64,000 nucleotides of DNA from Sulfurospirillum deleyianum DSM 6946 (GTDB lineage: Bacteria; Campylobacterota; Campylobacteria; Campylobacterales; Sulfurospirillaceae), in the NCBI RefSeq assembly GCF_000024885.1, contig NC_013512.1:1364001-1428000 (forward strand). Reading direction: 5' to 3'. This document shows positions 1 to 64,000 of the stretch, piece by piece. Each line of letters begins with the position of its first letter. Within the stretch, counting starts at the first letter, position 1. A program made the translations under genes and the position numbers. The notes beneath the pieces were generated by a model. That model was not told where the DNA came from and searched no databases. It saw only the letters and a program-made list of their open reading frames with translations.

Positions 1-1023
1 TTCATGAAGTACATTCCGTGTGGTGATGCTATTTCAACCGTTAATGGAACAGCGGCAATGCATCTTGCTATGTGTGCCTTAGACCTTAAACGGGGTGATA
101 AAATCATCTGTTCTGTCAATGCGTTTCCCTCTGTTGCTGAAGTCATTAGGCATTTTGACGCAGAACCTATTTTTGTAGATATTGATAAAGATGATTTTAA
201 CATTGACGTCGAGCAACTTGAAAATATCCTCAAAAACAATACGGCTAAAAAACTCAAAGGGGCTTTTATCAGCCATGTTGCAGGACAACCTGCTGAACTG
301 GATAAAATTTATGCACTGGCAAAAGAGTACGATATTAAAATCGTTGAAGACGCAACAGCAGCCCTTGGTTCAACCTATAAAAATAAAAAAATCGGCTCTT
401 TAGAAGCGGATATTACGGTTTTTCGTTTTAACCCACAAGCAAACTATTCGATTTCAAGTACAGGTATGTTAACGACAAAAGACCCTGAACTTGCCAGTCG
501 TGCGAGATTGCTTCGCAATCATGCCATCGTAGGAGAAGGTTGGGATAAATTTGGTAACTTAGGTTATGTCTATGACGTCGTTGATATTGGTCTTAAATAC
601 GACCTAAATGAACTCAATGCCGCTTTTGCGATTGGTCAGTTGGAAAAAAATGAACAGTTTATTGAGAGACGTTTGGAAATTGCAGATATCTACAACCGTG
701 AACTTGCATCGTGCCCACATGTCTCAACTCCTGTGAAAAAACGAGATCATATCTACTCTCAATACATTATCAAAATTGATAAAAATCGAGATAATTTTGC
801 CAAAGAGCTTAAAGAACGTGGCATTTATACTGCATTACACTATATTCCTATGCATTTACTAAGCTATTATAAACAGAAGTACAACTTACGTGTCAATGAT
901 TTCCCAAGAGCCTTAAGCAATTATCAACAAATTTTATCATTGCCTATTTACTGTAGTCTCAATGACAAAGATGTACTCTATATTTGTGAGCAAATCAAAG
1001 AGATTGCTAAAAGCCGTGACTAA
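1..1023 (+). CDS. DegT/DnrJ/EryC1/StrS-family aminotransferase-like protein, 5' end off the window
   Basis: This is a fold-type I PLP enzyme of the sugar aminotransferase family. The frame is open to the window edge, and the first visible residues align inside the usual N-terminal region, so roughly 20-30 residues are missing. The family motif VEDATAALG is present, with the PLP-contacting Asp at residue 116 counted from the ATG at 4. However, the active-site segment reads FNPQANYSISSTG, where the family has a form such as FHPQKNITTGEGG: the Schiff-base lysine is replaced by Ala146. The protein may therefore be a non-transaminating homologue. The gene overlaps or abuts lpxK, which suggests a role in surface sugar or lipid A chemistry, but the substrate cannot be told from sequence. 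Confidence 0.85.
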   Translation, partial: FMKYIPCGDAISTVNGTAAMHLAMCALDLKRGDKIICSVNAFPSVAEVIRHFDAEPIFVDIDKDDFNIDVEQLENILKNNTAKKLKGAFISHVAGQPAELDKIYALAKEYDIKIVEDATAALGSTYKNKKIGSLEADITVFRFNPQANYSISSTGMLTTKDPELASRARLLRNHAIVGEGWDKFGNLGYVYDVVDIGLKYDLNELNAAFAIGQLEKNEQFIERRLEIADIYNRELASCPHVSTPVKKRDHIYSQYIIKIDKNRDNFAKELKERGIYTALHYIPMHLLSYYKQKYNLRVNDFPRALSNYQQILSLPIYCSLNDKDVLYICEQIKEIAKSRD

Positions 1024-1954
1024 AAGATCCCGTCTTATTTTATGGGTAGAAGAGTATCTCTTTTACCCCTCCTCTTTTTTTCAAAAATTTCTCTCTTATC
1101 TTCTATTGCCCTTTAGTGTTATCTACTGTGGAATTGTTTTATGGAAGCGCTATCAAGGAGAAAAACACCAACGCTCTTTTAATATTCCTATTATTAGCAT
1201 TGGAAATTTAACCGTTGGAGGCAATGGAAAAACACCTTTTTGTATTGCCTTAGCACACGAATATGAAAATGTTGGCATTATTCTTCGAGGGTATGGTCGC
1301 AAATCTAAAGGTCTTATCTTAGTCTCTGATAGAGGTCAAGTTTTATGCGATACCATGGCAAGTGGGGATGAAGCCATGCTCTATGCCAAATCACTCCCTA
1401 AAGCAACAGTTATTGTGAGTGAAGACCGCATTGAAGCGATTCGTTTTGCAAAAAAACGGGGTGTGAAACTCATTTTTTTAGATGATGGCTTTTCGAAAAG
1501 TACTATTGCCAAAATTGATATTTTAATGAGGCCCTACCCTGAACCCACGAATACGTTTTGCCTTCCAAGTGGTCCGTATCGCGAACCCCGTTTTTTATAT
1601 GAACGTGCGGATCTCATCATTTCAGAGGAAAACGATTTTACTCGCCATGTTACGATTCTCAATCCTACATCACGTATGCTTTTAGTCACGGCTATTTCTA
1701 AACCCAGCAGACTTGATGCCTACCTCCCTGAGAATGTGATTGGTAAAATTGCCTTTGAAGACCATTACATGTACACCGAAAAAGAGCTTCTCTCCCTTCT
1801 TGAGACACATCAAGCCAGTTCGATATTAACGACGCAAAAAGATGCTGTTAAAATGACAACCTTTGATATTCCTCTCTCCATACTCAAGCTAGATATTGAG
1901 ATTTCAGAACAAACGAAGGGAAACATCAACACACTTTTAGCTCACCTAAGCTAA
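1016..1954 (+). CDS. lpxK: Tetraacyldisaccharide 4'-kinase (lipid A synthesis)
   Basis: LpxK phosphorylates the 4' position of the tetraacyldisaccharide lipid A precursor at the inner membrane. Its start has a hydrophobic membrane-anchoring stretch (LLPFSVIYCGIVL), followed by the Walker A segment IGNLTVGGNGKTP and the DDGF motif typical of the family. I chose the GTG at 1016, which overlaps the stop of the upstream gene and gives 312 residues, close to Campylobacter LpxK. An ATG at 962 in the same frame would add 18 residues lying inside the preceding gene. The overlap suggests translational coupling with the aminotransferase-like gene. argB follows after 37 bp. Confidence 0.93.
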   Translation: MTKRSRLILWVEEYLFYPSSFFQKFLSYLLLPFSVIYCGIVLWKRYQGEKHQRSFNIPIISIGNLTVGGNGKTPFCIALAHEYENVGIILRGYGRKSKGLILVSDRGQVLCDTMASGDEAMLYAKSLPKATVIVSEDRIEAIRFAKKRGVKLIFLDDGFSKSTIAKIDILMRPYPEPTNTFCLPSGPYREPRFLYERADLIISEENDFTRHVTILNPTSRMLLVTAISKPSRLDAYLPENVIGKIAFEDHYMYTEKELLSLLETHQASSILTTQKDAVKMTTFDIPLSILKLDIEISEQTKGNINTLLAHLS

Positions 1955-1991
1955 AATAAATCCTCTCATCTATGATCCTAAAGGATACATC

Positions 1992-2843
1992 GTGCACAAA
2001 AAAATTCAACAAGCACAAATTTTATTGGATGCCCTTCCGTACATCAAACAATTTAGTAAAAAAACGATTGTGATTAAGTATGGTGGTGCTGCTCAAATCA
2101 ATCCAGAACTCAAAGAAAAGTTTGCACAAGATATTGTTCTACTTTATCTTGTCGGCATTAAACCTATTATCGTTCATGGTGGTGGTAAAAAGATCAACGC
2201 ACTTCTCGATAAATTAGAAGTCAAAAGTAATTTTATCGATGGTCTTCGTGTGACGGATGACCAAGTGATGGAAGTCGTTGAAATGGTTTTAAGCGGAAGT
2301 ATTAACAAAGAGATTACAACCCTTTTAAATCATCATGGTGCAAAAGCGATTGGAATTACAGGAAAAGATGCCAACTTTATCCATGCCAAACCTATGGATG
2401 ATGGTAAATATGGACGCGTAGGTGACATTACCAAAATTGATAAAAAAGTGATTAAACATCTTATCCGTGAAAAATTTATTCCTGTCATTGCACCCATCGC
2501 CGCAGGAGATGATGTCAACCATCCAGGCTACAACATTAATGCGGATTTAGCAGCCAGTAAAATTGCCGTTGCCTTGCAAGCGAAAAAGATTATTTTTCTC
2601 ACAGATACCCAAGGTGTCCTAGATAAAGAAGGCAATCTTATCTCAAGCTTAGATAAAACAAAAATTAAAGCATTGAAGAAAGATGGCACGATAAGCGGAG
2701 GAATGATTCCAAAATTAGATGCTTGCTTAGAGACCATTCGTGGAGGCGTTGAGTGCGCACATATTATTGATGGGCGTATTGAGCACTCTATTTTATTAGA
2801 ACTGTTTACCAAAGATGGTATTGGTACCATCATCAAAGAATAA
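1992..2843 (+). CDS. argB: Acetylglutamate kinase (arginine synthesis)
   Basis: ArgB phosphorylates N-acetylglutamate in the second step of arginine synthesis. The 283-residue protein is typical in length. It shows the amino acid kinase signatures IKYGGAA near the N-terminus, HGGGKKIN, and the GGMIPKLDACLETI segment near the C-terminus. The start is a GTG preceded by AAAGGA at about 8 nt. It sits between lpxK and thrC on the same strand with small gaps, so co-transcription is likely although the pathways differ. Confidence 0.96.
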   Translation: MHKKIQQAQILLDALPYIKQFSKKTIVIKYGGAAQINPELKEKFAQDIVLLYLVGIKPIIVHGGGKKINALLDKLEVKSNFIDGLRVTDDQVMEVVEMVLSGSINKEITTLLNHHGAKAIGITGKDANFIHAKPMDDGKYGRVGDITKIDKKVIKHLIREKFIPVIAPIAAGDDVNHPGYNINADLAASKIAVALQAKKIIFLTDTQGVLDKEGNLISSLDKTKIKALKKDGTISGGMIPKLDACLETIRGGVECAHIIDGRIEHSILLELFTKDGIGTIIKE

Positions 2844-2853
2844 GGAAATCATA

Positions 2854-4350
2854 ATGTTTATCGAAACCCGTGGAAACGATGGTATCAAACCTCAAAAAGT
2901 CCCTTTTTCCTATGCAATTTTACATCCAAGTGCAAGTTTTGGAGGATTGTATGTTCCTGAAACTCTCCCTAAACTGGATGCACATTTTTTTGAAAATGCT
3001 GCAAAAAAAAGTTATAAAGAGATTACTCTGGATATTTTAAACCTGTTCCAAATTGACATTGAAAAAGAAGTTATGCAAAAGGCAGTTGCTCTGTATGATG
3101 CCTTTGATGATGCACATGAGCCTACCCCATTGGTGCAAATTGAAGATGACCTCTTCGTTAATGAGCTCTACCATGGACCAACTCGTGCCTTTAAAGATAT
3201 GGCACTGCAACCTTTTGGATATATCCTTTCTCATCTTGCGCAAAAGCTCAATGAAAAATACCTTATTTTAGCCGCAACCAGCGGAGACACAGGTCCTGCA
3301 ACACTTGATACCTTTGCGAACAAACCCAACATCAATGTTGTCTGTCTTTACCCTGATGGAGGAACCAGCGATGTACAACGCCTTCAGATGACCACACAAA
3401 CAAGTACCAATGTCAAAGTTTTAGGGATTCATGGAAATTTTGATGATGCACAAAGTGCCCTCAAAACTTTACTCGCCTCTTCTACTTTTAAAGAGGCACT
3501 TGAAGCTAAAGAGATTAAACTCAGTGCGGCAAATTCGGTCAATTTTGGGCGTATTATTTTTCAAATTATCTACCATATTTATGCCTATATTGCACTTTTA
3601 AAGCAAGAAAAAATCAAAAATGGCCATCCTTTTTATACCATTATTCCTAGTGGAAATTTTGGAAATGCTTTGGGTGCGTATTATGCAAAGAAAATGGGAT
3701 TGCCGATTGAGAAAATTCTTATTGCGTCCAATATCAATAACATTTTAACAGACTTGATTACCACAGGTGTGTATGACCTTCGCCATCGTCACTTACTTCA
3801 AACCACTTCTCCTGCCATGGATATTCTCATTTCATCCAATGTAGAGCGTGTTTTATTTGATAAATTCGGTGCCTCTCGCACTAAAGCATGTATGGAAGCA
3901 TTGAAAGAAGAAAAAATCTATACCCTAAACGCTGATGAATTAGCCCTTCTTAGAGAGGATTTTGAAGCAGTGTATTGCGATGATAGCTTTGGAAAAGAGC
4001 AAATTCATCACTATGCGAACAAAGGGTACATTATGGATCCACACACCGCAACATGCCTTAAAGCCTATCAAGCACTTAAAGCAAAACCATTGCCATGTGT
4101 GCTTTGCTCCACAGCAGAGTGGACAAAATTTGCGCCAACCATGATGAATGCACTCAATCAAGACACGAAAAAATACAGTGACAAAGAGGCGCTTGTTGGT
4201 ATCGAACACTCTTTACATGTAAAGATTCCAGCATCCATTCATGCCCTTTTTAATCAACCCGTGATTCATGACAAAGTTGTCCATAAAGAAGCGATTGAAG
4301 CAGAGATTTTTGAGTTTTTAAACCTTACATGTAAAAAGGAGTGCAAGTGA
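2854..4350 (+). CDS. thrC: Threonine synthase
   Basis: This PLP enzyme converts O-phosphohomoserine to threonine. The N-terminal part has the threonine synthase signature with PTRAFKDMALQP (PLP lysine at residue 114), and SGDTGPATLDTF and PSGNFGNALGAYYAK follow. The start is the ATG at 2854 after AAGGAAATCATA. An upstream in-frame codon would lie within argB. The length is 498 residues, as expected for the long bacterial form. Two copies of the iterated palindrome lie at the 3' end (4212 and 4325), read as SLHVK and NLTCKK. The stop overlaps the start of kdsB. Confidence 0.96.
   Translation: MFIETRGNDGIKPQKVPFSYAILHPSASFGGLYVPETLPKLDAHFFENAAKKSYKEITLDILNLFQIDIEKEVMQKAVALYDAFDDAHEPTPLVQIEDDLFVNELYHGPTRAFKDMALQPFGYILSHLAQKLNEKYLILAATSGDTGPATLDTFANKPNINVVCLYPDGGTSDVQRLQMTTQTSTNVKVLGIHGNFDDAQSALKTLLASSTFKEALEAKEIKLSAANSVNFGRIIFQIIYHIYAYIALLKQEKIKNGHPFYTIIPSGNFGNALGAYYAKKMGLPIEKILIASNINNILTDLITTGVYDLRHRHLLQTTSPAMDILISSNVERVLFDKFGASRTKACMEALKEEKIYTLNADELALLREDFEAVYCDDSFGKEQIHHYANKGYIMDPHTATCLKAYQALKAKPLPCVLCSTAEWTKFAPTMMNALNQDTKKYSDKEALVGIEHSLHVKIPASIHALFNQPVIHDKVVHKEAIEAEIFEFLNLTCKKECK
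4212..4223. repeat. Iterated palindrome TTTACATGTAAA, full 12-base copy in thrC
   Basis: Full copy of the palindrome repeated through the window, read in thrC as Leu-His-Val-Lys. A second copy with one outer mismatch starts at 4324. Confidence 0.85.
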
Positions 4351-5060
4351 TTATTATCCCTGCACGCCTTGCTTCTACACGTTTTCCCAATAAAATACTC
4401 GCTGACATTCATGGACTTCCCATGGTTATTGCAACAGCAAAACGTGTACAAAATCTTGATGATGTCGCTATTGCCGCAGATACTCAAGAAGTAGTCACGT
4501 TGGCACAGAAGTATGGTTTTAAAGCTATTTTAACCTCACAAGAACATCAAAGTGGTACGGATAGAATTAACGAAGCTGCTTCAAAACTAGGCTTAAGTGA
4601 AGATGAAATTATTATTAATGTCCAAGCTGACGAGCCATTTATTGAAGAAGCTGTTGTCCAAAAGGTGATTGAAAAAGCCAAAGTAACAGATGCAATGATA
4701 ACCAGTGCCTGTAAGAAAATTTCATCTTTACATGTAAAAGACCCGAATCTCGTCAAAGTGATTTTGGACGTCAATCATCAAGCCATCTATTTTTCCAGAA
4801 GCCCTATTCCCTATGATAGAGAAGGTGGATTTGATGGCTATTTTGGACATCTAGGCATTTATGCGTTTCGTAAAAAATCGCTTGAAACATTTTGTTCTCT
4901 ACCGTATGCGCCTCTTGAGCATATCGAAAAACTAGAGCAACTGCGTGCCTTATACCATGGATACACCATTGCGATGGTTGAAGTGGAAAGTCAGAGTTTT
5001 GGGATTGACACGCCAGAAGATTTAAAAAGAGCACTCACTTTTTTTCAAATGAAACAGTAA
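4347..5060 (+). CDS. kdsB: 3-deoxy-manno-octulosonate cytidylyltransferase (CMP-Kdo synthetase)
   Basis: KdsB activates Kdo as CMP-Kdo for the lipopolysaccharide inner core. It begins with the nucleotidyltransferase motif IIIPARLASTRFPNK and has VQADEPFI, the family's nucleotide/metal-binding segment, further on. The GTG at 4347 forms a GTGA overlap with the thrC stop and follows AAGGAG at 5 nt. A second GTG at 4341 is in frame and would add two residues. The product is 237 residues, a normal length. A palindrome copy at 4728-4739 encodes SLHVKDPN in a region between conserved blocks. Confidence 0.95.
   Translation: MIIIPARLASTRFPNKILADIHGLPMVIATAKRVQNLDDVAIAADTQEVVTLAQKYGFKAILTSQEHQSGTDRINEAASKLGLSEDEIIINVQADEPFIEEAVVQKVIEKAKVTDAMITSACKKISSLHVKDPNLVKVILDVNHQAIYFSRSPIPYDREGGFDGYFGHLGIYAFRKKSLETFCSLPYAPLEHIEKLEQLRALYHGYTIAMVEVESQSFGIDTPEDLKRALTFFQMKQ
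4728..4739. repeat. Iterated palindrome TTTACATGTAAA, full copy in kdsB
   Basis: Full copy, read as Leu-His-Val-Lys in kdsB, between the conserved parts of the enzyme. Confidence 0.85.
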
Positions 5061-5078
5061 AGAGCTTTTGCTCTTTAC
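5057..5078. terminator. Bidirectional hairpin terminator between kdsB and the 5084 gene
   Basis: GTAAAGAGC and GCTCTTTAC form a perfect 9 bp stem with a TTTT loop, overlapping the kdsB stop codon. It lies between convergent genes and can serve both. The core AAAGAGC/GCTCTTT recurs downstream of rpsO. Confidence 0.8.
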
Positions 5079-5083
5079 CTCTT

Positions 5084-5380
5084 TTAGAGTTTAACCTCTT
5101 CATAACTCTCTTTTTCAAGATTATAAACATAGGCTTCCATAGGATTTTCACCGACTTGAAACATGATTTTACACGCATCAAAACCTGATTTTTTTAAACC
5201 CTTTTCCGTGACCTCTAAAACAAACGCACGGGTACTAAAAAGATGTGTTGATGTATCACCTTCATAGGCAAATTCTTCACCAGTGATAGGTGTAAATCCC
5301 TCTTTTTTCAAATGTTTTTCAAAAACTTCTCTATTTTTTAATCCCTCAACCTCTACAATTAAAACCACATGCATTGCCAC
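5084..5380 (-). CDS. Conserved hypothetical small protein downstream of dsbD
   Basis: A 98-residue soluble protein that I do not recognise. It has mixed charge, no signal peptide and no membrane segment, and a beta-alpha start (HVVLIVEVEGL followed by a charged helix). That could be a ferredoxin-like or DUF-type fold, but no motif supports a function. It ends only 4 bp before the end of the dsbD reading direction, on the same strand, so it is probably the last gene of a dsbD transcript. The start has two neighbouring ATG codons (MAM). Confidence 0.7.
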   Translation of the reverse strand: MAMHVVLIVEVEGLKNREVFEKHLKKEGFTPITGEEFAYEGDTSTHLFSTRAFVLEVTEKGLKKSGFDACKIMFQVGENPMEAYVYNLEKESYEEVKL

Positions 5381-5384
5381 GATA

Positions 5385-7118
5385 TTACACTCCTAACTTA
5401 TCTAAATGTGCCAAAAATTCATCGGCATTTTTAAAGCCAACCAAGCGTAATTCATGGACTTCCTTTCCTTCTTTAAAAAACAAAATTGCAGGAGGACCAT
5501 AAATATTAAACGCCTTTTGAAGGGCTTTATCTTCAGGAGTATTATAAGTCACATCGGCTTTTAACAATGTAAAATGAGCTAGTTTTGCTTTCACCCGTTC
5601 ATCCCTAAATGTCAACTCGTCAAACTCAACACAATTCACACACCAATCGGCATAAAAATCTAACATGACAGGTTTTTTTGATGCTTGAAGCGCCACCTTG
5701 AGTTCTTCAAGGCTTTTTACTTTCGTAAAAGGCGAGGATGGACTCGTTTCAACTGAGGTTTTAGATGTTAATGTTTCCAAAGGACGTAAAGGATTCGTTG
5801 CCCCACTAACAAAACCAACAAAAATTAAAATACCATAGACCAAACAGAACAACCAAAAACTTTTGAAAAGCCTTCCCCAACCCTCTTTAGCAGACTCAAG
5901 CGCACCAAAATAAATCGCCGTACTGACGAGCAAAAGACTCCATAATACCATATTCAAAGAAGCAGGAATAATACGTGAGAGCATCCACAACGCTACGCCT
6001 AAGAGCATAATGCCAAACAGTGTACTCACCCGTTGCATCCACACGCCAGGTTTTGGCATGTAACGCCCTGCTGTTGTCCCAATCATTAACAAAGGCGTTC
6101 CCATACCAACACTCATCACAAAAAGTGCCGAACCGCCTAAGAGGACATCTCCACTTTGACCAATATACATCAGCGCTCCAGCTAATGGAGCAGCCACACA
6201 CGGTCCTACAATCAATGCGGAGAGAAATCCCATAATAGCAATTCCAACAATACCTTGCGTTTGAGCCTCTCCTGTTTTTTTACTCACCTTATTTTGAATA
6301 AAAGAGGGCATTTTAAGCTCATAAAATCCAAACATTGAAAGCGCTAAAAAGAGAAAAATAGCACTAAAAAAGGAGATGACCCACGGATTTTGCATGGAAG
6401 CTTGAAGATTTGCGCCAAATAAAGCAGCTAAAACCCCTGCGATTGTATAAGCACATGCCATTGCCAACACATACACTAAAGAGAGCATAAACCCTTTTTT
6501 AGCACTCATATTACTATTTGGCTGAGAAATAATGATAGAAGAAAGAATCGGTATCATAGGAAAAACACACGGTGTTAAAGATAAGAGCAATCCAAATCCA
6601 AAAAAACTGAGCAACACCCATGCTCTGTCTCCTTGCATGAGTTGTTGTGTAATGTGGTCTTGTTCCGATAAAGAGTTAGAAGCTGAAACACTTTGTGTCG
6701 AAAAACGAAACTCTTGACTTAATGGCTGATAACAGATACCTTGCGTTGAACACCCTTGATAAGAGAGTTTGAAGGTCACATTTTTTGCATCTATGTGTTG
6801 TTCTTTCAAAAGTGCAAAAGGAATTTTTAACGTAAAAGAGTTGTGCTGTACAAGACTCTCATGGTACATCTGCGCTTTAGGGCGTTCCACCAATGCTGTA
6901 ATATCCACGACTTTAGGCTGCGTAATTTCGAGCTTAATTTTAGTATCATAAAGGTAAATACCCTCACCAAGTGTAACATCAATCGCAATGCCTTCACTCT
7001 CTTGAGAGAAAAGAATCTTAAACGCCTCTTCAACACTCAAAACTTTTGATGTCTGAGCACTAAACGCCAAGGAGAAGGAAAAAAAGAAAAGGATAAAAAA
7101 GCGGATAAACTGTTGCAC
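5385..7118 (-). CDS. dsbD: Thiol:disulfide interchange protein DsbD
   Basis: DsbD carries electrons from cytoplasmic thioredoxin across the inner membrane to periplasmic thiol proteins, including cytochrome c assembly factors. The sequence has a signal peptide (residues 1-20), a periplasmic N-terminal domain with the C123/C129 pair, a membrane domain of about eight helices with TPCVFP (C184) and GPCVAAPL (C307), and a C-terminal thioredoxin domain with WCVNC (C493/C496). All three redox pairs are present, so it should be functional. At 577 residues it is full length. It is divergently placed against ppk2, with a 96 bp gap. Confidence 0.95.
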   Translation of the reverse strand: MQQFIRFFILFFFSFSLAFSAQTSKVLSVEEAFKILFSQESEGIAIDVTLGEGIYLYDTKIKLEITQPKVVDITALVERPKAQMYHESLVQHNSFTLKIPFALLKEQHIDAKNVTFKLSYQGCSTQGICYQPLSQEFRFSTQSVSASNSLSEQDHITQQLMQGDRAWVLLSFFGFGLLLSLTPCVFPMIPILSSIIISQPNSNMSAKKGFMLSLVYVLAMACAYTIAGVLAALFGANLQASMQNPWVISFFSAIFLFLALSMFGFYELKMPSFIQNKVSKKTGEAQTQGIVGIAIMGFLSALIVGPCVAAPLAGALMYIGQSGDVLLGGSALFVMSVGMGTPLLMIGTTAGRYMPKPGVWMQRVSTLFGIMLLGVALWMLSRIIPASLNMVLWSLLLVSTAIYFGALESAKEGWGRLFKSFWLFCLVYGILIFVGFVSGATNPLRPLETLTSKTSVETSPSSPFTKVKSLEELKVALQASKKPVMLDFYADWCVNCVEFDELTFRDERVKAKLAHFTLLKADVTYNTPEDKALQKAFNIYGPPAILFFKEGKEVHELRLVGFKNADEFLAHLDKLGV

Positions 7119-7214
7119 AAAGTCACCTTTTTAAAAAATATTCTTTATTGTAGCGAAGAAGCATAAATCTTTTTTAAATTAAAAAGAGTATGCTATTTTG
7201 ATAAAGGAGTATCC

Positions 7215-8096
7215 ATGAGTAAAAAGAAGCATAACGAGATTCTCTATAAACCAGAAGAGATTGTTCATTCACAGAACACAGAAAAAGAAGAGAAGGTTCA
7301 ACTGTGGGTTAAAAAAAGTGACATTGCCTATGAAAAAGAGCTTAAAATCCTTCAAATAGAACTGTTAAAATTTCAAAATGATGTCAAAGAAAAGGGACTT
7401 AAAGTACTCATTCTCATTGAAGGGCGTGACGCAGCAGGTAAAGGTGGTACCATTAAACGGATGACAGAACATCTCAATCCCAGAGGTGCTAGAATCGTAG
7501 CGCTCTCCAAACCTTCCGATACAGAACGCACACAATGGTATTTTCAACGCTATGTTGCACATCTTCCTTCTGCAGGTGAAATCGTTTTTTTTGACCGTTC
7601 ATGGTACAATCGAGCAGGTGTTGAGCCTATCATGGGGTTTTGTACGCCAAAAGAGCATCAAGAATTTTTACGTGAAGTACCCACTTTTGAAAAAATGCTG
7701 ACCAATGCAGGGATTATGCTCTTTAAATTTTATTTTTCTGTGAGCAAAGAGGAACAAGCCAAACGCTTTTTAGAACGTAAAAATGACCCTCTTAAACAGT
7801 TTAAACTCTCACCTGTCGATGAAAAAGCACAGGAGTTATGGGATCAGTATACACAAGCGAAGCAAAGTATGATTCTTGCCTCACACAAACCCTATGCTCC
7901 ATGGATTATTATTCACTCTGATGATAAAAAAAGTGCAAGGCTCAATACCATCAAATATATTCTCAAAAATGTAGAATACCCACAAAAAATTCATAAAAAG
8001 GCACTCAAAGCAGACCCAAAAATCGTCCAATCAGGAACAGATTTTTTATTACATGTAAAGAAGTTTATTAACACAAATGGGAAATTAAAAGTTTGA
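7215..8096 (+). CDS. ppk2: Polyphosphate kinase 2
   Basis: PPK2 enzymes transfer phosphate between polyphosphate and nucleotides. The 293-residue protein has the Walker A-like EGRDAAGKGG (residues 69-78), the FFDRSWYNRAGVE segment containing the Walker B-type Asp, and a lid region rich in Arg/Lys. The start ATG follows AAAGGAG at 6 nt. Whether it prefers GDP, ADP or NMP cannot be decided by eye. The 3' end overlaps the convergent HD-GYP gene by 29 bp and contains a palindrome copy (core 8051) read as LLHVKK. Confidence 0.92.
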   Translation: MSKKKHNEILYKPEEIVHSQNTEKEEKVQLWVKKSDIAYEKELKILQIELLKFQNDVKEKGLKVLILIEGRDAAGKGGTIKRMTEHLNPRGARIVALSKPSDTERTQWYFQRYVAHLPSAGEIVFFDRSWYNRAGVEPIMGFCTPKEHQEFLREVPTFEKMLTNAGIMLFKFYFSVSKEEQAKRFLERKNDPLKQFKLSPVDEKAQELWDQYTQAKQSMILASHKPYAPWIIIHSDDKKSARLNTIKYILKNVEYPQKIHKKALKADPKIVQSGTDFLLHVKKFINTNGKLKV

Positions 8097-9093
8097 TGTA
8101 TTCGGTATCTAACTTATTTTTTCCCTCATCACGCATTAAAGCAAGGGCGTTATAGGTGCTATAAGCGCCACGATAAGGCTTGTTCGTAATTAACGCATCA
8201 AACATATCGCAAATCGCAATCACTTTTGCAAAAGAACCTATATAAATTCCTATACGTCCTCGTGGATAACCACTACCATCAAGGCGTTCATGGTGATCTT
8301 TAATCGCATTTAAAATGACCCGATCTCTGATCCCACTCTTTTTCACACGCTCCACACTCAACTCAACATGACGTTGCATCATCTCGATTTCTTTTGGATT
8401 TAAAAAATCAGGCTTAGCTAAAAGCGCTTCATCCAACTCACATTTTCCAATGTCATGTAGCATTGCAGCCAAAACAAGCTTTTTTTGGGTGACTGGGTTA
8501 ATCCCCATATGTGCGCCTAAGAGTGCGCTAAAAAAAGCAACCTTAACCAAATGTGCCGAGAGCAAATCCCTTTCATCTAAAAAAGTATTGAAATGAGAAA
8601 GCCTAATACGATACTCATTCACCAAAAAAACCAACTCATTGACAAGCGATTCAAGAGCATCTAGCGGAAGCGTTTCTTCCTTTTGCTTTAACCATACATC
8701 AAAAAGAACTTTTGAATTTTCATAAATAGCATTGAGTTTTTCAGTGATATTTTGCGTGTATGCTGTAATTTTCGAAATTCCTAAGGCGTTTTCACATGCT
8801 TGAATATAGGAAACCTCCTCTTCATCCATCAAGGTACAAAGTTTGGAGCCATGCTCAAGACAATACGCCTGATAATCAGAATAATCACGATTGTGTACAT
8901 AAATATGCAAGTGACGTTTAATCAATGTAGCATAAATACGTTCACTTAAAAACGTACCTTTCTCAATTACAATAGCAAACCCGTTAAATCGCTGAATATA
9001 ACAATCAAAATTTAGGCATGTTCCACGTTTTAAGAGACGTTTATCAATGGGAGTAAACCCTTGTTTGAGAAAGATTTTAATGACTTTTGCCAT
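8068..9093 (-). CDS. HD-GYP domain protein, probable cyclic-di-GMP phosphodiesterase
   Basis: The C-terminal half carries the HD-GYP signature: HDIGK (HD at 213-214), the downstream metal-binding His residues, and DHHERLDGSGYP (GYP at 275-277). Enzymes with this domain hydrolyse c-di-GMP. Residues 1-160 lack a recognisable sensor domain and look like a soluble N-terminal region similar to DUF3391 in length. No membrane segment is visible, so it should be cytoplasmic. The tail overlaps ppk2. Signal and output pathway are unknown. Confidence 0.88.
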   Translation of the reverse strand: MAKVIKIFLKQGFTPIDKRLLKRGTCLNFDCYIQRFNGFAIVIEKGTFLSERIYATLIKRHLHIYVHNRDYSDYQAYCLEHGSKLCTLMDEEEVSYIQACENALGISKITAYTQNITEKLNAIYENSKVLFDVWLKQKEETLPLDALESLVNELVFLVNEYRIRLSHFNTFLDERDLLSAHLVKVAFFSALLGAHMGINPVTQKKLVLAAMLHDIGKCELDEALLAKPDFLNPKEIEMMQRHVELSVERVKKSGIRDRVILNAIKDHHERLDGSGYPRGRIGIYIGSFAKVIAICDMFDALITNKPYRGAYSTYNALALMRDEGKNKLDTEYIKLLISHLC

Positions 9094-9174
9094 CGACCAA
9101 TACCTTTATACGCTTCACTGCTTTTTATGAAAGATATTGTATCACAAGGAGGAGATAAAAATGAGGATTATAAG

Positions 9175-9205
9175 AAAAGGTTGCCCCAATGGGGCAAAAC
9201 CTTTT
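9175..9205 (-). terminator. Terminator of the hrcA-grpE-dnaK operon
   Basis: Inverted repeat AAAAGGTTGCCCC / GGGGCAAAACCTTTT with a three-base loop and a two-base bulge, 15 bp past the dnaK stop. A full copy of the iterated palindrome (9203-9214) overlaps its upstream arm. Confidence 0.75.
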
Positions 9206-9214
9206 ACATGTAAA
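9203..9214. repeat. Iterated palindrome TTTACATGTAAA, intergenic copy after dnaK
   Basis: Full copy between the dnaK stop and its terminator hairpin, which shares its first bases. Confidence 0.85.
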
Positions 9215-9219
9215 AGCGG

Positions 9220-11100
9220 TTATTCTACTTCAGCGTCGATAACATCGTCATCTTTTTTAGCTTTTGGTTGCTCACTATCAGAAGCCCCACCTTGCTCTTT
9301 TTTATACATCGCTTCAGCCAATTTATGACTTGCTTCACTTAACGATTTTACTTTTGCATCAATCTCATCTTTACTTGCACTCTCATTGGCGAGAACATCT
9401 TTAAGCTCTTTAAGTGCTGCTTCGATTTTTGCTTTCTCTTCAGCACTGATTGCATCGCCCATTTCACCTAAAGATTTCTCAGTTTGGTGTGCTAATGCAT
9501 CTGCTTGATTTCTTGCATCAACGGCTTCTTTACGTTTTTTATCCTCTTCTTTATGAAGCTCTGCATCTTTAACCATTCTCTCGATTTCAGCATCATCCAA
9601 ACCTGAACTACCAGAGATTTTAATCTCTTGCGCTTTACCAGTGGCTTTATCTTTTGCAGAAACGGTTAAAATACCATTGGCGTCAATGTCAAAAGAGACT
9701 TCGATTTGTGGCACACCACGAGGTGCAGGTGGTATATTGTCAAGATTGAACTGACCTAATGATTTGTTGTCCCTTGCAAACTCACGCTCACCTTGAAGGG
9801 CATGAATGGTCACAGCCGGTTGATTATCTTCTGCGGTTGAGAAGACTTGAGATTTTTTAACAGGAATGGTGGTTCCCTTCTCAATCAACTTCGTCATAAC
9901 GCCACCTAATGTCTCAATACCAAGGCTGAGTGGCGTAACATCTAACAGAAGAATATCTTTCACATCACCTTTAATAACCGCACCTTGAATCGCAGCACCA
10001 ATGGCGACCACTTCATCAGGATTGACGGATTTGTTCAGCTCTTTTTCAAAGAACTCTTTTACTTTTTGTTGAACTAAAGGAACACGTGTTGATCCACCGA
10101 CCATAACAATCTCTTTAATCTCCCCTTTTTTCAAATCAGAATCATTCACAACTTCTTTGATTTTTTTAATCGTAAGGGCGACTAAATCTTCAATCATTGA
10201 CTCAAATTTTGCACGAGTAATTTTTTTAACCAAGTGCTTAGGACCTGTGGCATCGGCTGTAATAAATGGCAAGTTAATCTCTGTCTCGTTAGAAGATGAA
10301 AGCTCTTTTTTCGCATTTTCAGCTGCTTCTTTAAGACGTTGAAGTGCCATAACATCCGCTTTCAAATCAATACCATTCTCATTTTTAAATTCTGTGACTA
10401 ACCAATCAATTAAACGGTTATCAAAGTCATCACCACCTAAAAATGCATCACCACCGGTTGAGAGAACTTCAACAACATTATCGCCTGTCTCAAGTACCGT
10501 TACGTCAAATGTACCACCACCCAAGTCATAAACAACAATTTTCTCAGCCTCTTTTTTATCTAAACCATACGCAAGTGCTGCCGCTGTTGGCTCATTGATA
10601 ATTCTTAGAACATTAAGACCTGCAATCGTACCCGCTTCTTTGGTCGCTTTTCGCTGAGAGTCGTTAAAGTAAGCAGGAACGGTAATAACAGCATCGGTTA
10701 CCTCTTCACCCAGAAAACTTTCTGCATCTTCTTTAAGTTTCATCAACACTTTTGCACTGATCTCTTGTGGTGTAAATACCTTGCCATCAATTTCAATCGC
10801 ACATGCACCATTTCTATCAACAACCGCATAAGGAAGACGTTTTTTAGCCTCACCTGCTTTTTCTTCATTGCTCATTAAACCCATAATACGTTTAATAGAA
10901 TAAATAGTACGTTTTGGGTTGGTCACTGCTTGACGTTTGGCGGTATCACCGACTAAAACCTCTTCTTTATCCGTAAATGCAACAACAGATGGGGTGGTAT
11001 TTTTACCCTCTTTATTAGGGATAACTTTGCTCTCCCCTCTTTCATAAACACTCACACATGAATTCGTTGTTCCTAAATCGATTCCAATCACTTTTCCCAT
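9220..11100 (-). CDS. dnaK: Chaperone DnaK (Hsp70)
   Basis: ATP-dependent folding chaperone working with GrpE and a J-protein. It starts [16 protein letters not shown], has the phosphate-binding loops [13 protein letters not shown] and VGGSTRVP, the substrate-binding domain from about residue 385, a helical lid, and ends in the conserved DVIDAEVE. At 626 residues it is complete. It is the last gene of hrcA-grpE-dnaK, 112 bp after grpE. The J-protein candidate in this window is cbpA at 30.5-31.4 kb. Confidence 0.98.
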
Positions 11101-11212
11101 TTTTTATCCTTTGATTTTTATTTTTGACACGCCAACAAAGCGAAGCTTCTTTTGGCTACGTTAGCCACTAGGGCACTAAAGCTTGCCGACACGTCGGCAG
11201 AAACTTACATTT
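11101..11212 (-). other. grpE-dnaK spacer with two GC-rich hairpins
   Basis: This spacer inside the operon holds TGGCTA/TAGCCA (11153-11167, three-base loop) and TGCCGA/TCGGCA (11184-11199, four-base loop CACG). Both are more GC-rich than the surroundings. No coding potential is visible. They may act in mRNA processing or stability between grpE and dnaK. Confidence 0.55.
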
Positions 11213-11773
11213 TTATTTGACAATACTCACCATCGCTGGTCTTAAAATACGCTCTTTAATTTTATAGCCCTTTTGAAAAACTTGTAAAATCTCACCGCTT
11301 GACTTCTCCTCACTCTCTACTTGCATGACTGCTTCGTGGAAATTTGGATCAAACGTACCTTCAATATCGACTAACTCAACACCATGTTTTTCAAAAGTTT
11401 TTCGAAATTGCTCAATGGTCAATTCCAAACCTTCTTTCACTTTGACGAATAAATCAGCACTATCAACGTCCGCATTATTCCCCGCTAAAATAGCCATTTC
11501 TAAAGAATCAATAGCCGGTAAAAGGTCTCGTGCAAAGACTTCATGCGCATACGCAATCGCCTGCATTTTCTCTTTTTCTAAACGTCGTTTCATATTGTCA
11601 AAATCAGCATTCGCTCTTAAATATTTATCTTCAAGCTCAGCAACTTTGGCTTTTAATTCCTCAACTTCGCTTTTTTGTTCACACGAGAGTGCTTCCTCAT
11701 CCAGACAACACTCAGGAACAATCTCAGCGGAAATATCAGCAATACTTTGCTCTTCTTTTACTTTTTCATCCAC
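11213..11773 (-). CDS. grpE: Nucleotide exchange factor GrpE
   Basis: GrpE is the exchange factor for DnaK. The N-terminal third is acidic and low-complexity, followed by a long coiled coil (residues about 35-90, LKAKVAELEDKYLRANADFDNMKRR) and the beta domain with the FDPNFHEAV signature. The length of 186 is usual. It starts 3 bp after the hrcA stop, so the two are almost certainly cotranscribed and coupled. Confidence 0.96.
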   Translation of the reverse strand: MDEKVKEEQSIADISAEIVPECCLDEEALSCEQKSEVEELKAKVAELEDKYLRANADFDNMKRRLEKEKMQAIAYAHEVFARDLLPAIDSLEMAILAGNNADVDSADLFVKVKEGLELTIEQFRKTFEKHGVELVDIEGTFDPNFHEAVMQVESEEKSSGEILQVFQKGYKIKERILRPAMVSIVK

Positions 11774-11776
11774 ATA

Positions 11777-12589
11777 CTACTCCTTAACTTGATTAAAAAA
11801 TGTTTCGAAATCACTCTCAATTCGTCCAAAACAAAAAAGATCAACCGTTGATTCTTCATCAAGGAGTTGTGCCTTTTGTTTAATCGCCATACATCCTCTT
11901 GGAACAAACCCATCAAAATAGAGCCCATTTTCAATCGATTTTACAAAATGAAGCATTTGAAAGGTACGAATCAATGCATCATTTTGTAATTCATGTGCAA
12001 TGGAATAAATAACCTTATCTCCCTCTCGCAACAATGAAGCGTGTGAAAAAAGAGCTAAAAGCTTGTCGTGAAGCTCATAAAGTCCCACCTGAGCGGCGAT
12101 ATCTTTAAGCTCTTGCATCGTACATCCTATAAATCTCTGTAAAAAATGCTCGACCTTATTATTATACTGCAAGACAACCTCATGCTTATCAAAAACCAAA
12201 ATTAAAAAACGCTTATCAACCACAAGAATCTCTTTAAATAAAAGATCCGTTGACGGTTCAACAATACAAAAAAGCTGATGGGAATGTGTCACATGTTTAA
12301 GGGTATCAATGCTTTTTAATTTCACAGGATGCGTGACATCAAGCTTCTCTTCCCAATAACCTCTTAAGGCACTCAGCGTTGGAACTCGACCACTGCTTAC
12401 ATGTAACTGTTCAAGAGAACCCTCATCAGAAAGTTTTTTAAAATAAATACGAATCGTAGAAGGGGAAAGTCCTAAGGTCATCTTCATCTGCAATTCAGAA
12501 GAGCCAATAGGTGCTTTTGATTTTAGATATGCTTGAATAATCGATTCTAAAATCAACTCTTGTTTTGAAGCTTTTTTCATTTTTAGCAC
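11777..12589 (-). CDS. hrcA: Heat-inducible transcription repressor HrcA
   Basis: HrcA binds CIRCE operators and represses chaperone operons. The N-terminal winged helix (residues about 5-75, with GLSPSTIRIYFKKL as recognition region) is followed by the dimerisation/GAF-like part. At 270 residues it is shorter than Bacillus HrcA but normal for this phylum. The GTG at 12589 has AAGGGG at 4-5 nt and lies inside a CIRCE-like site. The ATG at 12580 (MKKASK) is an alternative start. It is the first gene of the operon and is probably autoregulated. Confidence 0.92.
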   Translation of the reverse strand: MLKMKKASKQELILESIIQAYLKSKAPIGSSELQMKMTLGLSPSTIRIYFKKLSDEGSLEQLHVSSGRVPTLSALRGYWEEKLDVTHPVKLKSIDTLKHVTHSHQLFCIVEPSTDLLFKEILVVDKRFLILVFDKHEVVLQYNNKVEHFLQRFIGCTMQELKDIAAQVGLYELHDKLLALFSHASLLREGDKVIYSIAHELQNDALIRTFQMLHFVKSIENGLYFDGFVPRGCMAIKQKAQLLDEESTVDLFCFGRIESDFETFFNQVKE

Positions 12590-12609
12590 TCTTCCCCTTT
12601 AATTGCTGA
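12583..12609. promoter_or_regulatory. CIRCE-like HrcA operator
   Basis: TTAGCACTC, exactly 9 bases, then AATTGCTGA. The consensus is TTAGCACTC-N9-GAGTGCTAA, so the first half is perfect and the second matches 6 of 9. It lies immediately downstream of the hrcA promoter and overlaps the hrcA start. Confidence 0.75.
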
Positions 12610-12613
12610 TGGA

Positions 12614-12643
12614 ATTATACAACATTGAGTGTGGTATTGTCAA
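12614..12643 (-). promoter_or_regulatory. Sigma-70 promoter of hrcA-grpE-dnaK
   Basis: Reading the minus strand: TTGACA (12638-12643), an 18-base spacer, and TATAAT (12614-12619), both perfect consensus hexamers. The CIRCE-like site follows directly and the HAIR-like site covers the -35 region. Confidence 0.8.
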
Positions 12644-12644
12644 G
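12624..12644. promoter_or_regulatory. HAIR-like HspR site at the hrcA promoter
   Basis: ATTGAGT-N7-TGTCAAG against the HAIR consensus CTTGAGT-N7-ACTCAAG (6 of 7 and 5 of 7 matches, spacer exact). It overlaps the -35 hexamer, a position suited to repression. Related sites occur at clpB and cbpA. Confidence 0.6.
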
Positions 12645-12672
12645 CAATAGAGAAAAAAAGCCTCACTCTTTT

Positions 12673-12684
12673 TTTACATGTAAA
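12673..12684. repeat. Iterated palindrome TTTACATGTAAA, intergenic copy
   Basis: Full copy between the hrcA promoter region and the 57-residue gene, within CTCTTT...AAAGAG, so it may form the terminator of that small operon. Confidence 0.8.
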
Positions 12685-12699
12685 GAGAAAGGCTGATTT

Positions 12700-12873
12700 T
12701 TAGTAGCGAACAGGGTGTTTTGAGCGTTTTTTGGTACGAATAAAAAGAAGTTTTAAAAAGTGTCTAAACTCATTTTTTTTCTCCTTTAAACGGGAGAAAA
12801 AACCTTCATTATGATGGAGTGTTGTAAAAATTTCATTTAAAGCTTGTCGCTCATCTTTAGATAGAGTGCTCAT
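12700..12873 (-). CDS. 57-residue basic protein partnered with the HTH gene
   Basis: A short reading frame beginning MSTLSKDERQALNE and ending KKRSKHPVRY. Its ATG overlaps the TGA of the upstream HTH gene in an ATGA arrangement (12870-12873), which strongly suggests real translation by coupling. The N-terminal half is predicted helical and acidic; the C-terminal half is strongly basic and helical (EFRHFLKLLFIRTKKR). I do not recognise a family. The regulator-small partner layout could be a regulatory pair or a toxin-antitoxin-like module, which is inference only. Confidence 0.65.
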   Translation of the reverse strand: MSTLSKDERQALNEIFTTLHHNEGFFSRLKEKKNEFRHFLKLLFIRTKKRSKHPVRY

Positions 12874-13127
12874 TCGTTTTCATCCTTTAATTCAGTCACA
12901 ATCCGTTTAATCAAACGAATCGCATCCCCCTCGTCCAAAACACCCAGCATTTTAAAAATTGCCGATGCTGCTTGTGGCTGAGAGTTACCAAGCCTCCAAT
13001 CTTGATAGGTTCGCATTGAAACTCCAAGTTTGTCTGCCATCTCACGCTGAGAAATCTTTTTGCCCAAAAATTTCGATTCGACAGCATTATGAAGAAGATT
13101 GAAAATATCATTTGTTTTCATGCCCAT
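12870..13127 (-). CDS. Small helix-turn-helix DNA-binding protein
   Basis: An 85-residue protein with a Cro/C1 or XRE-like helix-turn-helix: ISQREMADKLGVSMRTYQDWRLGNSQP at residues about 25-51. It is preceded by a short helix and followed by MLGVLDEGDAIRLIKRIV. No effector domain. There are two closely spaced ATG codons (MGM). It is followed by the overlapping 57-residue gene, and a TATAAT lies just upstream. Targets are unknown; autoregulation is common for such small regulators. Confidence 0.8.
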   Translation of the reverse strand: MGMKTNDIFNLLHNAVESKFLGKKISQREMADKLGVSMRTYQDWRLGNSQPQAASAIFKMLGVLDEGDAIRLIKRIVTELKDENE

Positions 13128-13149
13128 GATTCTAGCTAAGGCAGGTTTA

Positions 13150-13155
13150 ATTATA
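13150..13155 (-). promoter_or_regulatory. Probable -10 element of the HTH gene
   Basis: TATAAT on the minus strand, about 22 bp before the HTH start codon, in a very AT-rich stretch. No convincing -35 is visible, as is usual for Campylobacterota sigma-70 promoters. Confidence 0.45.
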
Positions 13156-13379
13156 CATAAATATGAATAATTTATACTCTATTCTATCTTAAAAAATACA
13201 TTTTACTGTTTTTTTATAAAATATATATACATTTTATAAGTTAAAAAGTTATTTTTATACGTTTTTCTGTATAAAAATAAAAAAAGTTGCAGAAAAGGAA
13301 AGAAACTGTTTTCGACAAAAGAATAAAATGAGTTTTGAAGGTTACATGTAAAGAAGAAAAATAAAAAGGAAGCAAAGGC
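13156..13379. other. AT-rich spacer between the HTH gene and the rpsO terminator
   Basis: This spacer has no supported gene. A minus-strand frame through it lacks a start with a ribosome binding site and reads Phe/Tyr/Lys-rich low-complexity sequence. It contains one palindrome copy with an outer mismatch (core 13344-13349). Confidence 0.6.
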
Positions 13380-13397
13380 AAAGAGCCTTCGCTCTTT
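13380..13397 (-). terminator. rpsO terminator hairpin
   Basis: AAAGAGC-cttc-GCTCTTT (minus strand loop gaag) about 16 bp after the rpsO stop, the same stem core as the kdsB terminator. Confidence 0.75.
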
Positions 13398-13413
13398 ACC
13401 AAAAAGGCACTGA

Positions 13414-13686
13414 CTATTTATCTCTAATAGAAAGCTCTTTAATGATTTTGCTGTATGTAACAAAATCTTTACGTTTAAGATATTGCATCAATCGTTTACG
13501 TTGACCAACGAGTTTAAGAAGTCCTAATCGTGAAGAGTGATCTTTTTTATTACTCTTAAGATGTTCTGTTAAATCACTGATTCTTTTAGAAAGAAGAGCG
13601 ATTTGTACTTCTGGAGAACCTGTGTCTCCCTCTTTTCTGCCAAATTGACTAACAATTGCTTGTTTTTGCGCCGAACCTAAAGCCAT
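13414..13686 (-). CDS. rpsO: 30S ribosomal protein S15
   Basis: S15 binds 16S rRNA early in small-subunit assembly. The 90-residue protein has the family pattern GDTGSPEVQIALLSKRISDLTEHLK, HSSRLGLLKLVGQRKRLMQYLK. The true start is the ATG at 13686, six bases after a perfect AGGAGG ribosome binding site; codons further upstream are in frame but unsupported. It lies divergently to rrf2-flhA, an order known from Campylobacter. Confidence 0.97.
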   Translation of the reverse strand: MALGSAQKQAIVSQFGRKEGDTGSPEVQIALLSKRISDLTEHLKSNKKDHSSRLGLLKLVGQRKRLMQYLKRKDFVTYSKIIKELSIRDK

Positions 13687-13867
13687 AATGACCTCCTGAG
13701 TTGGTAATTTTAATTTCTTTTGGTAAAAACCAAAGCTTGGAATCATAGCGAAAAAAAATAAAATTGTCTAGCACATCTTTTTTTAAATTTAAAGCAAATT
13801 ATAACGTTTATTTAGTACAATATTTATCTTATTTTTACAAATAATGATTTCGACCTAGGGAACAACC

Positions 13868-14275
13868 ATGCTCTTAACCAAAGCGAGTGAATACGCACTA
13901 CTATCATTAATTATTATCGCGCAGAAAAATACGCCTCAGGATGTCGATACCCTTTCAACGCAATTAGGACTTTCGAAAAGTTTTTTAGCTAAAATTCTTC
14001 AATCCCTTGCAAAAGAAGAGATACTCTCCTCTTTTAAAGGTGCTCATGGTGGTTTTATGCTTGCTAAAAAACCTGAAGAGATTACCCTAAAAATGGTCGT
14101 TGAATGTGCCGAAAAAAAACAAACCGTTGTGTTTGAATGCTCACCTTCAACACAAAAATGCCCTGGTGGCAAAGGAGATAATTGTCGTGTCTGGCCTGTT
14201 TTAAACAAATTACAGTCTAAAATTGACCTCTTTTTAGATACGATGACCCTTCACGATATTATTAATGAAAATTAA
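13868..14275 (+). CDS. Rrf2-family transcriptional regulator, probably iron-sulfur
   Basis: Rrf2 proteins are winged-helix regulators, many sensing iron-sulfur status or redox signals. The N-terminus SEYALLSLIIIAQ and the wing GAHGGFMLAKKPEEIT are typical. Cysteines at 80, 91, 98 and 106 could ligate a cluster: the three of CSPSTQKCPGGKGDNC sit where IscR and NsrR have theirs. It is 135 residues long, directly upstream of flhA with a 9 bp gap. The association with flhA is conserved in Campylobacter, but a role in flagellar control is not shown by sequence. Confidence 0.9.
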   Translation: MLLTKASEYALLSLIIIAQKNTPQDVDTLSTQLGLSKSFLAKILQSLAKEEILSSFKGAHGGFMLAKKPEEITLKMVVECAEKKQTVVFECSPSTQKCPGGKGDNCRVWPVLNKLQSKIDLFLDTMTLHDIINEN

Positions 14276-14284
14276 AGGCATTGA

Positions 14285-16477
14285 TTGGCAAAAAATCAAA
14301 ATTCACTTCTTGCAAAGGTTATTCCTTATTTAGAACCTTTAATTAAGGCTAAAGACTTAACCGTTGTCATCTTTATTGTCTCTATTCTAGCCATCATTAT
14401 TGTCCCATTACCTAGTCCTATACTTGATTTTTTTCTTGTCATTTCACTTTCCGTTTCGGTTTTAATTATTTTGATTTCACTTTATATACCAAAACCAACC
14501 GATTTAACGACATTTCCAACGCTTATTTTGATTATTACGCTTTTTAGACTTGCCTTAAATATCTCAACGACCCGTATGATTTTAACCAATGGTCATGAAG
14601 GTCCCGATGCGGTGAGTGAGATTATTTCTAGTTTTGGACAGTTCGTTGTCGGTGGTAATTATGTTATTGGTATTGTTGTTTTTTCAATTCTCGTTTTAAT
14701 CAATTTCATGGTTATTACCAAAGGTTCAACCCGTGTTGCAGAAGTTGCTGCACGTTTTACCCTTGATGCGATGCCTGGAAAGCAAATGGCGATTGATGCG
14801 GATTTAAATGCAGGACTCATTGATGAAAAAACCGCGCGTAAACGCCGTGAAGATATTATTCAAGAAGCTAACTTTTACGGAGCCATGGATGGTTCGAGTA
14901 AGTTTGTTAAAGGTGATGCTGTTGCAGGTATTATTATTACCATCATTAATATCATTGGTGGTTTTCTTATTGGATCCTTTCAGCACGATTTAGATTTGGC
15001 TGTCAGTGCCCAAACCTATACGATTTTAACCATTGGCGATGGTCTGGTCTCACAACTTCCTGCACTGATTAGCTCCACCGCCACAGGTATTATCATCACC
15101 CGTGCCAATAAAGCAGATGAGCAAAGTTTCACCGATGGCGCTGTTGAACAACTTTTTGGAGAGTACAAAACCCTTCTCATTGTTGGCTTTATCTTGATTA
15201 TGTTTGCGCTGGTTCCAGGACTTCCAACCCTCTCCTTAGGCTTTGTAGGCTTACTCTTTTTGGGGCTTGGATATCTTGGTAAACAGACGGCTGAGGGGCA
15301 TTTTTCATTACAAAAATTCTTCTCACAAACACCTGCTGCGATGCAAAAAGCACAACAAGAAGCCGAAAGTAAAGCGCAAAGTGCACACGCTCAGAAGAAA
15401 AGTCCTGAAGAATTACGCAAAGAGGAAGAAAATACCCTCAATGACATCTTAAAACTTGAAATCCTAGAACTTGATTTGGGCTATCAACTCATTAAATTAG
15501 CAGACCCTGCTCAAGGGGGCGATTTATTAGACCGTGTGAAGAGTATGCGTCGCAAAATTGCTTCTGATTTTGGGTATTTGATTCCACAGGTGCGCATTCG
15601 TGATAATTTGCATCTAAATCCAAATCATTACCAATTATTACTCAAAGGCATTGAAATTGGTAGCGGGGAAATTTATCCCGATAAATTTATGGCAATGGAC
15701 AGTGGTTTAACCATCGACAAAGTACAAGGTATCCCTACCAAAGAACCTGCATTTGGTTTGGATGCTATTTGGATTGATGCCAATGCTAAAGAAGATGCCA
15801 TTATAAAAGGATACACCACAGTTGATCCTGCAACGGTTATTTCAACCCATTTAAGTGAGCTCATTAAAAAGTATGCCGAGGAGCTTCTCACCCGTCAAGA
15901 AGTTCAAAGCCTTGTCGATAAACTCCAAAAAGATTATCCTGTGGTGGTTGCAGATTGTCTTAAAGTAGCAAATGTCGGACTCATTCAAAAAGTACTTAAG
16001 GCACTCTTACATGAAAAAATACCGATTAAAGACCTTTTAACGATTGTGGAGACGATTAGTGATGTCGCAGAAGTCACTAAAAACGTGACCATCATTGTGG
16101 AGCAAGTTCGTGCAAAACTCTCTCGGGTTATTACCAAACAATACAAAGATGAAAATGGCATTTTAAAACTCCTCACGTTCAATGCTGCAACCGAGCAAAA
16201 GTTGCTTGATGCCCTAAGAGAACGTGATGGAATACGAGATTTGATTTTAAATATTGGACAAATCAATACCCTCGTTAAAGCATGTAGCGATGAAGCAACC
16301 AAACTTTTGCATAAAGGCATTGCGCCTGTTGTAATTATCGTTGATCCACTGCTACGTAAGTCGCTCTCCGATATTTTCGAAAAATTTGGTCTTGATATTG
16401 TTGTGCTCTCACACGCAGAAATTGATTCAAGCTCAAAATTTGAAGTGATGGGCTCCATCGAAATCGACAAACTCTAA
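14285..16477 (+). CDS. flhA: Flagellar type III export protein FlhA
   Basis: FlhA is the large export-gate membrane protein of the flagellar type III secretion system. About eight transmembrane helices occupy residues 30-330, including the conserved FHIPEP-type cytoplasmic loop (STRVAEVAARFTLDAMPGKQMAIDADLNAGLID). The C-terminal half forms the cytoplasmic substrate-docking domain. It is 730 residues, full length. The start is TTG at 14285 with AAAGG upstream. It is cotranscribed with the Rrf2 gene and probably with the DHH gene that follows. Confidence 0.97.
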   Translation: MAKNQNSLLAKVIPYLEPLIKAKDLTVVIFIVSILAIIIVPLPSPILDFFLVISLSVSVLIILISLYIPKPTDLTTFPTLILIITLFRLALNISTTRMILTNGHEGPDAVSEIISSFGQFVVGGNYVIGIVVFSILVLINFMVITKGSTRVAEVAARFTLDAMPGKQMAIDADLNAGLIDEKTARKRREDIIQEANFYGAMDGSSKFVKGDAVAGIIITIINIIGGFLIGSFQHDLDLAVSAQTYTILTIGDGLVSQLPALISSTATGIIITRANKADEQSFTDGAVEQLFGEYKTLLIVGFILIMFALVPGLPTLSLGFVGLLFLGLGYLGKQTAEGHFSLQKFFSQTPAAMQKAQQEAESKAQSAHAQKKSPEELRKEEENTLNDILKLEILELDLGYQLIKLADPAQGGDLLDRVKSMRRKIASDFGYLIPQVRIRDNLHLNPNHYQLLLKGIEIGSGEIYPDKFMAMDSGLTIDKVQGIPTKEPAFGLDAIWIDANAKEDAIIKGYTTVDPATVISTHLSELIKKYAEELLTRQEVQSLVDKLQKDYPVVVADCLKVANVGLIQKVLKALLHEKIPIKDLLTIVETISDVAEVTKNVTIIVEQVRAKLSRVITKQYKDENGILKLLTFNAATEQKLLDALRERDGIRDLILNIGQINTLVKACSDEATKLLHKGIAPVVIIVDPLLRKSLSDIFEKFGLDIVVLSHAEIDSSSKFEVMGSIEIDKL

Positions 16478-16506
16478 ATTAACTCAACTAAGCATTAAGG
16501 AATTTT

Positions 16507-17532
16507 ATGAACTATAAACTACATCACCTCTCGCATACCGATTTGGATGGCTATGGCTGTCAAATGGTGAGTGCTCATTTTTTTGATTCAATCAGTTTTT
16601 ACAACTCTAATTATGGCAAAGAAATTAACGAATGTTTTAATCAAATTTTAGCCCAAATACAAACCTCCTCTTTTGAAAAACATGTGATTCTTATTACCGA
16701 CCTTAACCTAACGATGGAACAAGCCACAGAGTTTCAAGCCAAAGTAAATATTGCTGAAAAAGAGATACTTTTACTTCTCTTAGACCATCATAAAACAGGT
16801 GAAGAGTGCGCGAATACTTATGAATGGTATTACTTAGATTCCAGTCGCTGTGCCACTAAAATTACCTATGATTTTTTCAGTGCTCTTTATGGACACAATG
16901 AAGCCTTATCTCATTTTGTAAATGTGGTCAATGCTGTGGATATTTGGTTAGAAAATGACCCTCATTTTGAGTTAGGAAAAGTGTGTATGGGACTTGTAAG
17001 TAGTGCTAAAGAGGTCAATAAAATCATGTTTCCTGAAGAAAACACTCAGTATATTTTTTCTCTTCTCTCTCAAGCCCAAGCCTTCTTTACATGTAAAGAT
17101 GCGCACATCGCTTTAGATGATGCCATCCATGGAATTAAAAAGAGCTACTTTAAGAGTAACAAAAATGACACCCTAAGCAATCTTATTTCTGCGTACAATG
17201 TTCGTTTATTAACCCAAAACAAAGAGAAAATGCAAATTAATTACAAAGAATATAAAGGGATATTGACCTATAACATTGGCAATGTATCTGTCATTGGCAA
17301 TGACTTCCTAAGCGCTAACCCTGATTTTGATTTTTTTATGGATGTCACCTCTAAAAAGACCATTAGTTTACGCTCTAGCGGTAAAGTAGATGTCAGTAAA
17401 ATCGCCGCACAAATCGCCAATGGTGGAGGACACCACAATGCAAGTGGCGGTCTTCTCAGCAATTTCAAAGACGCTTTTATCTATGATAGTATCAAATCTC
17501 AAGTGATGAATATCATCGCCAACAAAGGATAA
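16507..17532 (+). CDS. DHH-family phosphoesterase
   Basis: Metal-dependent phosphoesterase of the DHH/DHHA1 superfamily. It has HTDLDGYG near residue 10, DHH at about 95 (LLDHHKTGEE), and the C-terminal GGGHHNASGG motif of DHHA1. Relatives include nanoRNases and c-di-AMP or pAp phosphatases, so degradation of short oligonucleotides or cyclic dinucleotides is possible, without a way to choose by eye. 341 residues. A full palindrome copy (17086-17097) encodes FTCK. Confidence 0.88.
   Translation: MNYKLHHLSHTDLDGYGCQMVSAHFFDSISFYNSNYGKEINECFNQILAQIQTSSFEKHVILITDLNLTMEQATEFQAKVNIAEKEILLLLLDHHKTGEECANTYEWYYLDSSRCATKITYDFFSALYGHNEALSHFVNVVNAVDIWLENDPHFELGKVCMGLVSSAKEVNKIMFPEENTQYIFSLLSQAQAFFTCKDAHIALDDAIHGIKKSYFKSNKNDTLSNLISAYNVRLLTQNKEKMQINYKEYKGILTYNIGNVSVIGNDFLSANPDFDFFMDVTSKKTISLRSSGKVDVSKIAAQIANGGGHHNASGGLLSNFKDAFIYDSIKSQVMNIIANKG
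17086..17097. repeat. Iterated palindrome TTTACATGTAAA, full copy in the DHH gene
   Basis: Full copy read as Phe-Thr-Cys-Lys, the alternative open frame of the palindrome. Confidence 0.85.
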
Positions 17533-17535
17533 ATA

Positions 17536-17802
17536 ATGGATACAAAACAACTCGAAAAAGAACTTCAAAATGCCAGAGATGAAATCGAAGAGATGGCGAT
17601 GCAACTTGCGGATATGCTAGGTGCAGCACTCTATTTTGCGGGTGTGAAGCAAGAGGATTTGCCAAAAGCGATTGATCTTTATGTCAATAGTTTAGATGAA
17701 GTTTTTGAAGATGAAGATGAAGAGAGTGAAATGGGCTTTGAAGAGGTCATTGAAGTGATTAATTTTATGAAATCCAAGCACCCTAAACTCTTCCAAAAAT
17801 AG
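17536..17802 (+). CDS. Small acidic conserved hypothetical protein
   Basis: An 88-residue acidic protein, helical, with an initial coiled-coil-like segment (KELQNARDEIEEMAMQLADML) and an acidic run DEVFEDEDEESE. No membrane or signal segment and no recognised family. It starts 3 bp after the DHH gene stop, so it belongs to the flhA-DHH transcript. Function unknown. Confidence 0.75.
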   Translation: MDTKQLEKELQNARDEIEEMAMQLADMLGAALYFAGVKQEDLPKAIDLYVNSLDEVFEDEDEESEMGFEEVIEVINFMKSKHPKLFQK

Positions 17803-17811
17803 CATTTTAAG

Positions 17812-17832
17812 AAAAAGGGTTTACCCCTTTTT
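17812..17832. terminator. Bidirectional terminator between convergent genes
   Basis: AAAAAGGGT / ACCCCTTTTT with a two-base loop and one bulge, ending in T runs on both strands. It overlaps the cmoA stop codon. Confidence 0.7.
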
Positions 17833-18525
17833 CGCTATAAATGTCGCAAAATTTCCCCACTTAAAAATGGTCTCAATCGTTGTAAAACCAATATCTTTCA
17901 GCATGGCTTTATTCTCTTCTTCGGTGTAAGGAATCAAAACATTTTCTAGGGCTTCTCTTTTTTGCGCAATCTCAAAATCACTATACCCTTGTGTGCGCTT
18001 AAACGCATAATACAAATCAATCATCTCTTTATTAAGCACTTTATCGTCAAAGACAATTTTTTCACTAAAAAGAAACAATCCATCAGGGTTGAGTGCGTCA
18101 TAAATTTTACGTACAAAATCACCTCGTTGCAAAGGGCGAATAAATTGAAGCATATAATTAGCAATAATCACATCTTGATGGCTAAGAGCTACTTGCGTAA
18201 TATCTGCTTCTTGAAGCTCTATTTTTGCGCCATACGCATGGACTTTTTGCTGTGCAATGCGCAACATCGCCTCAGCATTATCAATCCCTAAGAGATGATA
18301 GCTTTTGTTCATTTTATGCAGAGCAAGAAGGGTATTTGCCGTGGAACAGCCAAGGTCTACGACGCGCGCATTCTCTTTTACATGTAAACAAATCATTTTA
18401 CATGTAAGCTCTAAAACTTCTTTGTAAAAAGGAATGGAACGCTCTAGCATATCATCAAAAACGATGGCGACATCCTCATCAAACTCAAACTGTTTACTAA
18501 TGGGTTTTGTAAAGACCTTATCCAT
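17821..18525 (-). CDS. cmoA: Carboxy-S-adenosyl-L-methionine synthase
   Basis: CmoA makes carboxy-SAM for cmo5U34 modification of tRNA wobble bases. The 234-residue SAM-fold protein has [15 protein letters not shown] and the family segments [23 protein letters not shown] and [26 protein letters not shown], close to E. coli CmoA. Two palindrome copies 20 bp apart (18377 and 18397) fall in the variable stretch before the SAM motif and encode LTCK and LHVK. It overlaps ribF by 8 bp. Confidence 0.93.
18377..18408. repeat. Two tandem copies of the iterated palindrome inside cmoA
   Basis: TTTACATGTAAA (18377-18388) and TTTACATGTAAG (18397-18408) with an 8-base gap, both read through by the cmoA frame. 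Confidence 0.85.
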
Positions 18526-19358
18526 GTGAGCTTATCTCCCAAAAGTCACCCAAATAGAATCGACAACTCTTTAAAAACTTTTGGGCACTTTTAATATCAC
18601 ACTCAATTTGCTTTTTCAAATCACTGAGTGCATTAAATTTTTGATTTTCACGTAAAAAAGCAACAAAGAAAAGTTCCACAGGTGTTGTTACCTCCAAAAT
18701 ATCTTCTCCAATAATATGCGTCTCAACAGAAAACATTCCATCCGTACTGTGTCTTGTCCCAATAAATGAAACCGAATCATATACGTTTTGTCCAATACGT
18801 GAACGTGTCGCATACACCCCTTCATGCGGAATCAAATAGTCTGAAATTTTCAAGTTTAAAGTCGGAACCAACTCTTTTTTTCCAATCCCCTGCCCACTTA
18901 CAATACTCCCTGTGATAGAGTACTCACGCCCTAAAAAACGATTTGCCTCTTCAATTCTTCCCTCAATTAAATAGGTTCGAATAAGACTCGAATGAATGGA
19001 AATTCCCTGATATGTAAACTCTTCAACAACTTCAACTTCGCCATCAAATAATTTTTGCAAATCATAAGCATTACACGCACGATGTTTTCCAAAGAAGAAG
19101 TCATACCCTACAACAATTTTCTTCAAGTTCACAAACTCTTTTTGAAGCAAGGCAATAAACTCAGCACCGCTTAAATGTTTTACCTTTAAAAAATGTAAAA
19201 ACATACACGGGCATCCCGCGTATTCGCTACGCTTAATACCTGGGGTTAAGTTGGCTTCATCTTTATCAATGACACATAAAGCGCCATGATGCCCTAGGCG
19301 CTTTATGAGCTGCCGATGTCCCACATGAATGCCATCAAAACTACCGATGGCAAGTGTA

Positions 19359-22765
<3,407 letters not shown>

Positions 22766-22776
<11 letters not shown>

Positions 22777-23398
22777 CTTTTTTTACGTCCTCATGCCCAT
22801 CTTCTAAAAGCATTGCTTCATTTTCAGATGTTTTTTCAGCGTTTTCATTGTTAAGTGTCTCTACTCCTTCGGTGGGAGATGGCACTTCCACTAAAGCATC
22901 ACTCGTCTGCTCTTTCGTTTCTAAAGAAGTATAAAGCTCCAATGCCCCTTTGGTGGCGGAAGAAACCTCGTTATAACTTCCATCTCGAATGTGTCGCCAA
23001 ATATCCCGCTTGACAAGACTAAGAACGTAACGTCTATCACCACCAACAACCCGCCCTAGTTCATGTCCTCCACACGCATTACACATAAAAAATGTTATTT
23101 TATTTTGTAAATTCTCCTCAGAACGACAATTTTCATCATCCACCATCAGCATCGCTTGACACTTAGGGCAATAACACCACAGCCCTATCACTTCGTCTTT
23201 TTTATACTTCCATCGCCATAACACTTTAAACAAAATCATTTCACGAAAATGATAATACTTAGGTCTCATTAAATAACGCACCACAAAAGGGGATGCAATT
23301 AAAATACAACAAATCGCCACCGCACCACTATGAACAACCCATAAAGGAATCTCATAAAGAGTACTGATACGGCTTAAAAGGTCAACAATTTTTTCCAA
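22766..23398 (-). CDS. Membrane-anchored zinc-ribbon protein of unknown function
   Basis: A 210-residue protein with one transmembrane segment (residues about 20-42, VHSGAVAICCILIASPFVV), then a four-cysteine zinc-ribbon-like region: CPKCQAML and CNACGGHE, about 33 residues apart. The C-terminal 60 residues are acidic and low-complexity. I do not recognise the family. It lies between folP and the TSUP permease on the same strand. Confidence 0.75.
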
Positions 23399-23407
23399 AG
23401 AAATATC

Positions 23408-24550
23408 CTAAACAATAGTCTGAAGCGCACGTGCAACGCTGAGTGCCTGCACATGTTCATACACATCATGCGCTCTAATAATACTTGCTCCATGCTCATA
23501 CGCTTTTACATGTAACGCCAATGTCCCCGCTAAACGCTTTTCTATAGGCGTAGCAATAATTTTATCAATCATAGATTTTCGACTCGCTCCCACCAAAAGA
23601 GGATAACCAAAACGTAAAAAATGCTCATGATGTTGAAGCAGTTGTACATTCTGCTCTAAAGTTTTACCAAAACCAATTCCCACATCCAAAATAATCTTCT
23701 CAATTCCAAAGCGTTTTGCTTTTTCAATGCGTTCTTCAAAAAACGCATCCACTTCAAGCACAACATTCTCGTACTTTGGGGATTCTTGCATGGATGATGG
23801 CTCACCTTTCATATGCATCAGCACCACACTTGCCTGATGCGTTGCCGCCATACGTGCCACATCATCATTGGCTAACGCAGTAATGTCATTGACGATTTGA
23901 AATCCCCTTGAAAGCGCATACTCTAAACATAAAGGGGAGTAACTATCAAGCGAAAATTTGGCTTTACATGTAAGATGATGTTGAGCGATCAAATCCACAA
24001 TGGGGGCAATGCGAGAGAGCTCTTCCTCTTCACTCACACCAACACTACCAGGACGGCTTGAAACACCACCCACATCAATGATGCTTGCACCCTCTTCTAT
24101 CATGCGTTCAATGTGCCTTAACGCAGCTTTCCCACTAAAACGACTGCCTTGAAAAAAACTATCTTCATTGGTATTTAAGATGCCCATAACTGAAAAATCA
24201 TGTTTACATGTAAAGCGTAATTCCTCCAACTCTTTAGCTAACGCTTTCAATCCAAAAGGCTGAACTCTCTCTTTGATACTCAGCTCTTTTAACTGTTTAT
24301 CATTCGCTATTAAAAGCGCATCCACCATAGGTACTTTACATGTAATCGTCTCTTTAGGAACGGCTAAATCAGCACCAATGGAAAGAGCGTCTTGTTTTAA
24401 AATATTGGCAGCAGGCGTTTTTAAATCTTTGATATAGATAAGATTGAGATGCGCTTTTTGCTTTAAAATCGCACACCCCTCAGGGGTAACATCCAATTTT
24501 TTTAAAAGTGCTTCAAGAGGTGTATGAGAGGAGAGTTTATAACAATTCAT
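23408..24550 (-). CDS. folP: Dihydropteroate synthase
   Basis: FolP condenses p-aminobenzoate with the pterin pyrophosphate in folate synthesis. The catalytic TIM barrel starts near residue 120 (MGILNTNEDSFFQG), with EGASIIDVGGVSSRPGS, FQIVNDITAL and GASIIRAHDV following. The 110-residue N-terminal extension is typical of Campylobacterota FolP and not of E. coli. Four copies of the iterated palindrome fall in this gene (cores 23518, 23966, 24206, 24338), the highest density in the window. It overlaps the holB-like gene by 4 bp. Confidence 0.94.
   Translation of the reverse strand: MNCYKLSSHTPLEALLKKLDVTPEGCAILKQKAHLNLIYIKDLKTPAANILKQDALSIGADLAVPKETITCKVPMVDALLIANDKQLKELSIKERVQPFGLKALAKELEELRFTCKHDFSVMGILNTNEDSFFQGSRFSGKAALRHIERMIEEGASIIDVGGVSSRPGSVGVSEEEELSRIAPIVDLIAQHHLTCKAKFSLDSYSPLCLEYALSRGFQIVNDITALANDDVARMAATHQASVVLMHMKGEPSSMQESPKYENVVLEVDAFFEERIEKAKRFGIEKIILDVGIGFGKTLEQNVQLLQHHEHFLRFGYPLLVGASRKSMIDKIIATPIEKRLAGTLALHVKAYEHGASIIRAHDVYEHVQALSVARALQTIV
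23515..24346. repeat. Cluster of four iterated-palindrome copies inside folP
   Basis: Copies at 23515-23526 (ending C), 23963-23974 (ending G), 24203-24214 (full) and 24335-24346 (ending T). They are read as ALHVKAY, LTCKAKF, FTCKHDF and ITCKVP in FolP. Confidence 0.85.
24203..24214. repeat. Iterated palindrome TTTACATGTAAA, full copy in folP
   Basis: The one full 12-base copy among the four in folP, read as Phe-Thr-Cys-Lys. Confidence 0.85.
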
Positions 24551-25203
24551 CGATGTTTCCTAAGCATAATCGTCAATAAAAGTGTACTTAAAATCGTTTG
24601 AGCTTTGGAGTTTAGCTCAACCAAATGCACCAATTTTTGAAAACCTTCTAATTCATTTTCACTAAAACGCAGGTGATGTTCATGCAGAGCTTCATAAATA
24701 ATCGCCTGAACAAGCTCTTTAAGTACCCCTTTTTCACAACCTTGATGCTTTTGAACAAAAGGATAAATATCGCCTAAATCGAGTCGTTTCAAGTCAAGTC
24801 CTGAATGCATCACCTCACACTCAGCCACTAACTCTTTTTGAACCAAACGAGAGCGTATCGTAGGAAGCAGTGCTGTTTTAGAAGGCGCAACCACAATAAA
24901 AATAATATGACGTGGAGGTTCTTCCAAAATTTTCAAAAGGGCATTTTGCGCTTCAATGCGGTAACTTTTTGCCACTAAAATCAAGTATTTATGCGTAGCT
25001 TCGGCGATATACGCCTCTTTAATAACCTCTTTGGCATCTTCAAGTAAAAATTCATCTTTGAGAAAAAAAAGGTGACGTGCTTTGGTGTACACCTCTTCAA
25101 GATGCGCTTTGGCTTTTTCCACATTTTTCGAAATTAAAATATGGCTAAAAACCTCTTCTTCACTCGTTTTCAAAGGTAACCTCAGCAAAAAGTACCGCAT
25201 CAA
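24547..25203 (-). CDS. holB: DNA polymerase III delta' subunit-like protein
   Basis: A 218-residue clamp-loader-type protein with the sensor-like segments QNALLKILEEPPRHIIFIVVAPSKTALLPTIRSR. It is much shorter than E. coli HolB (334) and lacks an evident Walker A motif, which matches campylobacterial delta' subunits. It overlaps hobA by 44 bp and folP by 4 bp. The hobA-holB-folP order supports the call. Confidence 0.85.
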   Translation of the reverse strand: MMRYFLLRLPLKTSEEEVFSHILISKNVEKAKAHLEEVYTKARHLFFLKDEFLLEDAKEVIKEAYIAEATHKYLILVAKSYRIEAQNALLKILEEPPRHIIFIVVAPSKTALLPTIRSRLVQKELVAECEVMHSGLDLKRLDLGDIYPFVQKHQGCEKGVLKELVQAIIYEALHEHHLRFSENELEGFQKLVHLVELNSKAQTILSTLLLTIMLRKHR

Positions 25204-25714
25204 TACTTTTATCTAAGAGTCTAAAAAGCTGAATTAATTTTATATCCAAACTATCATCATCACTTAAAAGATAAAAACTGTTTTGAATATGCTCATCCAT
25301 AATCCACATAAAACTATCATCTTTACGTTTAGCGATTTGCATTTTAATATCGCTGTTTTTACCCACGTAAAAAAAAGTATAGCCACTGGGAAAAGCTTGA
25401 GAGAGCATATTTTCTAAAAGTTCAATATCATCTTTTGTTTTGACTTGATACAAATTGGGATAGAGCGTTTGCAAGGAGATAAAAGGCAATATCGGTCTAT
25501 TTTTATGATGGTTATTAATGGCTCTGAGCATATAGTGACAAAACCATGCTCTATCCTCATCGGTAATGACAATAAAGGTATGCCCATCTAAAAGGTTTTT
25601 AAGCATGGAAGCACAAAGCGGTACCCATTCGAACCGCTTCTCTTCCATCCAACTCATCGTAGAGCCATCTTTTCGTATCTGCTCTAGCGTCCAGGTTAGA
25701 AATTTTTGCATCAA
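25160..25714 (-). CDS. hobA: DnaA initiator-associating factor HobA
   Basis: HobA tetramers bind DnaA domain I and promote orisome assembly; it is the epsilonproteobacterial counterpart of DiaA. The 184-residue protein resembles H. pylori HobA in length and in segments such as RAWFCHYMLRAINNHHKNRPILPFISLQTLYPN, given here in parts only by comparison, and the C-terminal KLIQLFRLLDKSIDAVLFAEVTF. It sits directly after lysC with no gap, as in Campylobacter and Helicobacter, which is the best support. Confidence 0.88.
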   Translation of the reverse strand: MMQKFLTWTLEQIRKDGSTMSWMEEKRFEWVPLCASMLKNLLDGHTFIVITDEDRAWFCHYMLRAINNHHKNRPILPFISLQTLYPNLYQVKTKDDIELLENMLSQAFPSGYTFFYVGKNSDIKMQIAKRKDDSFMWIMDEHIQNSFYLLSDDDSLDIKLIQLFRLLDKSIDAVLFAEVTFENE

Positions 25715-26917
25715 CTATTTATCCAACTGATACGCACTGTGCAGAGCACGAACGGCTAATTCACCATATTTGGCTTGAATGACCATCGAAATTTTAATTT
25801 CACTGGTACTAATCATCTCAATGTTAATGCCCTCTTTTGCCATCGTATCAAAAGCTTTACACGCCACGCCACTGTGTGATTTCATACCCACACCCACAAT
25901 CGAAACTTTCACAATTTCGCTATCGTACTCCACGCCCTCACTCGCCTTGAGCTCATTCATCGCTTTTTTCGTCATTTCAAGTTCATTTTGAGGAACGGTA
26001 AAGCCTAGATTGGTGGTACCATCGTGTCCTACATTTTGAATAATCATATCAACATTAACGTTACTGTCTGCTAGTTTTTTGAAAATCTCAGCGGCGATAC
26101 CGGGTTTGTCTGTTACGCCACGAAGAGTCACTCTAGCTTGATTTTTATCGAGTGCAATACCGCTAACTAATGGTTGTTCCATAATATTATCTTCCTTTGT
26201 AATAAGTGTTCCCTCATTGGTGTTAAAGCTACTACGTGTCACTAAATTGACATTAAGTTTTTTTGCCATTTCAACCGAACGGCTTTGAAGTACTTTCGCT
26301 CCAAGACTTGCAAGTTCAAGCATTTCATCGTAACTGATTTTATCTAGCTTTTTTGCTTTAGGTTCAATACGTGGGTCTGTGGTATACACACCATCCACAT
26401 CGGTATAAATCTCACACAAATCTGCTTCCAACGCTCCTGCAATCGCCACAGCAGAGAGATCACTTCCTCCTCGTCCAAGGGTTGATACTTCACCATTATG
26501 TGTCACCCCTTGAAATCCCGCAACCACAATAATCTTTCCCTCAGCTAACGCCTCTTTCATCGCACGAGTGTCAATATGCTCAATACGAGCCTTCGTATGA
26601 ACATCATCGGTGACAATTCCTGCTTTTCGACCACTCATCGAAACAGCGTTGTATCCCTTTGCTTCTAAAGCAATCGCTAAAAGCGCACTGGTAACACGTT
26701 CCCCTGAACTGAGTAACATATCTACTTCACGAGCATTAGGCGTGGCACTAAAATGTGCAGCAAAATCTAACAGTTTATTGGTCTCTCCACTCATCGCAGA
26801 AACCACGACAACAAGGTCATGCCCTTTTACCTTACTCTCAATGACTCTATTAGCAACAGCCTCGATACGCTCGACATTGCCAACACTTGTACCACCGTAC
26901 TTTTGAACGATCAACAT
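25715..26917 (-). CDS. lysC: Aspartate kinase
   Basis: First enzyme of the lysine, threonine, methionine and diaminopimelate pathway. It has VQKYGGTSVGNVERI at the N-terminus, the GRGGSDLSAVAIA loop, and two ACT domains from about residue 265 that usually mediate feedback inhibition. 400 residues, the monofunctional type. It starts 1 bp after rppH and is followed at once by hobA, so growth-related functions are combined in one transcript. Confidence 0.97.
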   Translation of the reverse strand: MLIVQKYGGTSVGNVERIEAVANRVIESKVKGHDLVVVVSAMSGETNKLLDFAAHFSATPNAREVDMLLSSGERVTSALLAIALEAKGYNAVSMSGRKAGIVTDDVHTKARIEHIDTRAMKEALAEGKIIVVAGFQGVTHNGEVSTLGRGGSDLSAVAIAGALEADLCEIYTDVDGVYTTDPRIEPKAKKLDKISYDEMLELASLGAKVLQSRSVEMAKKLNVNLVTRSSFNTNEGTLITKEDNIMEQPLVSGIALDKNQARVTLRGVTDKPGIAAEIFKKLADSNVNVDMIIQNVGHDGTTNLGFTVPQNELEMTKKAMNELKASEGVEYDSEIVKVSIVGVGMKSHSGVACKAFDTMAKEGINIEMISTSEIKISMVIQAKYGELAVRALHSAYQLDK

Positions 26918-26918
26918 C

Positions 26919-27389
26919 TTAAAGATACCCTTCTTTTTTAAAATAGTCTAACACTTGTTTATAGACAGGTCGTTTGAAAAAGGTAATATGATCAAATACC
27001 TCATCCACATTCACAAATTTAAAGTCACAGAACTCTGGCTCTTTGGTGACAAGATTGATTTTATCATCTTGCTTGAGTCTTACTAAAAAATATTTTTGGC
27101 TTTGACCATCAAAAGGGTACATCTTCTGAGCAATTTTTTGAGGGAAATCGTATTGCAGCCATTCAGGGAACTCTGCAATAATTTCAACATCACCCGTTCC
27201 AATCTCTTCTTCTAGTTCACGAAAAAGTGCCTCTTCAGGGGTTTCACCCTCATCAATTCCCCCTTGTGGAAATTGCCATGCACCTTCAATATCACTACGA
27301 CTCCCAATAAAAACCTCACAGTGAAAAGGATACTTAGAAGAGACCACCACCGCAGCAACATTAGGTCTGTATCGTTTTGGTGATTCCAT
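26919..27389 (-). CDS. rppH: RNA pyrophosphohydrolase (Nudix)
   Basis: RppH removes pyrophosphate from mRNA 5' ends and so starts decay; the family also includes diadenosine polyphosphate hydrolases. The Nudix box GGIDEGETPEEALFRELEEEIG-type segment spans residues about 41-62 with all catalytic glutamates. 156 residues, start YRPNVAAVVVSSKYPF typical of the group. Adjacent to lysC as in Campylobacter. Confidence 0.94.
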   Translation of the reverse strand: MESPKRYRPNVAAVVVSSKYPFHCEVFIGSRSDIEGAWQFPQGGIDEGETPEEALFRELEEEIGTGDVEIIAEFPEWLQYDFPQKIAQKMYPFDGQSQKYFLVRLKQDDKINLVTKEPEFCDFKFVNVDEVFDHITFFKRPVYKQVLDYFKKEGYL

Positions 27390-27465
27390 AATTGCCTATT
27401 ACCTCTATATTTTTGTTACAATGGTAACGAAAAAGTCATTAAACTTGCTTGATATAAGGATTTTC

Positions 27466-28521
27466 GTGTTAGCCTATATGCATATCCCCTTTTGCGACAG
27501 TAAATGCCCTTACTGCGCTTTTAACTCTTATACCAACCAAAGCAAACTCAAACAAACCTACATGCAACGCTTGATTGAACAGCTACGCTTTGAGTTAGAA
27601 AAATTTAACGTACAAAAAGGTGAAATCAACTCCCTATTTATTGGGGGAGGAACACCTTCAACCATTCCTGCTTCGTGGTATGCTCCTTTATTTGAGATGC
27701 TTTCTCCTTATCTTAGCAAAGAAGCAGAACTGACCTCCGAAGCCAATCCTCACTCAGCGACCCAAGCATGGATAGCAGGGATGAAAGAGCTAGGCATCAA
27801 CCGCTTAAGCTTTGGTGTACAAAGTTTCAACACAGAAAAACTCCAATTTTTAGGGCGAAACCATAGCCCAAAGATGGCAGAAGAAGCCATTATCAATGCA
27901 CACCATTTAGGTATCCAAAATATCTCTTTAGATTTGATGTATGGCACAGCACTTGATACCCCGCACCTCTTACGTGAAGATTTGAAATACGCACGCATGC
28001 TTCCTATTAATCATCTCAGTGCTTACGCCCTCACGCTTGAAGAAGAGACTCCTTTTTATACCCAAAAAAATGTTATCAATAGCGAGGAAGCCCTTGCAAG
28101 AACTTTTGTACAGGAGATTATTGATGCGGGATTTCCCCAATACGAAATTTCAAACTTTGGCAGCTATGAGAGTTACCATAATAAAGGCTATTGGGAACAT
28201 CAAGATTATTTAGGATTAGGGGCTGGAGCGGTTGGATTTTTACACCATCAACGTTTTTATCCTGCTAAAAAAGTAGAAGATTACCTCCAAAATCCATGCT
28301 ATCAAGCGATAGAAGAACTCAGCATAGAAGAGTTACATGTAGAAAAAATTTTTTTAGGATTACGTAGCTGTGTGGGCATTGATAGAACCATTCTCAATGC
28401 TAAAGAAGAAGAAAACGTAGCCCTTTTACTTCAAGAGAATAAACTTACATGTAAAAACAATCGTCTTTATAACAAGGACTATTTTTTAAGTGATGAGTTG
28501 GCGTTATTTATCACCCGCTAA
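27466..28521 (+). CDS. hemW: HemW-type radical SAM protein (oxygen-independent coproporphyrinogen oxidase-like)
   Basis: Radical SAM protein with the cluster motif CDSKCPYC immediately after the N-terminus, then FIGGGTPSTI and NRLSFGVQSFN. HemW is a heme chaperone rather than a true coproporphyrinogen oxidase; the short N-terminus is that of HemW. I chose the GTG at 27466 preceded by AAGGA at 5 nt; an ATG at 27421 would add 15 residues with no resemblance to the family. 351 residues. Its 3' end overlaps the convergent antiporter gene by 18 bp. Confidence 0.9.
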   Translation: MLAYMHIPFCDSKCPYCAFNSYTNQSKLKQTYMQRLIEQLRFELEKFNVQKGEINSLFIGGGTPSTIPASWYAPLFEMLSPYLSKEAELTSEANPHSATQAWIAGMKELGINRLSFGVQSFNTEKLQFLGRNHSPKMAEEAIINAHHLGIQNISLDLMYGTALDTPHLLREDLKYARMLPINHLSAYALTLEEETPFYTQKNVINSEEALARTFVQEIIDAGFPQYEISNFGSYESYHNKGYWEHQDYLGLGAGAVGFLHHQRFYPAKKVEDYLQNPCYQAIEELSIEELHVEKIFLGLRSCVGIDRTILNAKEEENVALLLQENKLTCKNNRLYNKDYFLSDELALFITR

Positions 28522-30126
28522 CGCCTCATCCTCTTCCATCGCAACCTTTAAAAGGGCTTTTGCTGCTTCTCGCCCTTCGTTGACAATGTGCTTTACATGT
28601 AAAGATTTCAGAAGCTTCTTCTCATCATAATCACTCGCTTTGGCAACAATTTTAATGGGTGCATTAAACGACTTTAAAATTTCACACAATAAAATCAACT
28701 TTTTTTCATTATTAATCGCAACAATCACCGCTTTAGCATTTTCAACAAAAGCATTTTTCAAGATGCTTTTTTCCGCCGCATTGCCAAAATAGACAGGCTC
28801 ACCCCTACTTTGACCCAATTTAACCAGATTAATGTCATGCTCTAAGACCACATAATTCACATTCATCTTTTTCAAACGATAGACAATTTCCTGACCTAAC
28901 TTTCCATACCCACACACGATAATATGATCTTTAATGCCTGATGAATGAATCATAAAATCTCCATTGCTAGGCTCTTTGGTAATGGCATCGACAATTTTTT
29001 TCATATTTTTTAAGATAAAAGGTGTCATGACCATCGATAAAACAACCGTCACAATCAAAATCTGAGTCACGGTGTTACTGAGCAAATGACTCGAACTAGC
29101 GAGTGCTAAAATGGCTAAAGAAAACTCTCCTCCTTGACACAAAGCAAGTCCTGTTTTAAGCGCAACCCTACCACCCACAGAGAAAAATAAAATGGCAAAA
29201 ACAACGGCAATTTTCAAAGCTAACATCAACACCAACGAGAGCAAAATCATCTCATAATTTTCAACCATCAGATTAAAATCAATTTGCATCCCCACGGTAA
29301 TAAAAAAAAGTCCTAACAATAAATCACGAAAAGGAACAAGGTCAGCCTCAATTTGATGTTTGTACTGACTCTCAGACATCATCATGCCCGCTAAAAAAGC
29401 ACCCAGTGAATACGAAAATCCTAACATATGTGCCAAAAACGATGCCCCCACCACAAATAAAAGCACCCCCGCAATAAAAATTTCCTGTGTATCTGCCCAA
29501 ACTACCAGCGATAAAAAACGATTGAGAACATATTTACCGATAAGATACATCAATCCTAAAATGATGACTACACTGTAAAATGTCTGCAATAAAAGCGCAG
29601 AAAGAGTGCTTTGTTCGTTGGAAAAGATATGAATCATCAACAAAATCGGAATCACTGCAATATCTTGAAACAACAAAATACCTAAGGCTTTTCGACCATA
29701 AACGGTATGAATCATTCCCTTATCGTTAAAAATTTTCAAGACAATCGCAGTAGAAGAAAGGGCTAAAGCATAACCAATCATAATGGCACTTTTTTTCTCC
29801 ATGCCAAATAAAAACTCAGCACTTAACGCAATCACACCGCCCACAAGTCCTACTTGCAAAAGACCATAAAAAAAGACATCTTTTTTCATTGCCATCAAAT
29901 GCTTAATGGAAAACTCAAGCCCAATCGTGAACATCAAAAAGACAATACCAAACTCGGCAATATGCGTTAAAGAGTCGTTATTACGCCCCAATTCAAAAAG
30001 ATACGCAATAGCAAAACCTGTAAAAATATACCCGATAATCGTAGGAATATTAAACCGTTTTAAAATAATGTTCAAAAATGTTGCTATTGCCGTAGCACTG
30101 AGAATGATCGTGAGTAAATTATCCAA
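28504..30126 (-). CDS. Kef-type (CPA2) cation:proton antiporter with RCK domain
   Basis: Residues 1-380 form about twelve membrane helices of the Na/H exchanger fold, with IGYIFTGFAIAYLFELG and LLFQDIAVIPILLMIHI. Residues from about 395 form an RCK/TrkA-N nucleotide-binding domain beginning HIIVCGYGKLGQEIVYRL. Relatives exchange K+ (or Na+) for H+ under redox or pH control. It is the third gene after cbpA and hspR, an order also found in Campylobacter. A palindrome copy (28592) encodes SLHVKHIV near the C-terminus. Confidence 0.9.
   Translation of the reverse strand: MDNLLTIILSATAIATFLNIILKRFNIPTIIGYIFTGFAIAYLFELGRNNDSLTHIAEFGIVFLMFTIGLEFSIKHLMAMKKDVFFYGLLQVGLVGGVIALSAEFLFGMEKKSAIMIGYALALSSTAIVLKIFNDKGMIHTVYGRKALGILLFQDIAVIPILLMIHIFSNEQSTLSALLLQTFYSVVIILGLMYLIGKYVLNRFLSLVVWADTQEIFIAGVLLFVVGASFLAHMLGFSYSLGAFLAGMMMSESQYKHQIEADLVPFRDLLLGLFFITVGMQIDFNLMVENYEMILLSLVLMLALKIAVVFAILFFSVGGRVALKTGLALCQGGEFSLAILALASSSHLLSNTVTQILIVTVVLSMVMTPFILKNMKKIVDAITKEPSNGDFMIHSSGIKDHIIVCGYGKLGQEIVYRLKKMNVNYVVLEHDINLVKLGQSRGEPVYFGNAAEKSILKNAFVENAKAVIVAINNEKKLILLCEILKSFNAPIKIVAKASDYDEKKLLKSLHVKHIVNEGREAAKALLKVAMEEDEALAGDK
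28592..28603. repeat. Iterated palindrome TTTACATGTAAA, full copy in the antiporter gene
   Basis: Full copy read as Leu-His-Val-Lys in the RCK domain. A copy with one outer mismatch lies in hemW 148 bp away (28444). Confidence 0.85.
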
Positions 30127-30128
30127 AA

Positions 30129-30503
30129 TTACTCACCAAATAAAATAATTTCATAGCTGTTTTTGTGTTTCACCAAAGGATTTTTAGTTTGCGTGTTCTT
30201 TTTAGAAAGACCACTCACTTCTGTACGCAATGATTCGATAAGGACTTCATATTCATCGATTCGCTCTTTAAGTTGCATAATAATATCCACACCCGCCAAA
30301 TTAACCCCCAAATCCCGTGTCAAGCGTTGAATCATCTTGATTCTATCAATATCGCGTTGAGAATAAAGTCTCATTTTACCATCCGTACGGGAGGGAATCA
30401 CCAACCCCTCACGTTCATATTGACGCAGAGTCTGCGGGTGAATGGTTAACACTTTGGCAACAACGCTGATAAGATACACAGGTTCTTCATAACCATGATG
30501 CAT
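30129..30503 (-). CDS. hspR: Heat-shock regulator HspR (MerR family)
   Basis: HspR represses chaperone operons through HAIR operators. The MerR helix-turn-helix (residues about 8-75: LISVVAKVLTIHPQTLRQYEREGL, MRLYSQRDIDRIKMIQ) is followed by a coiled coil (MQLKERIDEYEVLIESLRTEV). 124 residues. It follows cbpA by 13 bp, the layout in which HspR is known to autoregulate in Campylobacter and Helicobacter. HAIR-like sites occur upstream of cbpA, clpB and hrcA in this window. Confidence 0.93.
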   Translation of the reverse strand: MHHGYEEPVYLISVVAKVLTIHPQTLRQYEREGLVIPSRTDGKMRLYSQRDIDRIKMIQRLTRDLGVNLAGVDIIMQLKERIDEYEVLIESLRTEVSGLSKKNTQTKNPLVKHKNSYEIILFGE

Positions 30504-30516
30504 ACAAGACTCCTTC

Positions 30517-31416
30517 TTAGTTTGGTAGTTTAGTTTCCATCATCCCTTTAAGCTCACTATCCAAAGTGACTAAAGGAGGTAGAATGATATTTGCCACAAG
30601 ATACAAATCACCTTTTTGTTGCGTTTTTCGATTGAGTGCACCATACTCTTTAACCCTAAATTTTTGTCCGTTTTTAGTCTCTTCTTTCACTTTTAGGGTA
30701 ATCTCTTTGTAAAGAGTATCCACCGTAATCTTTCCACCAAAAAGTGCCGTCTTTAGAGGAATATCAATCGTTTTAACCAAATCATCCCCTTCTCTGGTGT
30801 ATTCAGGGCTTGAAGCCACTTCAACATTTAAAATCAAGTCACCTTTTTGCCCTTGAAAAACCTTGCCCTTCTCTTTTACACGCATCTTTTCACCACTTTT
30901 AATGCCTGCTGGAATCTTCACATCAAAGTTTTCATTATTGTATGAAAGAGAGTGTTTCCCTCCTAAAATTGAGACATTGAAAGGAATGATAATTTTGGCA
31001 CTGACATCTAAATCAGGCTGTGAGAAACCTCCAAAGCCTCCGCCACCAAAACCAGCACCGCTAAAGCCACCAAATCCTCCTCTAGCACCACTAAAACCTC
31101 CAAAACCGCCTCCTCCTCCAAAGATAGAGCGTAAAATATCATCCAAATTAGCGCCACCTTGAGAATGAGCAAAATCATGGAAATTTTGTCCTCCAAACAT
31201 ACTATCGCCATACTGATCATATTGACGGCGTTTTTCTTCATCACTTAAAATTTCATACGCCGCATTAATCTCTTTAAACTTCTCCTCCGCACCCGCATCT
31301 TTATTGATATCGGGATGATACTTGCGTGCTAAACGGCGATACGCCTTTTTTATCTCTTCCGCACTCGCATCTTGCGATACGTCCAATGTGTCATATAAAC
31401 TCTTACTCATTGTCAT
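30517..31416 (-). CDS. cbpA: CbpA-type DnaJ co-chaperone
   Basis: J-domain at residues 5-70 with the HPD motif ([11 protein letters not shown]), a glycine/phenylalanine-rich linker (residues about 100-145), and two DnaJ C-terminal substrate-binding domains. No CxxCxGxG zinc region, so it is CbpA-like rather than DnaJ. There are two possible starts six bases apart (ATG at 31416 or 31410); I kept the first because GAGG stands 4 nt before it. First gene of the cbpA-hspR-antiporter unit. Confidence 0.93.
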
Positions 31417-31440
31417 AAACCTCGTATAATATTTATAGCA

Positions 31441-31470
31441 ATTATACCATAAAACTTTAGTCTATGTGAA
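31441..31470 (-). promoter_or_regulatory. Probable cbpA promoter
   Basis: On the minus strand TTCACA (31465-31470), 18 bases, then TATAAT (31441-31446), about 25 bp before the cbpA start. The HAIR-like site overlaps the -35 region. Confidence 0.6.
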
Positions 31471-31475
31471 TCAAC
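31455..31475. promoter_or_regulatory. HAIR-like HspR site at the cbpA promoter
   Basis: CTTTAGT-N7-AATCAAC against CTTGAGT-N7-ACTCAAG (6 of 7 and 5 of 7). The first ten bases, CTTTAGTCTA, are identical to the site upstream of clpB. It lies over the -35 region of cbpA and about 50 bp upstream of the htrA -10. Confidence 0.6.
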
Positions 31476-31525
31476 TTAAAGAAAATTCTGTGGAAAATAT
31501 TTACTTTGTGTTTACCTCAGTTCTT

Positions 31526-31531
31526 TATAAT
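31526..31531 (+). promoter_or_regulatory. Probable -10 element of htrA
   Basis: TATAAT on the plus strand, 42 bp before the htrA ATG. The upstream region is T-rich with no clear -35 hexamer. Confidence 0.5.
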
Positions 31532-31573
31532 TTCTCTGTATCATTTAACGAAAGTTTTATTAAGGAGCTTCCC

Positions 31574-32992
31574 ATGAATAAGGTTATCTCTCTCTCACTA
31601 CTCACCGCACTATCACTCTTTGGTGCGTCAATCACTTTGGAGCAAATGCCCAAAGATTCTCAGCGTATAGACGCAACCCAATCCAATGTCATTCTCTCCT
31701 ATCATAATGCCATCAAAGAGAGTAAAAAAAGCGTTGTCAATATTGCTACCACAAAAAAAAGTAAACAAAACGATGAACTCAATGCCCTAATGCAAAATCC
31801 CTTTTTTAAAGAGTTTTTCGGCAACCGTCTCCCTGAATTTAGACAACAAGAACGCAAATCGCACTCATTAGGCTCTGGTGTTATCATCTCTAAAGATGGA
31901 TACATCGTAACCAACAACCATGTAATCGAAGGTGCTGATGAAATTGTTATCACTTTGCCTAATGATGAAAAAGAGTATAAAGCCAAAGTCATTGGCGAAG
32001 ACCCAAAAACAGACCTTGCTGTCGTTAAAATTGATGCCAAAAATCTCAACGTGGCACAATTTGGGGATTCATCAAACTTACTAGAAGGTGACGTAGTCTT
32101 TGCCATAGGCAATCCTTTTGGAGTAGGCGAAACAATCACCCAAGGAATTATCTCAGCATTAAATAAGAGCAATGTCGGACTTAACCAATACGAAAACTTC
32201 ATCCAAACGGACGCCTCCATCAATCCAGGTAATTCAGGCGGCGCTTTAGTGGATAGCCGTGGTGCACTCATTGGAATTAACAGCGCCATTCTCTCAAAAA
32301 GTGGTGGCAATAACGGTATTGGCTTTGCGATTCCCTCTAATATGGTAGAAAAAATTGCAAGCAGTTTGATTGAAAGTGGGAAGGTTGAAAGAGGCTATAT
32401 GGGTGTTTCCATTGCTGATTTGACCAAAGATTTGAAAGAGCTGTATGAAAACAAACAAGGTGCCTTGATTTTGATGATTGAGAAAAATTCTCCTGCGGAA
32501 AAAGGAGGATTGCATGTTTCAGACTTGATTTTGGAAGTGGATGGCATTAAGATTAAAAATGCGAATGAGCTTAAAAATACCATTGCTTCTATTTCCCCTG
32601 AGAAGAGTATTGCCATTACTTACGAGCGTGATAAAAAAGTCAAAACCACTAAAATCAAACTGACAAAAATGGATTCGCAGAGTGTGACAAGTAAAGATGG
32701 TAAAAGCACTTTAAGCTCCATTGAAGGCTTAAGCATCGTCGAAATCACACCCCAAACAAGACAACAATACCAACTTTCCAGAGATGTCGAAGGTCTGTTA
32801 GTCATTGAAGTGGAGGAAGAGTCAAAAGCTGAAAAAATGGGATTTAGAGAAGGCGATATTATCATCCAAATTGAACAAATGCGCATTACTTCTCTTGAAG
32901 ATTTAAATCAAGCACTGAAAGAATACAAAAACAGCAAAAAGCGAGTCATTATCAATCGTCAAAATTATCGCGCTATTCTTGTCATGCCTTAA
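31574..32992 (+). CDS. htrA: Periplasmic serine protease/chaperone HtrA (DegP-like)
   Basis: HtrA degrades or refolds damaged periplasmic proteins. Signal peptide (residues 1-18), trypsin-like domain with His116 (NNHVIEG), Asp147 (TDLAVVKI) and Ser221 (NPGNSGGAL), then two PDZ domains from about residue 285 and 390. 472 residues from the ATG at 31574, preceded by AAGGAG; in-frame codons further upstream lack support. It is divergent from cbpA and sits upstream of the two-component genes, as in C. jejuni. Confidence 0.96.
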   Translation: MNKVISLSLLTALSLFGASITLEQMPKDSQRIDATQSNVILSYHNAIKESKKSVVNIATTKKSKQNDELNALMQNPFFKEFFGNRLPEFRQQERKSHSLGSGVIISKDGYIVTNNHVIEGADEIVITLPNDEKEYKAKVIGEDPKTDLAVVKIDAKNLNVAQFGDSSNLLEGDVVFAIGNPFGVGETITQGIISALNKSNVGLNQYENFIQTDASINPGNSGGALVDSRGALIGINSAILSKSGGNNGIGFAIPSNMVEKIASSLIESGKVERGYMGVSIADLTKDLKELYENKQGALILMIEKNSPAEKGGLHVSDLILEVDGIKIKNANELKNTIASISPEKSIAITYERDKKVKTTKIKLTKMDSQSVTSKDGKSTLSSIEGLSIVEITPQTRQQYQLSRDVEGLLVIEVEEESKAEKMGFREGDIIIQIEQMRITSLEDLNQALKEYKNSKKRVIINRQNYRAILVMP

Positions 32993-33019
32993 AAATAGGA
33001 GGTTTTTACCTCCTATTTT
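32992..33019 (+). terminator. htrA terminator
   Basis: AAAATAGGAGG / CCTCCTATTTT, an 11 bp perfect stem with a six-base loop, right after the htrA stop and followed by a T-rich stretch. Confidence 0.85.
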
Positions 33020-33021
33020 GT

Positions 33022-33043
33022 TATAATATTTTTTACATGTAAA
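33022..33043 (+). promoter_or_regulatory. Probable cprR -10 element with palindrome at the expected start of transcription
   Basis: TATAAT at 33022-33027 just after the htrA terminator, followed by a full palindrome copy at 33032-33043. The expected transcription start is about 33034-33035, so the palindrome sits over it and could serve as an operator. Confidence 0.5.
33032..33043. repeat. Iterated palindrome TTTACATGTAAA, copy at the cprRS promoter
   Basis: Full copy 17 bp before the cprR start codon and just after the -10 element. Confidence 0.85.
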
Positions 33044-33060
33044 AAAGAAATGAGTGCTAT

Positions 33061-33741
33061 ATGACAAAAATTTTAATGATTGAAGATGATCTTGAACTCG
33101 CCGAAATTCTTATGGAATATTTAGAGCAATTTGAGATGAGCATTACGGTTGCGGATGATCCTTATATGGGACTTTCTACGCTCGACACCCAAGCCTTTGA
33201 TTTGGTTATTTTAGACCTCACACTCCCAGGCATTGATGGACTTGAAGTCTGTAAAGAGATACGTAAACGCCATACGCTACCTATCATTATCTCCTCTGCA
33301 CGTACTGATATTACCGATAAAGTGACTGCGCTTGAAAATGGAGCAGATGATTATCTGCCAAAACCTTACAATCCACGAGAACTGCAAGCACGTATTATGA
33401 GTTTATTGCGAAGACAAAAAGGGCTTCTTACCACAGAGCAACTTCCCCAAAAGCAAAAAGCATTTCATCTTATAGAAGAGCAAATGCGTATTGATTTTCA
33501 AGGCAAAGAACTCCATTTAACAGCTGCAGAATACGGCATCCTAGCCTATTTAATTAAAAAAGAAGGTGGCGTTGTTTCCAGAGAAGAGCTTATCTATAAT
33601 ATTGAAGTGATTAGTGAAGAGACGACCAATAAAAGCATTGATGTTATCATTGGTCGTATTCGCCAAAAACTAGGAGAAAATCCTAAAGAACCTCTTTATA
33701 TCCACGCTGTACGTGGGATAGGATATAAGTTTATTCAATGA
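33061..33741 (+). CDS. cprR: OmpR-family response regulator, probably CprR
   Basis: Receiver domain with acidic pocket (EDD, residues 8-10), phospho-acceptor Asp52 in VILDLTLPG and the conserved lysine at about 102 (LPKPYNP). A winged-helix output domain follows (residues about 130-225, HLTAAEYGILAYLIKKEGGVVSREEL). Placement after htrA and before a histidine kinase matches C. jejuni cprRS, which controls envelope stress and biofilm behaviour; the symbol rests on this synteny. It overlaps the kinase gene by 4 bp. Confidence 0.88.
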   Translation: MTKILMIEDDLELAEILMEYLEQFEMSITVADDPYMGLSTLDTQAFDLVILDLTLPGIDGLEVCKEIRKRHTLPIIISSARTDITDKVTALENGADDYLPKPYNPRELQARIMSLLRRQKGLLTTEQLPQKQKAFHLIEEQMRIDFQGKELHLTAAEYGILAYLIKKEGGVVSREELIYNIEVISEETTNKSIDVIIGRIRQKLGENPKEPLYIHAVRGIGYKFIQ

Positions 33742-34973
33742 CAAAATCATCCATTTTTTACAGTATTACCTTTATTTTTGCGACCAGTATCGTGAGTATT
33801 TTTTTAGCTCTTCTCTTTCTCTTAGAGTATGACAAACAATCCTACACGGATAAACTCAATACCAAATACTCTATTATTTCTCGTGCGACTTTGTTTCATC
33901 TGAACAATTTTATCACCAATGAAGAACTCAAAAGGCAAGTGCAAGGCTATCAAATGAGAGAAATTACGGATAAAGAGGCAAAAAATGCCATCATTGCACG
34001 AGCACAAATTATTCAAAAAATTTCTGATAAAATAGGCACCAGTGCTATTTTGCGCTTTGAAAATGACCACTACTTGCACATCGAAACCAAATATGCTTCT
34101 CTGCTTTTAAAAGATGAAGATTTTCAACCCTACCGTTATGATTTGATTAAAACCATCTTTGGAAGCGTTTTTGCTATTATTATCGTCGCATACATTTTAA
34201 CCATCCGTAAACTCAAACCCCTTCGTAAACTCAAACGACAAATGGATCGCTTTGCACAAGGAGACCTCAAAATCAACTGCAAAACAGATGGGGAAGATGA
34301 GATTTCTCAAGTTGCCAACTCCTTCCACAATGCTGTTCAACAAATCAATAAACTCAATCACTCCAGACAACTCTTTTTACGCAATATTATGCATGAACTC
34401 AAAACGCCTATTACCAAAGGGCGTATTAGTGCTGAAATGTTGGAGCAAGGCAAACAAAAAGAGCGTCTGATTGCAACCTTTGAAAAATTAGAACTTTTAA
34501 TTAATGAATTTGCTTCGATTGAACAGATTACTTCAGGAGAAGGACTTAAAAATGTCAAACCTTACTTGTTAGTAGATTTGCTAGATGAAGCGATTGATTT
34601 AGCAATGATTTCGCCCTCACAGGTTGAAAGTGAAATTATTGATGACCAAATAGTGTTACATGTAGACTTTAGACTTTTTACAACTGCCATGAAAAATGTC
34701 ATTGATAATGGCATCAAATACTCCACTGATCAAAAAATAAAAATCTTAGCAACCCACTCTAAAATTTCATTTATTAGTCAAGGTAAACCCCTCACAAAAG
34801 AGCTTTCGCACTATTTAGAACCTTTTGTCCAAGAAAAAAATTCCCATCAAAGTTTTGGATTGGGTCTTTATATCGTCCATAATATCGTTAAAGCACATCA
34901 CATTGATTTTACATATGAACACAAAGAAGGCAATAATTATTTTAATTTTGAGAAAATTGAAACATTACTCTAG
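33738..34973 (+). CDS. cprS: Sensor histidine kinase, probably CprS
   Basis: Two transmembrane helices (residues about 7-30 and 140-155) enclose a periplasmic sensor of about 110 residues. A HAMP segment follows, then the H box MHELKTPI (His219) and a compact catalytic domain with N box NVIDNGIKYS and G box FGLGLYIVHNIV. 411 residues. Directly coupled to the response regulator, so the two form a pair. The signal is unknown. Confidence 0.88.
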   Translation: MTKSSIFYSITFIFATSIVSIFLALLFLLEYDKQSYTDKLNTKYSIISRATLFHLNNFITNEELKRQVQGYQMREITDKEAKNAIIARAQIIQKISDKIGTSAILRFENDHYLHIETKYASLLLKDEDFQPYRYDLIKTIFGSVFAIIIVAYILTIRKLKPLRKLKRQMDRFAQGDLKINCKTDGEDEISQVANSFHNAVQQINKLNHSRQLFLRNIMHELKTPITKGRISAEMLEQGKQKERLIATFEKLELLINEFASIEQITSGEGLKNVKPYLLVDLLDEAIDLAMISPSQVESEIIDDQIVLHVDFRLFTTAMKNVIDNGIKYSTDQKIKILATHSKISFISQGKPLTKELSHYLEPFVQEKNSHQSFGLGLYIVHNIVKAHHIDFTYEHKEGNNYFNFEKIETLL

Positions 34974-35017
34974 TTTTTAGAGTACAATTAAAATAAATTG
35001 CTCTACGAGGAGTGCTT

Positions 35018-35425
35018 ATGTCTGGTATTACATTTTCAAATAACGATTTAAATCATTTTATTGAACATCATATTGCCTTACTTGAGCGTTTTGGCATTAA
35101 AGATGAAGTCCCATTTTCTCTCATTTTTTTCTCTTTGGAAAATAAACAAGAGATGGATTGTTTACAAATGTTTCAAAACATTTTACGTAAGACAGATGCC
35201 ATTTTTAACCATAGCAACCACTATGTCGTTATGCTCACAGGAACGGATTGGAATGGTGCGACAGAAGTCTTAAAAGGGGTACAAGAGTTCTTAGATCAAG
35301 AACCTGTTGACACGATCGTCTGTTATCCAGAAGATGGAACGAGTGCCCAAATGTTGCTACAAAAGCTTAACCAGATTGTGGAAGATCAATGTAACATTAC
35401 TTCGGAGTTTTTAACACGAATGTAA
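35018..35425 (+). CDS. Small protein resembling a degenerate GGDEF domain
   Basis: A 135-residue soluble protein. The stretch LRKTDAIFNHSNHYVVMLTGTDWNGATEVLKGVQEFL follows the pattern of diguanylate cyclases around the active site (LRxxDxxxRxGGDEFxxxLxxxxxxxA), but GGDEF is replaced by NHSNHYV. Hence no cyclase activity is expected. The ATG at 35018 has GAGG at 7 nt; a GTG two codons upstream is also in frame. It follows cprS by about 40 bp. This assignment is by eye and tentative. Confidence 0.7.
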   Translation: MSGITFSNNDLNHFIEHHIALLERFGIKDEVPFSLIFFSLENKQEMDCLQMFQNILRKTDAIFNHSNHYVVMLTGTDWNGATEVLKGVQEFLDQEPVDTIVCYPEDGTSAQMLLQKLNQIVEDQCNITSEFLTRM

Positions 35426-35449
35426 AGTAGATTTTTCAATCTACTTTAC
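35422..35449. terminator. Bidirectional terminator at 35.4 kb
   Basis: GTAAAGTAGATT / AATCTACTTTAC, a perfect 12 bp stem with a four-base loop, overlapping the stop codon of the upstream gene and facing the LolC/E gene from the other side. Confidence 0.85.
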
Positions 35450-36648
35450 TCATTTCGTAATGTATCTAAAACATTAATTTGTGTTGCTTTATACGCGGGA
35501 TAGTACGATGAAAGGGTGACGATAATCGTCGTTCCTACAACAATTAAGACAAAATCAAGTGCTGAAAGATCCAATGGAAGACGTGCTGTCCCATAAACAT
35601 CCGCAGGCAAAGAGATAAGGTCAAAAGAGCCTAAAAGGAAAAGAGCTAAAAAACCTAAAGCAATACCAAAAAGCATCCCCCCTCCCCCAATCACAACACC
35701 TAAATAAAAGAATGTATTTTTTATCTCTTTTTTATAGGCACCTAAGGAGAGCAACAAAGCGATCTCTTTACGCCTATTCATGACAGTCATTAACAAAGAA
35801 CTAATAATATTTAAAGATGCAATTAAAATAATCAACATCAACACAATAAAAAGTGCTCTTTTCTCAAGTGCAAGGGCTGCAAAAAAGTTACCATTCATTT
35901 GCCACCACCCGACAATACCTAAATCTTCAGAAAGCACACTTCGAATTTTTTCAATATCCGCAAAAGGGTCATCAGAGTAGATATGAATACCATCATAAAA
36001 ACCCTCTTCATACTGCAAAACTTGTGCTAAAGAATCTAAGGTTGTATACATATACGCTTTGTCATACGCCATTAAACCGGAGCGAAAAGAGCCTTGATAA
36101 TTAAAACGCTTCATTTTAGGAATCAAACTCATCCCACCAGGGTCATTTTTCGTAAAGATGAGTGTTGCTTTATCTTCAGCGGAAAAGTGATGTGTTTTAG
36201 CAATCTCACTGCCTGTAATCAGGTCATATTTGTCTAATGTCTTACCTGCAATCGCCTCTGCTAAAATAGCATTAATCTGTGCTTCTTGGTCAAAATTAAC
36301 CCCAAAAAGCATCCCTCCCTCTAAACGATTTCCTTTTTTCACAATCACTTGCGTAGAAATATACGGACTAAATTTTAAAGCTGGAAACTGGGCTTTTAAA
36401 CGCTCTAAATCCGCATGGCTAACCAAATTAAAACTACGAGAATAAATAGAAAGTGGATAATTCATCGTAAAAAGTTTTTTCTCAAACTCTTTATCAAAAC
36501 CATTCATAATCGCCATCGCAACCATTAAAACCATCAATCCAATAGCCACCCCAAAGAAGGCTAAAAAAGAGATGACTGTAATAAAAGGTTGCGATTTGTC
36601 AAAACGCAAATACTTTTTGACAAGATAAAAACTAAGATTGGTTTGCAC
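35446..36648 (-). CDS. LolC/LolE-type lipoprotein-releasing ABC permease
   Basis: Inner-membrane subunit of the Lol system, which releases lipoproteins from the inner membrane to LolA. Four transmembrane helices with a large periplasmic (MacB-like) domain between the first and second: ISFLAFFGVAIGLMVLMVAMAIMNGF at the start, three helices near residues 270-385. 400 residues. It sits 9 bp after secA; lolA stands on the other side of secA, supporting the assignment. A LolD ATPase is not in this window. Confidence 0.88.
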   Translation of the reverse strand: MQTNLSFYLVKKYLRFDKSQPFITVISFLAFFGVAIGLMVLMVAMAIMNGFDKEFEKKLFTMNYPLSIYSRSFNLVSHADLERLKAQFPALKFSPYISTQVIVKKGNRLEGGMLFGVNFDQEAQINAILAEAIAGKTLDKYDLITGSEIAKTHHFSAEDKATLIFTKNDPGGMSLIPKMKRFNYQGSFRSGLMAYDKAYMYTTLDSLAQVLQYEEGFYDGIHIYSDDPFADIEKIRSVLSEDLGIVGWWQMNGNFFAALALEKRALFIVLMLIILIASLNIISSLLMTVMNRRKEIALLLSLGAYKKEIKNTFFYLGVVIGGGGMLFGIALGFLALFLLGSFDLISLPADVYGTARLPLDLSALDFVLIVVGTTIIVTLSSYYPAYKATQINVLDTLRNE

Positions 36649-36657
36649 GCACAGCTC

Positions 36658-39237
36658 CTACGCTAGAAGCCCTTTTTTAGGACCACTCTTACCACAACAT
36701 TGCTTATATTTCTTACCACTTCCACAAGGGCATGGTTCATTACGTGCTGTTTTTTTCTCTTTATCGTCCTCTTCATCTTCAAAAAGATTTTGATGATGTA
36801 ACGTAGCATTTGCATTTGCCTCTTCCATTTTACGGATCATCTCTTCCATTGCACGGTGCTCTTCTTCTTCTTTATTATCGCGCAGTTGAACAATATGCAA
36901 GGTTTTAAAACTCTCAAATTTAATCTGTTCTACCAGTTCAATAAAGAGATTATAACTCTCTTTTTTATACTCCGTTAAAGGGTCTTTTTGATTGTATCCA
37001 CGAAGACCAATACCTGTTTTAAGAATATCCATCTGGTACAAGTGCGCTCTCCATGCATTATCCAACACTTGCAAATATAAAATACGTTCTATCTCTTTAC
37101 GTTGTGTCTCATCCACAACAGACATTTTCACGCTAAAGCTTTCTGAGAGCTTCTCAACCACTAAAGCCCGTAATGCTTCAAAATCTTTATTTTGTAAGCT
37201 CTCAATTTCAAAATCTTCATTGAGTTCATCTTTAAGAAGTGAGACTAAACGCTCAAGATTATACTCATTTTGTGAAATAGCTTCATAAATTTCTGCTTTA
37301 TAGAGAAGATTGGTCACAAATTCAAAACGAATATCAACGATTTTGGTCTCAATATCATACTCAGGATTTAAAAGTTCATTTCTAAAATTGTAGATCGTTT
37401 TACGTTGTTTATTGGCGACATCATCATACTCTAAAAGATGCTTACGAGACTCAAAATGTAGAGCTTCTACTTTTTTCTGAGCATTTTCAACCGCACGAGT
37501 CACCATTTTTGACTCAATGTGTTCACCCTCTTCAATGCCTAATCGCTCCATAATCGCTTTAATACGATCACTGCCAAAAATACGCAATAAATTATCTTCA
37601 AGACTCAAATAAAAACGACTCTTACCCACATCGCCTTGACGACCTGAACGACCACGAAGCTGATTGTCGATACGTCTGCTCTCATGGCGCTCTGTTCCAA
37701 TAATATACAAACCACCTAAGGCTTTAATCTCATCCGTAATTTTAATATCAACACCACGTCCTGCCATATTGGTTGCGATAGTAACAGCACCTTTAGCACC
37801 CGCATCCTTAATAATTTGTGCCTCTTTTTCATGGTTTTTCGCATTTAAAACAGAGTGAGGCACTTTCTCTTTTTTTAATAACGCATGCAAGAGTTCACTT
37901 TTTTCGATAGAAGCCGTACCGACCAAGACAGGCTGACCTTTACTATGACACTCTTTAATATCTTTAATCACCGCTTCAAATTTTTCACGCTCTGTCTTAT
38001 AAATAAGGTCATTCATATCTTCTCTACGCATTGGCAAATTCGTAGGAATAGAGATGACTTCCAAATTGTAAATTTGAGCAAATTCTGTGGCTTCTGTTTG
38101 TGCAGTACCTGTCATACCTGCAAGCTTTTTATACAGTCTAAAATAATTTTGAAAGGTAATATCTGCGAGGGTTTGAGACTCTTCTTTAATCATCACTCCC
38201 TCTTTTGCCTCTAGGGCTTGATGCAATCCCTCGCTAAAACGTCTTCCTTCACTTAAACGCCCTGTAAATTCATCTACGATAACGATTTCACCCTCACGCA
38301 CCACGTAATCTACATCTGCTGTAAAAAGATAGTGTGCCTTTAGCGCTTGGTCAAGATGATGCGAGAAAACGGCATTTTCTAAGCTATAAAGGTTATCGAC
38401 ACCAAAAAGCTTCTCCGCATTACTAATTCCATCTTCTGTCATCAAAATAGTTCTGTTTTTTTCATCAACAGTAAAATCACTCTCTTTAAGCAGTTTTCGA
38501 GCAACACCATCTGCAATTTTATAACCATCTAAAGTTCGATTGGCAGGACCAGAGATAATCAAAGGTGTACGTGCTTCATCAATTAAAATTGAATCCACTT
38601 CATCCACGATAACAAAATTGTGCACCCGCTGAACTTTCTCATCCAAAGAGTAACGCATATTGTCTCTTAAATAATCAAAGCCAAACTCATTGTTTGTACC
38701 ATAGGTAATATCTGCATCGTATTGCGCTTTACGCTGTACATCATTTTCCAAATCATTCGTCACGATACCAACACTCAAGCCTAAAAAGTTATAAATACGT
38801 GACATCTCCATCGCATCACGCTTTGCAAGATAATCATTGACAGTGACAACATGGACACCCTCTCCCGTCATCGCATTGAGGATAACAGGCAATGTTGCTA
38901 CCAGTGTTTTTCCTTCACCTGTCTTCATTTCAGCAATGTCGCCGCCGTGTAGCACCAAACCACCAATCATCTGAACATCAAAATGGCGCATACCTGTGGT
39001 TCGTTTGCTCACTTCTCTTGTAAGAGCAAAGACATCATTTAAAACATCGTCTAAAGATTGTTTTCCTATTTGTACAGCACTTTTTAAATTATTGAAAGTC
39101 TCTTTTAAAGCATCATCACTTAATGGTTCATAGGTCGTTTCCAATGCATTAATTTTTTTAACACGCTGAGCGAGTTCTTTGACAACACGATCATTTTTCG
39201 TGCCAAAAATTTTACGAATCAAACTACTTAATATCAT
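36658..39237 (-). CDS. secA: Preprotein translocase ATPase SecA
   Basis: SecA drives protein export through SecYEG. Walker A MKTGEGKT at residues about 102-109, [19 protein letters not shown], helicase motifs [12 protein letters not shown] and GRSGRQGD, and the C-terminal zinc-binding SEC-C tail [17 protein letters not shown]. 859 residues, complete. The gene lies between lolA (divergent) and the LolC/E gene, the same as in Campylobacter. Confidence 0.98.
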
Positions 39238-39363
39238 GCGATTTCACCTCAATGTTTCTTTGTATTTCAATGTTTGTTTTAGATAAAACTTATGATTTTA
39301 TCATACTTTTACTATCTATTTGATAAAACTCCATATCTTAATTGCCTACGATAGGAGTCTTTT

Positions 39364-39879
39364 ATGCGATTTGCCCTACTTTTATTCACCCTTGCCTCAC
39401 TCCTCTTTGCCAAAATTGATTCGTTTAAAACAATTCAAAGTGATTTTGTACAAAAAGTGACCAATGACCAAAATAAAACCATTGTTTATCAAGGCGTCTT
39501 TTACGCCACACATGATAAAAAAGCTCTCTGGATTTATGATAAACCTGTTGAGAAAAAAATCTATTTTAATGAGACACGTGTTTTGATTATTGAGCCTGAA
39601 TTAGAACAAGTCATCATCACAACCCTTGAAAATACGCCCAATATTGCGCAACTTCTTCAAGAAGCCAAAGAGATATCTACCAATACTTATGTCACAAAAT
39701 TTATGGAGACGACCTATACTATTTTGGCAAACACTCACGGTATTGAAAAAGTCCTCTATAAAGATAAACTGGATAACAGTGTTGAGATTCTTTTCTCAAA
39801 CCAAAGCACAAATCTTTTCTTAGATGACACACTCTTTAAGGCTGATATTCCCAAAGGTTACGACATTATTCGTGAGTAA
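39364..39879 (+). CDS. lolA: Outer-membrane lipoprotein carrier protein LolA
   Basis: LolA shuttles lipoproteins across the periplasm. A signal peptide (residues 1-16, ending LLFA) is followed by a 155-residue beta-rich domain beginning FKTIQSDFVQKVTNDQNKTIVYQGVFYAT, the classical LolA N-terminal pattern, and ALWIYDKPVEKKIYFN. 171 residues. Divergent from secA with a 126 bp AT-rich promoter region between. Confidence 0.92.
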   Translation: MRFALLLFTLASLLFAKIDSFKTIQSDFVQKVTNDQNKTIVYQGVFYATHDKKALWIYDKPVEKKIYFNETRVLIIEPELEQVIITTLENTPNIAQLLQEAKEISTNTYVTKFMETTYTILANTHGIEKVLYKDKLDNSVEILFSNQSTNLFLDDTLFKADIPKGYDIIRE

Positions 39880-39884
39880 ACACG

Positions 39885-39896
39885 TTTACATGTAAA
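39885..39896. repeat. Iterated palindrome TTTACATGTAAA, intergenic copy after lolA
   Basis: Full copy between the lolA stop and its terminator hairpin. Confidence 0.85.
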
Positions 39897-39897
39897 G

Positions 39898-39923
39898 CGT
39901 ATGGGCAATAAAAAACCCATACG
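39898..39923. terminator. Bidirectional terminator between lolA and nhaA
   Basis: CGTATGGG / CCCATACG, an 8 bp stem with a ten-base A-rich loop, between convergent genes and 2 bp after the palindrome copy. Confidence 0.75.
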
Positions 39924-39924
39924 A

Positions 39925-41100
39925 CTACTCTTTTTTAGAAAGCGTTCTTAAAAATAAATACCCAATCACTCCAGACGTAAAAGACCCCAATAAAATTGCT
40001 AATTTATCTGCGTAATGAAACATATCTGTATCGTTATACGCCAAGGTATTGACAAAAAGACTCATGGTAAATCCAATACCTGTTAAAATGGCTACACCAT
40101 AAAGTTCTTTAAAATTACTGCCTGAAGGTAATTTGGCGATCCCAAGCTTAATAGCAAGAAAACTAAACACAAAAACACCTAACTGTTTTCCTAAGAAAAG
40201 TCCTAACATAATGCCAAGGGAAACATTGGAGAGAACAGCAGAAGGAGATAAGCCCCGTAAATCAACACCTGCATTGACAAACGCAAAGAGTGGCAAAATA
40301 AAAAACGAAACCCAATAATGTAAATCATGTTCTAACTCTTTTGACATAGAAAAGCGCTCACCATGCTCATTGATTGAATAGAGTGGAATACTAAAAGCAA
40401 TCAACACCCCTGCGATAGTCGCATGTACACCTGATTTTAAAACACTCACCCAAAGCACAATACCCACTAAAATATACGCTGCTTTTTTAGCCACATTCAT
40501 TTTGTTCATTAGCATTAAAACGAGCAGTGCTATGGCAGCAACACTGATGGAGAGTATGGAGAGTTCACTGGTATAAAAAAGGGCAATAATAACAATCGCA
40601 CCCAAGTCATCAATAATAGCTAATGCCATAAGAAAAACTTTTAAAGAAGCTGGAACTCTTGTTCCTAAGAGAGAGAGAATACCTAACGCAAAAGCAATAT
40701 CTGTTGCAGTAGGAATCGCCCATCCATTCATTGCAAATGTATCCGTAGCATTAAACGCTATAAAAATCAGTGCGGGAACTATCATTCCACCTAAAGCAGC
40801 AATCGAAGGGAGTGCAATTTGAGCACGAGTAGAAAGTTCCCCCTCTAAAACTTCACGCTTCACTTCTAAACCAATTAAAAAGAAGAAAATAGCCATTAAG
40901 CCGTCATTCACCCACAATAATAAAGGTTTAGTGATTCCAAATGTTCCTACACTCACTTGCACTGGTATATGCAAAAAAGCGGTATAGATTTCTGCAAAAA
41001 AACTATTTTGTAAAATGAGCGCACACAGTGTCACAAGGATAAGAATAATTCCAGCTGAAGATTGCCGATGAATAAACTCTTGAAGTAGTGTTTTTAACAT
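39925..41100 (-). CDS. nhaA: Na+/H+ antiporter NhaA
   Basis: NhaA exchanges sodium for protons across the inner membrane and adjusts internal pH. 391 residues with about twelve helices. Family signatures: WVNDGLMAIFFFLIGLEVKRE, the ion-binding Asp pair in IIDDLGAIVIIALFY, and GIGFTMSLFVNTLAY. The start ATG is followed by LKTLLQEFIHRQSSAGIILI. It is a single-gene unit between lolA and mnmE. Confidence 0.96.
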   Translation of the reverse strand: MLKTLLQEFIHRQSSAGIILILVTLCALILQNSFFAEIYTAFLHIPVQVSVGTFGITKPLLLWVNDGLMAIFFFLIGLEVKREVLEGELSTRAQIALPSIAALGGMIVPALIFIAFNATDTFAMNGWAIPTATDIAFALGILSLLGTRVPASLKVFLMALAIIDDLGAIVIIALFYTSELSILSISVAAIALLVLMLMNKMNVAKKAAYILVGIVLWVSVLKSGVHATIAGVLIAFSIPLYSINEHGERFSMSKELEHDLHYWVSFFILPLFAFVNAGVDLRGLSPSAVLSNVSLGIMLGLFLGKQLGVFVFSFLAIKLGIAKLPSGSNFKELYGVAILTGIGFTMSLFVNTLAYNDTDMFHYADKLAILLGSFTSGVIGYLFLRTLSKKE

Positions 41101-41223
41101 AAATACCCTTTATAGTAGACTTCTTGCACCATCTTTTAAACAAAAAGGGTGACACAACAAGGCTCTTTTTTTCATGGTATCATAGAGAGGTAAACAATTA
41201 ATAAATCACTAAACGTCCAAAAA

Positions 41224-42561
41224 TCATTTACCTAAACAAAAACTGCCAAACATTTTATCTAAAATCTCATCTCTATCAAATGCCATCGAAATAGAAGAAA
41301 TGGCCGTAATAGCATCATTAAGATGAAAAGCAAATAGTTCTAATTGCCCTTCATTAAGAAGCAGTGTAGAGGTTTGTATATTTTCATAGGCTCTTCGTAC
41401 GGCATCAATCTGCCGAGAGGATGTCAATAAAAGGCTATCTTCATACACCGTTTGATCCAGAATCGTTTGTAGTGCTTTTACAACACTCTGTGTCTCTTTT
41501 TGACACGTCAAAGAGATCACCTCTTTTGATAAACGCTTGACATCAAAAGCATTTGGTAAATCCGTTTTATTTAAAAGACTCACAATCTGTTTTGAATCAC
41601 GATAACGTTCCAACAAAGAGAGTATTTCTTCATCTTCATCATCGCATAAACGACTGTTATCAAAGAGCGCCAGTACAATTTCAGACTCTTCGATTGCCAT
41701 AATAGAACGCTCAATACCTATTTTTTCGATGCTATCTTCTGTTTTACGAATGCCTGCCGTATCCACAATCTTAACCAAATGCGTGCCTATACGAATCTCT
41801 GCTTCAATCGTATCGCGTGTGGTTCCTGCCACATCACTAATAATAGCTCGCTCATAATTTAAAAGGTTGTTTAATAAAGAGCTTTTACCAACATTAGGCT
41901 TTCCAATAATAGCAATTTTGAATCCTTGCATCATCCCTTGACGGCGTTTACTGCTCTCATATGTTTTGAGTAACTCTTCTAAAATAGCATCCAATTTTTG
42001 CTGAATGGTCTCTAACATATCTTGAGGTAAATCTTCTTCTGCATAATCAATATTGACTTCCACAAAAGCTAAAATTTCAATTAAAAGATTTCTTACATGT
42101 AAAACAAACTCTTTTAATTCACCCTTTAACTGTCGTGTCAACATTTTAGCAGCATCCACACTCTTTGTTTCAATGAGTGCAGCAATCGCTTCTGCTTCGC
42201 TTAAATCAATTCTACCATTTAAAAATGCCCGTTTGGAAAATTCACCTGGTTGGGCTAAGCGTACACCATAATGCAATAACGTTTCCAGAACCATACTCGC
42301 AACCATGCTTCCACCGTGACACTGAAACTCTACGACATCTTCAGCCGTAAAACTGTGCGGAGCTTTAAAGTAGATAACAATCGCTTGATCCACAACATCA
42401 TGGAGCTGATCGTACAAAAAAGAGAGGGTGGCTTCTCGTGGCTTTAACGAGACTTTTTGTGTCAGTTTTTGAGCAACAAGAAGGGCATTAGGACCGCTAA
42501 CTCGAACAATAGCAATCGATCCAATGCCCGAACTTGTGGCAATAGCAGCAATCGTATCTAT
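41224..42561 (-). CDS. mnmE: tRNA modification GTPase MnmE, with an apparent ATA start
   Basis: MnmE with MnmG modifies U34 of certain tRNAs. The N-terminal tetrahydrofolate-binding part begins DTIAAIATSSGIGSIAIVRVSG, then come the GTPase domain (GKPNVGKSSLLNNLL, DTAGI, NKTD) and the C-terminal FCLGK with its cysteine. The conserved N-terminus is encoded, but no ATG, GTG or TTG lies between the in-frame stop at 42571-42573 and it. The fitting first codon is ATA at 42559-42561, overlapping the jag stop as ATAG, with AGGA 7 nt before. The first canonical codon is TTG at 42417, which would remove 48 conserved residues. 445 residues as given. Confidence 0.88.
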   Translation of the reverse strand: MDTIAAIATSSGIGSIAIVRVSGPNALLVAQKLTQKVSLKPREATLSFLYDQLHDVVDQAIVIYFKAPHSFTAEDVVEFQCHGGSMVASMVLETLLHYGVRLAQPGEFSKRAFLNGRIDLSEAEAIAALIETKSVDAAKMLTRQLKGELKEFVLHVRNLLIEILAFVEVNIDYAEEDLPQDMLETIQQKLDAILEELLKTYESSKRRQGMMQGFKIAIIGKPNVGKSSLLNNLLNYERAIISDVAGTTRDTIEAEIRIGTHLVKIVDTAGIRKTEDSIEKIGIERSIMAIEESEIVLALFDNSRLCDDEDEEILSLLERYRDSKQIVSLLNKTDLPNAFDVKRLSKEVISLTCQKETQSVVKALQTILDQTVYEDSLLLTSSRQIDAVRRAYENIQTSTLLLNEGQLELFAFHLNDAITAISSISMAFDRDEILDKMFGSFCLGK

Positions 42562-43520
42562 GCGTTTTTCCTATTAAAATCATTGACGACAATAAATTTA
42601 CCGCCATCTTTTCCTGATTTAATTCCAACATATTTTTCAGGAAACTCTGCACGAAGCACTTCCAGCGCAATTTTGATCAATACACCATCTAAAATTTTAG
42701 TTTGACCTTTTCCACTGGTACGAATTCTCTCAATGACAGGAATCAAATACTTTTCAATCATCTCTTCTTGATTCTTCAAAAATTCAGCAATCTCAAGACG
42801 AATATTCATGCCATGCTTAATATTGATCCAATTATAGAGTAAGTACGAAAGGGCCTTATAGCGATACCCCTCCTTACCAATCAATAAAGCAGCATCTTCC
42901 CCACTAAATTCTATCAAAATCGTATCTTCATTGTATTTTGAAACAATAGGCGATTCTAATGTAAAACAACTGTACTGAAAAAGATGTTTGATTTGTAGGC
43001 TCACTTCCTCCACAACATCGCTGATTGAGCGTTTTTCATGATGAAAATTTTGATCAACCACCGTAGGACTTAGTGTATGTTTTGTCTCTTTGAAACTGTT
43101 TTTTACTTCCTGCGCAATAATCTCATTTTTTACAACCATCTCTTCCATAACAACGGGAGTAACAAGCTCCTCACTTTTTTCAGAAACCTCATTGAGAGAT
43201 TCTCTATTTTTATGTTTTGGACGTCGGTTTTTTGAACGCTTATGACGCTCTTTACGCTCTTCATTTGAAACAGTCTCCATCGAAACATGTTGCAAAGACT
43301 CTTTAGAAGTCGGAGTTGAGATTTTTTCATCCCTCTCCTCTCTCTTTTTGTGAGCACCCTTACGCTGAACTTCAATAATAGCATTCTTTTTAAATAATCC
43401 TAAAAAACCATTGGAACCATTTTGAATAATATTAATATCCAATTCTACAACTGAACACGATAATTCACGTGCCGCTTTAGAATAAGCTTCTTGAAGTGTG
43501 GATGCCTCAATCCTAATCAT
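42558..43520 (-). CDS. jag: Jag/KhpB-type RNA-binding protein
   Basis: An N-terminal Jag_N domain (residues 1-50, IRIEASTLQEAYSKAARELSCS), a long charged linker (residues about 55-165, rich in Lys/Glu/Arg), then a KH-like domain (ESPIVSKYNEDTILIEFSGEDAALLIGKEGYRYKAL region) and an R3H-like end. Proteins of this kind bind RNA and are encoded next to yidC in many bacteria. 320 residues. It overlaps yidC by 4 bp and mnmE by 4 bp. Confidence 0.88.
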   Translation of the reverse strand: MIRIEASTLQEAYSKAARELSCSVVELDINIIQNGSNGFLGLFKKNAIIEVQRKGAHKKREERDEKISTPTSKESLQHVSMETVSNEERKERHKRSKNRRPKHKNRESLNEVSEKSEELVTPVVMEEMVVKNEIIAQEVKNSFKETKHTLSPTVVDQNFHHEKRSISDVVEEVSLQIKHLFQYSCFTLESPIVSKYNEDTILIEFSGEDAALLIGKEGYRYKALSYLLYNWINIKHGMNIRLEIAEFLKNQEEMIEKYLIPVIERIRTSGKGQTKILDGVLIKIALEVLRAEFPEKYVGIKSGKDGGKFIVVNDFNRKNA

Positions 43521-45115
43521 TTTTCAGCCTTTTGTTCTTCCTGCTTTTTCGCAAAAAGTTTATTGACATAAAACTGTTGAACAATCGATGCTAAATTGTT
43601 AGTAAACCAATACAAAGTAAGACCTGCTGGGAAAGTTACAAAGAAAAATGTAAAAATAAGTGGCAAGTATTTCATAATTTTTTCTTGCATCGGATCGTTA
43701 AAGGTTGTTGGGGTAATTCTTTGATGTAAAAACATTGTAAGACCCATTAATACAGGTAAAATAAAATAAGGGTCCATCACCGCCAAATCCTGTACCCATA
43801 AAATCCATGCAGCACCTTTAAGCTCAATCGCATTTTGTAAAACACGATAAACAGCAAAAAAGACAGGAATCTGAAGCAAAATAGGTAAACATCCACCCAT
43901 AGGATTTGCACCATGCTTTTTATAGAGCTCCATCATATGAATATTAAGCTTCTGTTTGTCATCCCCATATTTCTTTTGTAACTCTTTGACTTTAGGAGCA
44001 AGCTCTTTGAGCTTATTCATAGAAACCATACCTTTATACGTCAAAGGATAAAGCACTAAACGGACAATAATGGTCATAGCAACAATCGCCCAACCCCAGT
44101 TTCCAAAAATACCGTGCAAGAAAGACAAAAGTGTAAAAAGTGGTTTAGCAATAAACGTAAAAAAGCCATATTCAACCACATCTGTTAACCCAGGATGAAT
44201 CTCTTTAAGTTTGACATACTCTTTAGGACCGACATAACCGCTTAATTTAAAATCATCATTACCTTTAACAAATAAAAGAGGATTGCTCTCTTTACTAGGT
44301 AAAATAACCGTTTCTAATCCACTGCTTAGCTCATAAAAGAATGTTGTGTAGTATTTATCAGCAGCTGCAGCAATACGTGCATTTGAGAACTTTTCATCCC
44401 CTTTTGCATCACCATCGGCAATGGTTTGAACCGTATCATCTGCTTTTTTAATCAATGCACCATGAAAGGTATAACTATCAATAGCCGCACCTGGTCTAAA
44501 ACCAGGAGAGATAAAGTAATCTTTAGCATTTGAAAGCTTTACATGTAAATCATACTTTCCTGATGGGAAAAAAGTGATACTTTTTGTTAAAGTTATTTCA
44601 CCTAGCTTTTGTGTCAAATCAACCGTACTACCTGTTTCACTGACTTCTACAACACTTTTATCCGCACTGTAAGACATTAAAAAAGCATCTGAATTCACTG
44701 CTTTATCACTAAAACGAATCTCTAATGGTAAAACACCTTGTGACGCATCAATCAACTGAATACGCTCACCTTTGTCATCTTTATATTTTGATTCATTAAG
44801 GTAAAACTTTGAAATACGTCCTAATCGATCAATATGCATTTCATACGAAGCTGCTTTGATTTTCACTATGACTTCATTCTGACTTTCTTTACCTACTAAA
44901 GGCGTTTGAGCAATTTCTTGACTGCTGGTTGCTTCTTTAAATTCAGGAGCACTTGTAGCAGAAGATGCAGGTGTGGCTTGTTCTGTTATAGAACTATTTG
45001 TTTCAGCTAACGGGGTATTTTTTGGAATAAAAAAGTGATCATAAAAAGCAAAAAATAAGAATGATAAAACTGTAGCGATAATAACACGCACCTGAGGAGT
45101 AAGTTTATCTGTCAC
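43517..45115 (-). CDS. yidC: Membrane protein insertase YidC
   Basis: YidC inserts and folds inner-membrane proteins alone or with SecYEG. Helix 1 at residues about 10-28, a large periplasmic domain (about 60-320), then five helices with the family motifs ANPMGGCLPILLQIPVFFAVYRVL and FPAGLTLYWFTNNL. I start at the GTG at 45115 (VTDKLTPQVR), which overlaps the yidD stop as GTGA; a longer frame upstream lies within yidD. 532 residues. A palindrome copy (44538) encodes LHVKLSNAKD in the periplasmic domain. Confidence 0.96.
   Translation of the reverse strand: MTDKLTPQVRVIIATVLSFLFFAFYDHFFIPKNTPLAETNSSITEQATPASSATSAPEFKEATSSQEIAQTPLVGKESQNEVIVKIKAASYEMHIDRLGRISKFYLNESKYKDDKGERIQLIDASQGVLPLEIRFSDKAVNSDAFLMSYSADKSVVEVSETGSTVDLTQKLGEITLTKSITFFPSGKYDLHVKLSNAKDYFISPGFRPGAAIDSYTFHGALIKKADDTVQTIADGDAKGDEKFSNARIAAAADKYYTTFFYELSSGLETVILPSKESNPLLFVKGNDDFKLSGYVGPKEYVKLKEIHPGLTDVVEYGFFTFIAKPLFTLLSFLHGIFGNWGWAIVAMTIIVRLVLYPLTYKGMVSMNKLKELAPKVKELQKKYGDDKQKLNIHMMELYKKHGANPMGGCLPILLQIPVFFAVYRVLQNAIELKGAAWILWVQDLAVMDPYFILPVLMGLTMFLHQRITPTTFNDPMQEKIMKYLPLIFTFFFVTFPAGLTLYWFTNNLASIVQQFYVNKLFAKKQEEQKAEK
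44538..44549. repeat. Iterated palindrome TTTACATGTAAA, full copy in yidC
   Basis: Full copy read as Leu-His-Val-Lys in the periplasmic domain of YidC. Confidence 0.85.
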
Positions 45116-45465
45116 GAGATTCCCTTTTGTTTCGATGTTTTTAAAGCTTTTACAACGTAAAAACTTCGGTTGTTTTTTGGTACAAACCAAAAAATTATAA
45201 CGGAGTGATGCAGAGGTTTTTGAAGCAAAAGAAGTGAAAATGCAAACGATTTCATAACAACGGGATAATCAATACCCCCAGCAAAAAGTTGATTGCATTT
45301 TAAAATTCGAATAAAACTATAAAAGATAGCCTTTAAAAAACCATTGTGTAGAAGTTGTTCTTTGGCATAATTTGAACACGTTGGATAATACCGACAACTT
45401 CCATAGCCAATCAGTGTAAAAAACTTCTGATAAAGCTTTATTAAAAACAGTGCGAGAACTCTCAT
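45112..45465 (-). CDS. yidD: Membrane protein insertion efficiency factor YidD
   Basis: Small amphipathic protein that aids YidC-dependent insertion. The family pattern YGSCRYYPTCSNYAKEQLLHNGFLKA is seen at residues about 21-46, with two of the conserved cysteines, and AGGIDYPVV at about 62. It is 117 residues, somewhat longer than E. coli YidD because of a C-terminal tail. Its ATG overlaps the rnpA stop (ATGA), and its stop overlaps the yidC start. Confidence 0.92.
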   Translation of the reverse strand: MRVLALFLIKLYQKFFTLIGYGSCRYYPTCSNYAKEQLLHNGFLKAIFYSFIRILKCNQLFAGGIDYPVVMKSFAFSLLLLQKPLHHSVIIFWFVPKNNRSFYVVKALKTSKQKGIS

Positions 45466-45800
45466 TCTTTAACACAGTTCATTTTTTTCATAGACCATAA
45501 AATACCCTTTTTTAAAGCATCATATGACAAATGATTTATCTTTTCTTTTGCTACAAAAACGTACACACCATCTTGTAAAGTGTGTTGAATTTCTAAAAAA
45601 ATAGCGCGAAGTCGCCTTTTTGCTAAATTTCGCTTAATAGCATTTCCGACTTTTTTACTTGCCGTAAAGCCAACTTTTTTTGTTGTATCATTATTATAAA
45701 AAACTAAAGCACCTTCATGGTGCCACTTTTTTGCATAATTATAAACAGATGAAAACTCTCGTGTTGTTTTGAGAGTTTCATACTCTTTTAAGCGGCCAAT
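45462..45800 (-). CDS. rnpA: Ribonuclease P protein component, with an apparent ATT start
   Basis: RnpA is the protein subunit of RNase P, which matures tRNA 5' ends. The frame encodes [20 protein letters not shown] and the RNR motif [19 protein letters not shown], followed by [12 protein letters not shown]. The frame is open for only a few codons upstream of the conserved start: the in-frame stop is 9 bases before ATT (45798-45800). No ATG, GTG or TTG exists before the conserved region, so ATT is the fitting initiator. 112 residues as given. It overlaps rpmH by 13 bp and yidD by 4 bp. Confidence 0.85.
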
Positions 45801-45922
45801 CTTCTTCTACCTTTAGCACGACGTGCTGCAATGACCTTACGTCCACCTTTAGTTTTCATTCTAAGTCTGAAACCATGCGTACGTTTTTTAGGTGTAGTAT
45901 GTGGCTGGTACGTTCTTTTCAT
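45788..45922 (-). CDS. rpmH: 50S ribosomal protein L34
   Basis: L34 is the smallest protein of the large subunit. The 44-residue reading frame [18 protein letters not shown] through AKGRRRLAA matches the family throughout. The start ATG is preceded by AAAGGACTTTTAG. It heads the rpmH-rnpA-yidD-yidC-jag-mnmE operon, an ancient arrangement. Confidence 0.97.
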
Positions 45923-46104
45923 CTAAAAAGTCCTTTAATAAAAAATAATTTAAGGTACGGATTTTACCTTAGCTTTACTTAAAATTGAATAAGCTTAAAT
46001 TAAGAAGATATCCTATGCTTCGTTCTTTGTTCACTTATTTTAAGATAAATATAATTTTTGTAATACTAAAATGACTCCTCATCTTAATATTCTTACCTTT
46101 TGCT
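45923..46104. other. rpmH/cytochrome intergenic region with a leader hairpin
   Basis: AT-rich space with no supported gene. On the rpmH side it holds the stem TAAGGTA / TACCTTA (45951-45971, seven-base loop), whose loop contains part of a possible -10 element TAAAAT on the minus strand. Confidence 0.45.
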
Positions 46105-46143
46105 TTGAAATTTAAAAGTAAAAAATTCTATAAGGTCGCTACT

Positions 46144-46497
46144 GTGTTAAAAAAATTTGCCTTTCTTATTGCTCTTGCCTTTTTGCCTTATGATGGCGTT
46201 GCCTGCGGAGGAAGTTGCTTAGAGTGCCATCCAAAATTGCTCCCATTCATTGATGACAATGATCATCGTATCTTAAAAGAGTGCACATCCTGTCACAATA
46301 CACCCTCAGAACATGGGCAATGTGGACAAGACTGTTTTGATTGTCACTCACGCACTAAAATTTACGCACAAAAAGATGTTGAAGCCCATCAAGCATTAAA
46401 AGCATGTGTTGCATGCCATAAGGAAAAAGAAGAGTTGTTACTTCAAAAACCATCAACTTCGCCTAGCCAAGAAACACTCATCGATCTTTTAAAATAG
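46144..46497 (+). CDS. Small secreted tetraheme c-type cytochrome
   Basis: A signal peptide (LKKFAFLIALAFLPYDGVA) is followed by four CxxCH heme-binding motifs: CLECH, CTSCH, CFDCH and CVACH, in about 75 residues. It should be a periplasmic electron carrier. Such small multiheme proteins serve anaerobic respiration. I prefer the GTG at 46144, with AAGG upstream, which gives a standard signal peptide and 117 residues; an ATG at 46105 would add 13 charged residues. Its end overlaps the convergent Cys-rich gene by 20 bp. Confidence 0.88.
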   Translation: MLKKFAFLIALAFLPYDGVACGGSCLECHPKLLPFIDDNDHRILKECTSCHNTPSEHGQCGQDCFDCHSRTKIYAQKDVEAHQALKACVACHKEKEELLLQKPSTSPSQETLIDLLK

Positions 46498-46939
46498 AAG
46501 CTATAGCTTCTCCCTTCACGGGGGAATGTGACATGATATTTTTCCACATCAGATCAAAATGTTTACGAATAAAGCCTGTTTTATGAGGAATGGTACACTG
46601 TGAACAATCTAAATGCATCACGTTTTCATAAATAAACCATGTTGCTTTTCGAGAATGAATCGAACATTCACTTTTCACACACATTCCATTGATCTCTTTT
46701 AATCCTAAATCATTAAACCGAAAATAAGGACATGCACACAAATAGCAGTTTAAATTATCCATGGTATGGCATTTCTCATGCGATTCGTATAAAGGGCAAA
46801 ACTGTGGCTCAGCATTACACATATGCTCATACGCAAAATAAGCAATTATCTCTTCTTTATCATCCCCTTTACATGTAAGCTTTTTCACAATTTCTTGATG
46901 CTTAATATTATGTGCCAAAAACCAATCAAAATAAGCCAT
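46478..46939 (-). CDS. Cysteine-rich small-domain protein (metal-binding, unknown function)
   Basis: A 153-residue protein with 13 cysteines. The segments NLNCYLCACPYF and DCSQCTIPHKTGFI resemble the cysteine-rich small domain of Pfam PF04071 (pattern NCLFCYCPLY and DCxxCxxPH), recalled rather than searched. Such domains probably bind metal; some relatives lie near cobalamin genes. There is no signal peptide. A palindrome copy (46868) encodes LTCKG. Confidence 0.78.
   Translation of the reverse strand: MAYFDWFLAHNIKHQEIVKKLTCKGDDKEEIIAYFAYEHMCNAEPQFCPLYESHEKCHTMDNLNCYLCACPYFRFNDLGLKEINGMCVKSECSIHSRKATWFIYENVMHLDCSQCTIPHKTGFIRKHFDLMWKNIMSHSPVKGEAIASILKDR
46496..46511. terminator. Short palindrome in the overlap of convergent genes
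   Basis: AGAAGCTATAGCTTCT, a 16-base perfect palindrome spanning the cytochrome stop codon and lying inside the 3' end of the Cys-rich gene. It may end the cytochrome transcript. Confidence 0.5.
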
Positions 46940-47002
46940 TAAATGCTCTTTTCCTATTAAAAAATCAGTGATTTTATTGTAAAATTTTACGAAAGGAAGG
47001 CT

Positions 47003-47425
47003 ATGAAAAAATTTTTAACCATTTTAACGCTTATTTCAACACTTTTGGCTGAAAATCCTAATGATTTAGATGAAATTAAAGAAGAAGATATCCCAAAAAT
47101 TCTCTCTATTATTAAAGATGGTACCAAAGAGCATTTGCCTATGATGCTTGATGATTATACAACCCTTGTGGATATTGTGAGTGTTCAAAATGCTATCGAA
47201 TACCGCAATCGCATCAATTCAGAAAACGAACACGTTAAAACGATTCTAAAAGCAGATAAAGGAACGCTTATTAAAACGACCTTTGAAAACAACAAAAGTT
47301 ACCTTTGCAATGACTATGAAACACGTATGCTTCTTAAAAAAGGAGCTATTTTTATTTATGTCTTTTATGACTTAAGCGATACAGAACTTTTTAAATTCTC
47401 AGTGCAAGAAAAAGATTGTCAATAA
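47003..47425 (+). CDS. Small secreted protein of unknown function
   Basis: A 140-residue protein with a signal peptide (KKFLTILTLISTLLA) and a mature part of mixed alpha/beta character: EEDIPKILSIIKDGTKEHLPMMLDDYTTLVDI and KSYLCNDYETRMLLKKG. Two cysteines near the C-terminus may form a disulfide. Not recognised. The start ATG follows GAAAGGAAGG. Confidence 0.75.
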   Translation: MKKFLTILTLISTLLAENPNDLDEIKEEDIPKILSIIKDGTKEHLPMMLDDYTTLVDIVSVQNAIEYRNRINSENEHVKTILKADKGTLIKTTFENNKSYLCNDYETRMLLKKGAIFIYVFYDLSDTELFKFSVQEKDCQ

Positions 47426-47461
47426 CTTCTTACATGTAAAACACTCTTTACATGTAAGAAG
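47426..47461. terminator. Terminator hairpin built of two inverted palindrome copies
   Basis: CTTCTTACATGTAAA and TTTACATGTAAGAAG form a perfect 15 bp stem with a six-base loop, between the convergent secreted-protein gene and clpB. Each arm contains one copy of the iterated palindrome, which is itself self-complementary. Confidence 0.85.
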
Positions 47462-47469
47462 TCTCTTTC

Positions 47470-50040
47470 TTAATGGCGAATTACAATTTTTCCATTCTCT
47501 GCATCAATGACGATCCCCTCACCTTCGTGAAGTTTATCTTCCAAAATCAACTCAGCCAATTTATCCTCGACGAGTTCATACAAAGCTCTCTTTAACGGAC
47601 GAGCACCATAAACAGGATCAAATCCAGCCTCAGCTATCAAACTTTTAGCCGTCGTTGTCAATTCTGCTTTAATCTCTTTATGAGCAAGTTTCTTTTCAAT
47701 ATCACCAAACATAATGGTAACAATCTCACGTAAACCATCTTCACTCAGCGGATTAAAGATGATGATGTCATCCAAACGGTTTAAAAATTCAGGCTTAAAG
47801 TGCATACGTAACTCTTTCATCACCTCTTCGGTGCGTTTTTCGCCCTCAAACTCCATAATTTTGCTACTTGCGATGTTAGACGTTAGAATAATAATCGTAT
47901 TTTTAAAATCAACCGTCACACCTTTATTATCCGTCAAACGCCCTTCATCCAACACTTGAAGCAAGATATTAAAGACATCGGGATGCGCTTTTTCGATTTC
48001 ATCAAAAAGAACGACGCTGTAAGGTTTTCGTCGTACTGCTTCAGTCAGTTGTCCACCCTCATCATAACCCACATACCCTGGAGGTGCTCCAACCAAACGA
48101 CTGACGGAATGTTTTTCCATATACTCACTCATATCAAAACGAATGAGCGCTTTGGTGGTATCAAATAAAAAGTTAGCTAACGCCTTCGCACTTTGTGTTT
48201 TACCCACACCTGTTGGGCCAAGAAAGAGAAAACTACCAATAGGTTTATTTTGCTCACTCAGTCCTGCTTTATTACGTTTTATCGCACGACCTATCGCCTT
48301 AATGGCAGCATCTTGACCGACCACTTCTTTTTTGAGATACTCTTCTACATGTAAAACTTTTGCTTTCTCACTTTGGAGCATTTTATTGACAGGAATTCCC
48401 GTCCATTTGCTAACGATGGTCGCTATCATCTCCTCATCGACGCTATTTTTAAGGAGCGTTCCACTTTCCACCATCTTTTCCCATTTGAGTTTTAACTCTT
48501 CCTCTTTTTTCAAAAGCTCAGGAAGTTTGCCATACTCAATTTCAGCGGCTTTGTTAAATTCACTCTGTTTTTTCGCTATCTCAGCTTCTCTACGCAGAGC
48601 TTCTGCTTGTGATTTAATGGCTGCAATATCATTAAAAACCTGTTTTTCATTTTCAAACTGCGTCTCTAAAGAACGCATCTTCTCTTTGGCATCGCCTAGC
48701 TCTTTTTCAATCGCACTTAAACGCTCATCATTCTTCTTGTTTTTTTCCATTAAAAGCGCTTCTTTTTCAACCATCAACGTACTAATTGCACGCTTAATAC
48801 GACTAAGCTCTGTGGGTTCACTCTCAATTTGCATCTTAAGCTCAGCAGCTGCTTCATCAATTAAATCAATCGCCTTATCGGGTAAAAACCTATCAGAAAT
48901 GTAGCGAGAACTAAGCTTCGCCGCGGCAATCAATGCGGAGTCTTGAATACTCACATTGTGATGCGCTTCTAAATGCTCTTTAATCCCTCTCAAAATCTGT
49001 AAAGCTTCGTTAATGCTAGGTTCATTCACCGTTACAGGCTGAAAACGGCGCTGTAACGCCGCATCTTTTTCAAAATATTTGCGATACTCTCTGAGCGTTG
49101 TCGCACCAATCGTATGCAATTCACCACGAGCTAAAGCTGGTTTAAGAATGTTAGCCGCATCCATACTACCCTCACTCGCTCCCGCACCGACGATGGTATG
49201 GATTTCATCAATAAATAAAATGACATTGCCACTTTTTTTCACTTCATCAATCACGGCTTTAAGACGGTCTTCAAACTCGCCACGGTACTTTGCTCCCGCA
49301 ATCAAAGCGCTCATATCCAAAGCGACCACACTTTTATTTTGTAAACTTAAAGGCACATCATTATGGGCAATTCGAAGTGCCAATCCCTCAGCAATCGCCG
49401 TTTTACCCGTTCCAGGTTCACCAATTAAGATAGGATTGTTTTTCGTTTTTCGAATCAAAATCTGCATCATTCTTTGAATCTCTTCATCCCGCCCAATGAC
49501 AGGGTCAAGTTTGCCCTCACTGGCAAGTTTAGTAAGATTAATACCATACTTCTCAAGCGATTCGAGATTTTCATCGGCACTTTGCTTGTCTATTTTTTTA
49601 CCGCCACGCAACGCTTCAAGATTTTTCTTAAATGCTAAAAGATCAAGATACTTACCTAAAATTTTTTTCAAAGGCTCATTCTCAATGTTTGCGAGTAACC
49701 ACGTATCCACAGAAAGGTAGCTATCCCCTTTTTGCTTCATTAACCCCTCTGCTTTTTGAAGAGATTCAACCAAAGTGCGTGAAAGTGAGATATTTTCTTT
49801 GCTAACATGCGAAGCAGTAGGCAATTTTTGCACCTCGCTTTTCACTTCAAGTTCTATTGCACTCTTGTCAATGTTCATTTTATTAAAGACTTGATTGAGG
49901 ATGGAAGCCGAATTGGTAATCAGTCCCCACGTTACATGTAAAGGAGTGGCTTCATTATTTTTGGAATGCAACGCAAGGCTAATCGCACTCTCTATCGCCT
50001 CTCGCATCTGATTGGTAAGTTGTTCAAAAAGTGAGTTCAT
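47470..50040 (-). CDS. clpB: Disaggregase ClpB
   Basis: ClpB rescues aggregated protein with DnaK. Two AAA+ modules: Walker A GEPGTGKT (residues about 203-210) and GPTGVGKT (about 600), with a long coiled-coil middle domain (about 400-520, Glu/Lys-rich) between them, and an N-terminal Clp_N domain. 856 residues, normal length. It has its own promoter with a HAIR-like site. A palindrome copy (49931) encodes LHVTWG near the N-terminus. Confidence 0.97.
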
Positions 50041-50065
50041 GAAAGCTCCTTTGTATTTTTCTATA

Positions 50066-50094
50066 ATTCTACAACTTTAGTCTAGTGTTGTCAA
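50066..50094 (-). promoter_or_regulatory. clpB promoter
   Basis: On the minus strand TTGACA (50089-50094), 17 bases, then TAGAAT (50066-50071), 26 bp before the clpB start. The full -35 resembles that of hrcA and is unusual among promoters in this phylum. Confidence 0.75.
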
Positions 50095-50095
50095 G
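50075..50095. promoter_or_regulatory. HAIR-like HspR site at the clpB promoter
   Basis: CTTTAGT-N7-TGTCAAG against CTTGAGT-N7-ACTCAAG (6 of 7 and 5 of 7). Its right half is identical to that at hrcA and its left ten bases to those at cbpA. It covers the clpB -35 and spacer. Confidence 0.65.
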
Positions 50096-50181
50096 TTTAT
50101 TTAGCCAATAAGAAGCATTTTCGCTTTCTAAAATCCTTAGAAAACTCTGCTCCTTTCATGGAAGTTTTAGGGAATCTGCAC

Positions 50182-50187
50182 TATAAT
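50182..50187 (+). promoter_or_regulatory. Probable -10 element of the ctpA-pur operon
   Basis: TATAAT, 52 bp before the protease ATG and just before a T-run. No clear -35. Confidence 0.5.
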
Positions 50188-50238
50188 CTCCCTTTTTAGA
50201 CACTAACGCATCTCTCATGCGAGGAGCATACCCATTCT

Positions 50239-51558
50239 ATGAAACACTTACCCTTTGCTACGATTGGCTTTGTTGCCACATTTGTAGGTATCACAACGTT
50301 TTTTTCCTCCACACTTTTAGCAGACAGTGCCGATGGAGAGAAAAGTAGACTTGCCTCATTGGCTAAATTTACACGTGTTTTAGCCACTATTGAAAAATAT
50401 TATGTTGATGACATTCAAATTGATGAAATTGTTAAAAAATCAATTGAAGGACTCTTAAATAATCTGGATGCGCACTCTGCCTATTTAGATGAAAAACACT
50501 TTAAAGACCTTAAAATTCAAACAGAAGGTGAATTTGGCGGTTTAGGTATTACGATCAGCCAAAAAGATGGCGCCTTAACTATTATTGCACCGATGGAAGG
50601 AACACCTGCGGATAAAGCAGGCGTTAAAGCAGGCGATATCATCTTAAAAATCAATAAACAATCTACACTGAATATGACCATTGATGAAGCCGTCAATCTT
50701 ATGCGTGGAAAACCAGGTACAAACATCGAACTCACCATCGTCAGAGAGGGAGAAAACAAACCTCTAATATTCGCTATTGTTCGAGATATTATTAAAATTG
50801 AATCCGTCTATTCGAAGAAAATCGAAAACGAAAACATTCTTTACCTCCGTGTGGTGAACTTTGATAAAAATATCGTAGGCGATGTCCAAGAAGCTATTAA
50901 TAAAAACAAAAAAGTACAGGGTATTATTTTAGATCTCAGAAACAACCCTGGTGGACTTCTCAATCAAGCCGTTGGATTGGTTGATATTTTCGTCGAAGAT
51001 GGCATTATCGTTTCACAAAAAGGACGTTTGGAATCTGAAAATGAAGAGTATAAAGCTACCAAAGCAGGTACGATTACTAAAACACCTTTAGTGGTTCTTG
51101 TTAATGGTGGAAGTGCGAGTGCGAGTGAAATTGTGAGTGGTGCGCTCCAAGACCATAAACGTGCAATTATTATTGGTGAAAAAACCTTTGGAAAAGGGAG
51201 TGTTCAAGCCGTCCTTCCTATCGTGGATAATGAAGCCCTTCGTTTAACCATTGCGCGCTATTATCTTCCAAGTGGACGAACTATTCAAGCTGAAGGTGTT
51301 ACGCCAGACATTATTGTTTATCCAGGAGAAGTGCCTCACAAAAATAATGAACAAACCCTAAAAGAAAAAGATCTCAAAAAACATTTAGAGGGTGAACTTA
51401 AAAAAGTTGATGACACTAAAGTCGAAAAGAAAGAGAAAGCAAAAACAAAAGAGACACAAAAATTAGACAAAGAGATGATTACACACGAGAATCTATTTAA
51501 AGACTTACAACTCAAAAGTGCTGTTGATGCGATCAAAGTACTTGCAATCAAAAAATAA
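50239..51558 (+). CDS. ctpA: Carboxyl-terminal processing protease (S41 family)
   Basis: Periplasmic serine protease of the CtpA/Prc type. A signal or anchor segment at residues about 6-30, PDZ domain (about 95-170, GGLGITISQKDGALTIIAPMEGTPADKAGVKAGD), then the S41 catalytic core with GSASASEI (291-297) and the lysine in TFGKGSVQ (about 319), which form the Ser-Lys dyad. The C-terminal 60 residues are charged and helical. 439 residues. First gene of the run that includes purC, purS, purQ, as in C. jejuni. Confidence 0.94.
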   Translation: MKHLPFATIGFVATFVGITTFFSSTLLADSADGEKSRLASLAKFTRVLATIEKYYVDDIQIDEIVKKSIEGLLNNLDAHSAYLDEKHFKDLKIQTEGEFGGLGITISQKDGALTIIAPMEGTPADKAGVKAGDIILKINKQSTLNMTIDEAVNLMRGKPGTNIELTIVREGENKPLIFAIVRDIIKIESVYSKKIENENILYLRVVNFDKNIVGDVQEAINKNKKVQGIILDLRNNPGGLLNQAVGLVDIFVEDGIIVSQKGRLESENEEYKATKAGTITKTPLVVLVNGGSASASEIVSGALQDHKRAIIIGEKTFGKGSVQAVLPIVDNEALRLTIARYYLPSGRTIQAEGVTPDIIVYPGEVPHKNNEQTLKEKDLKKHLEGELKKVDDTKVEKKEKAKTKETQKLDKEMITHENLFKDLQLKSAVDAIKVLAIKK

Positions 51559-51571
51559 GTGAGGAGCGAAC

Positions 51572-52285
51572 GTGAACAAAGGTGCATTACTATACGAAGG
51601 TAAAGGGAAAAAACTCTTTTTAACCGATGATGAAAATCTTTTGGTTTCAGAGTTTAAAGATGATTTAACAGCATTTAATGCCGAAAAAAGAGGGAATGAA
51701 GCAGGTAAAGGTGCACTTAATTGTAAAATTAGTACACAACTTTTTCATCTTTTAGAAAAACATGGTATTCAAACGCATTTGGTAAAAACACTTGACGATA
51801 CACATCAACTCATTAAACGCGTTCAAATTATCCCTATTGAAGTCGTTGTCAGAAATATTGCGACAGGTTCCTTATCGAAACGTCTTGGCATTGCAGATGG
51901 TACGGCTCTTCCTTTTACATTAGTAGAGTTTTATTATAAAGACGATGCGCTAGGTGATCCAATTATTAATGATGAACACTGCTTACTCCTTAATCTTGTA
52001 AAAAGTGAATCTGACCTTGAAGAACTCAAACGTTTAGGGCGTGAAATCAATGTCATTATGAAAAACTTTTTTGCAGAACGTAGACTTAAACTGGTTGATT
52101 TTAAAGTTGAGTTTGGGGTTGATCCAGAAGGTACGATTTTACTCTCAGATGAAATCAGTCCTGATAGCTGCCGTTTTTGGGACATGGATACCAATGAAAA
52201 ATTAGATAAAGACCGTTTTAGACAAGGCTTAGGTAACGTTAAAGTAGCTTACGAAGAAGTCTTAAAACGTATCTTAACGCACTAA
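51572..52285 (+). CDS. purC: Phosphoribosylaminoimidazole-succinocarboxamide synthase
   Basis: PurC joins aspartate to CAIR in purine synthesis. The N-terminal [30 protein letters not shown] and the [20 protein letters not shown] and [12 protein letters not shown] segments are diagnostic. 237 residues, complete. Start GTG after GAGGAG, 13 bp after the protease stop. It leads purS and purQ. Confidence 0.97.
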
Positions 52286-52309
52286 AATTTTAGAAGGACA
52301 TAAAAAATT

Positions 52310-52555
52310 ATGAAAGTTATCGTAAATATTCAACTTAAAAACGGCGTACTCGATCCGCAAGGCAAAGCGGTACATCATGCCCTCAGCTCTTTAAAATTCA
52401 ACGAAGTCAATGAAGTACGTATTGGCAAACAAATTATTCTTGATATTGCAGAAAGTGATATAGAAAAAGCAAAAGCACGTGTCACTGTTATGTGTGATGA
52501 ACTTCTTGCAAATACGGTGATTGAAGACTATAGCATTGAGTTTCCAGCATGTTAG
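52310..52555 (+). CDS. purS: Phosphoribosylformylglycinamidine synthase subunit PurS
   Basis: PurS bridges PurQ and PurL in the three-part FGAM synthase. The 81-residue sequence has KVIVNIQLKNGVLDPQGKAVHHAL, the family start. It overlaps purQ by 7 bp, indicating coupled translation. The large subunit purL is not in the window. Confidence 0.95.
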   Translation: MKVIVNIQLKNGVLDPQGKAVHHALSSLKFNEVNEVRIGKQIILDIAESDIEKAKARVTVMCDELLANTVIEDYSIEFPAC

Positions 52556-53220
52556 TTGCCGTAGCTGTCTTTCCAGGAACAAACTGCGAAATTGATACCA
52601 AATACGCTTTTGAAAAGTTAGGACAAAACGTTGTTCTTGTTTTTCATAAAGAAGAAAAACTCCCAGAAGGAACGGATTTAGTCGTTCTTCCTGGTGGATT
52701 TAGTTATGGTGATTACTTGCGTAGTGCGGCCATTGCAAAATTTTCTCCTATTATGAAAGCTGTCATTGAATTTGCACAGCAAGGGGGAAAGGTATTAGGT
52801 ATTTGCAATGGTTTTCAAATGCTTGTGGAAGCAAAACTTCTCCCAGGCGCTATGAAACGAAATGAAAGTGTTCATTTTATTTCTAAATTCCATCCGCTTA
52901 AAGTCATCGCTAATGATAATACCTTTTTACAAAAATGCAATATTGGGGATATTCTCACTATTCCTATCGCTCATGGTGAGGGAAGTTATTATATTGACGA
53001 AGCTGAACTCAAAGAGCTTTATGCAAATCATCAAGTGCTCTTGAACTATTGTGACGAAAAAGGGAATCTTGAAAATCCAAATGGTTCTGTGGATGCTATC
53101 GCTGGAATTTGTAATAAAACAAAAAATGTTTTTGGTTTGATGCCTCATCCTGAACGTGCCGTTGAGACGATTTTAGGCTCTGATGATGGCATTAAAATGC
53201 TACAAGGTTTTATAAGTTAA
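52549..53220 (+). CDS. purQ: Phosphoribosylformylglycinamidine synthase subunit PurQ (glutaminase)
   Basis: Class I glutamine amidotransferase providing ammonia for FGAM synthase. It has the glutaminase nucleophile in GICNGFQML, and PHPER near the end with the catalytic His and Glu. It starts AVAVFPGTNCEIDT. 223 residues. The pur genes together supply purines and follow the order in C. jejuni. Confidence 0.97.
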   Translation: MLVAVAVFPGTNCEIDTKYAFEKLGQNVVLVFHKEEKLPEGTDLVVLPGGFSYGDYLRSAAIAKFSPIMKAVIEFAQQGGKVLGICNGFQMLVEAKLLPGAMKRNESVHFISKFHPLKVIANDNTFLQKCNIGDILTIPIAHGEGSYYIDEAELKELYANHQVLLNYCDEKGNLENPNGSVDAIAGICNKTKNVFGLMPHPERAVETILGSDDGIKMLQGFIS

Positions 53221-53224
53221 TTTT

Positions 53225-54310
53225 ATGAAGAGACTTTTTTCACTTTTGATCCTCTTTTATGCACTCTTTTCGCCTCTTTTGGCGGAAGAGAGTGTATATG
53301 AGAGTTATTCCAAATCCCTTTTTCTTTCCATTGAAGATACCCCAAAAAAAGTGTATGTAGGGCAAGTTTTTCCTATCAAAGTTAAAACGATTGTAGCCCA
53401 TACAAAAATTGATGCACTGAAAACAACATTTTCGGATGCGAAAAATGTTGAGATTATCAATGCCAACGCTCCATGGGAATTATCTCAGGACAATACCTAT
53501 ACCAACACGTTTTATTTCAAAATCAACGCACCCACAGCATTTTTGCCAACACTTAGTGTAACTCTGGTTCAAAATAAAACATTGATAGAGAGCACATCTC
53601 TTGAACTCTCTACTCCAAACATTGTTCAATTAAAGAAAGATCCCTTATTTAGTGCAGTCATTGCCAATACGCTTTCTATCAACAAATATAAAACAACCAC
53701 CTTTGATGCTAAAAATATCATTACTGTTCTTGAAATTGAAGCCACCGGTGCCAATTTAAAAGATTTTAAACTCAGTGGTATTGCGAAAAGTGGTATTGAC
53801 TCTTTTTCAGATAATGGAACCAGTCAAACCATCTATTATTATGCTGTACTTCCTAATTATCAAAAAAACTTTGAGTTTACTTATTTTGATTTACCGAGTA
53901 ATAAATTCACTAAAATTTCACTGCCTTTAACCATTGAAAATGAAGAAGTGAGCACACAACTAGGGCTCAATCCTAAAGAGAGTATTTTTGAATTTTATAA
54001 AAGTATCGCTTATGCACTTTTATCGTTTACTTTTTTCCTTCTCTTAATTTTCTACCGTAAGTGGTACTATCTTCTTTTATCACTCTTATTTCTTGGACTT
54101 TACTTCTTAGATCAAAATCCACTGAATCATGTCAAACTAAAAGCCGGTAGTAGCATGAAGATTTTGCCGATGGAGCGTTCAACCGTTTTTTATACGAGCG
54201 ATGCCCTCTTAGAAGTTGAAAAACTAGGAGAGAGAGAAATATATATCAAGATTTTACTTCCTGATGGAAAAATTGGATGGACAGAACGTGAAAATATTAT
54301 CAAGAATTAG
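53225..54310 (+). CDS. Periplasmic/membrane protein of unknown function
   Basis: A 361-residue protein with a signal peptide (residues 1-20, LLILFYALFSPLLA), a large beta-rich periplasmic part with repeated Ig-like strand patterns, and two closely spaced transmembrane helices at about 260-300 (SIAYALLSFTFFLLLIFY and WYYLLLSLLFLGLYFL). The C-terminal 60 residues after the membrane look like an SH3-type fold (SMKILPMERSTVFY, KIGWTERENI). The homologue stands at the same place, after purQ, in C. jejuni. Function unknown. Confidence 0.8.
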   Translation: MKRLFSLLILFYALFSPLLAEESVYESYSKSLFLSIEDTPKKVYVGQVFPIKVKTIVAHTKIDALKTTFSDAKNVEIINANAPWELSQDNTYTNTFYFKINAPTAFLPTLSVTLVQNKTLIESTSLELSTPNIVQLKKDPLFSAVIANTLSINKYKTTTFDAKNIITVLEIEATGANLKDFKLSGIAKSGIDSFSDNGTSQTIYYYAVLPNYQKNFEFTYFDLPSNKFTKISLPLTIENEEVSTQLGLNPKESIFEFYKSIAYALLSFTFFLLLIFYRKWYYLLLSLLFLGLYFLDQNPLNHVKLKAGSSMKILPMERSTVFYTSDALLEVEKLGEREIYIKILLPDGKIGWTERENIIKN

Positions 54311-54977
54311 AGCTATTTTTATTGCTATTGAATTTAGCATGACAGTTTTATTGACCATCGTTTTGATGTATCTTTTCCCAAAAAGTACACGAACTATTCG
54401 TCGTTTTTGGGCAAAAATGCAAACCTACCTTATTGGCTTTCATATCGTCCAAAAAGGGGCGATGGCAGAAGAAACGACCTTGTTGGTTATGAACCACCAA
54501 AGTCTCTTAGACATTGTGACTTTAGAAGCGATTCATCCTAGGGATTTATGTTGGGTAGCTAAAAAAGAGATTGGGGATATTCCTCTTTTTGGGCATATTT
54601 TAAGAGCCCCTCGTATGATTGCGATTGATAGAAATGATAAACGCTCTATTGTAAAACTCATAAAAGTTGGACAAGAGAGACTCAATGAGGGACGTATCCT
54701 TGCTATGTTTCCTGAAGGAACCAGAGGTCATGGCGATAGACTACTTAAGTTTCAAAGTGGCGCTAAAATTTTAGCAGAAAAACTAGGTCTCATTGTCCAG
54801 CCAGCGGTCATTGTTGGAGCACGTCATGTGCTTGATTCAAAAACACTCATGGCAAATGGTGGCGATATAGATGTTATTTTTTTAGACCCAATCAATCCAA
54901 AAGAGGATGAACACTGGTATGAAAAAATGCATGATGCTATGAGCAAAACCTTACAAGAGCATACTTCTTCCAAATAA
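54288..54977 (+). CDS. plsC: 1-acyl-sn-glycerol-3-phosphate acyltransferase
   Basis: PlsC makes phosphatidic acid in membrane lipid synthesis. N-terminal membrane helix (AIFIAIEFSMTVLLTIVLMYLF), then the acyltransferase motifs NHQSLLDI (the HX4D box: His-Gln-Ser-Leu-Leu-Asp) and FPEGTRGHGD. I prefer the GTG at 54288, which overlaps the upstream gene by 23 bp; an ATG at 54264 is also in frame. 229 residues. Confidence 0.92.
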   Translation: MKILSRIRAIFIAIEFSMTVLLTIVLMYLFPKSTRTIRRFWAKMQTYLIGFHIVQKGAMAEETTLLVMNHQSLLDIVTLEAIHPRDLCWVAKKEIGDIPLFGHILRAPRMIAIDRNDKRSIVKLIKVGQERLNEGRILAMFPEGTRGHGDRLLKFQSGAKILAEKLGLIVQPAVIVGARHVLDSKTLMANGGDIDVIFLDPINPKEDEHWYEKMHDAMSKTLQEHTSSK

Positions 54978-54980
54978 ATT

Positions 54981-55000
54981 GCCACAAAAGTGGCTTTTTC
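54981..55000 (+). terminator. Rho-independent terminator after plsC
   Basis: GCCAC-aaaa-GTGGC followed by five T, 3 bp after the plsC stop. It closes the ctpA-pur-plsC run. Confidence 0.88.
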
Positions 55001-55016
55001 TCTTTGCTATTTTTGC

Positions 55017-55022
55017 TACAAT
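55017..55022 (+). promoter_or_regulatory. Possible -10 element of htpG
   Basis: TACAAT 87 bp before htpG, at the end of the T-rich tail of the plsC terminator. No convincing -35. Confidence 0.4.
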
Positions 55023-55043
55023 GGCACCACTTTTTTGGGTTTT

Positions 55044-55080
55044 TCAAAGTGCTTTTTTCTTTACATGTAAAGCACTTGAA
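55044..55080 (+). promoter_or_regulatory. Hairpin in the htpG leader containing a palindrome copy
   Basis: TTCAAAGTGCTTT and AAAGCACTTGAA pair over about 12 bp with one bulge; the 3' arm overlaps a full palindrome copy (55060-55071). It lies 28 bp before the htpG start and could act on mRNA stability or translation. Confidence 0.5.
55060..55071. repeat. Iterated palindrome TTTACATGTAAA, copy upstream of htpG
   Basis: Full copy inside the leader hairpin, between the plsC terminator and htpG. Confidence 0.85.
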
Positions 55081-55108
55081 AAAATCCAATTACTAAAGGA
55101 AATCGACT

Positions 55109-56980
55109 ATGTCAAAACATCAATTTCAAACCGAAGTAACACAACTTCTCGATCTTATGATTCACTCTTTGTATTCAAACAAAGAGATTTTTTTACGTGA
55201 ACTTATCTCCAATGCGTCCGATGCACTCGATAAGTTAAACTACCTCACACTAACCGACGATACCTACAAAGCACTTTCTTATGTGCCACGTATTGACATT
55301 GCCATCAATAAAGAAACTAAGACACTAACACTTAGCGACAGCGGTATTGGTATGAATGAAGAAGAGTTAATCGAAAATCTCGGAACCATCGCTAAAAGTG
55401 GTACCAAATCATTTTTACAAAACCTCAGTGGTGACAAAAAGAAAGACTCTAGCCTCATCGGTCAATTTGGTGTTGGCTTCTACTCTGCTTTTATGGTTGC
55501 CAACAAAATCGAAGTCATAAGTCGCAAAGCTGGCGAAGAAAAAGCCTATATGTGGAGCAGTGAAGCAGGAGCTGAGTATGACATCGCTGAAGTGACCAAA
55601 GAGAGCCATGGTACGTCCATTACCCTTTACCTTAAAGACGATGAAGATGAATTTTTAGAGTTTTACCGCATTCAAAGTGTCATCAAAAAATACTCAAACC
55701 ACATTCCTTTCCCTATTTTTATGGACAAAGAAGTGAAAAAGTATGATGATGAGGGCAAAGAAAAAAGCTCTGAGATTAAAAACGAGCAAATCAACAAAGC
55801 CAGTGCCCTTTGGACAGTCGCCAAAAGCCAAATCAAACCTGAAGAGTACAAAGACTTTTACCAACAAATCTCTCACGATAGCACCGATCCACTTCTTTGG
55901 AGCCACACAAAGGCTGAGGGTAAATATGAATACACCACCCTCTTCTACATTCCTTCCACTCCTCCAATGGATTTGTTTAGAATGGACTATAAACCGGGTG
56001 TTAAACTCTATGTTAAACGCGTTTTCATTACGGACGATGAGAAAGAGTTATTGCCAACCTACCTTCGTTTTGTCAAAGGTATCATCGATGCGGAAGACCT
56101 ACCACTCAACGTCAGCCGTGAGATTTTACAACAAAACAAAGTGCTAGAGACCATCAAAAAAACTTCGGTGAAAAAAATCCTCAGCGAACTTAAATCACTC
56201 AAAGAAAAAGAGAACGATAAATACCTAGAGTTCTACAAAAACTTTGGGCGTGTCATTAAAGAAGGTCTTTACAACGACTGGGAAAACAAAGAAGCCTTGC
56301 TTGAATTAGTACTTTTCAAATCTTCAAAAAGAGATGGTTTAGTAAGCCTTAAAGAGTACAAAGAGGCGATGAAAGAAGATCAAAAAAGCATTTACTACAT
56401 CACGGGTGAAAATGAGAAATTACTGCGCAATTCTCCACTCATTGAGCAGTTTAAAGCCAAAGACATTGAAGTTCTACTCCTTGATGAAGAAGTGGATGCC
56501 ATCGTCTTCCCAATGGTCGGTGAATACGATAAAACCCCAATCAAACCGGTCAATAACTCTGACATTGACGAAGAGATCAAAGAAGATAAAGCGAAAGTCG
56601 AAGAGGATGAGAAAACCTACAAAGAGATTTTAGTCAAAATGAAAGAGATCCTTAAAGACGATGCCAAAGATGTCAAAATCTCCAGTCGTTTGAGCGATTC
56701 TCCATCATGCCTCGTGTACGATAAAAACGACCCAGACTTCCAAATGCAACAGATGCTAAAACAGATGGGACAGGACAATCTCCCAGCCGTTAAGCCTATC
56801 TTAGAGATCAATCCTGAGCATGAAATTTTCAAAAAATTAAGTGCCAAATCTGATCTTTTAGAGCTTAATGACATTGCTTTCTTGCTTTTGGATCAAGCCA
56901 AACTTCAAGAAGGAATGAAGATAGAAGATACCGCCGCGTTTGCAAAACGTTTGAACCGTTTTATCGCTAAAGCGCTTTAA
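55109..56980 (+). CDS. htpG: Chaperone HtpG (Hsp90)
   Basis: Bacterial Hsp90. The GHKL ATPase domain starts [34 protein letters not shown], whose motif is given here only in part, and has DSGIGM and GQFGVGFYS. Middle and C-terminal dimerisation domains follow. 623 residues, complete. Start ATG after AAGGAAATCGACT. It has no HAIR-like site that I can see, unlike clpB and cbpA. Confidence 0.96.
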
Positions 56981-56987
56981 AACATGC

Positions 56988-57019
56988 TTTACATGTAAGG
57001 ATTTTTCCTTACATGTAAA
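56988..57019 (+). terminator. htpG terminator built of two inverted palindrome copies
   Basis: TTTACATGTAAGGA (56988-57001) and TCCTTACATGTAAA (57006-57019) form a perfect 14 bp stem with a TTTT loop, 7 bp after the htpG stop. It has the same design as the pair before clpB. Confidence 0.85.
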
Positions 57020-57068
57020 AGCTACATTTATATCCTTCATTTATTTGTGCATATCAAACTGTTTTGTA

Positions 57069-57074
57069 TATAAT
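57069..57074 (+). promoter_or_regulatory. Probable -10 element of the Mrr gene
   Basis: TATAAT 57 bp before the Mrr start, with TTGTGC 18 bp upstream as a possible -35. Confidence 0.45.
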
Positions 57075-57131
57075 GTTCTTTGCATAAATAGTTAGATGGA
57101 ACCTACTGGAATTAATTAAAATGGAGTATAT

Positions 57132-58040
57132 ATGAATGTAATTCCTGATTATCAAAGTTTAATGTTGCCATTGCTAGAAATTTCTGGTGATGGTAATGAG
57201 CATTTGTTACAAAATATTATTGAGTTACTCTCAACGAAATATAATTTAACTCCCGAACAAAGAAGCGTTTTGTTGCCAAGTGGTACTCAACCCATTTTTG
57301 ATAATAGAGTTGGTTGGGCGAAAACATACCTAAAGAAAGCAGGTTTAATTGAATATCCAAAAAGAGGATATTTTATTATTACTACTCGTGGTAAAAATGT
57401 ATTGTCTAGTAAACCTAAAGTTATCAACAATAAATTTTTAAAACAATTTGAAGAATTTAATGAATTCAAGACAAGAAATGTACAAAGTACTGAAGATAAC
57501 GAAATTAATGATATTGATACCAATACCAATCAAACACCCCAAGAATTAATAGATAATGGTTTTTCTCAAATTGAAAATTATGTAAAAACTGAATTGCTTG
57601 AACGATTAAAAAATGTTAATCCTTATTACTTTGAAAAAGTTGTATTATTATTGCTTAAAAAAATGGGCTATGGGGAATTTGTTGAAACTCCAAAATCGAG
57701 AGATGGGGGAATAGATGGAATTATAAATGAAGATCAATTAGGTTTAAGTAAAATTTATATTCAAGCGAAAAGATTCACCGATGGGAAAGTTCGAGAAACT
57801 GATATTCGTAATTTTATTGGAGCAATGAGTGGAGATACTGAAAAAGGAATTTTTGTTACAACATCAGACTATGATGAACATGCAAAAATTAAAGCAAAGG
57901 ATGCACGTCATAAAATAATTTTGGTCAATGGTCAAAGACTGGTTGATCTAATGTTTAAGCATGGTATTGGTGTTCAAACAAAAAACATATATGAAGTAAA
58001 AGCTGTTGATAATGATTTTTTTGATACAGACAACATCTAA
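57132..58040 (+). CDS. Mrr-family (type IV) restriction endonuclease
   Basis: Type IV enzymes of the Mrr type cut DNA carrying foreign methylation. The N-terminal winged-helix region (residues about 5-95) recalls Mrr_N. The PD-(D/E)xK domain has Glu168 in YYFEKVVLLLLKKMGY, DGGIDG (Asp195) and Gln211-x-Lys213 (YIQAKRF). 302 residues, apparently intact. Base composition and codon use are more AT-rich than the neighbours and it has no copy of the iterated palindrome, so recent acquisition is likely. No partner methylase or specificity gene is adjacent. Confidence 0.9.
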   Translation: MNVIPDYQSLMLPLLEISGDGNEHLLQNIIELLSTKYNLTPEQRSVLLPSGTQPIFDNRVGWAKTYLKKAGLIEYPKRGYFIITTRGKNVLSSKPKVINNKFLKQFEEFNEFKTRNVQSTEDNEINDIDTNTNQTPQELIDNGFSQIENYVKTELLERLKNVNPYYFEKVVLLLLKKMGYGEFVETPKSRDGGIDGIINEDQLGLSKIYIQAKRFTDGKVRETDIRNFIGAMSGDTEKGIFVTTSDYDEHAKIKAKDARHKIILVNGQRLVDLMFKHGIGVQTKNIYEVKAVDNDFFDTDNI

Positions 58041-58197
58041 CAAGTCGATCAACCCGACGTTTCTTTTGGCACACTTTTTGTTTTCAAGGTAAAATCTAAT
58101 TCAAGAAATATGCCAATTTTGCTACGCAAAAACGGAAATGCGAGTTGACTTTATGTTATCTAAGAAAAATATTATACATGTAAAGAAAAAAAGAGAG
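58041..58197. other. Spacer after the Mrr gene
   Basis: No gene seen. It contains a variant palindrome at 58173-58184 which, with TTTGCATGTAAA in the end of the next gene (58205-58216), can form an imperfect 10 bp hairpin that may terminate the minus-strand gene. Confidence 0.5.
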
Positions 58198-59943
58198 CTA
58201 ACCTCTTTGCATGTAAAGCGTTATTGCCCTCACCGCTTCAGGATACGCATGGGCATACTTTTGAATCCCTGAGCCAAAACTCTCCAACATATCTTTCACA
58301 CGAACAGACAGTGCGGTGTCATCTTCAATCTTCGCCAATTCAAAAAGATTTTTAATCATCGTTGAGAGTGGGCTTTTGTAGCTATTGTCTTCCAAAACGG
58401 CCTTAGCACGAAAGGCTTTGTCGGAGAGATACCACGTCTCTTCTTTGTAAAATTTATGCTCTGCCTCATGGCTTAACTTTTTTGCTAATTCCAAGTAATG
58501 TGTCTCTTTCGTATGTGTGTAGCCACGTAGTAACGCTTCAATCACAAAAGCATAATCTTCGAGCAATGCTTCCACTTTCAAACTGCCACCTAAGACGATT
58601 TGATGGTACAAAACGCCGTTTACATGTAACGTGCTTAAAAGCGTATCTAACACATTTTTCGCTTTCTCAATTTTACCTGCCTCAAAAAGTGCTGTGATCA
58701 TTAAAGCGTTCCACGAGGTCAAAATTTTGGTGTCGATAAACGGATACGCTACCTTTTGACGTTCCTCTTTTAAAATAACAACAGCGTCATTCAACCGAGC
58801 AGGTTTTTCATTACATGTAATCACAGGATTAGTGCTCTGGTGTTCAAAATTGCCAAACTTTGTGATGCCAAAATAGTCCATCACGGTTTTGGTTTCGACC
58901 TCACTGAGGCCTCCTTTTAAAAGCGCTTCTTTGGCTTCTTTAAAACCAAACACAAAGTATTTACCCTCTTCTCCTTCAGAGTCTGCGTCACTCGCACTGA
59001 GGTAAAGTCCCTCTTTTAAAAAGCGCTCATCCATCGCTTCGATGGTTTTATCGACGACCTCTTTAAACAGCGGTTTTTGTGTCAGAGTGTACAGTTTGGC
59101 ATAGACTTCGATCAGCTCAGCATTGGTATAAAGCATCTTTTCAAAATGAGGAATCACCCATGCTTCATCGACACTGTAACGGTAAAATCCACCTTCGATT
59201 TGGTCGTTGATGCCTCCATTTGCCATGGCTAAAAGTGCATCTTCACTCATATACAACGCTTCAAGGTTTTTGGTTTGGGCGTAAATATCTAAAAGAGCAT
59301 TCCATGTTGAAGCATGTGGGAATTTTGGAGCATGTCCTACACCTTTAGAGACATCATCATAACTTGCTTTGACATTGCGCACAAACGCTTCTAAAACACG
59401 CTCTTTATCAATGTGCTCTTTTTGCTCAAAACTGCGCTCATACTGCTTAAGTGCTGCTTCAATACTCTGCGCACTCTTTTGAACTTCCTCAAAATCATCG
59501 TCAAACTTACCTTTGATGAAACTGGTCAGTTCACGAAATCCCATGCGTCCTTGCATACTTTGAGGTGGCAGATATGTTCCTGCAAAAATAACCTGCTGTG
59601 TGGGTGTCATAATGATACTCAGCGGCCAACCACCACTGCGTTTGGTGAGCAGATAATGCACGTCTTGGTAGTATTTATCCAAATCTGGCATCTCTTCACG
59701 ATCGACTTTGATGCTTATGTATGAGTCGTTGAGCAGCTTTGCACTCACTTCGTCCTCAAAGGTCTCTCGCTCCATCACATGACACCAATGACAGGTGCTA
59801 TACCCGATGGAGAGAAAAATCAGCTTGTTTTCATTTTTGGCTTTTTGTAGCGCTTTATCGCTCCATGCCATCCAATGGACGGGGTTGTGAGCGTGTTGGA
59901 GTAAATAAGGAGAATCCTCATGGATTAATTCATTGGTGTGCAT
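58198..59943 (-). CDS. DUF255/YyaL-type protein with N-terminal thioredoxin-like domain
   Basis: N-terminal thioredoxin-like domain with [19 protein letters not shown], and a CxxC site at [17 protein letters not shown]; the remainder (residues about 180-580) looks like an alpha/alpha barrel related to N-acylglucosamine epimerases. The family is widespread (YyaL and human SPATA20) with no secure function. 581 residues; family members often have 600-700, so the C-terminus may be slightly short. Two palindrome variants (58619, 58810) fall in it. Confidence 0.88.
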
Positions 59944-60010
59944 AAAAAACCCCTCTCTTTTTAGGAGTTATTTTATCTCATTTAAATAAGGTAAGGCTTT
60001 AAAAATTATA

Positions 60011-60170
60011 GTCATTTTTATAACCTTTGAAAAGATAAAGAGTTTGCTTAGAGTGCGTTAATTTTTAAAACTCAAAATTGAGTCATAGCCAAAGCTATGG
60101 CGATGTTTTTAGTTTTGAAAAGTGATGTGCTATGAGCGATACTCTTTTTTCAATAGGTTATGAAAAAGGC
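60011..60170. repeat. Large imperfect palindrome (about 140-160 bp) with conserved ends
   Basis: Left end ATAACCTTTGAAAA (from 60020) and right end TTTTTTCAATAGGTTAT (to 60161) are complementary apart from one inserted base and the A-run length. Complementarity continues inward through AAGAGT, TTTT-AAAACT and CATAGC to a short loop near 60090 (CATAGC-caaa-GCTATG). Arms are about 70 bases. It fills most of the gap between two minus-strand genes. It could be a non-autonomous (MITE-like) element or a structured RNA. Confidence 0.65.
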
Positions 60171-62200
60171 TATTGTACCATGCCCGCTTCAACTAAAAAG
60201 GGTGAATGCGTGTAGCTGATCTTCTTAATCTTGTCATACTTCGCATAGGAGAGGTAGAGCATATCTTTTGCCCGTGTGGTTGCCACGTAAAAGAGGCGTC
60301 GCTCCTCTTCAAGGCTTCCGCCTTTTTGCATCAGTTTACGGTTAGGAAAGCGTCCATCCATCAAATCAATCACATAAACCTCTTTAAACTCAAGCCCTTT
60401 ACTGGCGTGAATACTGAGCAAATTCACCCCCTCGCCCTCACTCATCTCATTACTGCCCAGCGTTAGCGCATTTAAAAACCGCTCACTAGAAGCATACGAA
60501 CTTGCCAAATCTTTGAGCAAATGCCCTTTACGAAAGATACGAGAGCGAGCTTCTGCTTTTTGCTTCTCATCCACACTACCATCTTTTTTAATGGAGCGCT
60601 TCACCGAGAGGGTTTCAGCCATGGCGCTAAACACTTCGGAGCTTAAGACGTGATTGATAAGACTTTGTGGGGTCTTAATGCGTGTGGCATGTTTCATAAA
60701 TTTATAAAACTGGTGCAAAAACTTTGCACCATCAATGCTTAAACGAGGGTGTTTTAAAATGGGGTTCGATAAGAACTGCTCTTCAAACCCCAAATCATAA
60801 AAACGACTTACACTGCCTAGATCATACACATCATCAAAAAGCCCTAACTGGTGGTTTTTAGGACGTTTCTTAAAAATCTCCTCAACACCTGCTTTGGGAT
60901 GAAAAAAACCGTTGTAGATATTGCCCTCTCCTAGTTTAAACAAGCCATCAAAAAGCTCTTTGGAGAGGGAGCTTCCCACACCTCTAGCATACTCAAAGGT
61001 GTGAATAAACGCCATCATATCTTTAGGATTGACCACGACTCCCACCAAATCCAGCATGGCTTTGACTTCAGCAGAGTCAAAAAAGCTAATGCCCCCTTTA
61101 CGTTTACACGCAACGCCCTGCTCTCTTAAGGTGGCTTCAATGCCATCGGCACTGGAGTTATTGCGAAAAATAACGGCAATATCAGCGTGAGCATTACGTG
61201 AATTTTTAATGAGCGAGGAGATAGAGTGGTACTGGGCAAACAGTTCATCGTAAATGAGCAGTTGTGGCGCTTCAAACGCTCCATCACGGGTCACTTCCAA
61301 ACGCTTTTCATAGAGTCTTGGATTTTTCTCAATGACACGATTCGCCAAAGAGAGAATTTTATGGGATGAGCGATAGTTTTTATTGAGCGTAAAAACATTC
61401 GCCCCTTCATAACGCTTGGCAAACGAGCCAATAATATCGATATTTGCGCCATTAAACGCATAAATACTCTGGTCATAATCCCCCACGCAAAAAAGTGATT
61501 TGGAGCGAAACGCATCGATGAGTGAGCCTTGCAGGGTGTTAGTATCTTGATACTCATCAATTAACACCTCTTCAAAAAAGAGTTCATGCTCCTTCTTCAA
61601 CGCCTCACGCATAAAGATGAGTAAGTCATTAAAGTCCACATAGCCAAACTCTCGTTTTAAGGCTTGAAACTCCTCAAAAATATCTTCATAAATATCAAAG
61701 AACACACCATGTTCGCTGTCATTTTCCTCTAGCCACTGCGTAAAACTCTGTGTGACGGTGCTGTTTTGATAGAGTGAAAACAAATCATACAAATACTGCG
61801 CACTGTACGCTTTGACACCTGATTCAATGTGGTCAAATCGCCTTCGCTCCACAATGCTTTTGAGTAAAATTTTAAGATCTTTAGGCTGTTTAAGCACAAT
61901 GTTTGAGCCCATTTTTTTAAGCAAACGGTAACTCACGGCGTGAAACGTGCCTGATTCAATTTGCGAGGTGATGGATTGAGGGAAAAAAGCACTCACACGC
62001 TCTATCATCTCAGCGGCAGCTTTATTGGTAAACGTTAATAGCAAAATTTTTGAGGGTGCAACGCCATTTTTTAATAAATACGCTAGCCTTGCAACGATGG
62101 TCGAGGTTTTCCCCGTTCCCGCACTGGCAATGATAAGATTGTAACCTGATGGTGCTGTAGCAGCACTTTTTTGTTCAGTATTAAGTCGGCTTAGAGGCAT
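60170..62200 (-). CDS. UvrD/Rep-family ATP-dependent DNA helicase
   Basis: Superfamily 1A helicase of 676 residues. Motif I ASAGTGKTSTIV at residues about 26-37, motif II DEYQDTN, motif III VGDYDQSIYAFNGA, motif IV-type KNYRSSHKIL, and motif VI EERRLFYVATTRAKD. It has a role in repair or replication; whether UvrD, Rep or PcrA cannot be told by eye. No nuclease domain. The stop lies at the edge of the large palindrome. Confidence 0.93.
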   Translation of the reverse strand: MPLSRLNTEQKSAATAPSGYNLIIASAGTGKTSTIVARLAYLLKNGVAPSKILLLTFTNKAAAEMIERVSAFFPQSITSQIESGTFHAVSYRLLKKMGSNIVLKQPKDLKILLKSIVERRRFDHIESGVKAYSAQYLYDLFSLYQNSTVTQSFTQWLEENDSEHGVFFDIYEDIFEEFQALKREFGYVDFNDLLIFMREALKKEHELFFEEVLIDEYQDTNTLQGSLIDAFRSKSLFCVGDYDQSIYAFNGANIDIIGSFAKRYEGANVFTLNKNYRSSHKILSLANRVIEKNPRLYEKRLEVTRDGAFEAPQLLIYDELFAQYHSISSLIKNSRNAHADIAVIFRNNSSADGIEATLREQGVACKRKGGISFFDSAEVKAMLDLVGVVVNPKDMMAFIHTFEYARGVGSSLSKELFDGLFKLGEGNIYNGFFHPKAGVEEIFKKRPKNHQLGLFDDVYDLGSVSRFYDLGFEEQFLSNPILKHPRLSIDGAKFLHQFYKFMKHATRIKTPQSLINHVLSSEVFSAMAETLSVKRSIKKDGSVDEKQKAEARSRIFRKGHLLKDLASSYASSERFLNALTLGSNEMSEGEGVNLLSIHASKGLEFKEVYVIDLMDGRFPNRKLMQKGGSLEEERRLFYVATTRAKDMLYLSYAKYDKIKKISYTHSPFLVEAGMVQ

Positions 62201-62266
62201 AACTATCCTAGAAAAATTTTTGAGGTCGCATTCTAGTCAAAAAGAGCCTAAAACAAAGTAAATCCC

Positions 62267-62803
62267 TTACAAATACCAATGACGCTGTACCAATTTACCC
62301 TCTTTGTGCTCATCAATGTAGACACGCTTAGGTTCATCATCGCTCAACCATAAAAGATAGTTCATCTGCGGTGTACCAATCTCTATACGCTTTTCGACAA
62401 CTTTATAATTTCCCTTGGAGAGCTCCTCAAAAACACGAGAAAGCACGTGATCGGTACGAGGGAGGAGAAGCTCTTTAAGATTGATAGCATCATGCATAAA
62501 TTGATAAATAAGCTTTTTTTGAAGCATTAAGGTTGTAAAGTAGGAGGCACTTTCACGGTACTCTTTGGTGCTAATAAGATTTTTACTGATATAACTTAAG
62601 GGTTGAATGGCATCCACTTTCGCACACGCATCGCCAATAGCAACCAAAATCTGTTCATTGCGCTCATTTTTCAGATAAAACTCCGCTCCATCTGAACACA
62701 CCTTTTCATAACGCTTCGCTTGATAATCTTTTAAGACATCATTATACGAATAAGCATAAAGAGAATGGCATACAAAAACACTCACTACAATCAAAAGTTT
62801 CAT
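62267..62803 (-). CDS. Secreted protein of unknown function beside a TPR gene
   Basis: A 178-residue protein with a signal peptide (residues 1-17, KLLIVVSVFVCHSLYA) and a helical, TPR-like first half (NDVLKDYQAKRYEKVCSDGAEFYLKNERN). The two cysteines at about 36 and 60 could form a disulfide. It overlaps the upstream gene by 4 bp, hence is coupled to the putative pilus/secretion genes. Not recognised. Confidence 0.75.
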   Translation of the reverse strand: MKLLIVVSVFVCHSLYAYSYNDVLKDYQAKRYEKVCSDGAEFYLKNERNEQILVAIGDACAKVDAIQPLSYISKNLISTKEYRESASYFTTLMLQKKLIYQFMHDAINLKELLLPRTDHVLSRVFEELSKGNYKVVEKRIEIGTPQMNYLLWLSDDEPKRVYIDEHKEGKLVQRHWYL

Positions 62804-63462
62804 TGTTGTCCTTTGTAAAATTCTAAAAGCTCTTGTAACTCTTTGGATTTGATATACTCTAAAATACGCTCTAAAGCATCAATAGCAACCTCTACTTCAC
62901 CCAAAGCAAATTTGGATTTTGCATAAATAAGCCATGTTACGTCACTGTTAGGATTGAGTTTATTGGCTTTTTTTGTCCACGCAATCGCCTCATAATACGC
63001 TTTTTGCTCAAAATAAAATTGGGCTAAGGCATACGCGTTTTCATAATTCGACATTTGCTGAAAATGGTTCATCAGCACTCTTTCCGTATGCAAAAGATGA
63101 TTGGCGGCTTCTATCTCTTTTTGAGGCAATTTCGCCTTTTTTTTAGGGGTGAAGTGTGGCGCTAAAAATAAAACAGGCTCGTTGAATGCTTCAGGCTCTT
63201 TTTCTACTTCTACGACTTCAACAACCGTTTCATTCACATCCTCTACACGCTCATGAGGCTTTGGCGTTTGAGCTTCTTCGCTCAGAGGCAAAGAGAGCGT
63301 CTGAGAAACTAAAACCTCTTGAGGCGGTGTTTGCTTTAACGATAATATACTTCCCACACACACAACGCCAACACCAATTACCCCAGCGCCTATTTTAAGC
63401 AACTGTTTTTTATAGAGCGTTTTACAACGTTTTTCAAGTTCTTCAAATCGATTATGCGTCAC
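62800..63462 (-). CDS. Membrane-anchored TPR protein, MshN-like
   Basis: A 220-residue protein with a short cytoplasmic N-terminus, one transmembrane helix (residues about 22-42, IGAGVIGVGVVCVGSILSL), a Pro/Glu-rich linker, and a C-terminal half with tetratricopeptide-like repeats (YENAYALAQFYFEQKAYYEAIAWTKKANKLNPNSDVTW). Its topology and its position after an ExeA/MshM-type ATPase recall MshN of MSHA-type pilus or DNA-uptake systems. This is inference from order and layout. Confidence 0.7.
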   Translation of the reverse strand: MTHNRFEELEKRCKTLYKKQLLKIGAGVIGVGVVCVGSILSLKQTPPQEVLVSQTLSLPLSEEAQTPKPHERVEDVNETVVEVVEVEKEPEAFNEPVLFLAPHFTPKKKAKLPQKEIEAANHLLHTERVLMNHFQQMSNYENAYALAQFYFEQKAYYEAIAWTKKANKLNPNSDVTWLIYAKSKFALGEVEVAIDALERILEYIKSKELQELLEFYKGQQ

Positions 63463-64000
63463 GAATGATTCCTATGTCCAATGCCGTCATGGTTAAAACA
63501 CATCGGTTAATGGTTGTGTATTTAGATTTGTCATTTTTTTGAGCAAAATCAAGCAATTTAAAAAGCGCATAGAAAAATTTTTTAATCGTACGAAAATTAC
63601 CTTTAGCATAACGAGCAATTTTTTTGGCATCACGAATTGAAAACATTAAAGCAATTTCACCTTGCGAATGTGCCATTAACTGCGCTTGAAGATAACGGTA
63701 CAACTCACGCTCATGCAACATTCCATAAACAATACTCTTTGCCACAAAAGGCTTCAATAAAGGCTGTGAAAGAACTTTTTTTTCATCCTCTTTATGCAAG
63801 GCAAAAACACATTGAAAAGATTTTAAACGCACTAATCGTGCGAGTATTTCATATTGGCGTTCACTTAAAAGTTGCGCCTCATCAATGAAAATCGTACACT
63901 TCTCTTCTGCGTACAACTCATATAAAAATACTTCATGTACCTCTTGTGCCTCTGTTTCATCAAAGGGTAATCCTTTAAGGGTATAAAGCTTTAAAAAAAG
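63452..64000 (-). CDS. ExeA/MshM-type AAA ATPase, 5' end off the window
   Basis: The frame is open to the window edge, so the N-terminal part with Walker A is not visible. The visible part has the Walker B segment CTIFIDEAQLLSERQYEIL, and continues with a lid region (GEIALMFSIRDAKKIARYAKGNFRTIKKFF) typical of AAA_22/ExeA ATPases that serve type II secretion and MSHA-type pili. It overlaps the TPR gene by 11 bp. The likely role is assembly of a pilus or secretion complex. Confidence 0.75.
   Translation of the reverse strand, partial: LFLKLYTLKGLPFDETEAQEVHEVFLYELYAEEKCTIFIDEAQLLSERQYEILARLVRLKSFQCVFALHKEDEKKVLSQPLLKPFVAKSIVYGMLHERELYRYLQAQLMAHSQGEIALMFSIRDAKKIARYAKGNFRTIKKFFYALFKLLDFAQKNDKSKYTTINRCVLTMTALDIGIIRDA

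Follow-up and report, generated by a model that had tools for sequence, protein, structure and literature searches.

A highly iterated palindrome of Sulfurospirillaceae, associated with an orphan adenine methyltransferase and probably recruited in close pairs as 3'-end hairpins

Highly iterated palindromes (HIPs) are known from cyanobacteria, in which HIP1 gives way to alternate palindromes in certain relatives and has been linked to orphan methyltransferases (Elhai 2015, PMC4390886); methyl-biased mismatch repair has been proposed as the origin of these palindromes (PMC4390886). In Neisseria, pairs of DNA uptake sequences (DUS) act as terminators, and every genome there that has a DUS dialect contains inverted pairs (PMC2397512, PMC3630211). 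In Campylobacter jejuni, DNA is taken up only if it carries a methylated motif, the sites of which are methylated by CtsM (PMC8468864).

Here, we describe a 10-bp perfect palindrome, TTACATGTAA, of Sulfurospirillum deleyianum DSM 6946 and its relatives, with a 64-kb stretch of the chromosome (contig NC_013512.1, positions 1,364,001 to 1,428,000; hereafter ‘the window’) as the point of departure. An earlier note on the window had drawn attention to two sites at which two copies stand close together after a stop codon. The explanation that we consider likely has two layers: a methyltransferase-linked highly iterated palindrome, and close pairs of that palindrome that have been recruited as 3'-end hairpins.

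The palindrome is present in 32 copies in the window and 1,099 in the S. deleyianum genome, whereas the reversed sequence, taken as a control, has 3 copies genome-wide. Its exact form dominates: against the 1,099 exact copies stand 226 variants with one mismatch in the whole genome, where the reversed control has about 90 such variants. Density is 0.35/kb in genes and 1.1–2.6/kb in intergenic DNA. Counts range from 49 to 1,496 in genomes of the same genus, from 6 to 733 in other genera of the family, and from 0 to 6 in other families. Such genome-wide abundance, far above expectation, is the mark of a highly iterated palindrome. Two Sulfurospirillum plasmids are poor in TTACATGTAA (4 copies in one, with 17.8 expected; in the other, 2 copies over its first 50 kb, with 23 expected), and hundreds to thousands of conserved copies, with few in acquired DNA, are what is found in uptake sequences as well. 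One 20-kb stretch of the chromosome (L016, G000 C1:1800001-1820000) is low in GC (29.5%), holds just two palindromes, and is probably acquired DNA. In 20 samples of the same genome (L001–L020) together with the window, GTCGAC (2 versus 28 expected) and CAATTG (27 versus 113) are strongly avoided, as under restriction. The open-licence papers searched contained no earlier report of the TTACATGTAA repeat, and the literature searched on Sulfurospirillum DNA uptake and methylome yielded nothing relevant.

Exact copies of TTACATGTAA are retained at 17 of 20 orthologous sites in each of two relatives (G014 and G005) and at 7 of 7 in a third (G008). At coding sites the figures are 13/14 (G014) and 12/14 (G005), compared with 14–26% for matched coding 10-mers of equal GC content. 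The sites, in genes as well as outside them, are flanked by A/T-rich tracts at -5 to -8 and -16 to -20 (sides pooled), in phase with the helix at one and two turns from the palindrome centre, an arrangement that indicates a protein reader of double-stranded DNA. Alternate palindromes in relatives, a further feature of HIPs, are represented by CTACATGTAG in G036, by CTACATGTAG mixed with TTACATGTAA in G025, and weakly by ATCATGAT with TATCATGATA in G026, where the excess is smaller; all four palindromes have CATG at their centre. In samples of G026 (L057, L069–L075), TCATGA/ATCATGAT is about 2–4-fold over-represented, possibly as a similar palindrome or as a decaying one.

At site 1, CTTCTTACATGTAAA (47426-47440) and TTTACATGTAAGAAG (47447-47461) form a perfect stem of 15 bp, or of 16 bp (47425-47462) if A47425–T47462 is counted. 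The hairpin begins at the TAA stop (47423-47425) of a 140-aa gene and faces clpB (Table 1). At site 2, TTTACATGTAAGG (56988-57000) and CCTTACATGTAAA (57007-57019) pair over 13 bp, extended to 14 bp by an inner A–T, downstream of the htpG stop, which ends at 56980. Fold energies are -20.0 kcal/mol for site 1 and -22.1 kcal/mol for site 2. Stems built of two copies of TTACATGTAA at stop codons, as the earlier note described them, can thus be read directly from both sites. That note also stated that the copies are inverted and the arms self-complementary, which is true but carries no evidential weight, because both properties are automatic for any palindrome. DUS and the USS of Pasteurellaceae are non-palindromic, so that inversion of a DUS pair is specific, whereas any two palindromes are inverted; the pairing is therefore not diagnostic, and the tie between TTACATGTAA and uptake sequences that the earlier note had drawn from it is not supported on this ground. 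Among ten further Sulfurospirillum, the left-arm copy of hairpin 1 is identical in eight (changed in G009, one base off in G021) and the right-arm copy in nine (changed in G009). Directly downstream of hairpin 2 lies a gene for an Mrr-type restriction endonuclease (57132-58040, + strand; PF04471, PF14338); the sequence past the hairpin varies among relatives, so this gene may be a strain-specific insertion.

Table 1. Palindrome copies, hairpins and adjoining genes in the window (positions counted from its first nucleotide).
Feature	Positions	Strand	Remarks
Single palindrome copy	4213..4222		
Single palindrome copy	4325..4334		
Single palindrome copy	4728..4737		
Single palindrome copy	8049..8058		
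Single palindrome copy	9204..9213		intergenic
Single palindrome copy	12397..12406		
Single palindrome copy	12674..12683		intergenic
Single palindrome copy	13342..13351		intergenic
Single palindrome copy	17087..17096		
Close pair, spacer 10	18378..18407		in gene; almost no flank complementarity; conserved in G014, G005
Single palindrome copy	19850..19859		
Single palindrome copy	20644..20653		
Single palindrome copy	23506..23515		
Single palindrome copy	23964..23973		
Single palindrome copy	24204..24213		
Single palindrome copy	24336..24345		
Single palindrome copy	28445..28454		
Single palindrome copy	28593..28602		
Single palindrome copy	33033..33042		intergenic
Single palindrome copy	39886..39895		convergent gene gap
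Single palindrome copy	42093..42102		
Single palindrome copy	44539..44548		
Single palindrome copy	46869..46878		without counterpart in relatives
140-aa gene, upstream of hairpin 1	47003..47425	+	no Pfam match
Hairpin 1: ACTTCTTACATGTAAA / loop ACACTC / TTTACATGTAAGAAGT	47425..47462		between convergent 140-aa gene (+) and clpB (-)
Palindrome copy, hairpin 1 left arm	47430..47439		
Palindrome copy, hairpin 1 right arm	47448..47457		
clpB, convergent partner at hairpin 1	47470..50040	-	
Single palindrome copy	49932..49941		within clpB; conserved
Single palindrome copy	55061..55070		upstream of htpG; conserved
htpG (Hsp90), upstream of hairpin 2	55109..56980	+	
Hairpin 2: TTTACATGTAAGGA / TTTT / TCCTTACATGTAAA	56988..57019		8 nt past htpG stop
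Palindrome copy, hairpin 2 left arm	56989..56998		
Palindrome copy, hairpin 2 right arm	57009..57018		
Single palindrome copy	58620..58629		
Single palindrome copy	58811..58820		

Whole-genome pattern searches, together with individual genome stretches, were used to survey such pairs. With spacers of 3–33 bp, 52 pairs of TTACATGTAA were found versus 16 expected under random placement in the whole genome, and with spacers of 10–13 bp 25 versus 2.1, the expectation ignoring intergenic clustering, which by our own rough estimate would raise it less than two-fold. Thirty-one of the 35 pairs with spacers of at most 16 bp follow a stop codon (20 in convergent gaps and 11 in tandem), three lie in genes, one has an unknown left neighbour, and none is in a divergent gap; these placement counts carry some error, as genes were called with a simple codon-score ORF caller. 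Convergent gaps, which make up 16% of intergenic bases, hold 20 of the 35 (p = 2e-9). The genome-wide survey that the earlier note had proposed thus finds, at the level of sequence, an excess of close pairs after genes.

The bases flanking the copies also pair. In the 35 short pairs, the complementary run in the inner flanks averages 2.20, whereas permutation of the right halves between pairs gives 0.92 (p < 5e-5), and that in the outer flanks is 1.20 versus 0.79 (p = 0.0075); at longer spacers the inner run shows no excess (1.06 versus 1.17). GGATTTTTCC recurs as the inner sequence of several pairs; in most pairs, the inner and outer sequences differ from those of the others. The in-gene pair of the window (Table 1), judged by its flanks, is not a selected hairpin. 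Two other in-gene pairs (L035 1966 and L040 1982; G000 1020965 and 1264181) have identical spacers and near-identical flanks, which indicates a duplicated gene. Extension of single copies into longer palindromes is overall not above permuted controls (three copies in divergent gaps exceed them, a small number), and single copies are therefore not generally hairpins.

Compensatory change is seen at both sites of the window. The site 1 hairpin is kept in 17 of 17 orthologous records (some from the same genome), with an outer stem of ACTTC/GAAGT in some and TATCT/AGATA in others. In an alignment of seven distinct rows, made by hand on the arms with loops removed, 8 of 15 stem pairs are changed on both sides and 95% of cells pair, a score reached by none of 500 shuffles. 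The site 2 hairpin is kept in all 23 same-genus genomes, with fewer changes and modest covariation. Together with the flank pairing, these changes bear out the proposal that matching bases beyond the palindrome reflect selection for the hairpin. The most telling genome is G009, in which the palindrome is nearly gone (49 copies; 0 of 11 orthologous sites retained). Both hairpins persist there without an intact palindrome, as ATTTCTGGCATGTT/AACATGCCAGAAAT and CTTTGCCTGTAAGG/CCTTACAGGTAAAG, their arms changed in concert; because paired substitutions preserve these stems where the palindrome has decayed, selection acts on the hairpin independently of the palindrome. Motif-poor genomes of the genus have proportionally more of their copies in pairs (observed/expected pairs 18–240, from small counts), and in sister genera with CTACATGTAG, close CTACATGTAG pairs mostly have pairing inner flanks. 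These sequence comparisons support the view that close pairs after genes are selected as hairpins.

As in an intrinsic terminator, a stable hairpin stands just past the stop codon and is kept by compensatory change, and transcription termination is the most likely function of the paired hairpins; alternatively, they may protect RNA 3' ends. The U-tract is weak, with a T fraction of 0.43 in the 8 nt after paired stems. Strong gene-end hairpins without paired copies are no better, with 0.36–0.45, and the best hairpins at other gene ends have 0.34–0.38, so weak U-tracts are the rule in this genome and not specific to pairs. The resemblance to the paired DUS/USS terminators of Neisseria and Pasteurellaceae lies in an abundant repeat, close pairs after genes, terminator-like hairpins, and sister lineages in which variant motifs form such pairs too; the differences are that the Sulfurospirillum repeat is a true palindrome, of which any pair is inverted, and that the U-tract is weak. 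By this analogy, the paired hairpins would work on the same principle as DUS pair terminators.

A candidate enzyme for the palindrome itself is encoded at G000 C1:2136383-2137351, an adenine methyltransferase of the D12 class (PF02086), about 323 aa long, that contains the motifs DLFSGSG and DPPY. In S. deleyianum and relatives its gene is surrounded by housekeeping genes, and no restriction partner was seen next to it. Twelve genomes of the genus with an orthologue (at least 57% identity) have 362–512 palindromes/Mb, and the seven in which it is absent or divergent have 19–389 (p = 4e-5, for same-genus genomes at least 90% complete, treated as independent). On an htpG tree, the methyltransferase was lost in at least three separate places, as in G009 (49 copies) beside G012 (1,056), in G020 (238), and in the pair G010/G011 (412 and 168). 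Exceptions are G017, which has 934 copies without the enzyme, and, in a sister genus, G027 (567). Within the genus, palindrome abundance thus follows the orphan methyltransferase with one clear exception (G017), an association and not a demonstration of cause, for a candidate drawn from few gene families tested, so that another gene could fit equally well or better. Homologues with 44–50% identity are found in motif-poor genomes and in genera that have other palindromes. They also occur in other families, where a check for enriched palindromes found no 10-bp palindrome comparable to TTACATGTAA.

The orphan D12 methyltransferase is probably the reader or the writer of TTACATGTAA. That its target is CATG is a guess, which fits the shared palindrome centre. 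Phage homologues are named after the CATG-specific enzyme of Helicobacter pylori (M.HpyI, hpyIM), other homologues after FokI or LlaI; homologues bearing the H. pylori name are only about 31–36% identical to the Sulfurospirillum enzyme. A sequence search for a solved structure of the D12 methyltransferase returned none. A second D12 homologue, 49% identical, is carried beside an IS21 element by plasmid pSDCE1 of S. diekertiae ACSDCE (L202 1692-2732). In the sister genomes G021 and G002 (L144, L166), a divergent methyltransferase (50–52%) occupies another locus and palindrome counts are intermediate (411 and 605), a pattern that suggests replacement of the enzyme. Two further candidates were rejected: a PF01555 N6_N4 methyltransferase as partner of the palindrome (missing from most motif-rich genomes) and comEC presence as an explanation of motif loss (no association).

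In the two-layer explanation, TTACATGTAA would be the highly iterated palindrome of Sulfurospirillaceae, a double-stranded DNA site kept exact in and outside genes by selection on its sequence, and perhaps methylated at the central CATG by the orphan D12 enzyme. Where two copies stand 10–13 bp from each other shortly after a stop codon, the transcript could fold into a hairpin of 13–16 bp. On many separate occasions such pairs have probably been recruited to form 3'-end hairpins, which are most likely transcription terminators and often serve both genes of a convergent couple, and a recruited hairpin would gain selection of its own and outlive the palindrome. Like HIP1 and its alternates, TTACATGTAA is an exact high-copy palindrome with alternates in relatives and an abundance that is associated in the genus, exceptions aside, with an orphan methyltransferase. 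It differs in being 10 bp long and AT-rich, in belonging to the Campylobacterota, in the D12 adenine class of the enzyme, and in its apparent recruitment as paired 3'-end hairpins, of which we found no report for HIP1. By these likenesses, the cyanobacterial highly iterated palindrome appears to be a better parallel than DNA uptake sequences.

Two other accounts of the pairs must be weighed. The peak at spacers of 10–13 bp places palindrome centres 20–23 bp apart, about two helical turns, as would suit proteins binding cooperatively to DNA with no RNA hairpin involved. We regard this as very unlikely, because base pairing of the inner flanks greatly exceeds chance, pairs are scarce in genes and absent from divergent gaps, and the stems of G009 persist by paired substitutions without the palindrome. 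An origin as a REP/BIME-type mobile repeat spread by a transposase is extremely improbable: the inner sequence GGATTTTTCC is common to several pairs, as it might be in copies of one element with shared flanks, but most pairs have different inner and outer sequences that nevertheless pair internally, which indicates independent origins, and single sites keep their positions from one species to another.

The palindrome itself could be an uptake sequence whose pairs double as terminators, with methylation marking own DNA for uptake in the better-fitting version; we hold this to be a real, if lesser, possibility. Features that recall DUS (PMC2397512, PMC3630211) are a density of about one copy every 2 kb, strong conservation, the existence of dialects, and pairs in the place of terminators; Campylobacter uptake needs a methylated motif (PMC8468864), which resembles TTACATGTAA in being short, genome-wide and, through CtsM, connected with a methyltransferase, here a candidate one, in the Campylobacterota. 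Plasmids and the low-GC island are poor in copies, and 29 of the 30 family genomes tested carry the channel gene comEC. The phased A/T flanks, in genes as well, are reminiscent of USS. Against this, TTACATGTAA is a perfect palindrome and not an oriented, non-palindromic motif, comEC does not track motif abundance and is present in motif-poor genomes too, and the literature searched held no Sulfurospirillum transformation data. Membership of TTACATGTAA in the DUS/USS class is thus not supported, although, by analogy with Campylobacter, a methylated palindrome could serve in uptake. Conversely, biased mismatch repair at methylated sites might create and protect the palindrome as a by-product with no selected function, as in the model and precedent of cyanobacterial HIPs (PMC4390886), and abundance in the genus does track the methyltransferase. 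This seems unlikely to us: it requires a methyl-directed nicking system, and both the exact coding conservation and the phased flanks suggest a protein-bound site.

The most interesting part of the two-layer explanation is the distinction between selection on the hairpin and selection on the palindrome, with its methyltransferase association. With lineages that retain the hairpins despite loss of the motif, Sulfurospirillum offers a clean comparative case in which a DNA motif is separable from the RNA hairpin built of it. More tentatively, and with considerable doubt, the palindrome may be methylated by the orphan adenine methyltransferase and act as a lineage-specific mark of self-DNA with dialects, its pairs recruited as terminators; if true, this would join the features of HIPs, the methylation-gated uptake of Campylobacter and the paired DUS terminators. 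The two-layer explanation would carry the phenomenon of highly iterated palindromes outside the cyanobacteria and supply both a candidate enzyme and lineages with natural losses, so that the purpose of such palindromes would become testable in culturable Sulfurospirillum.
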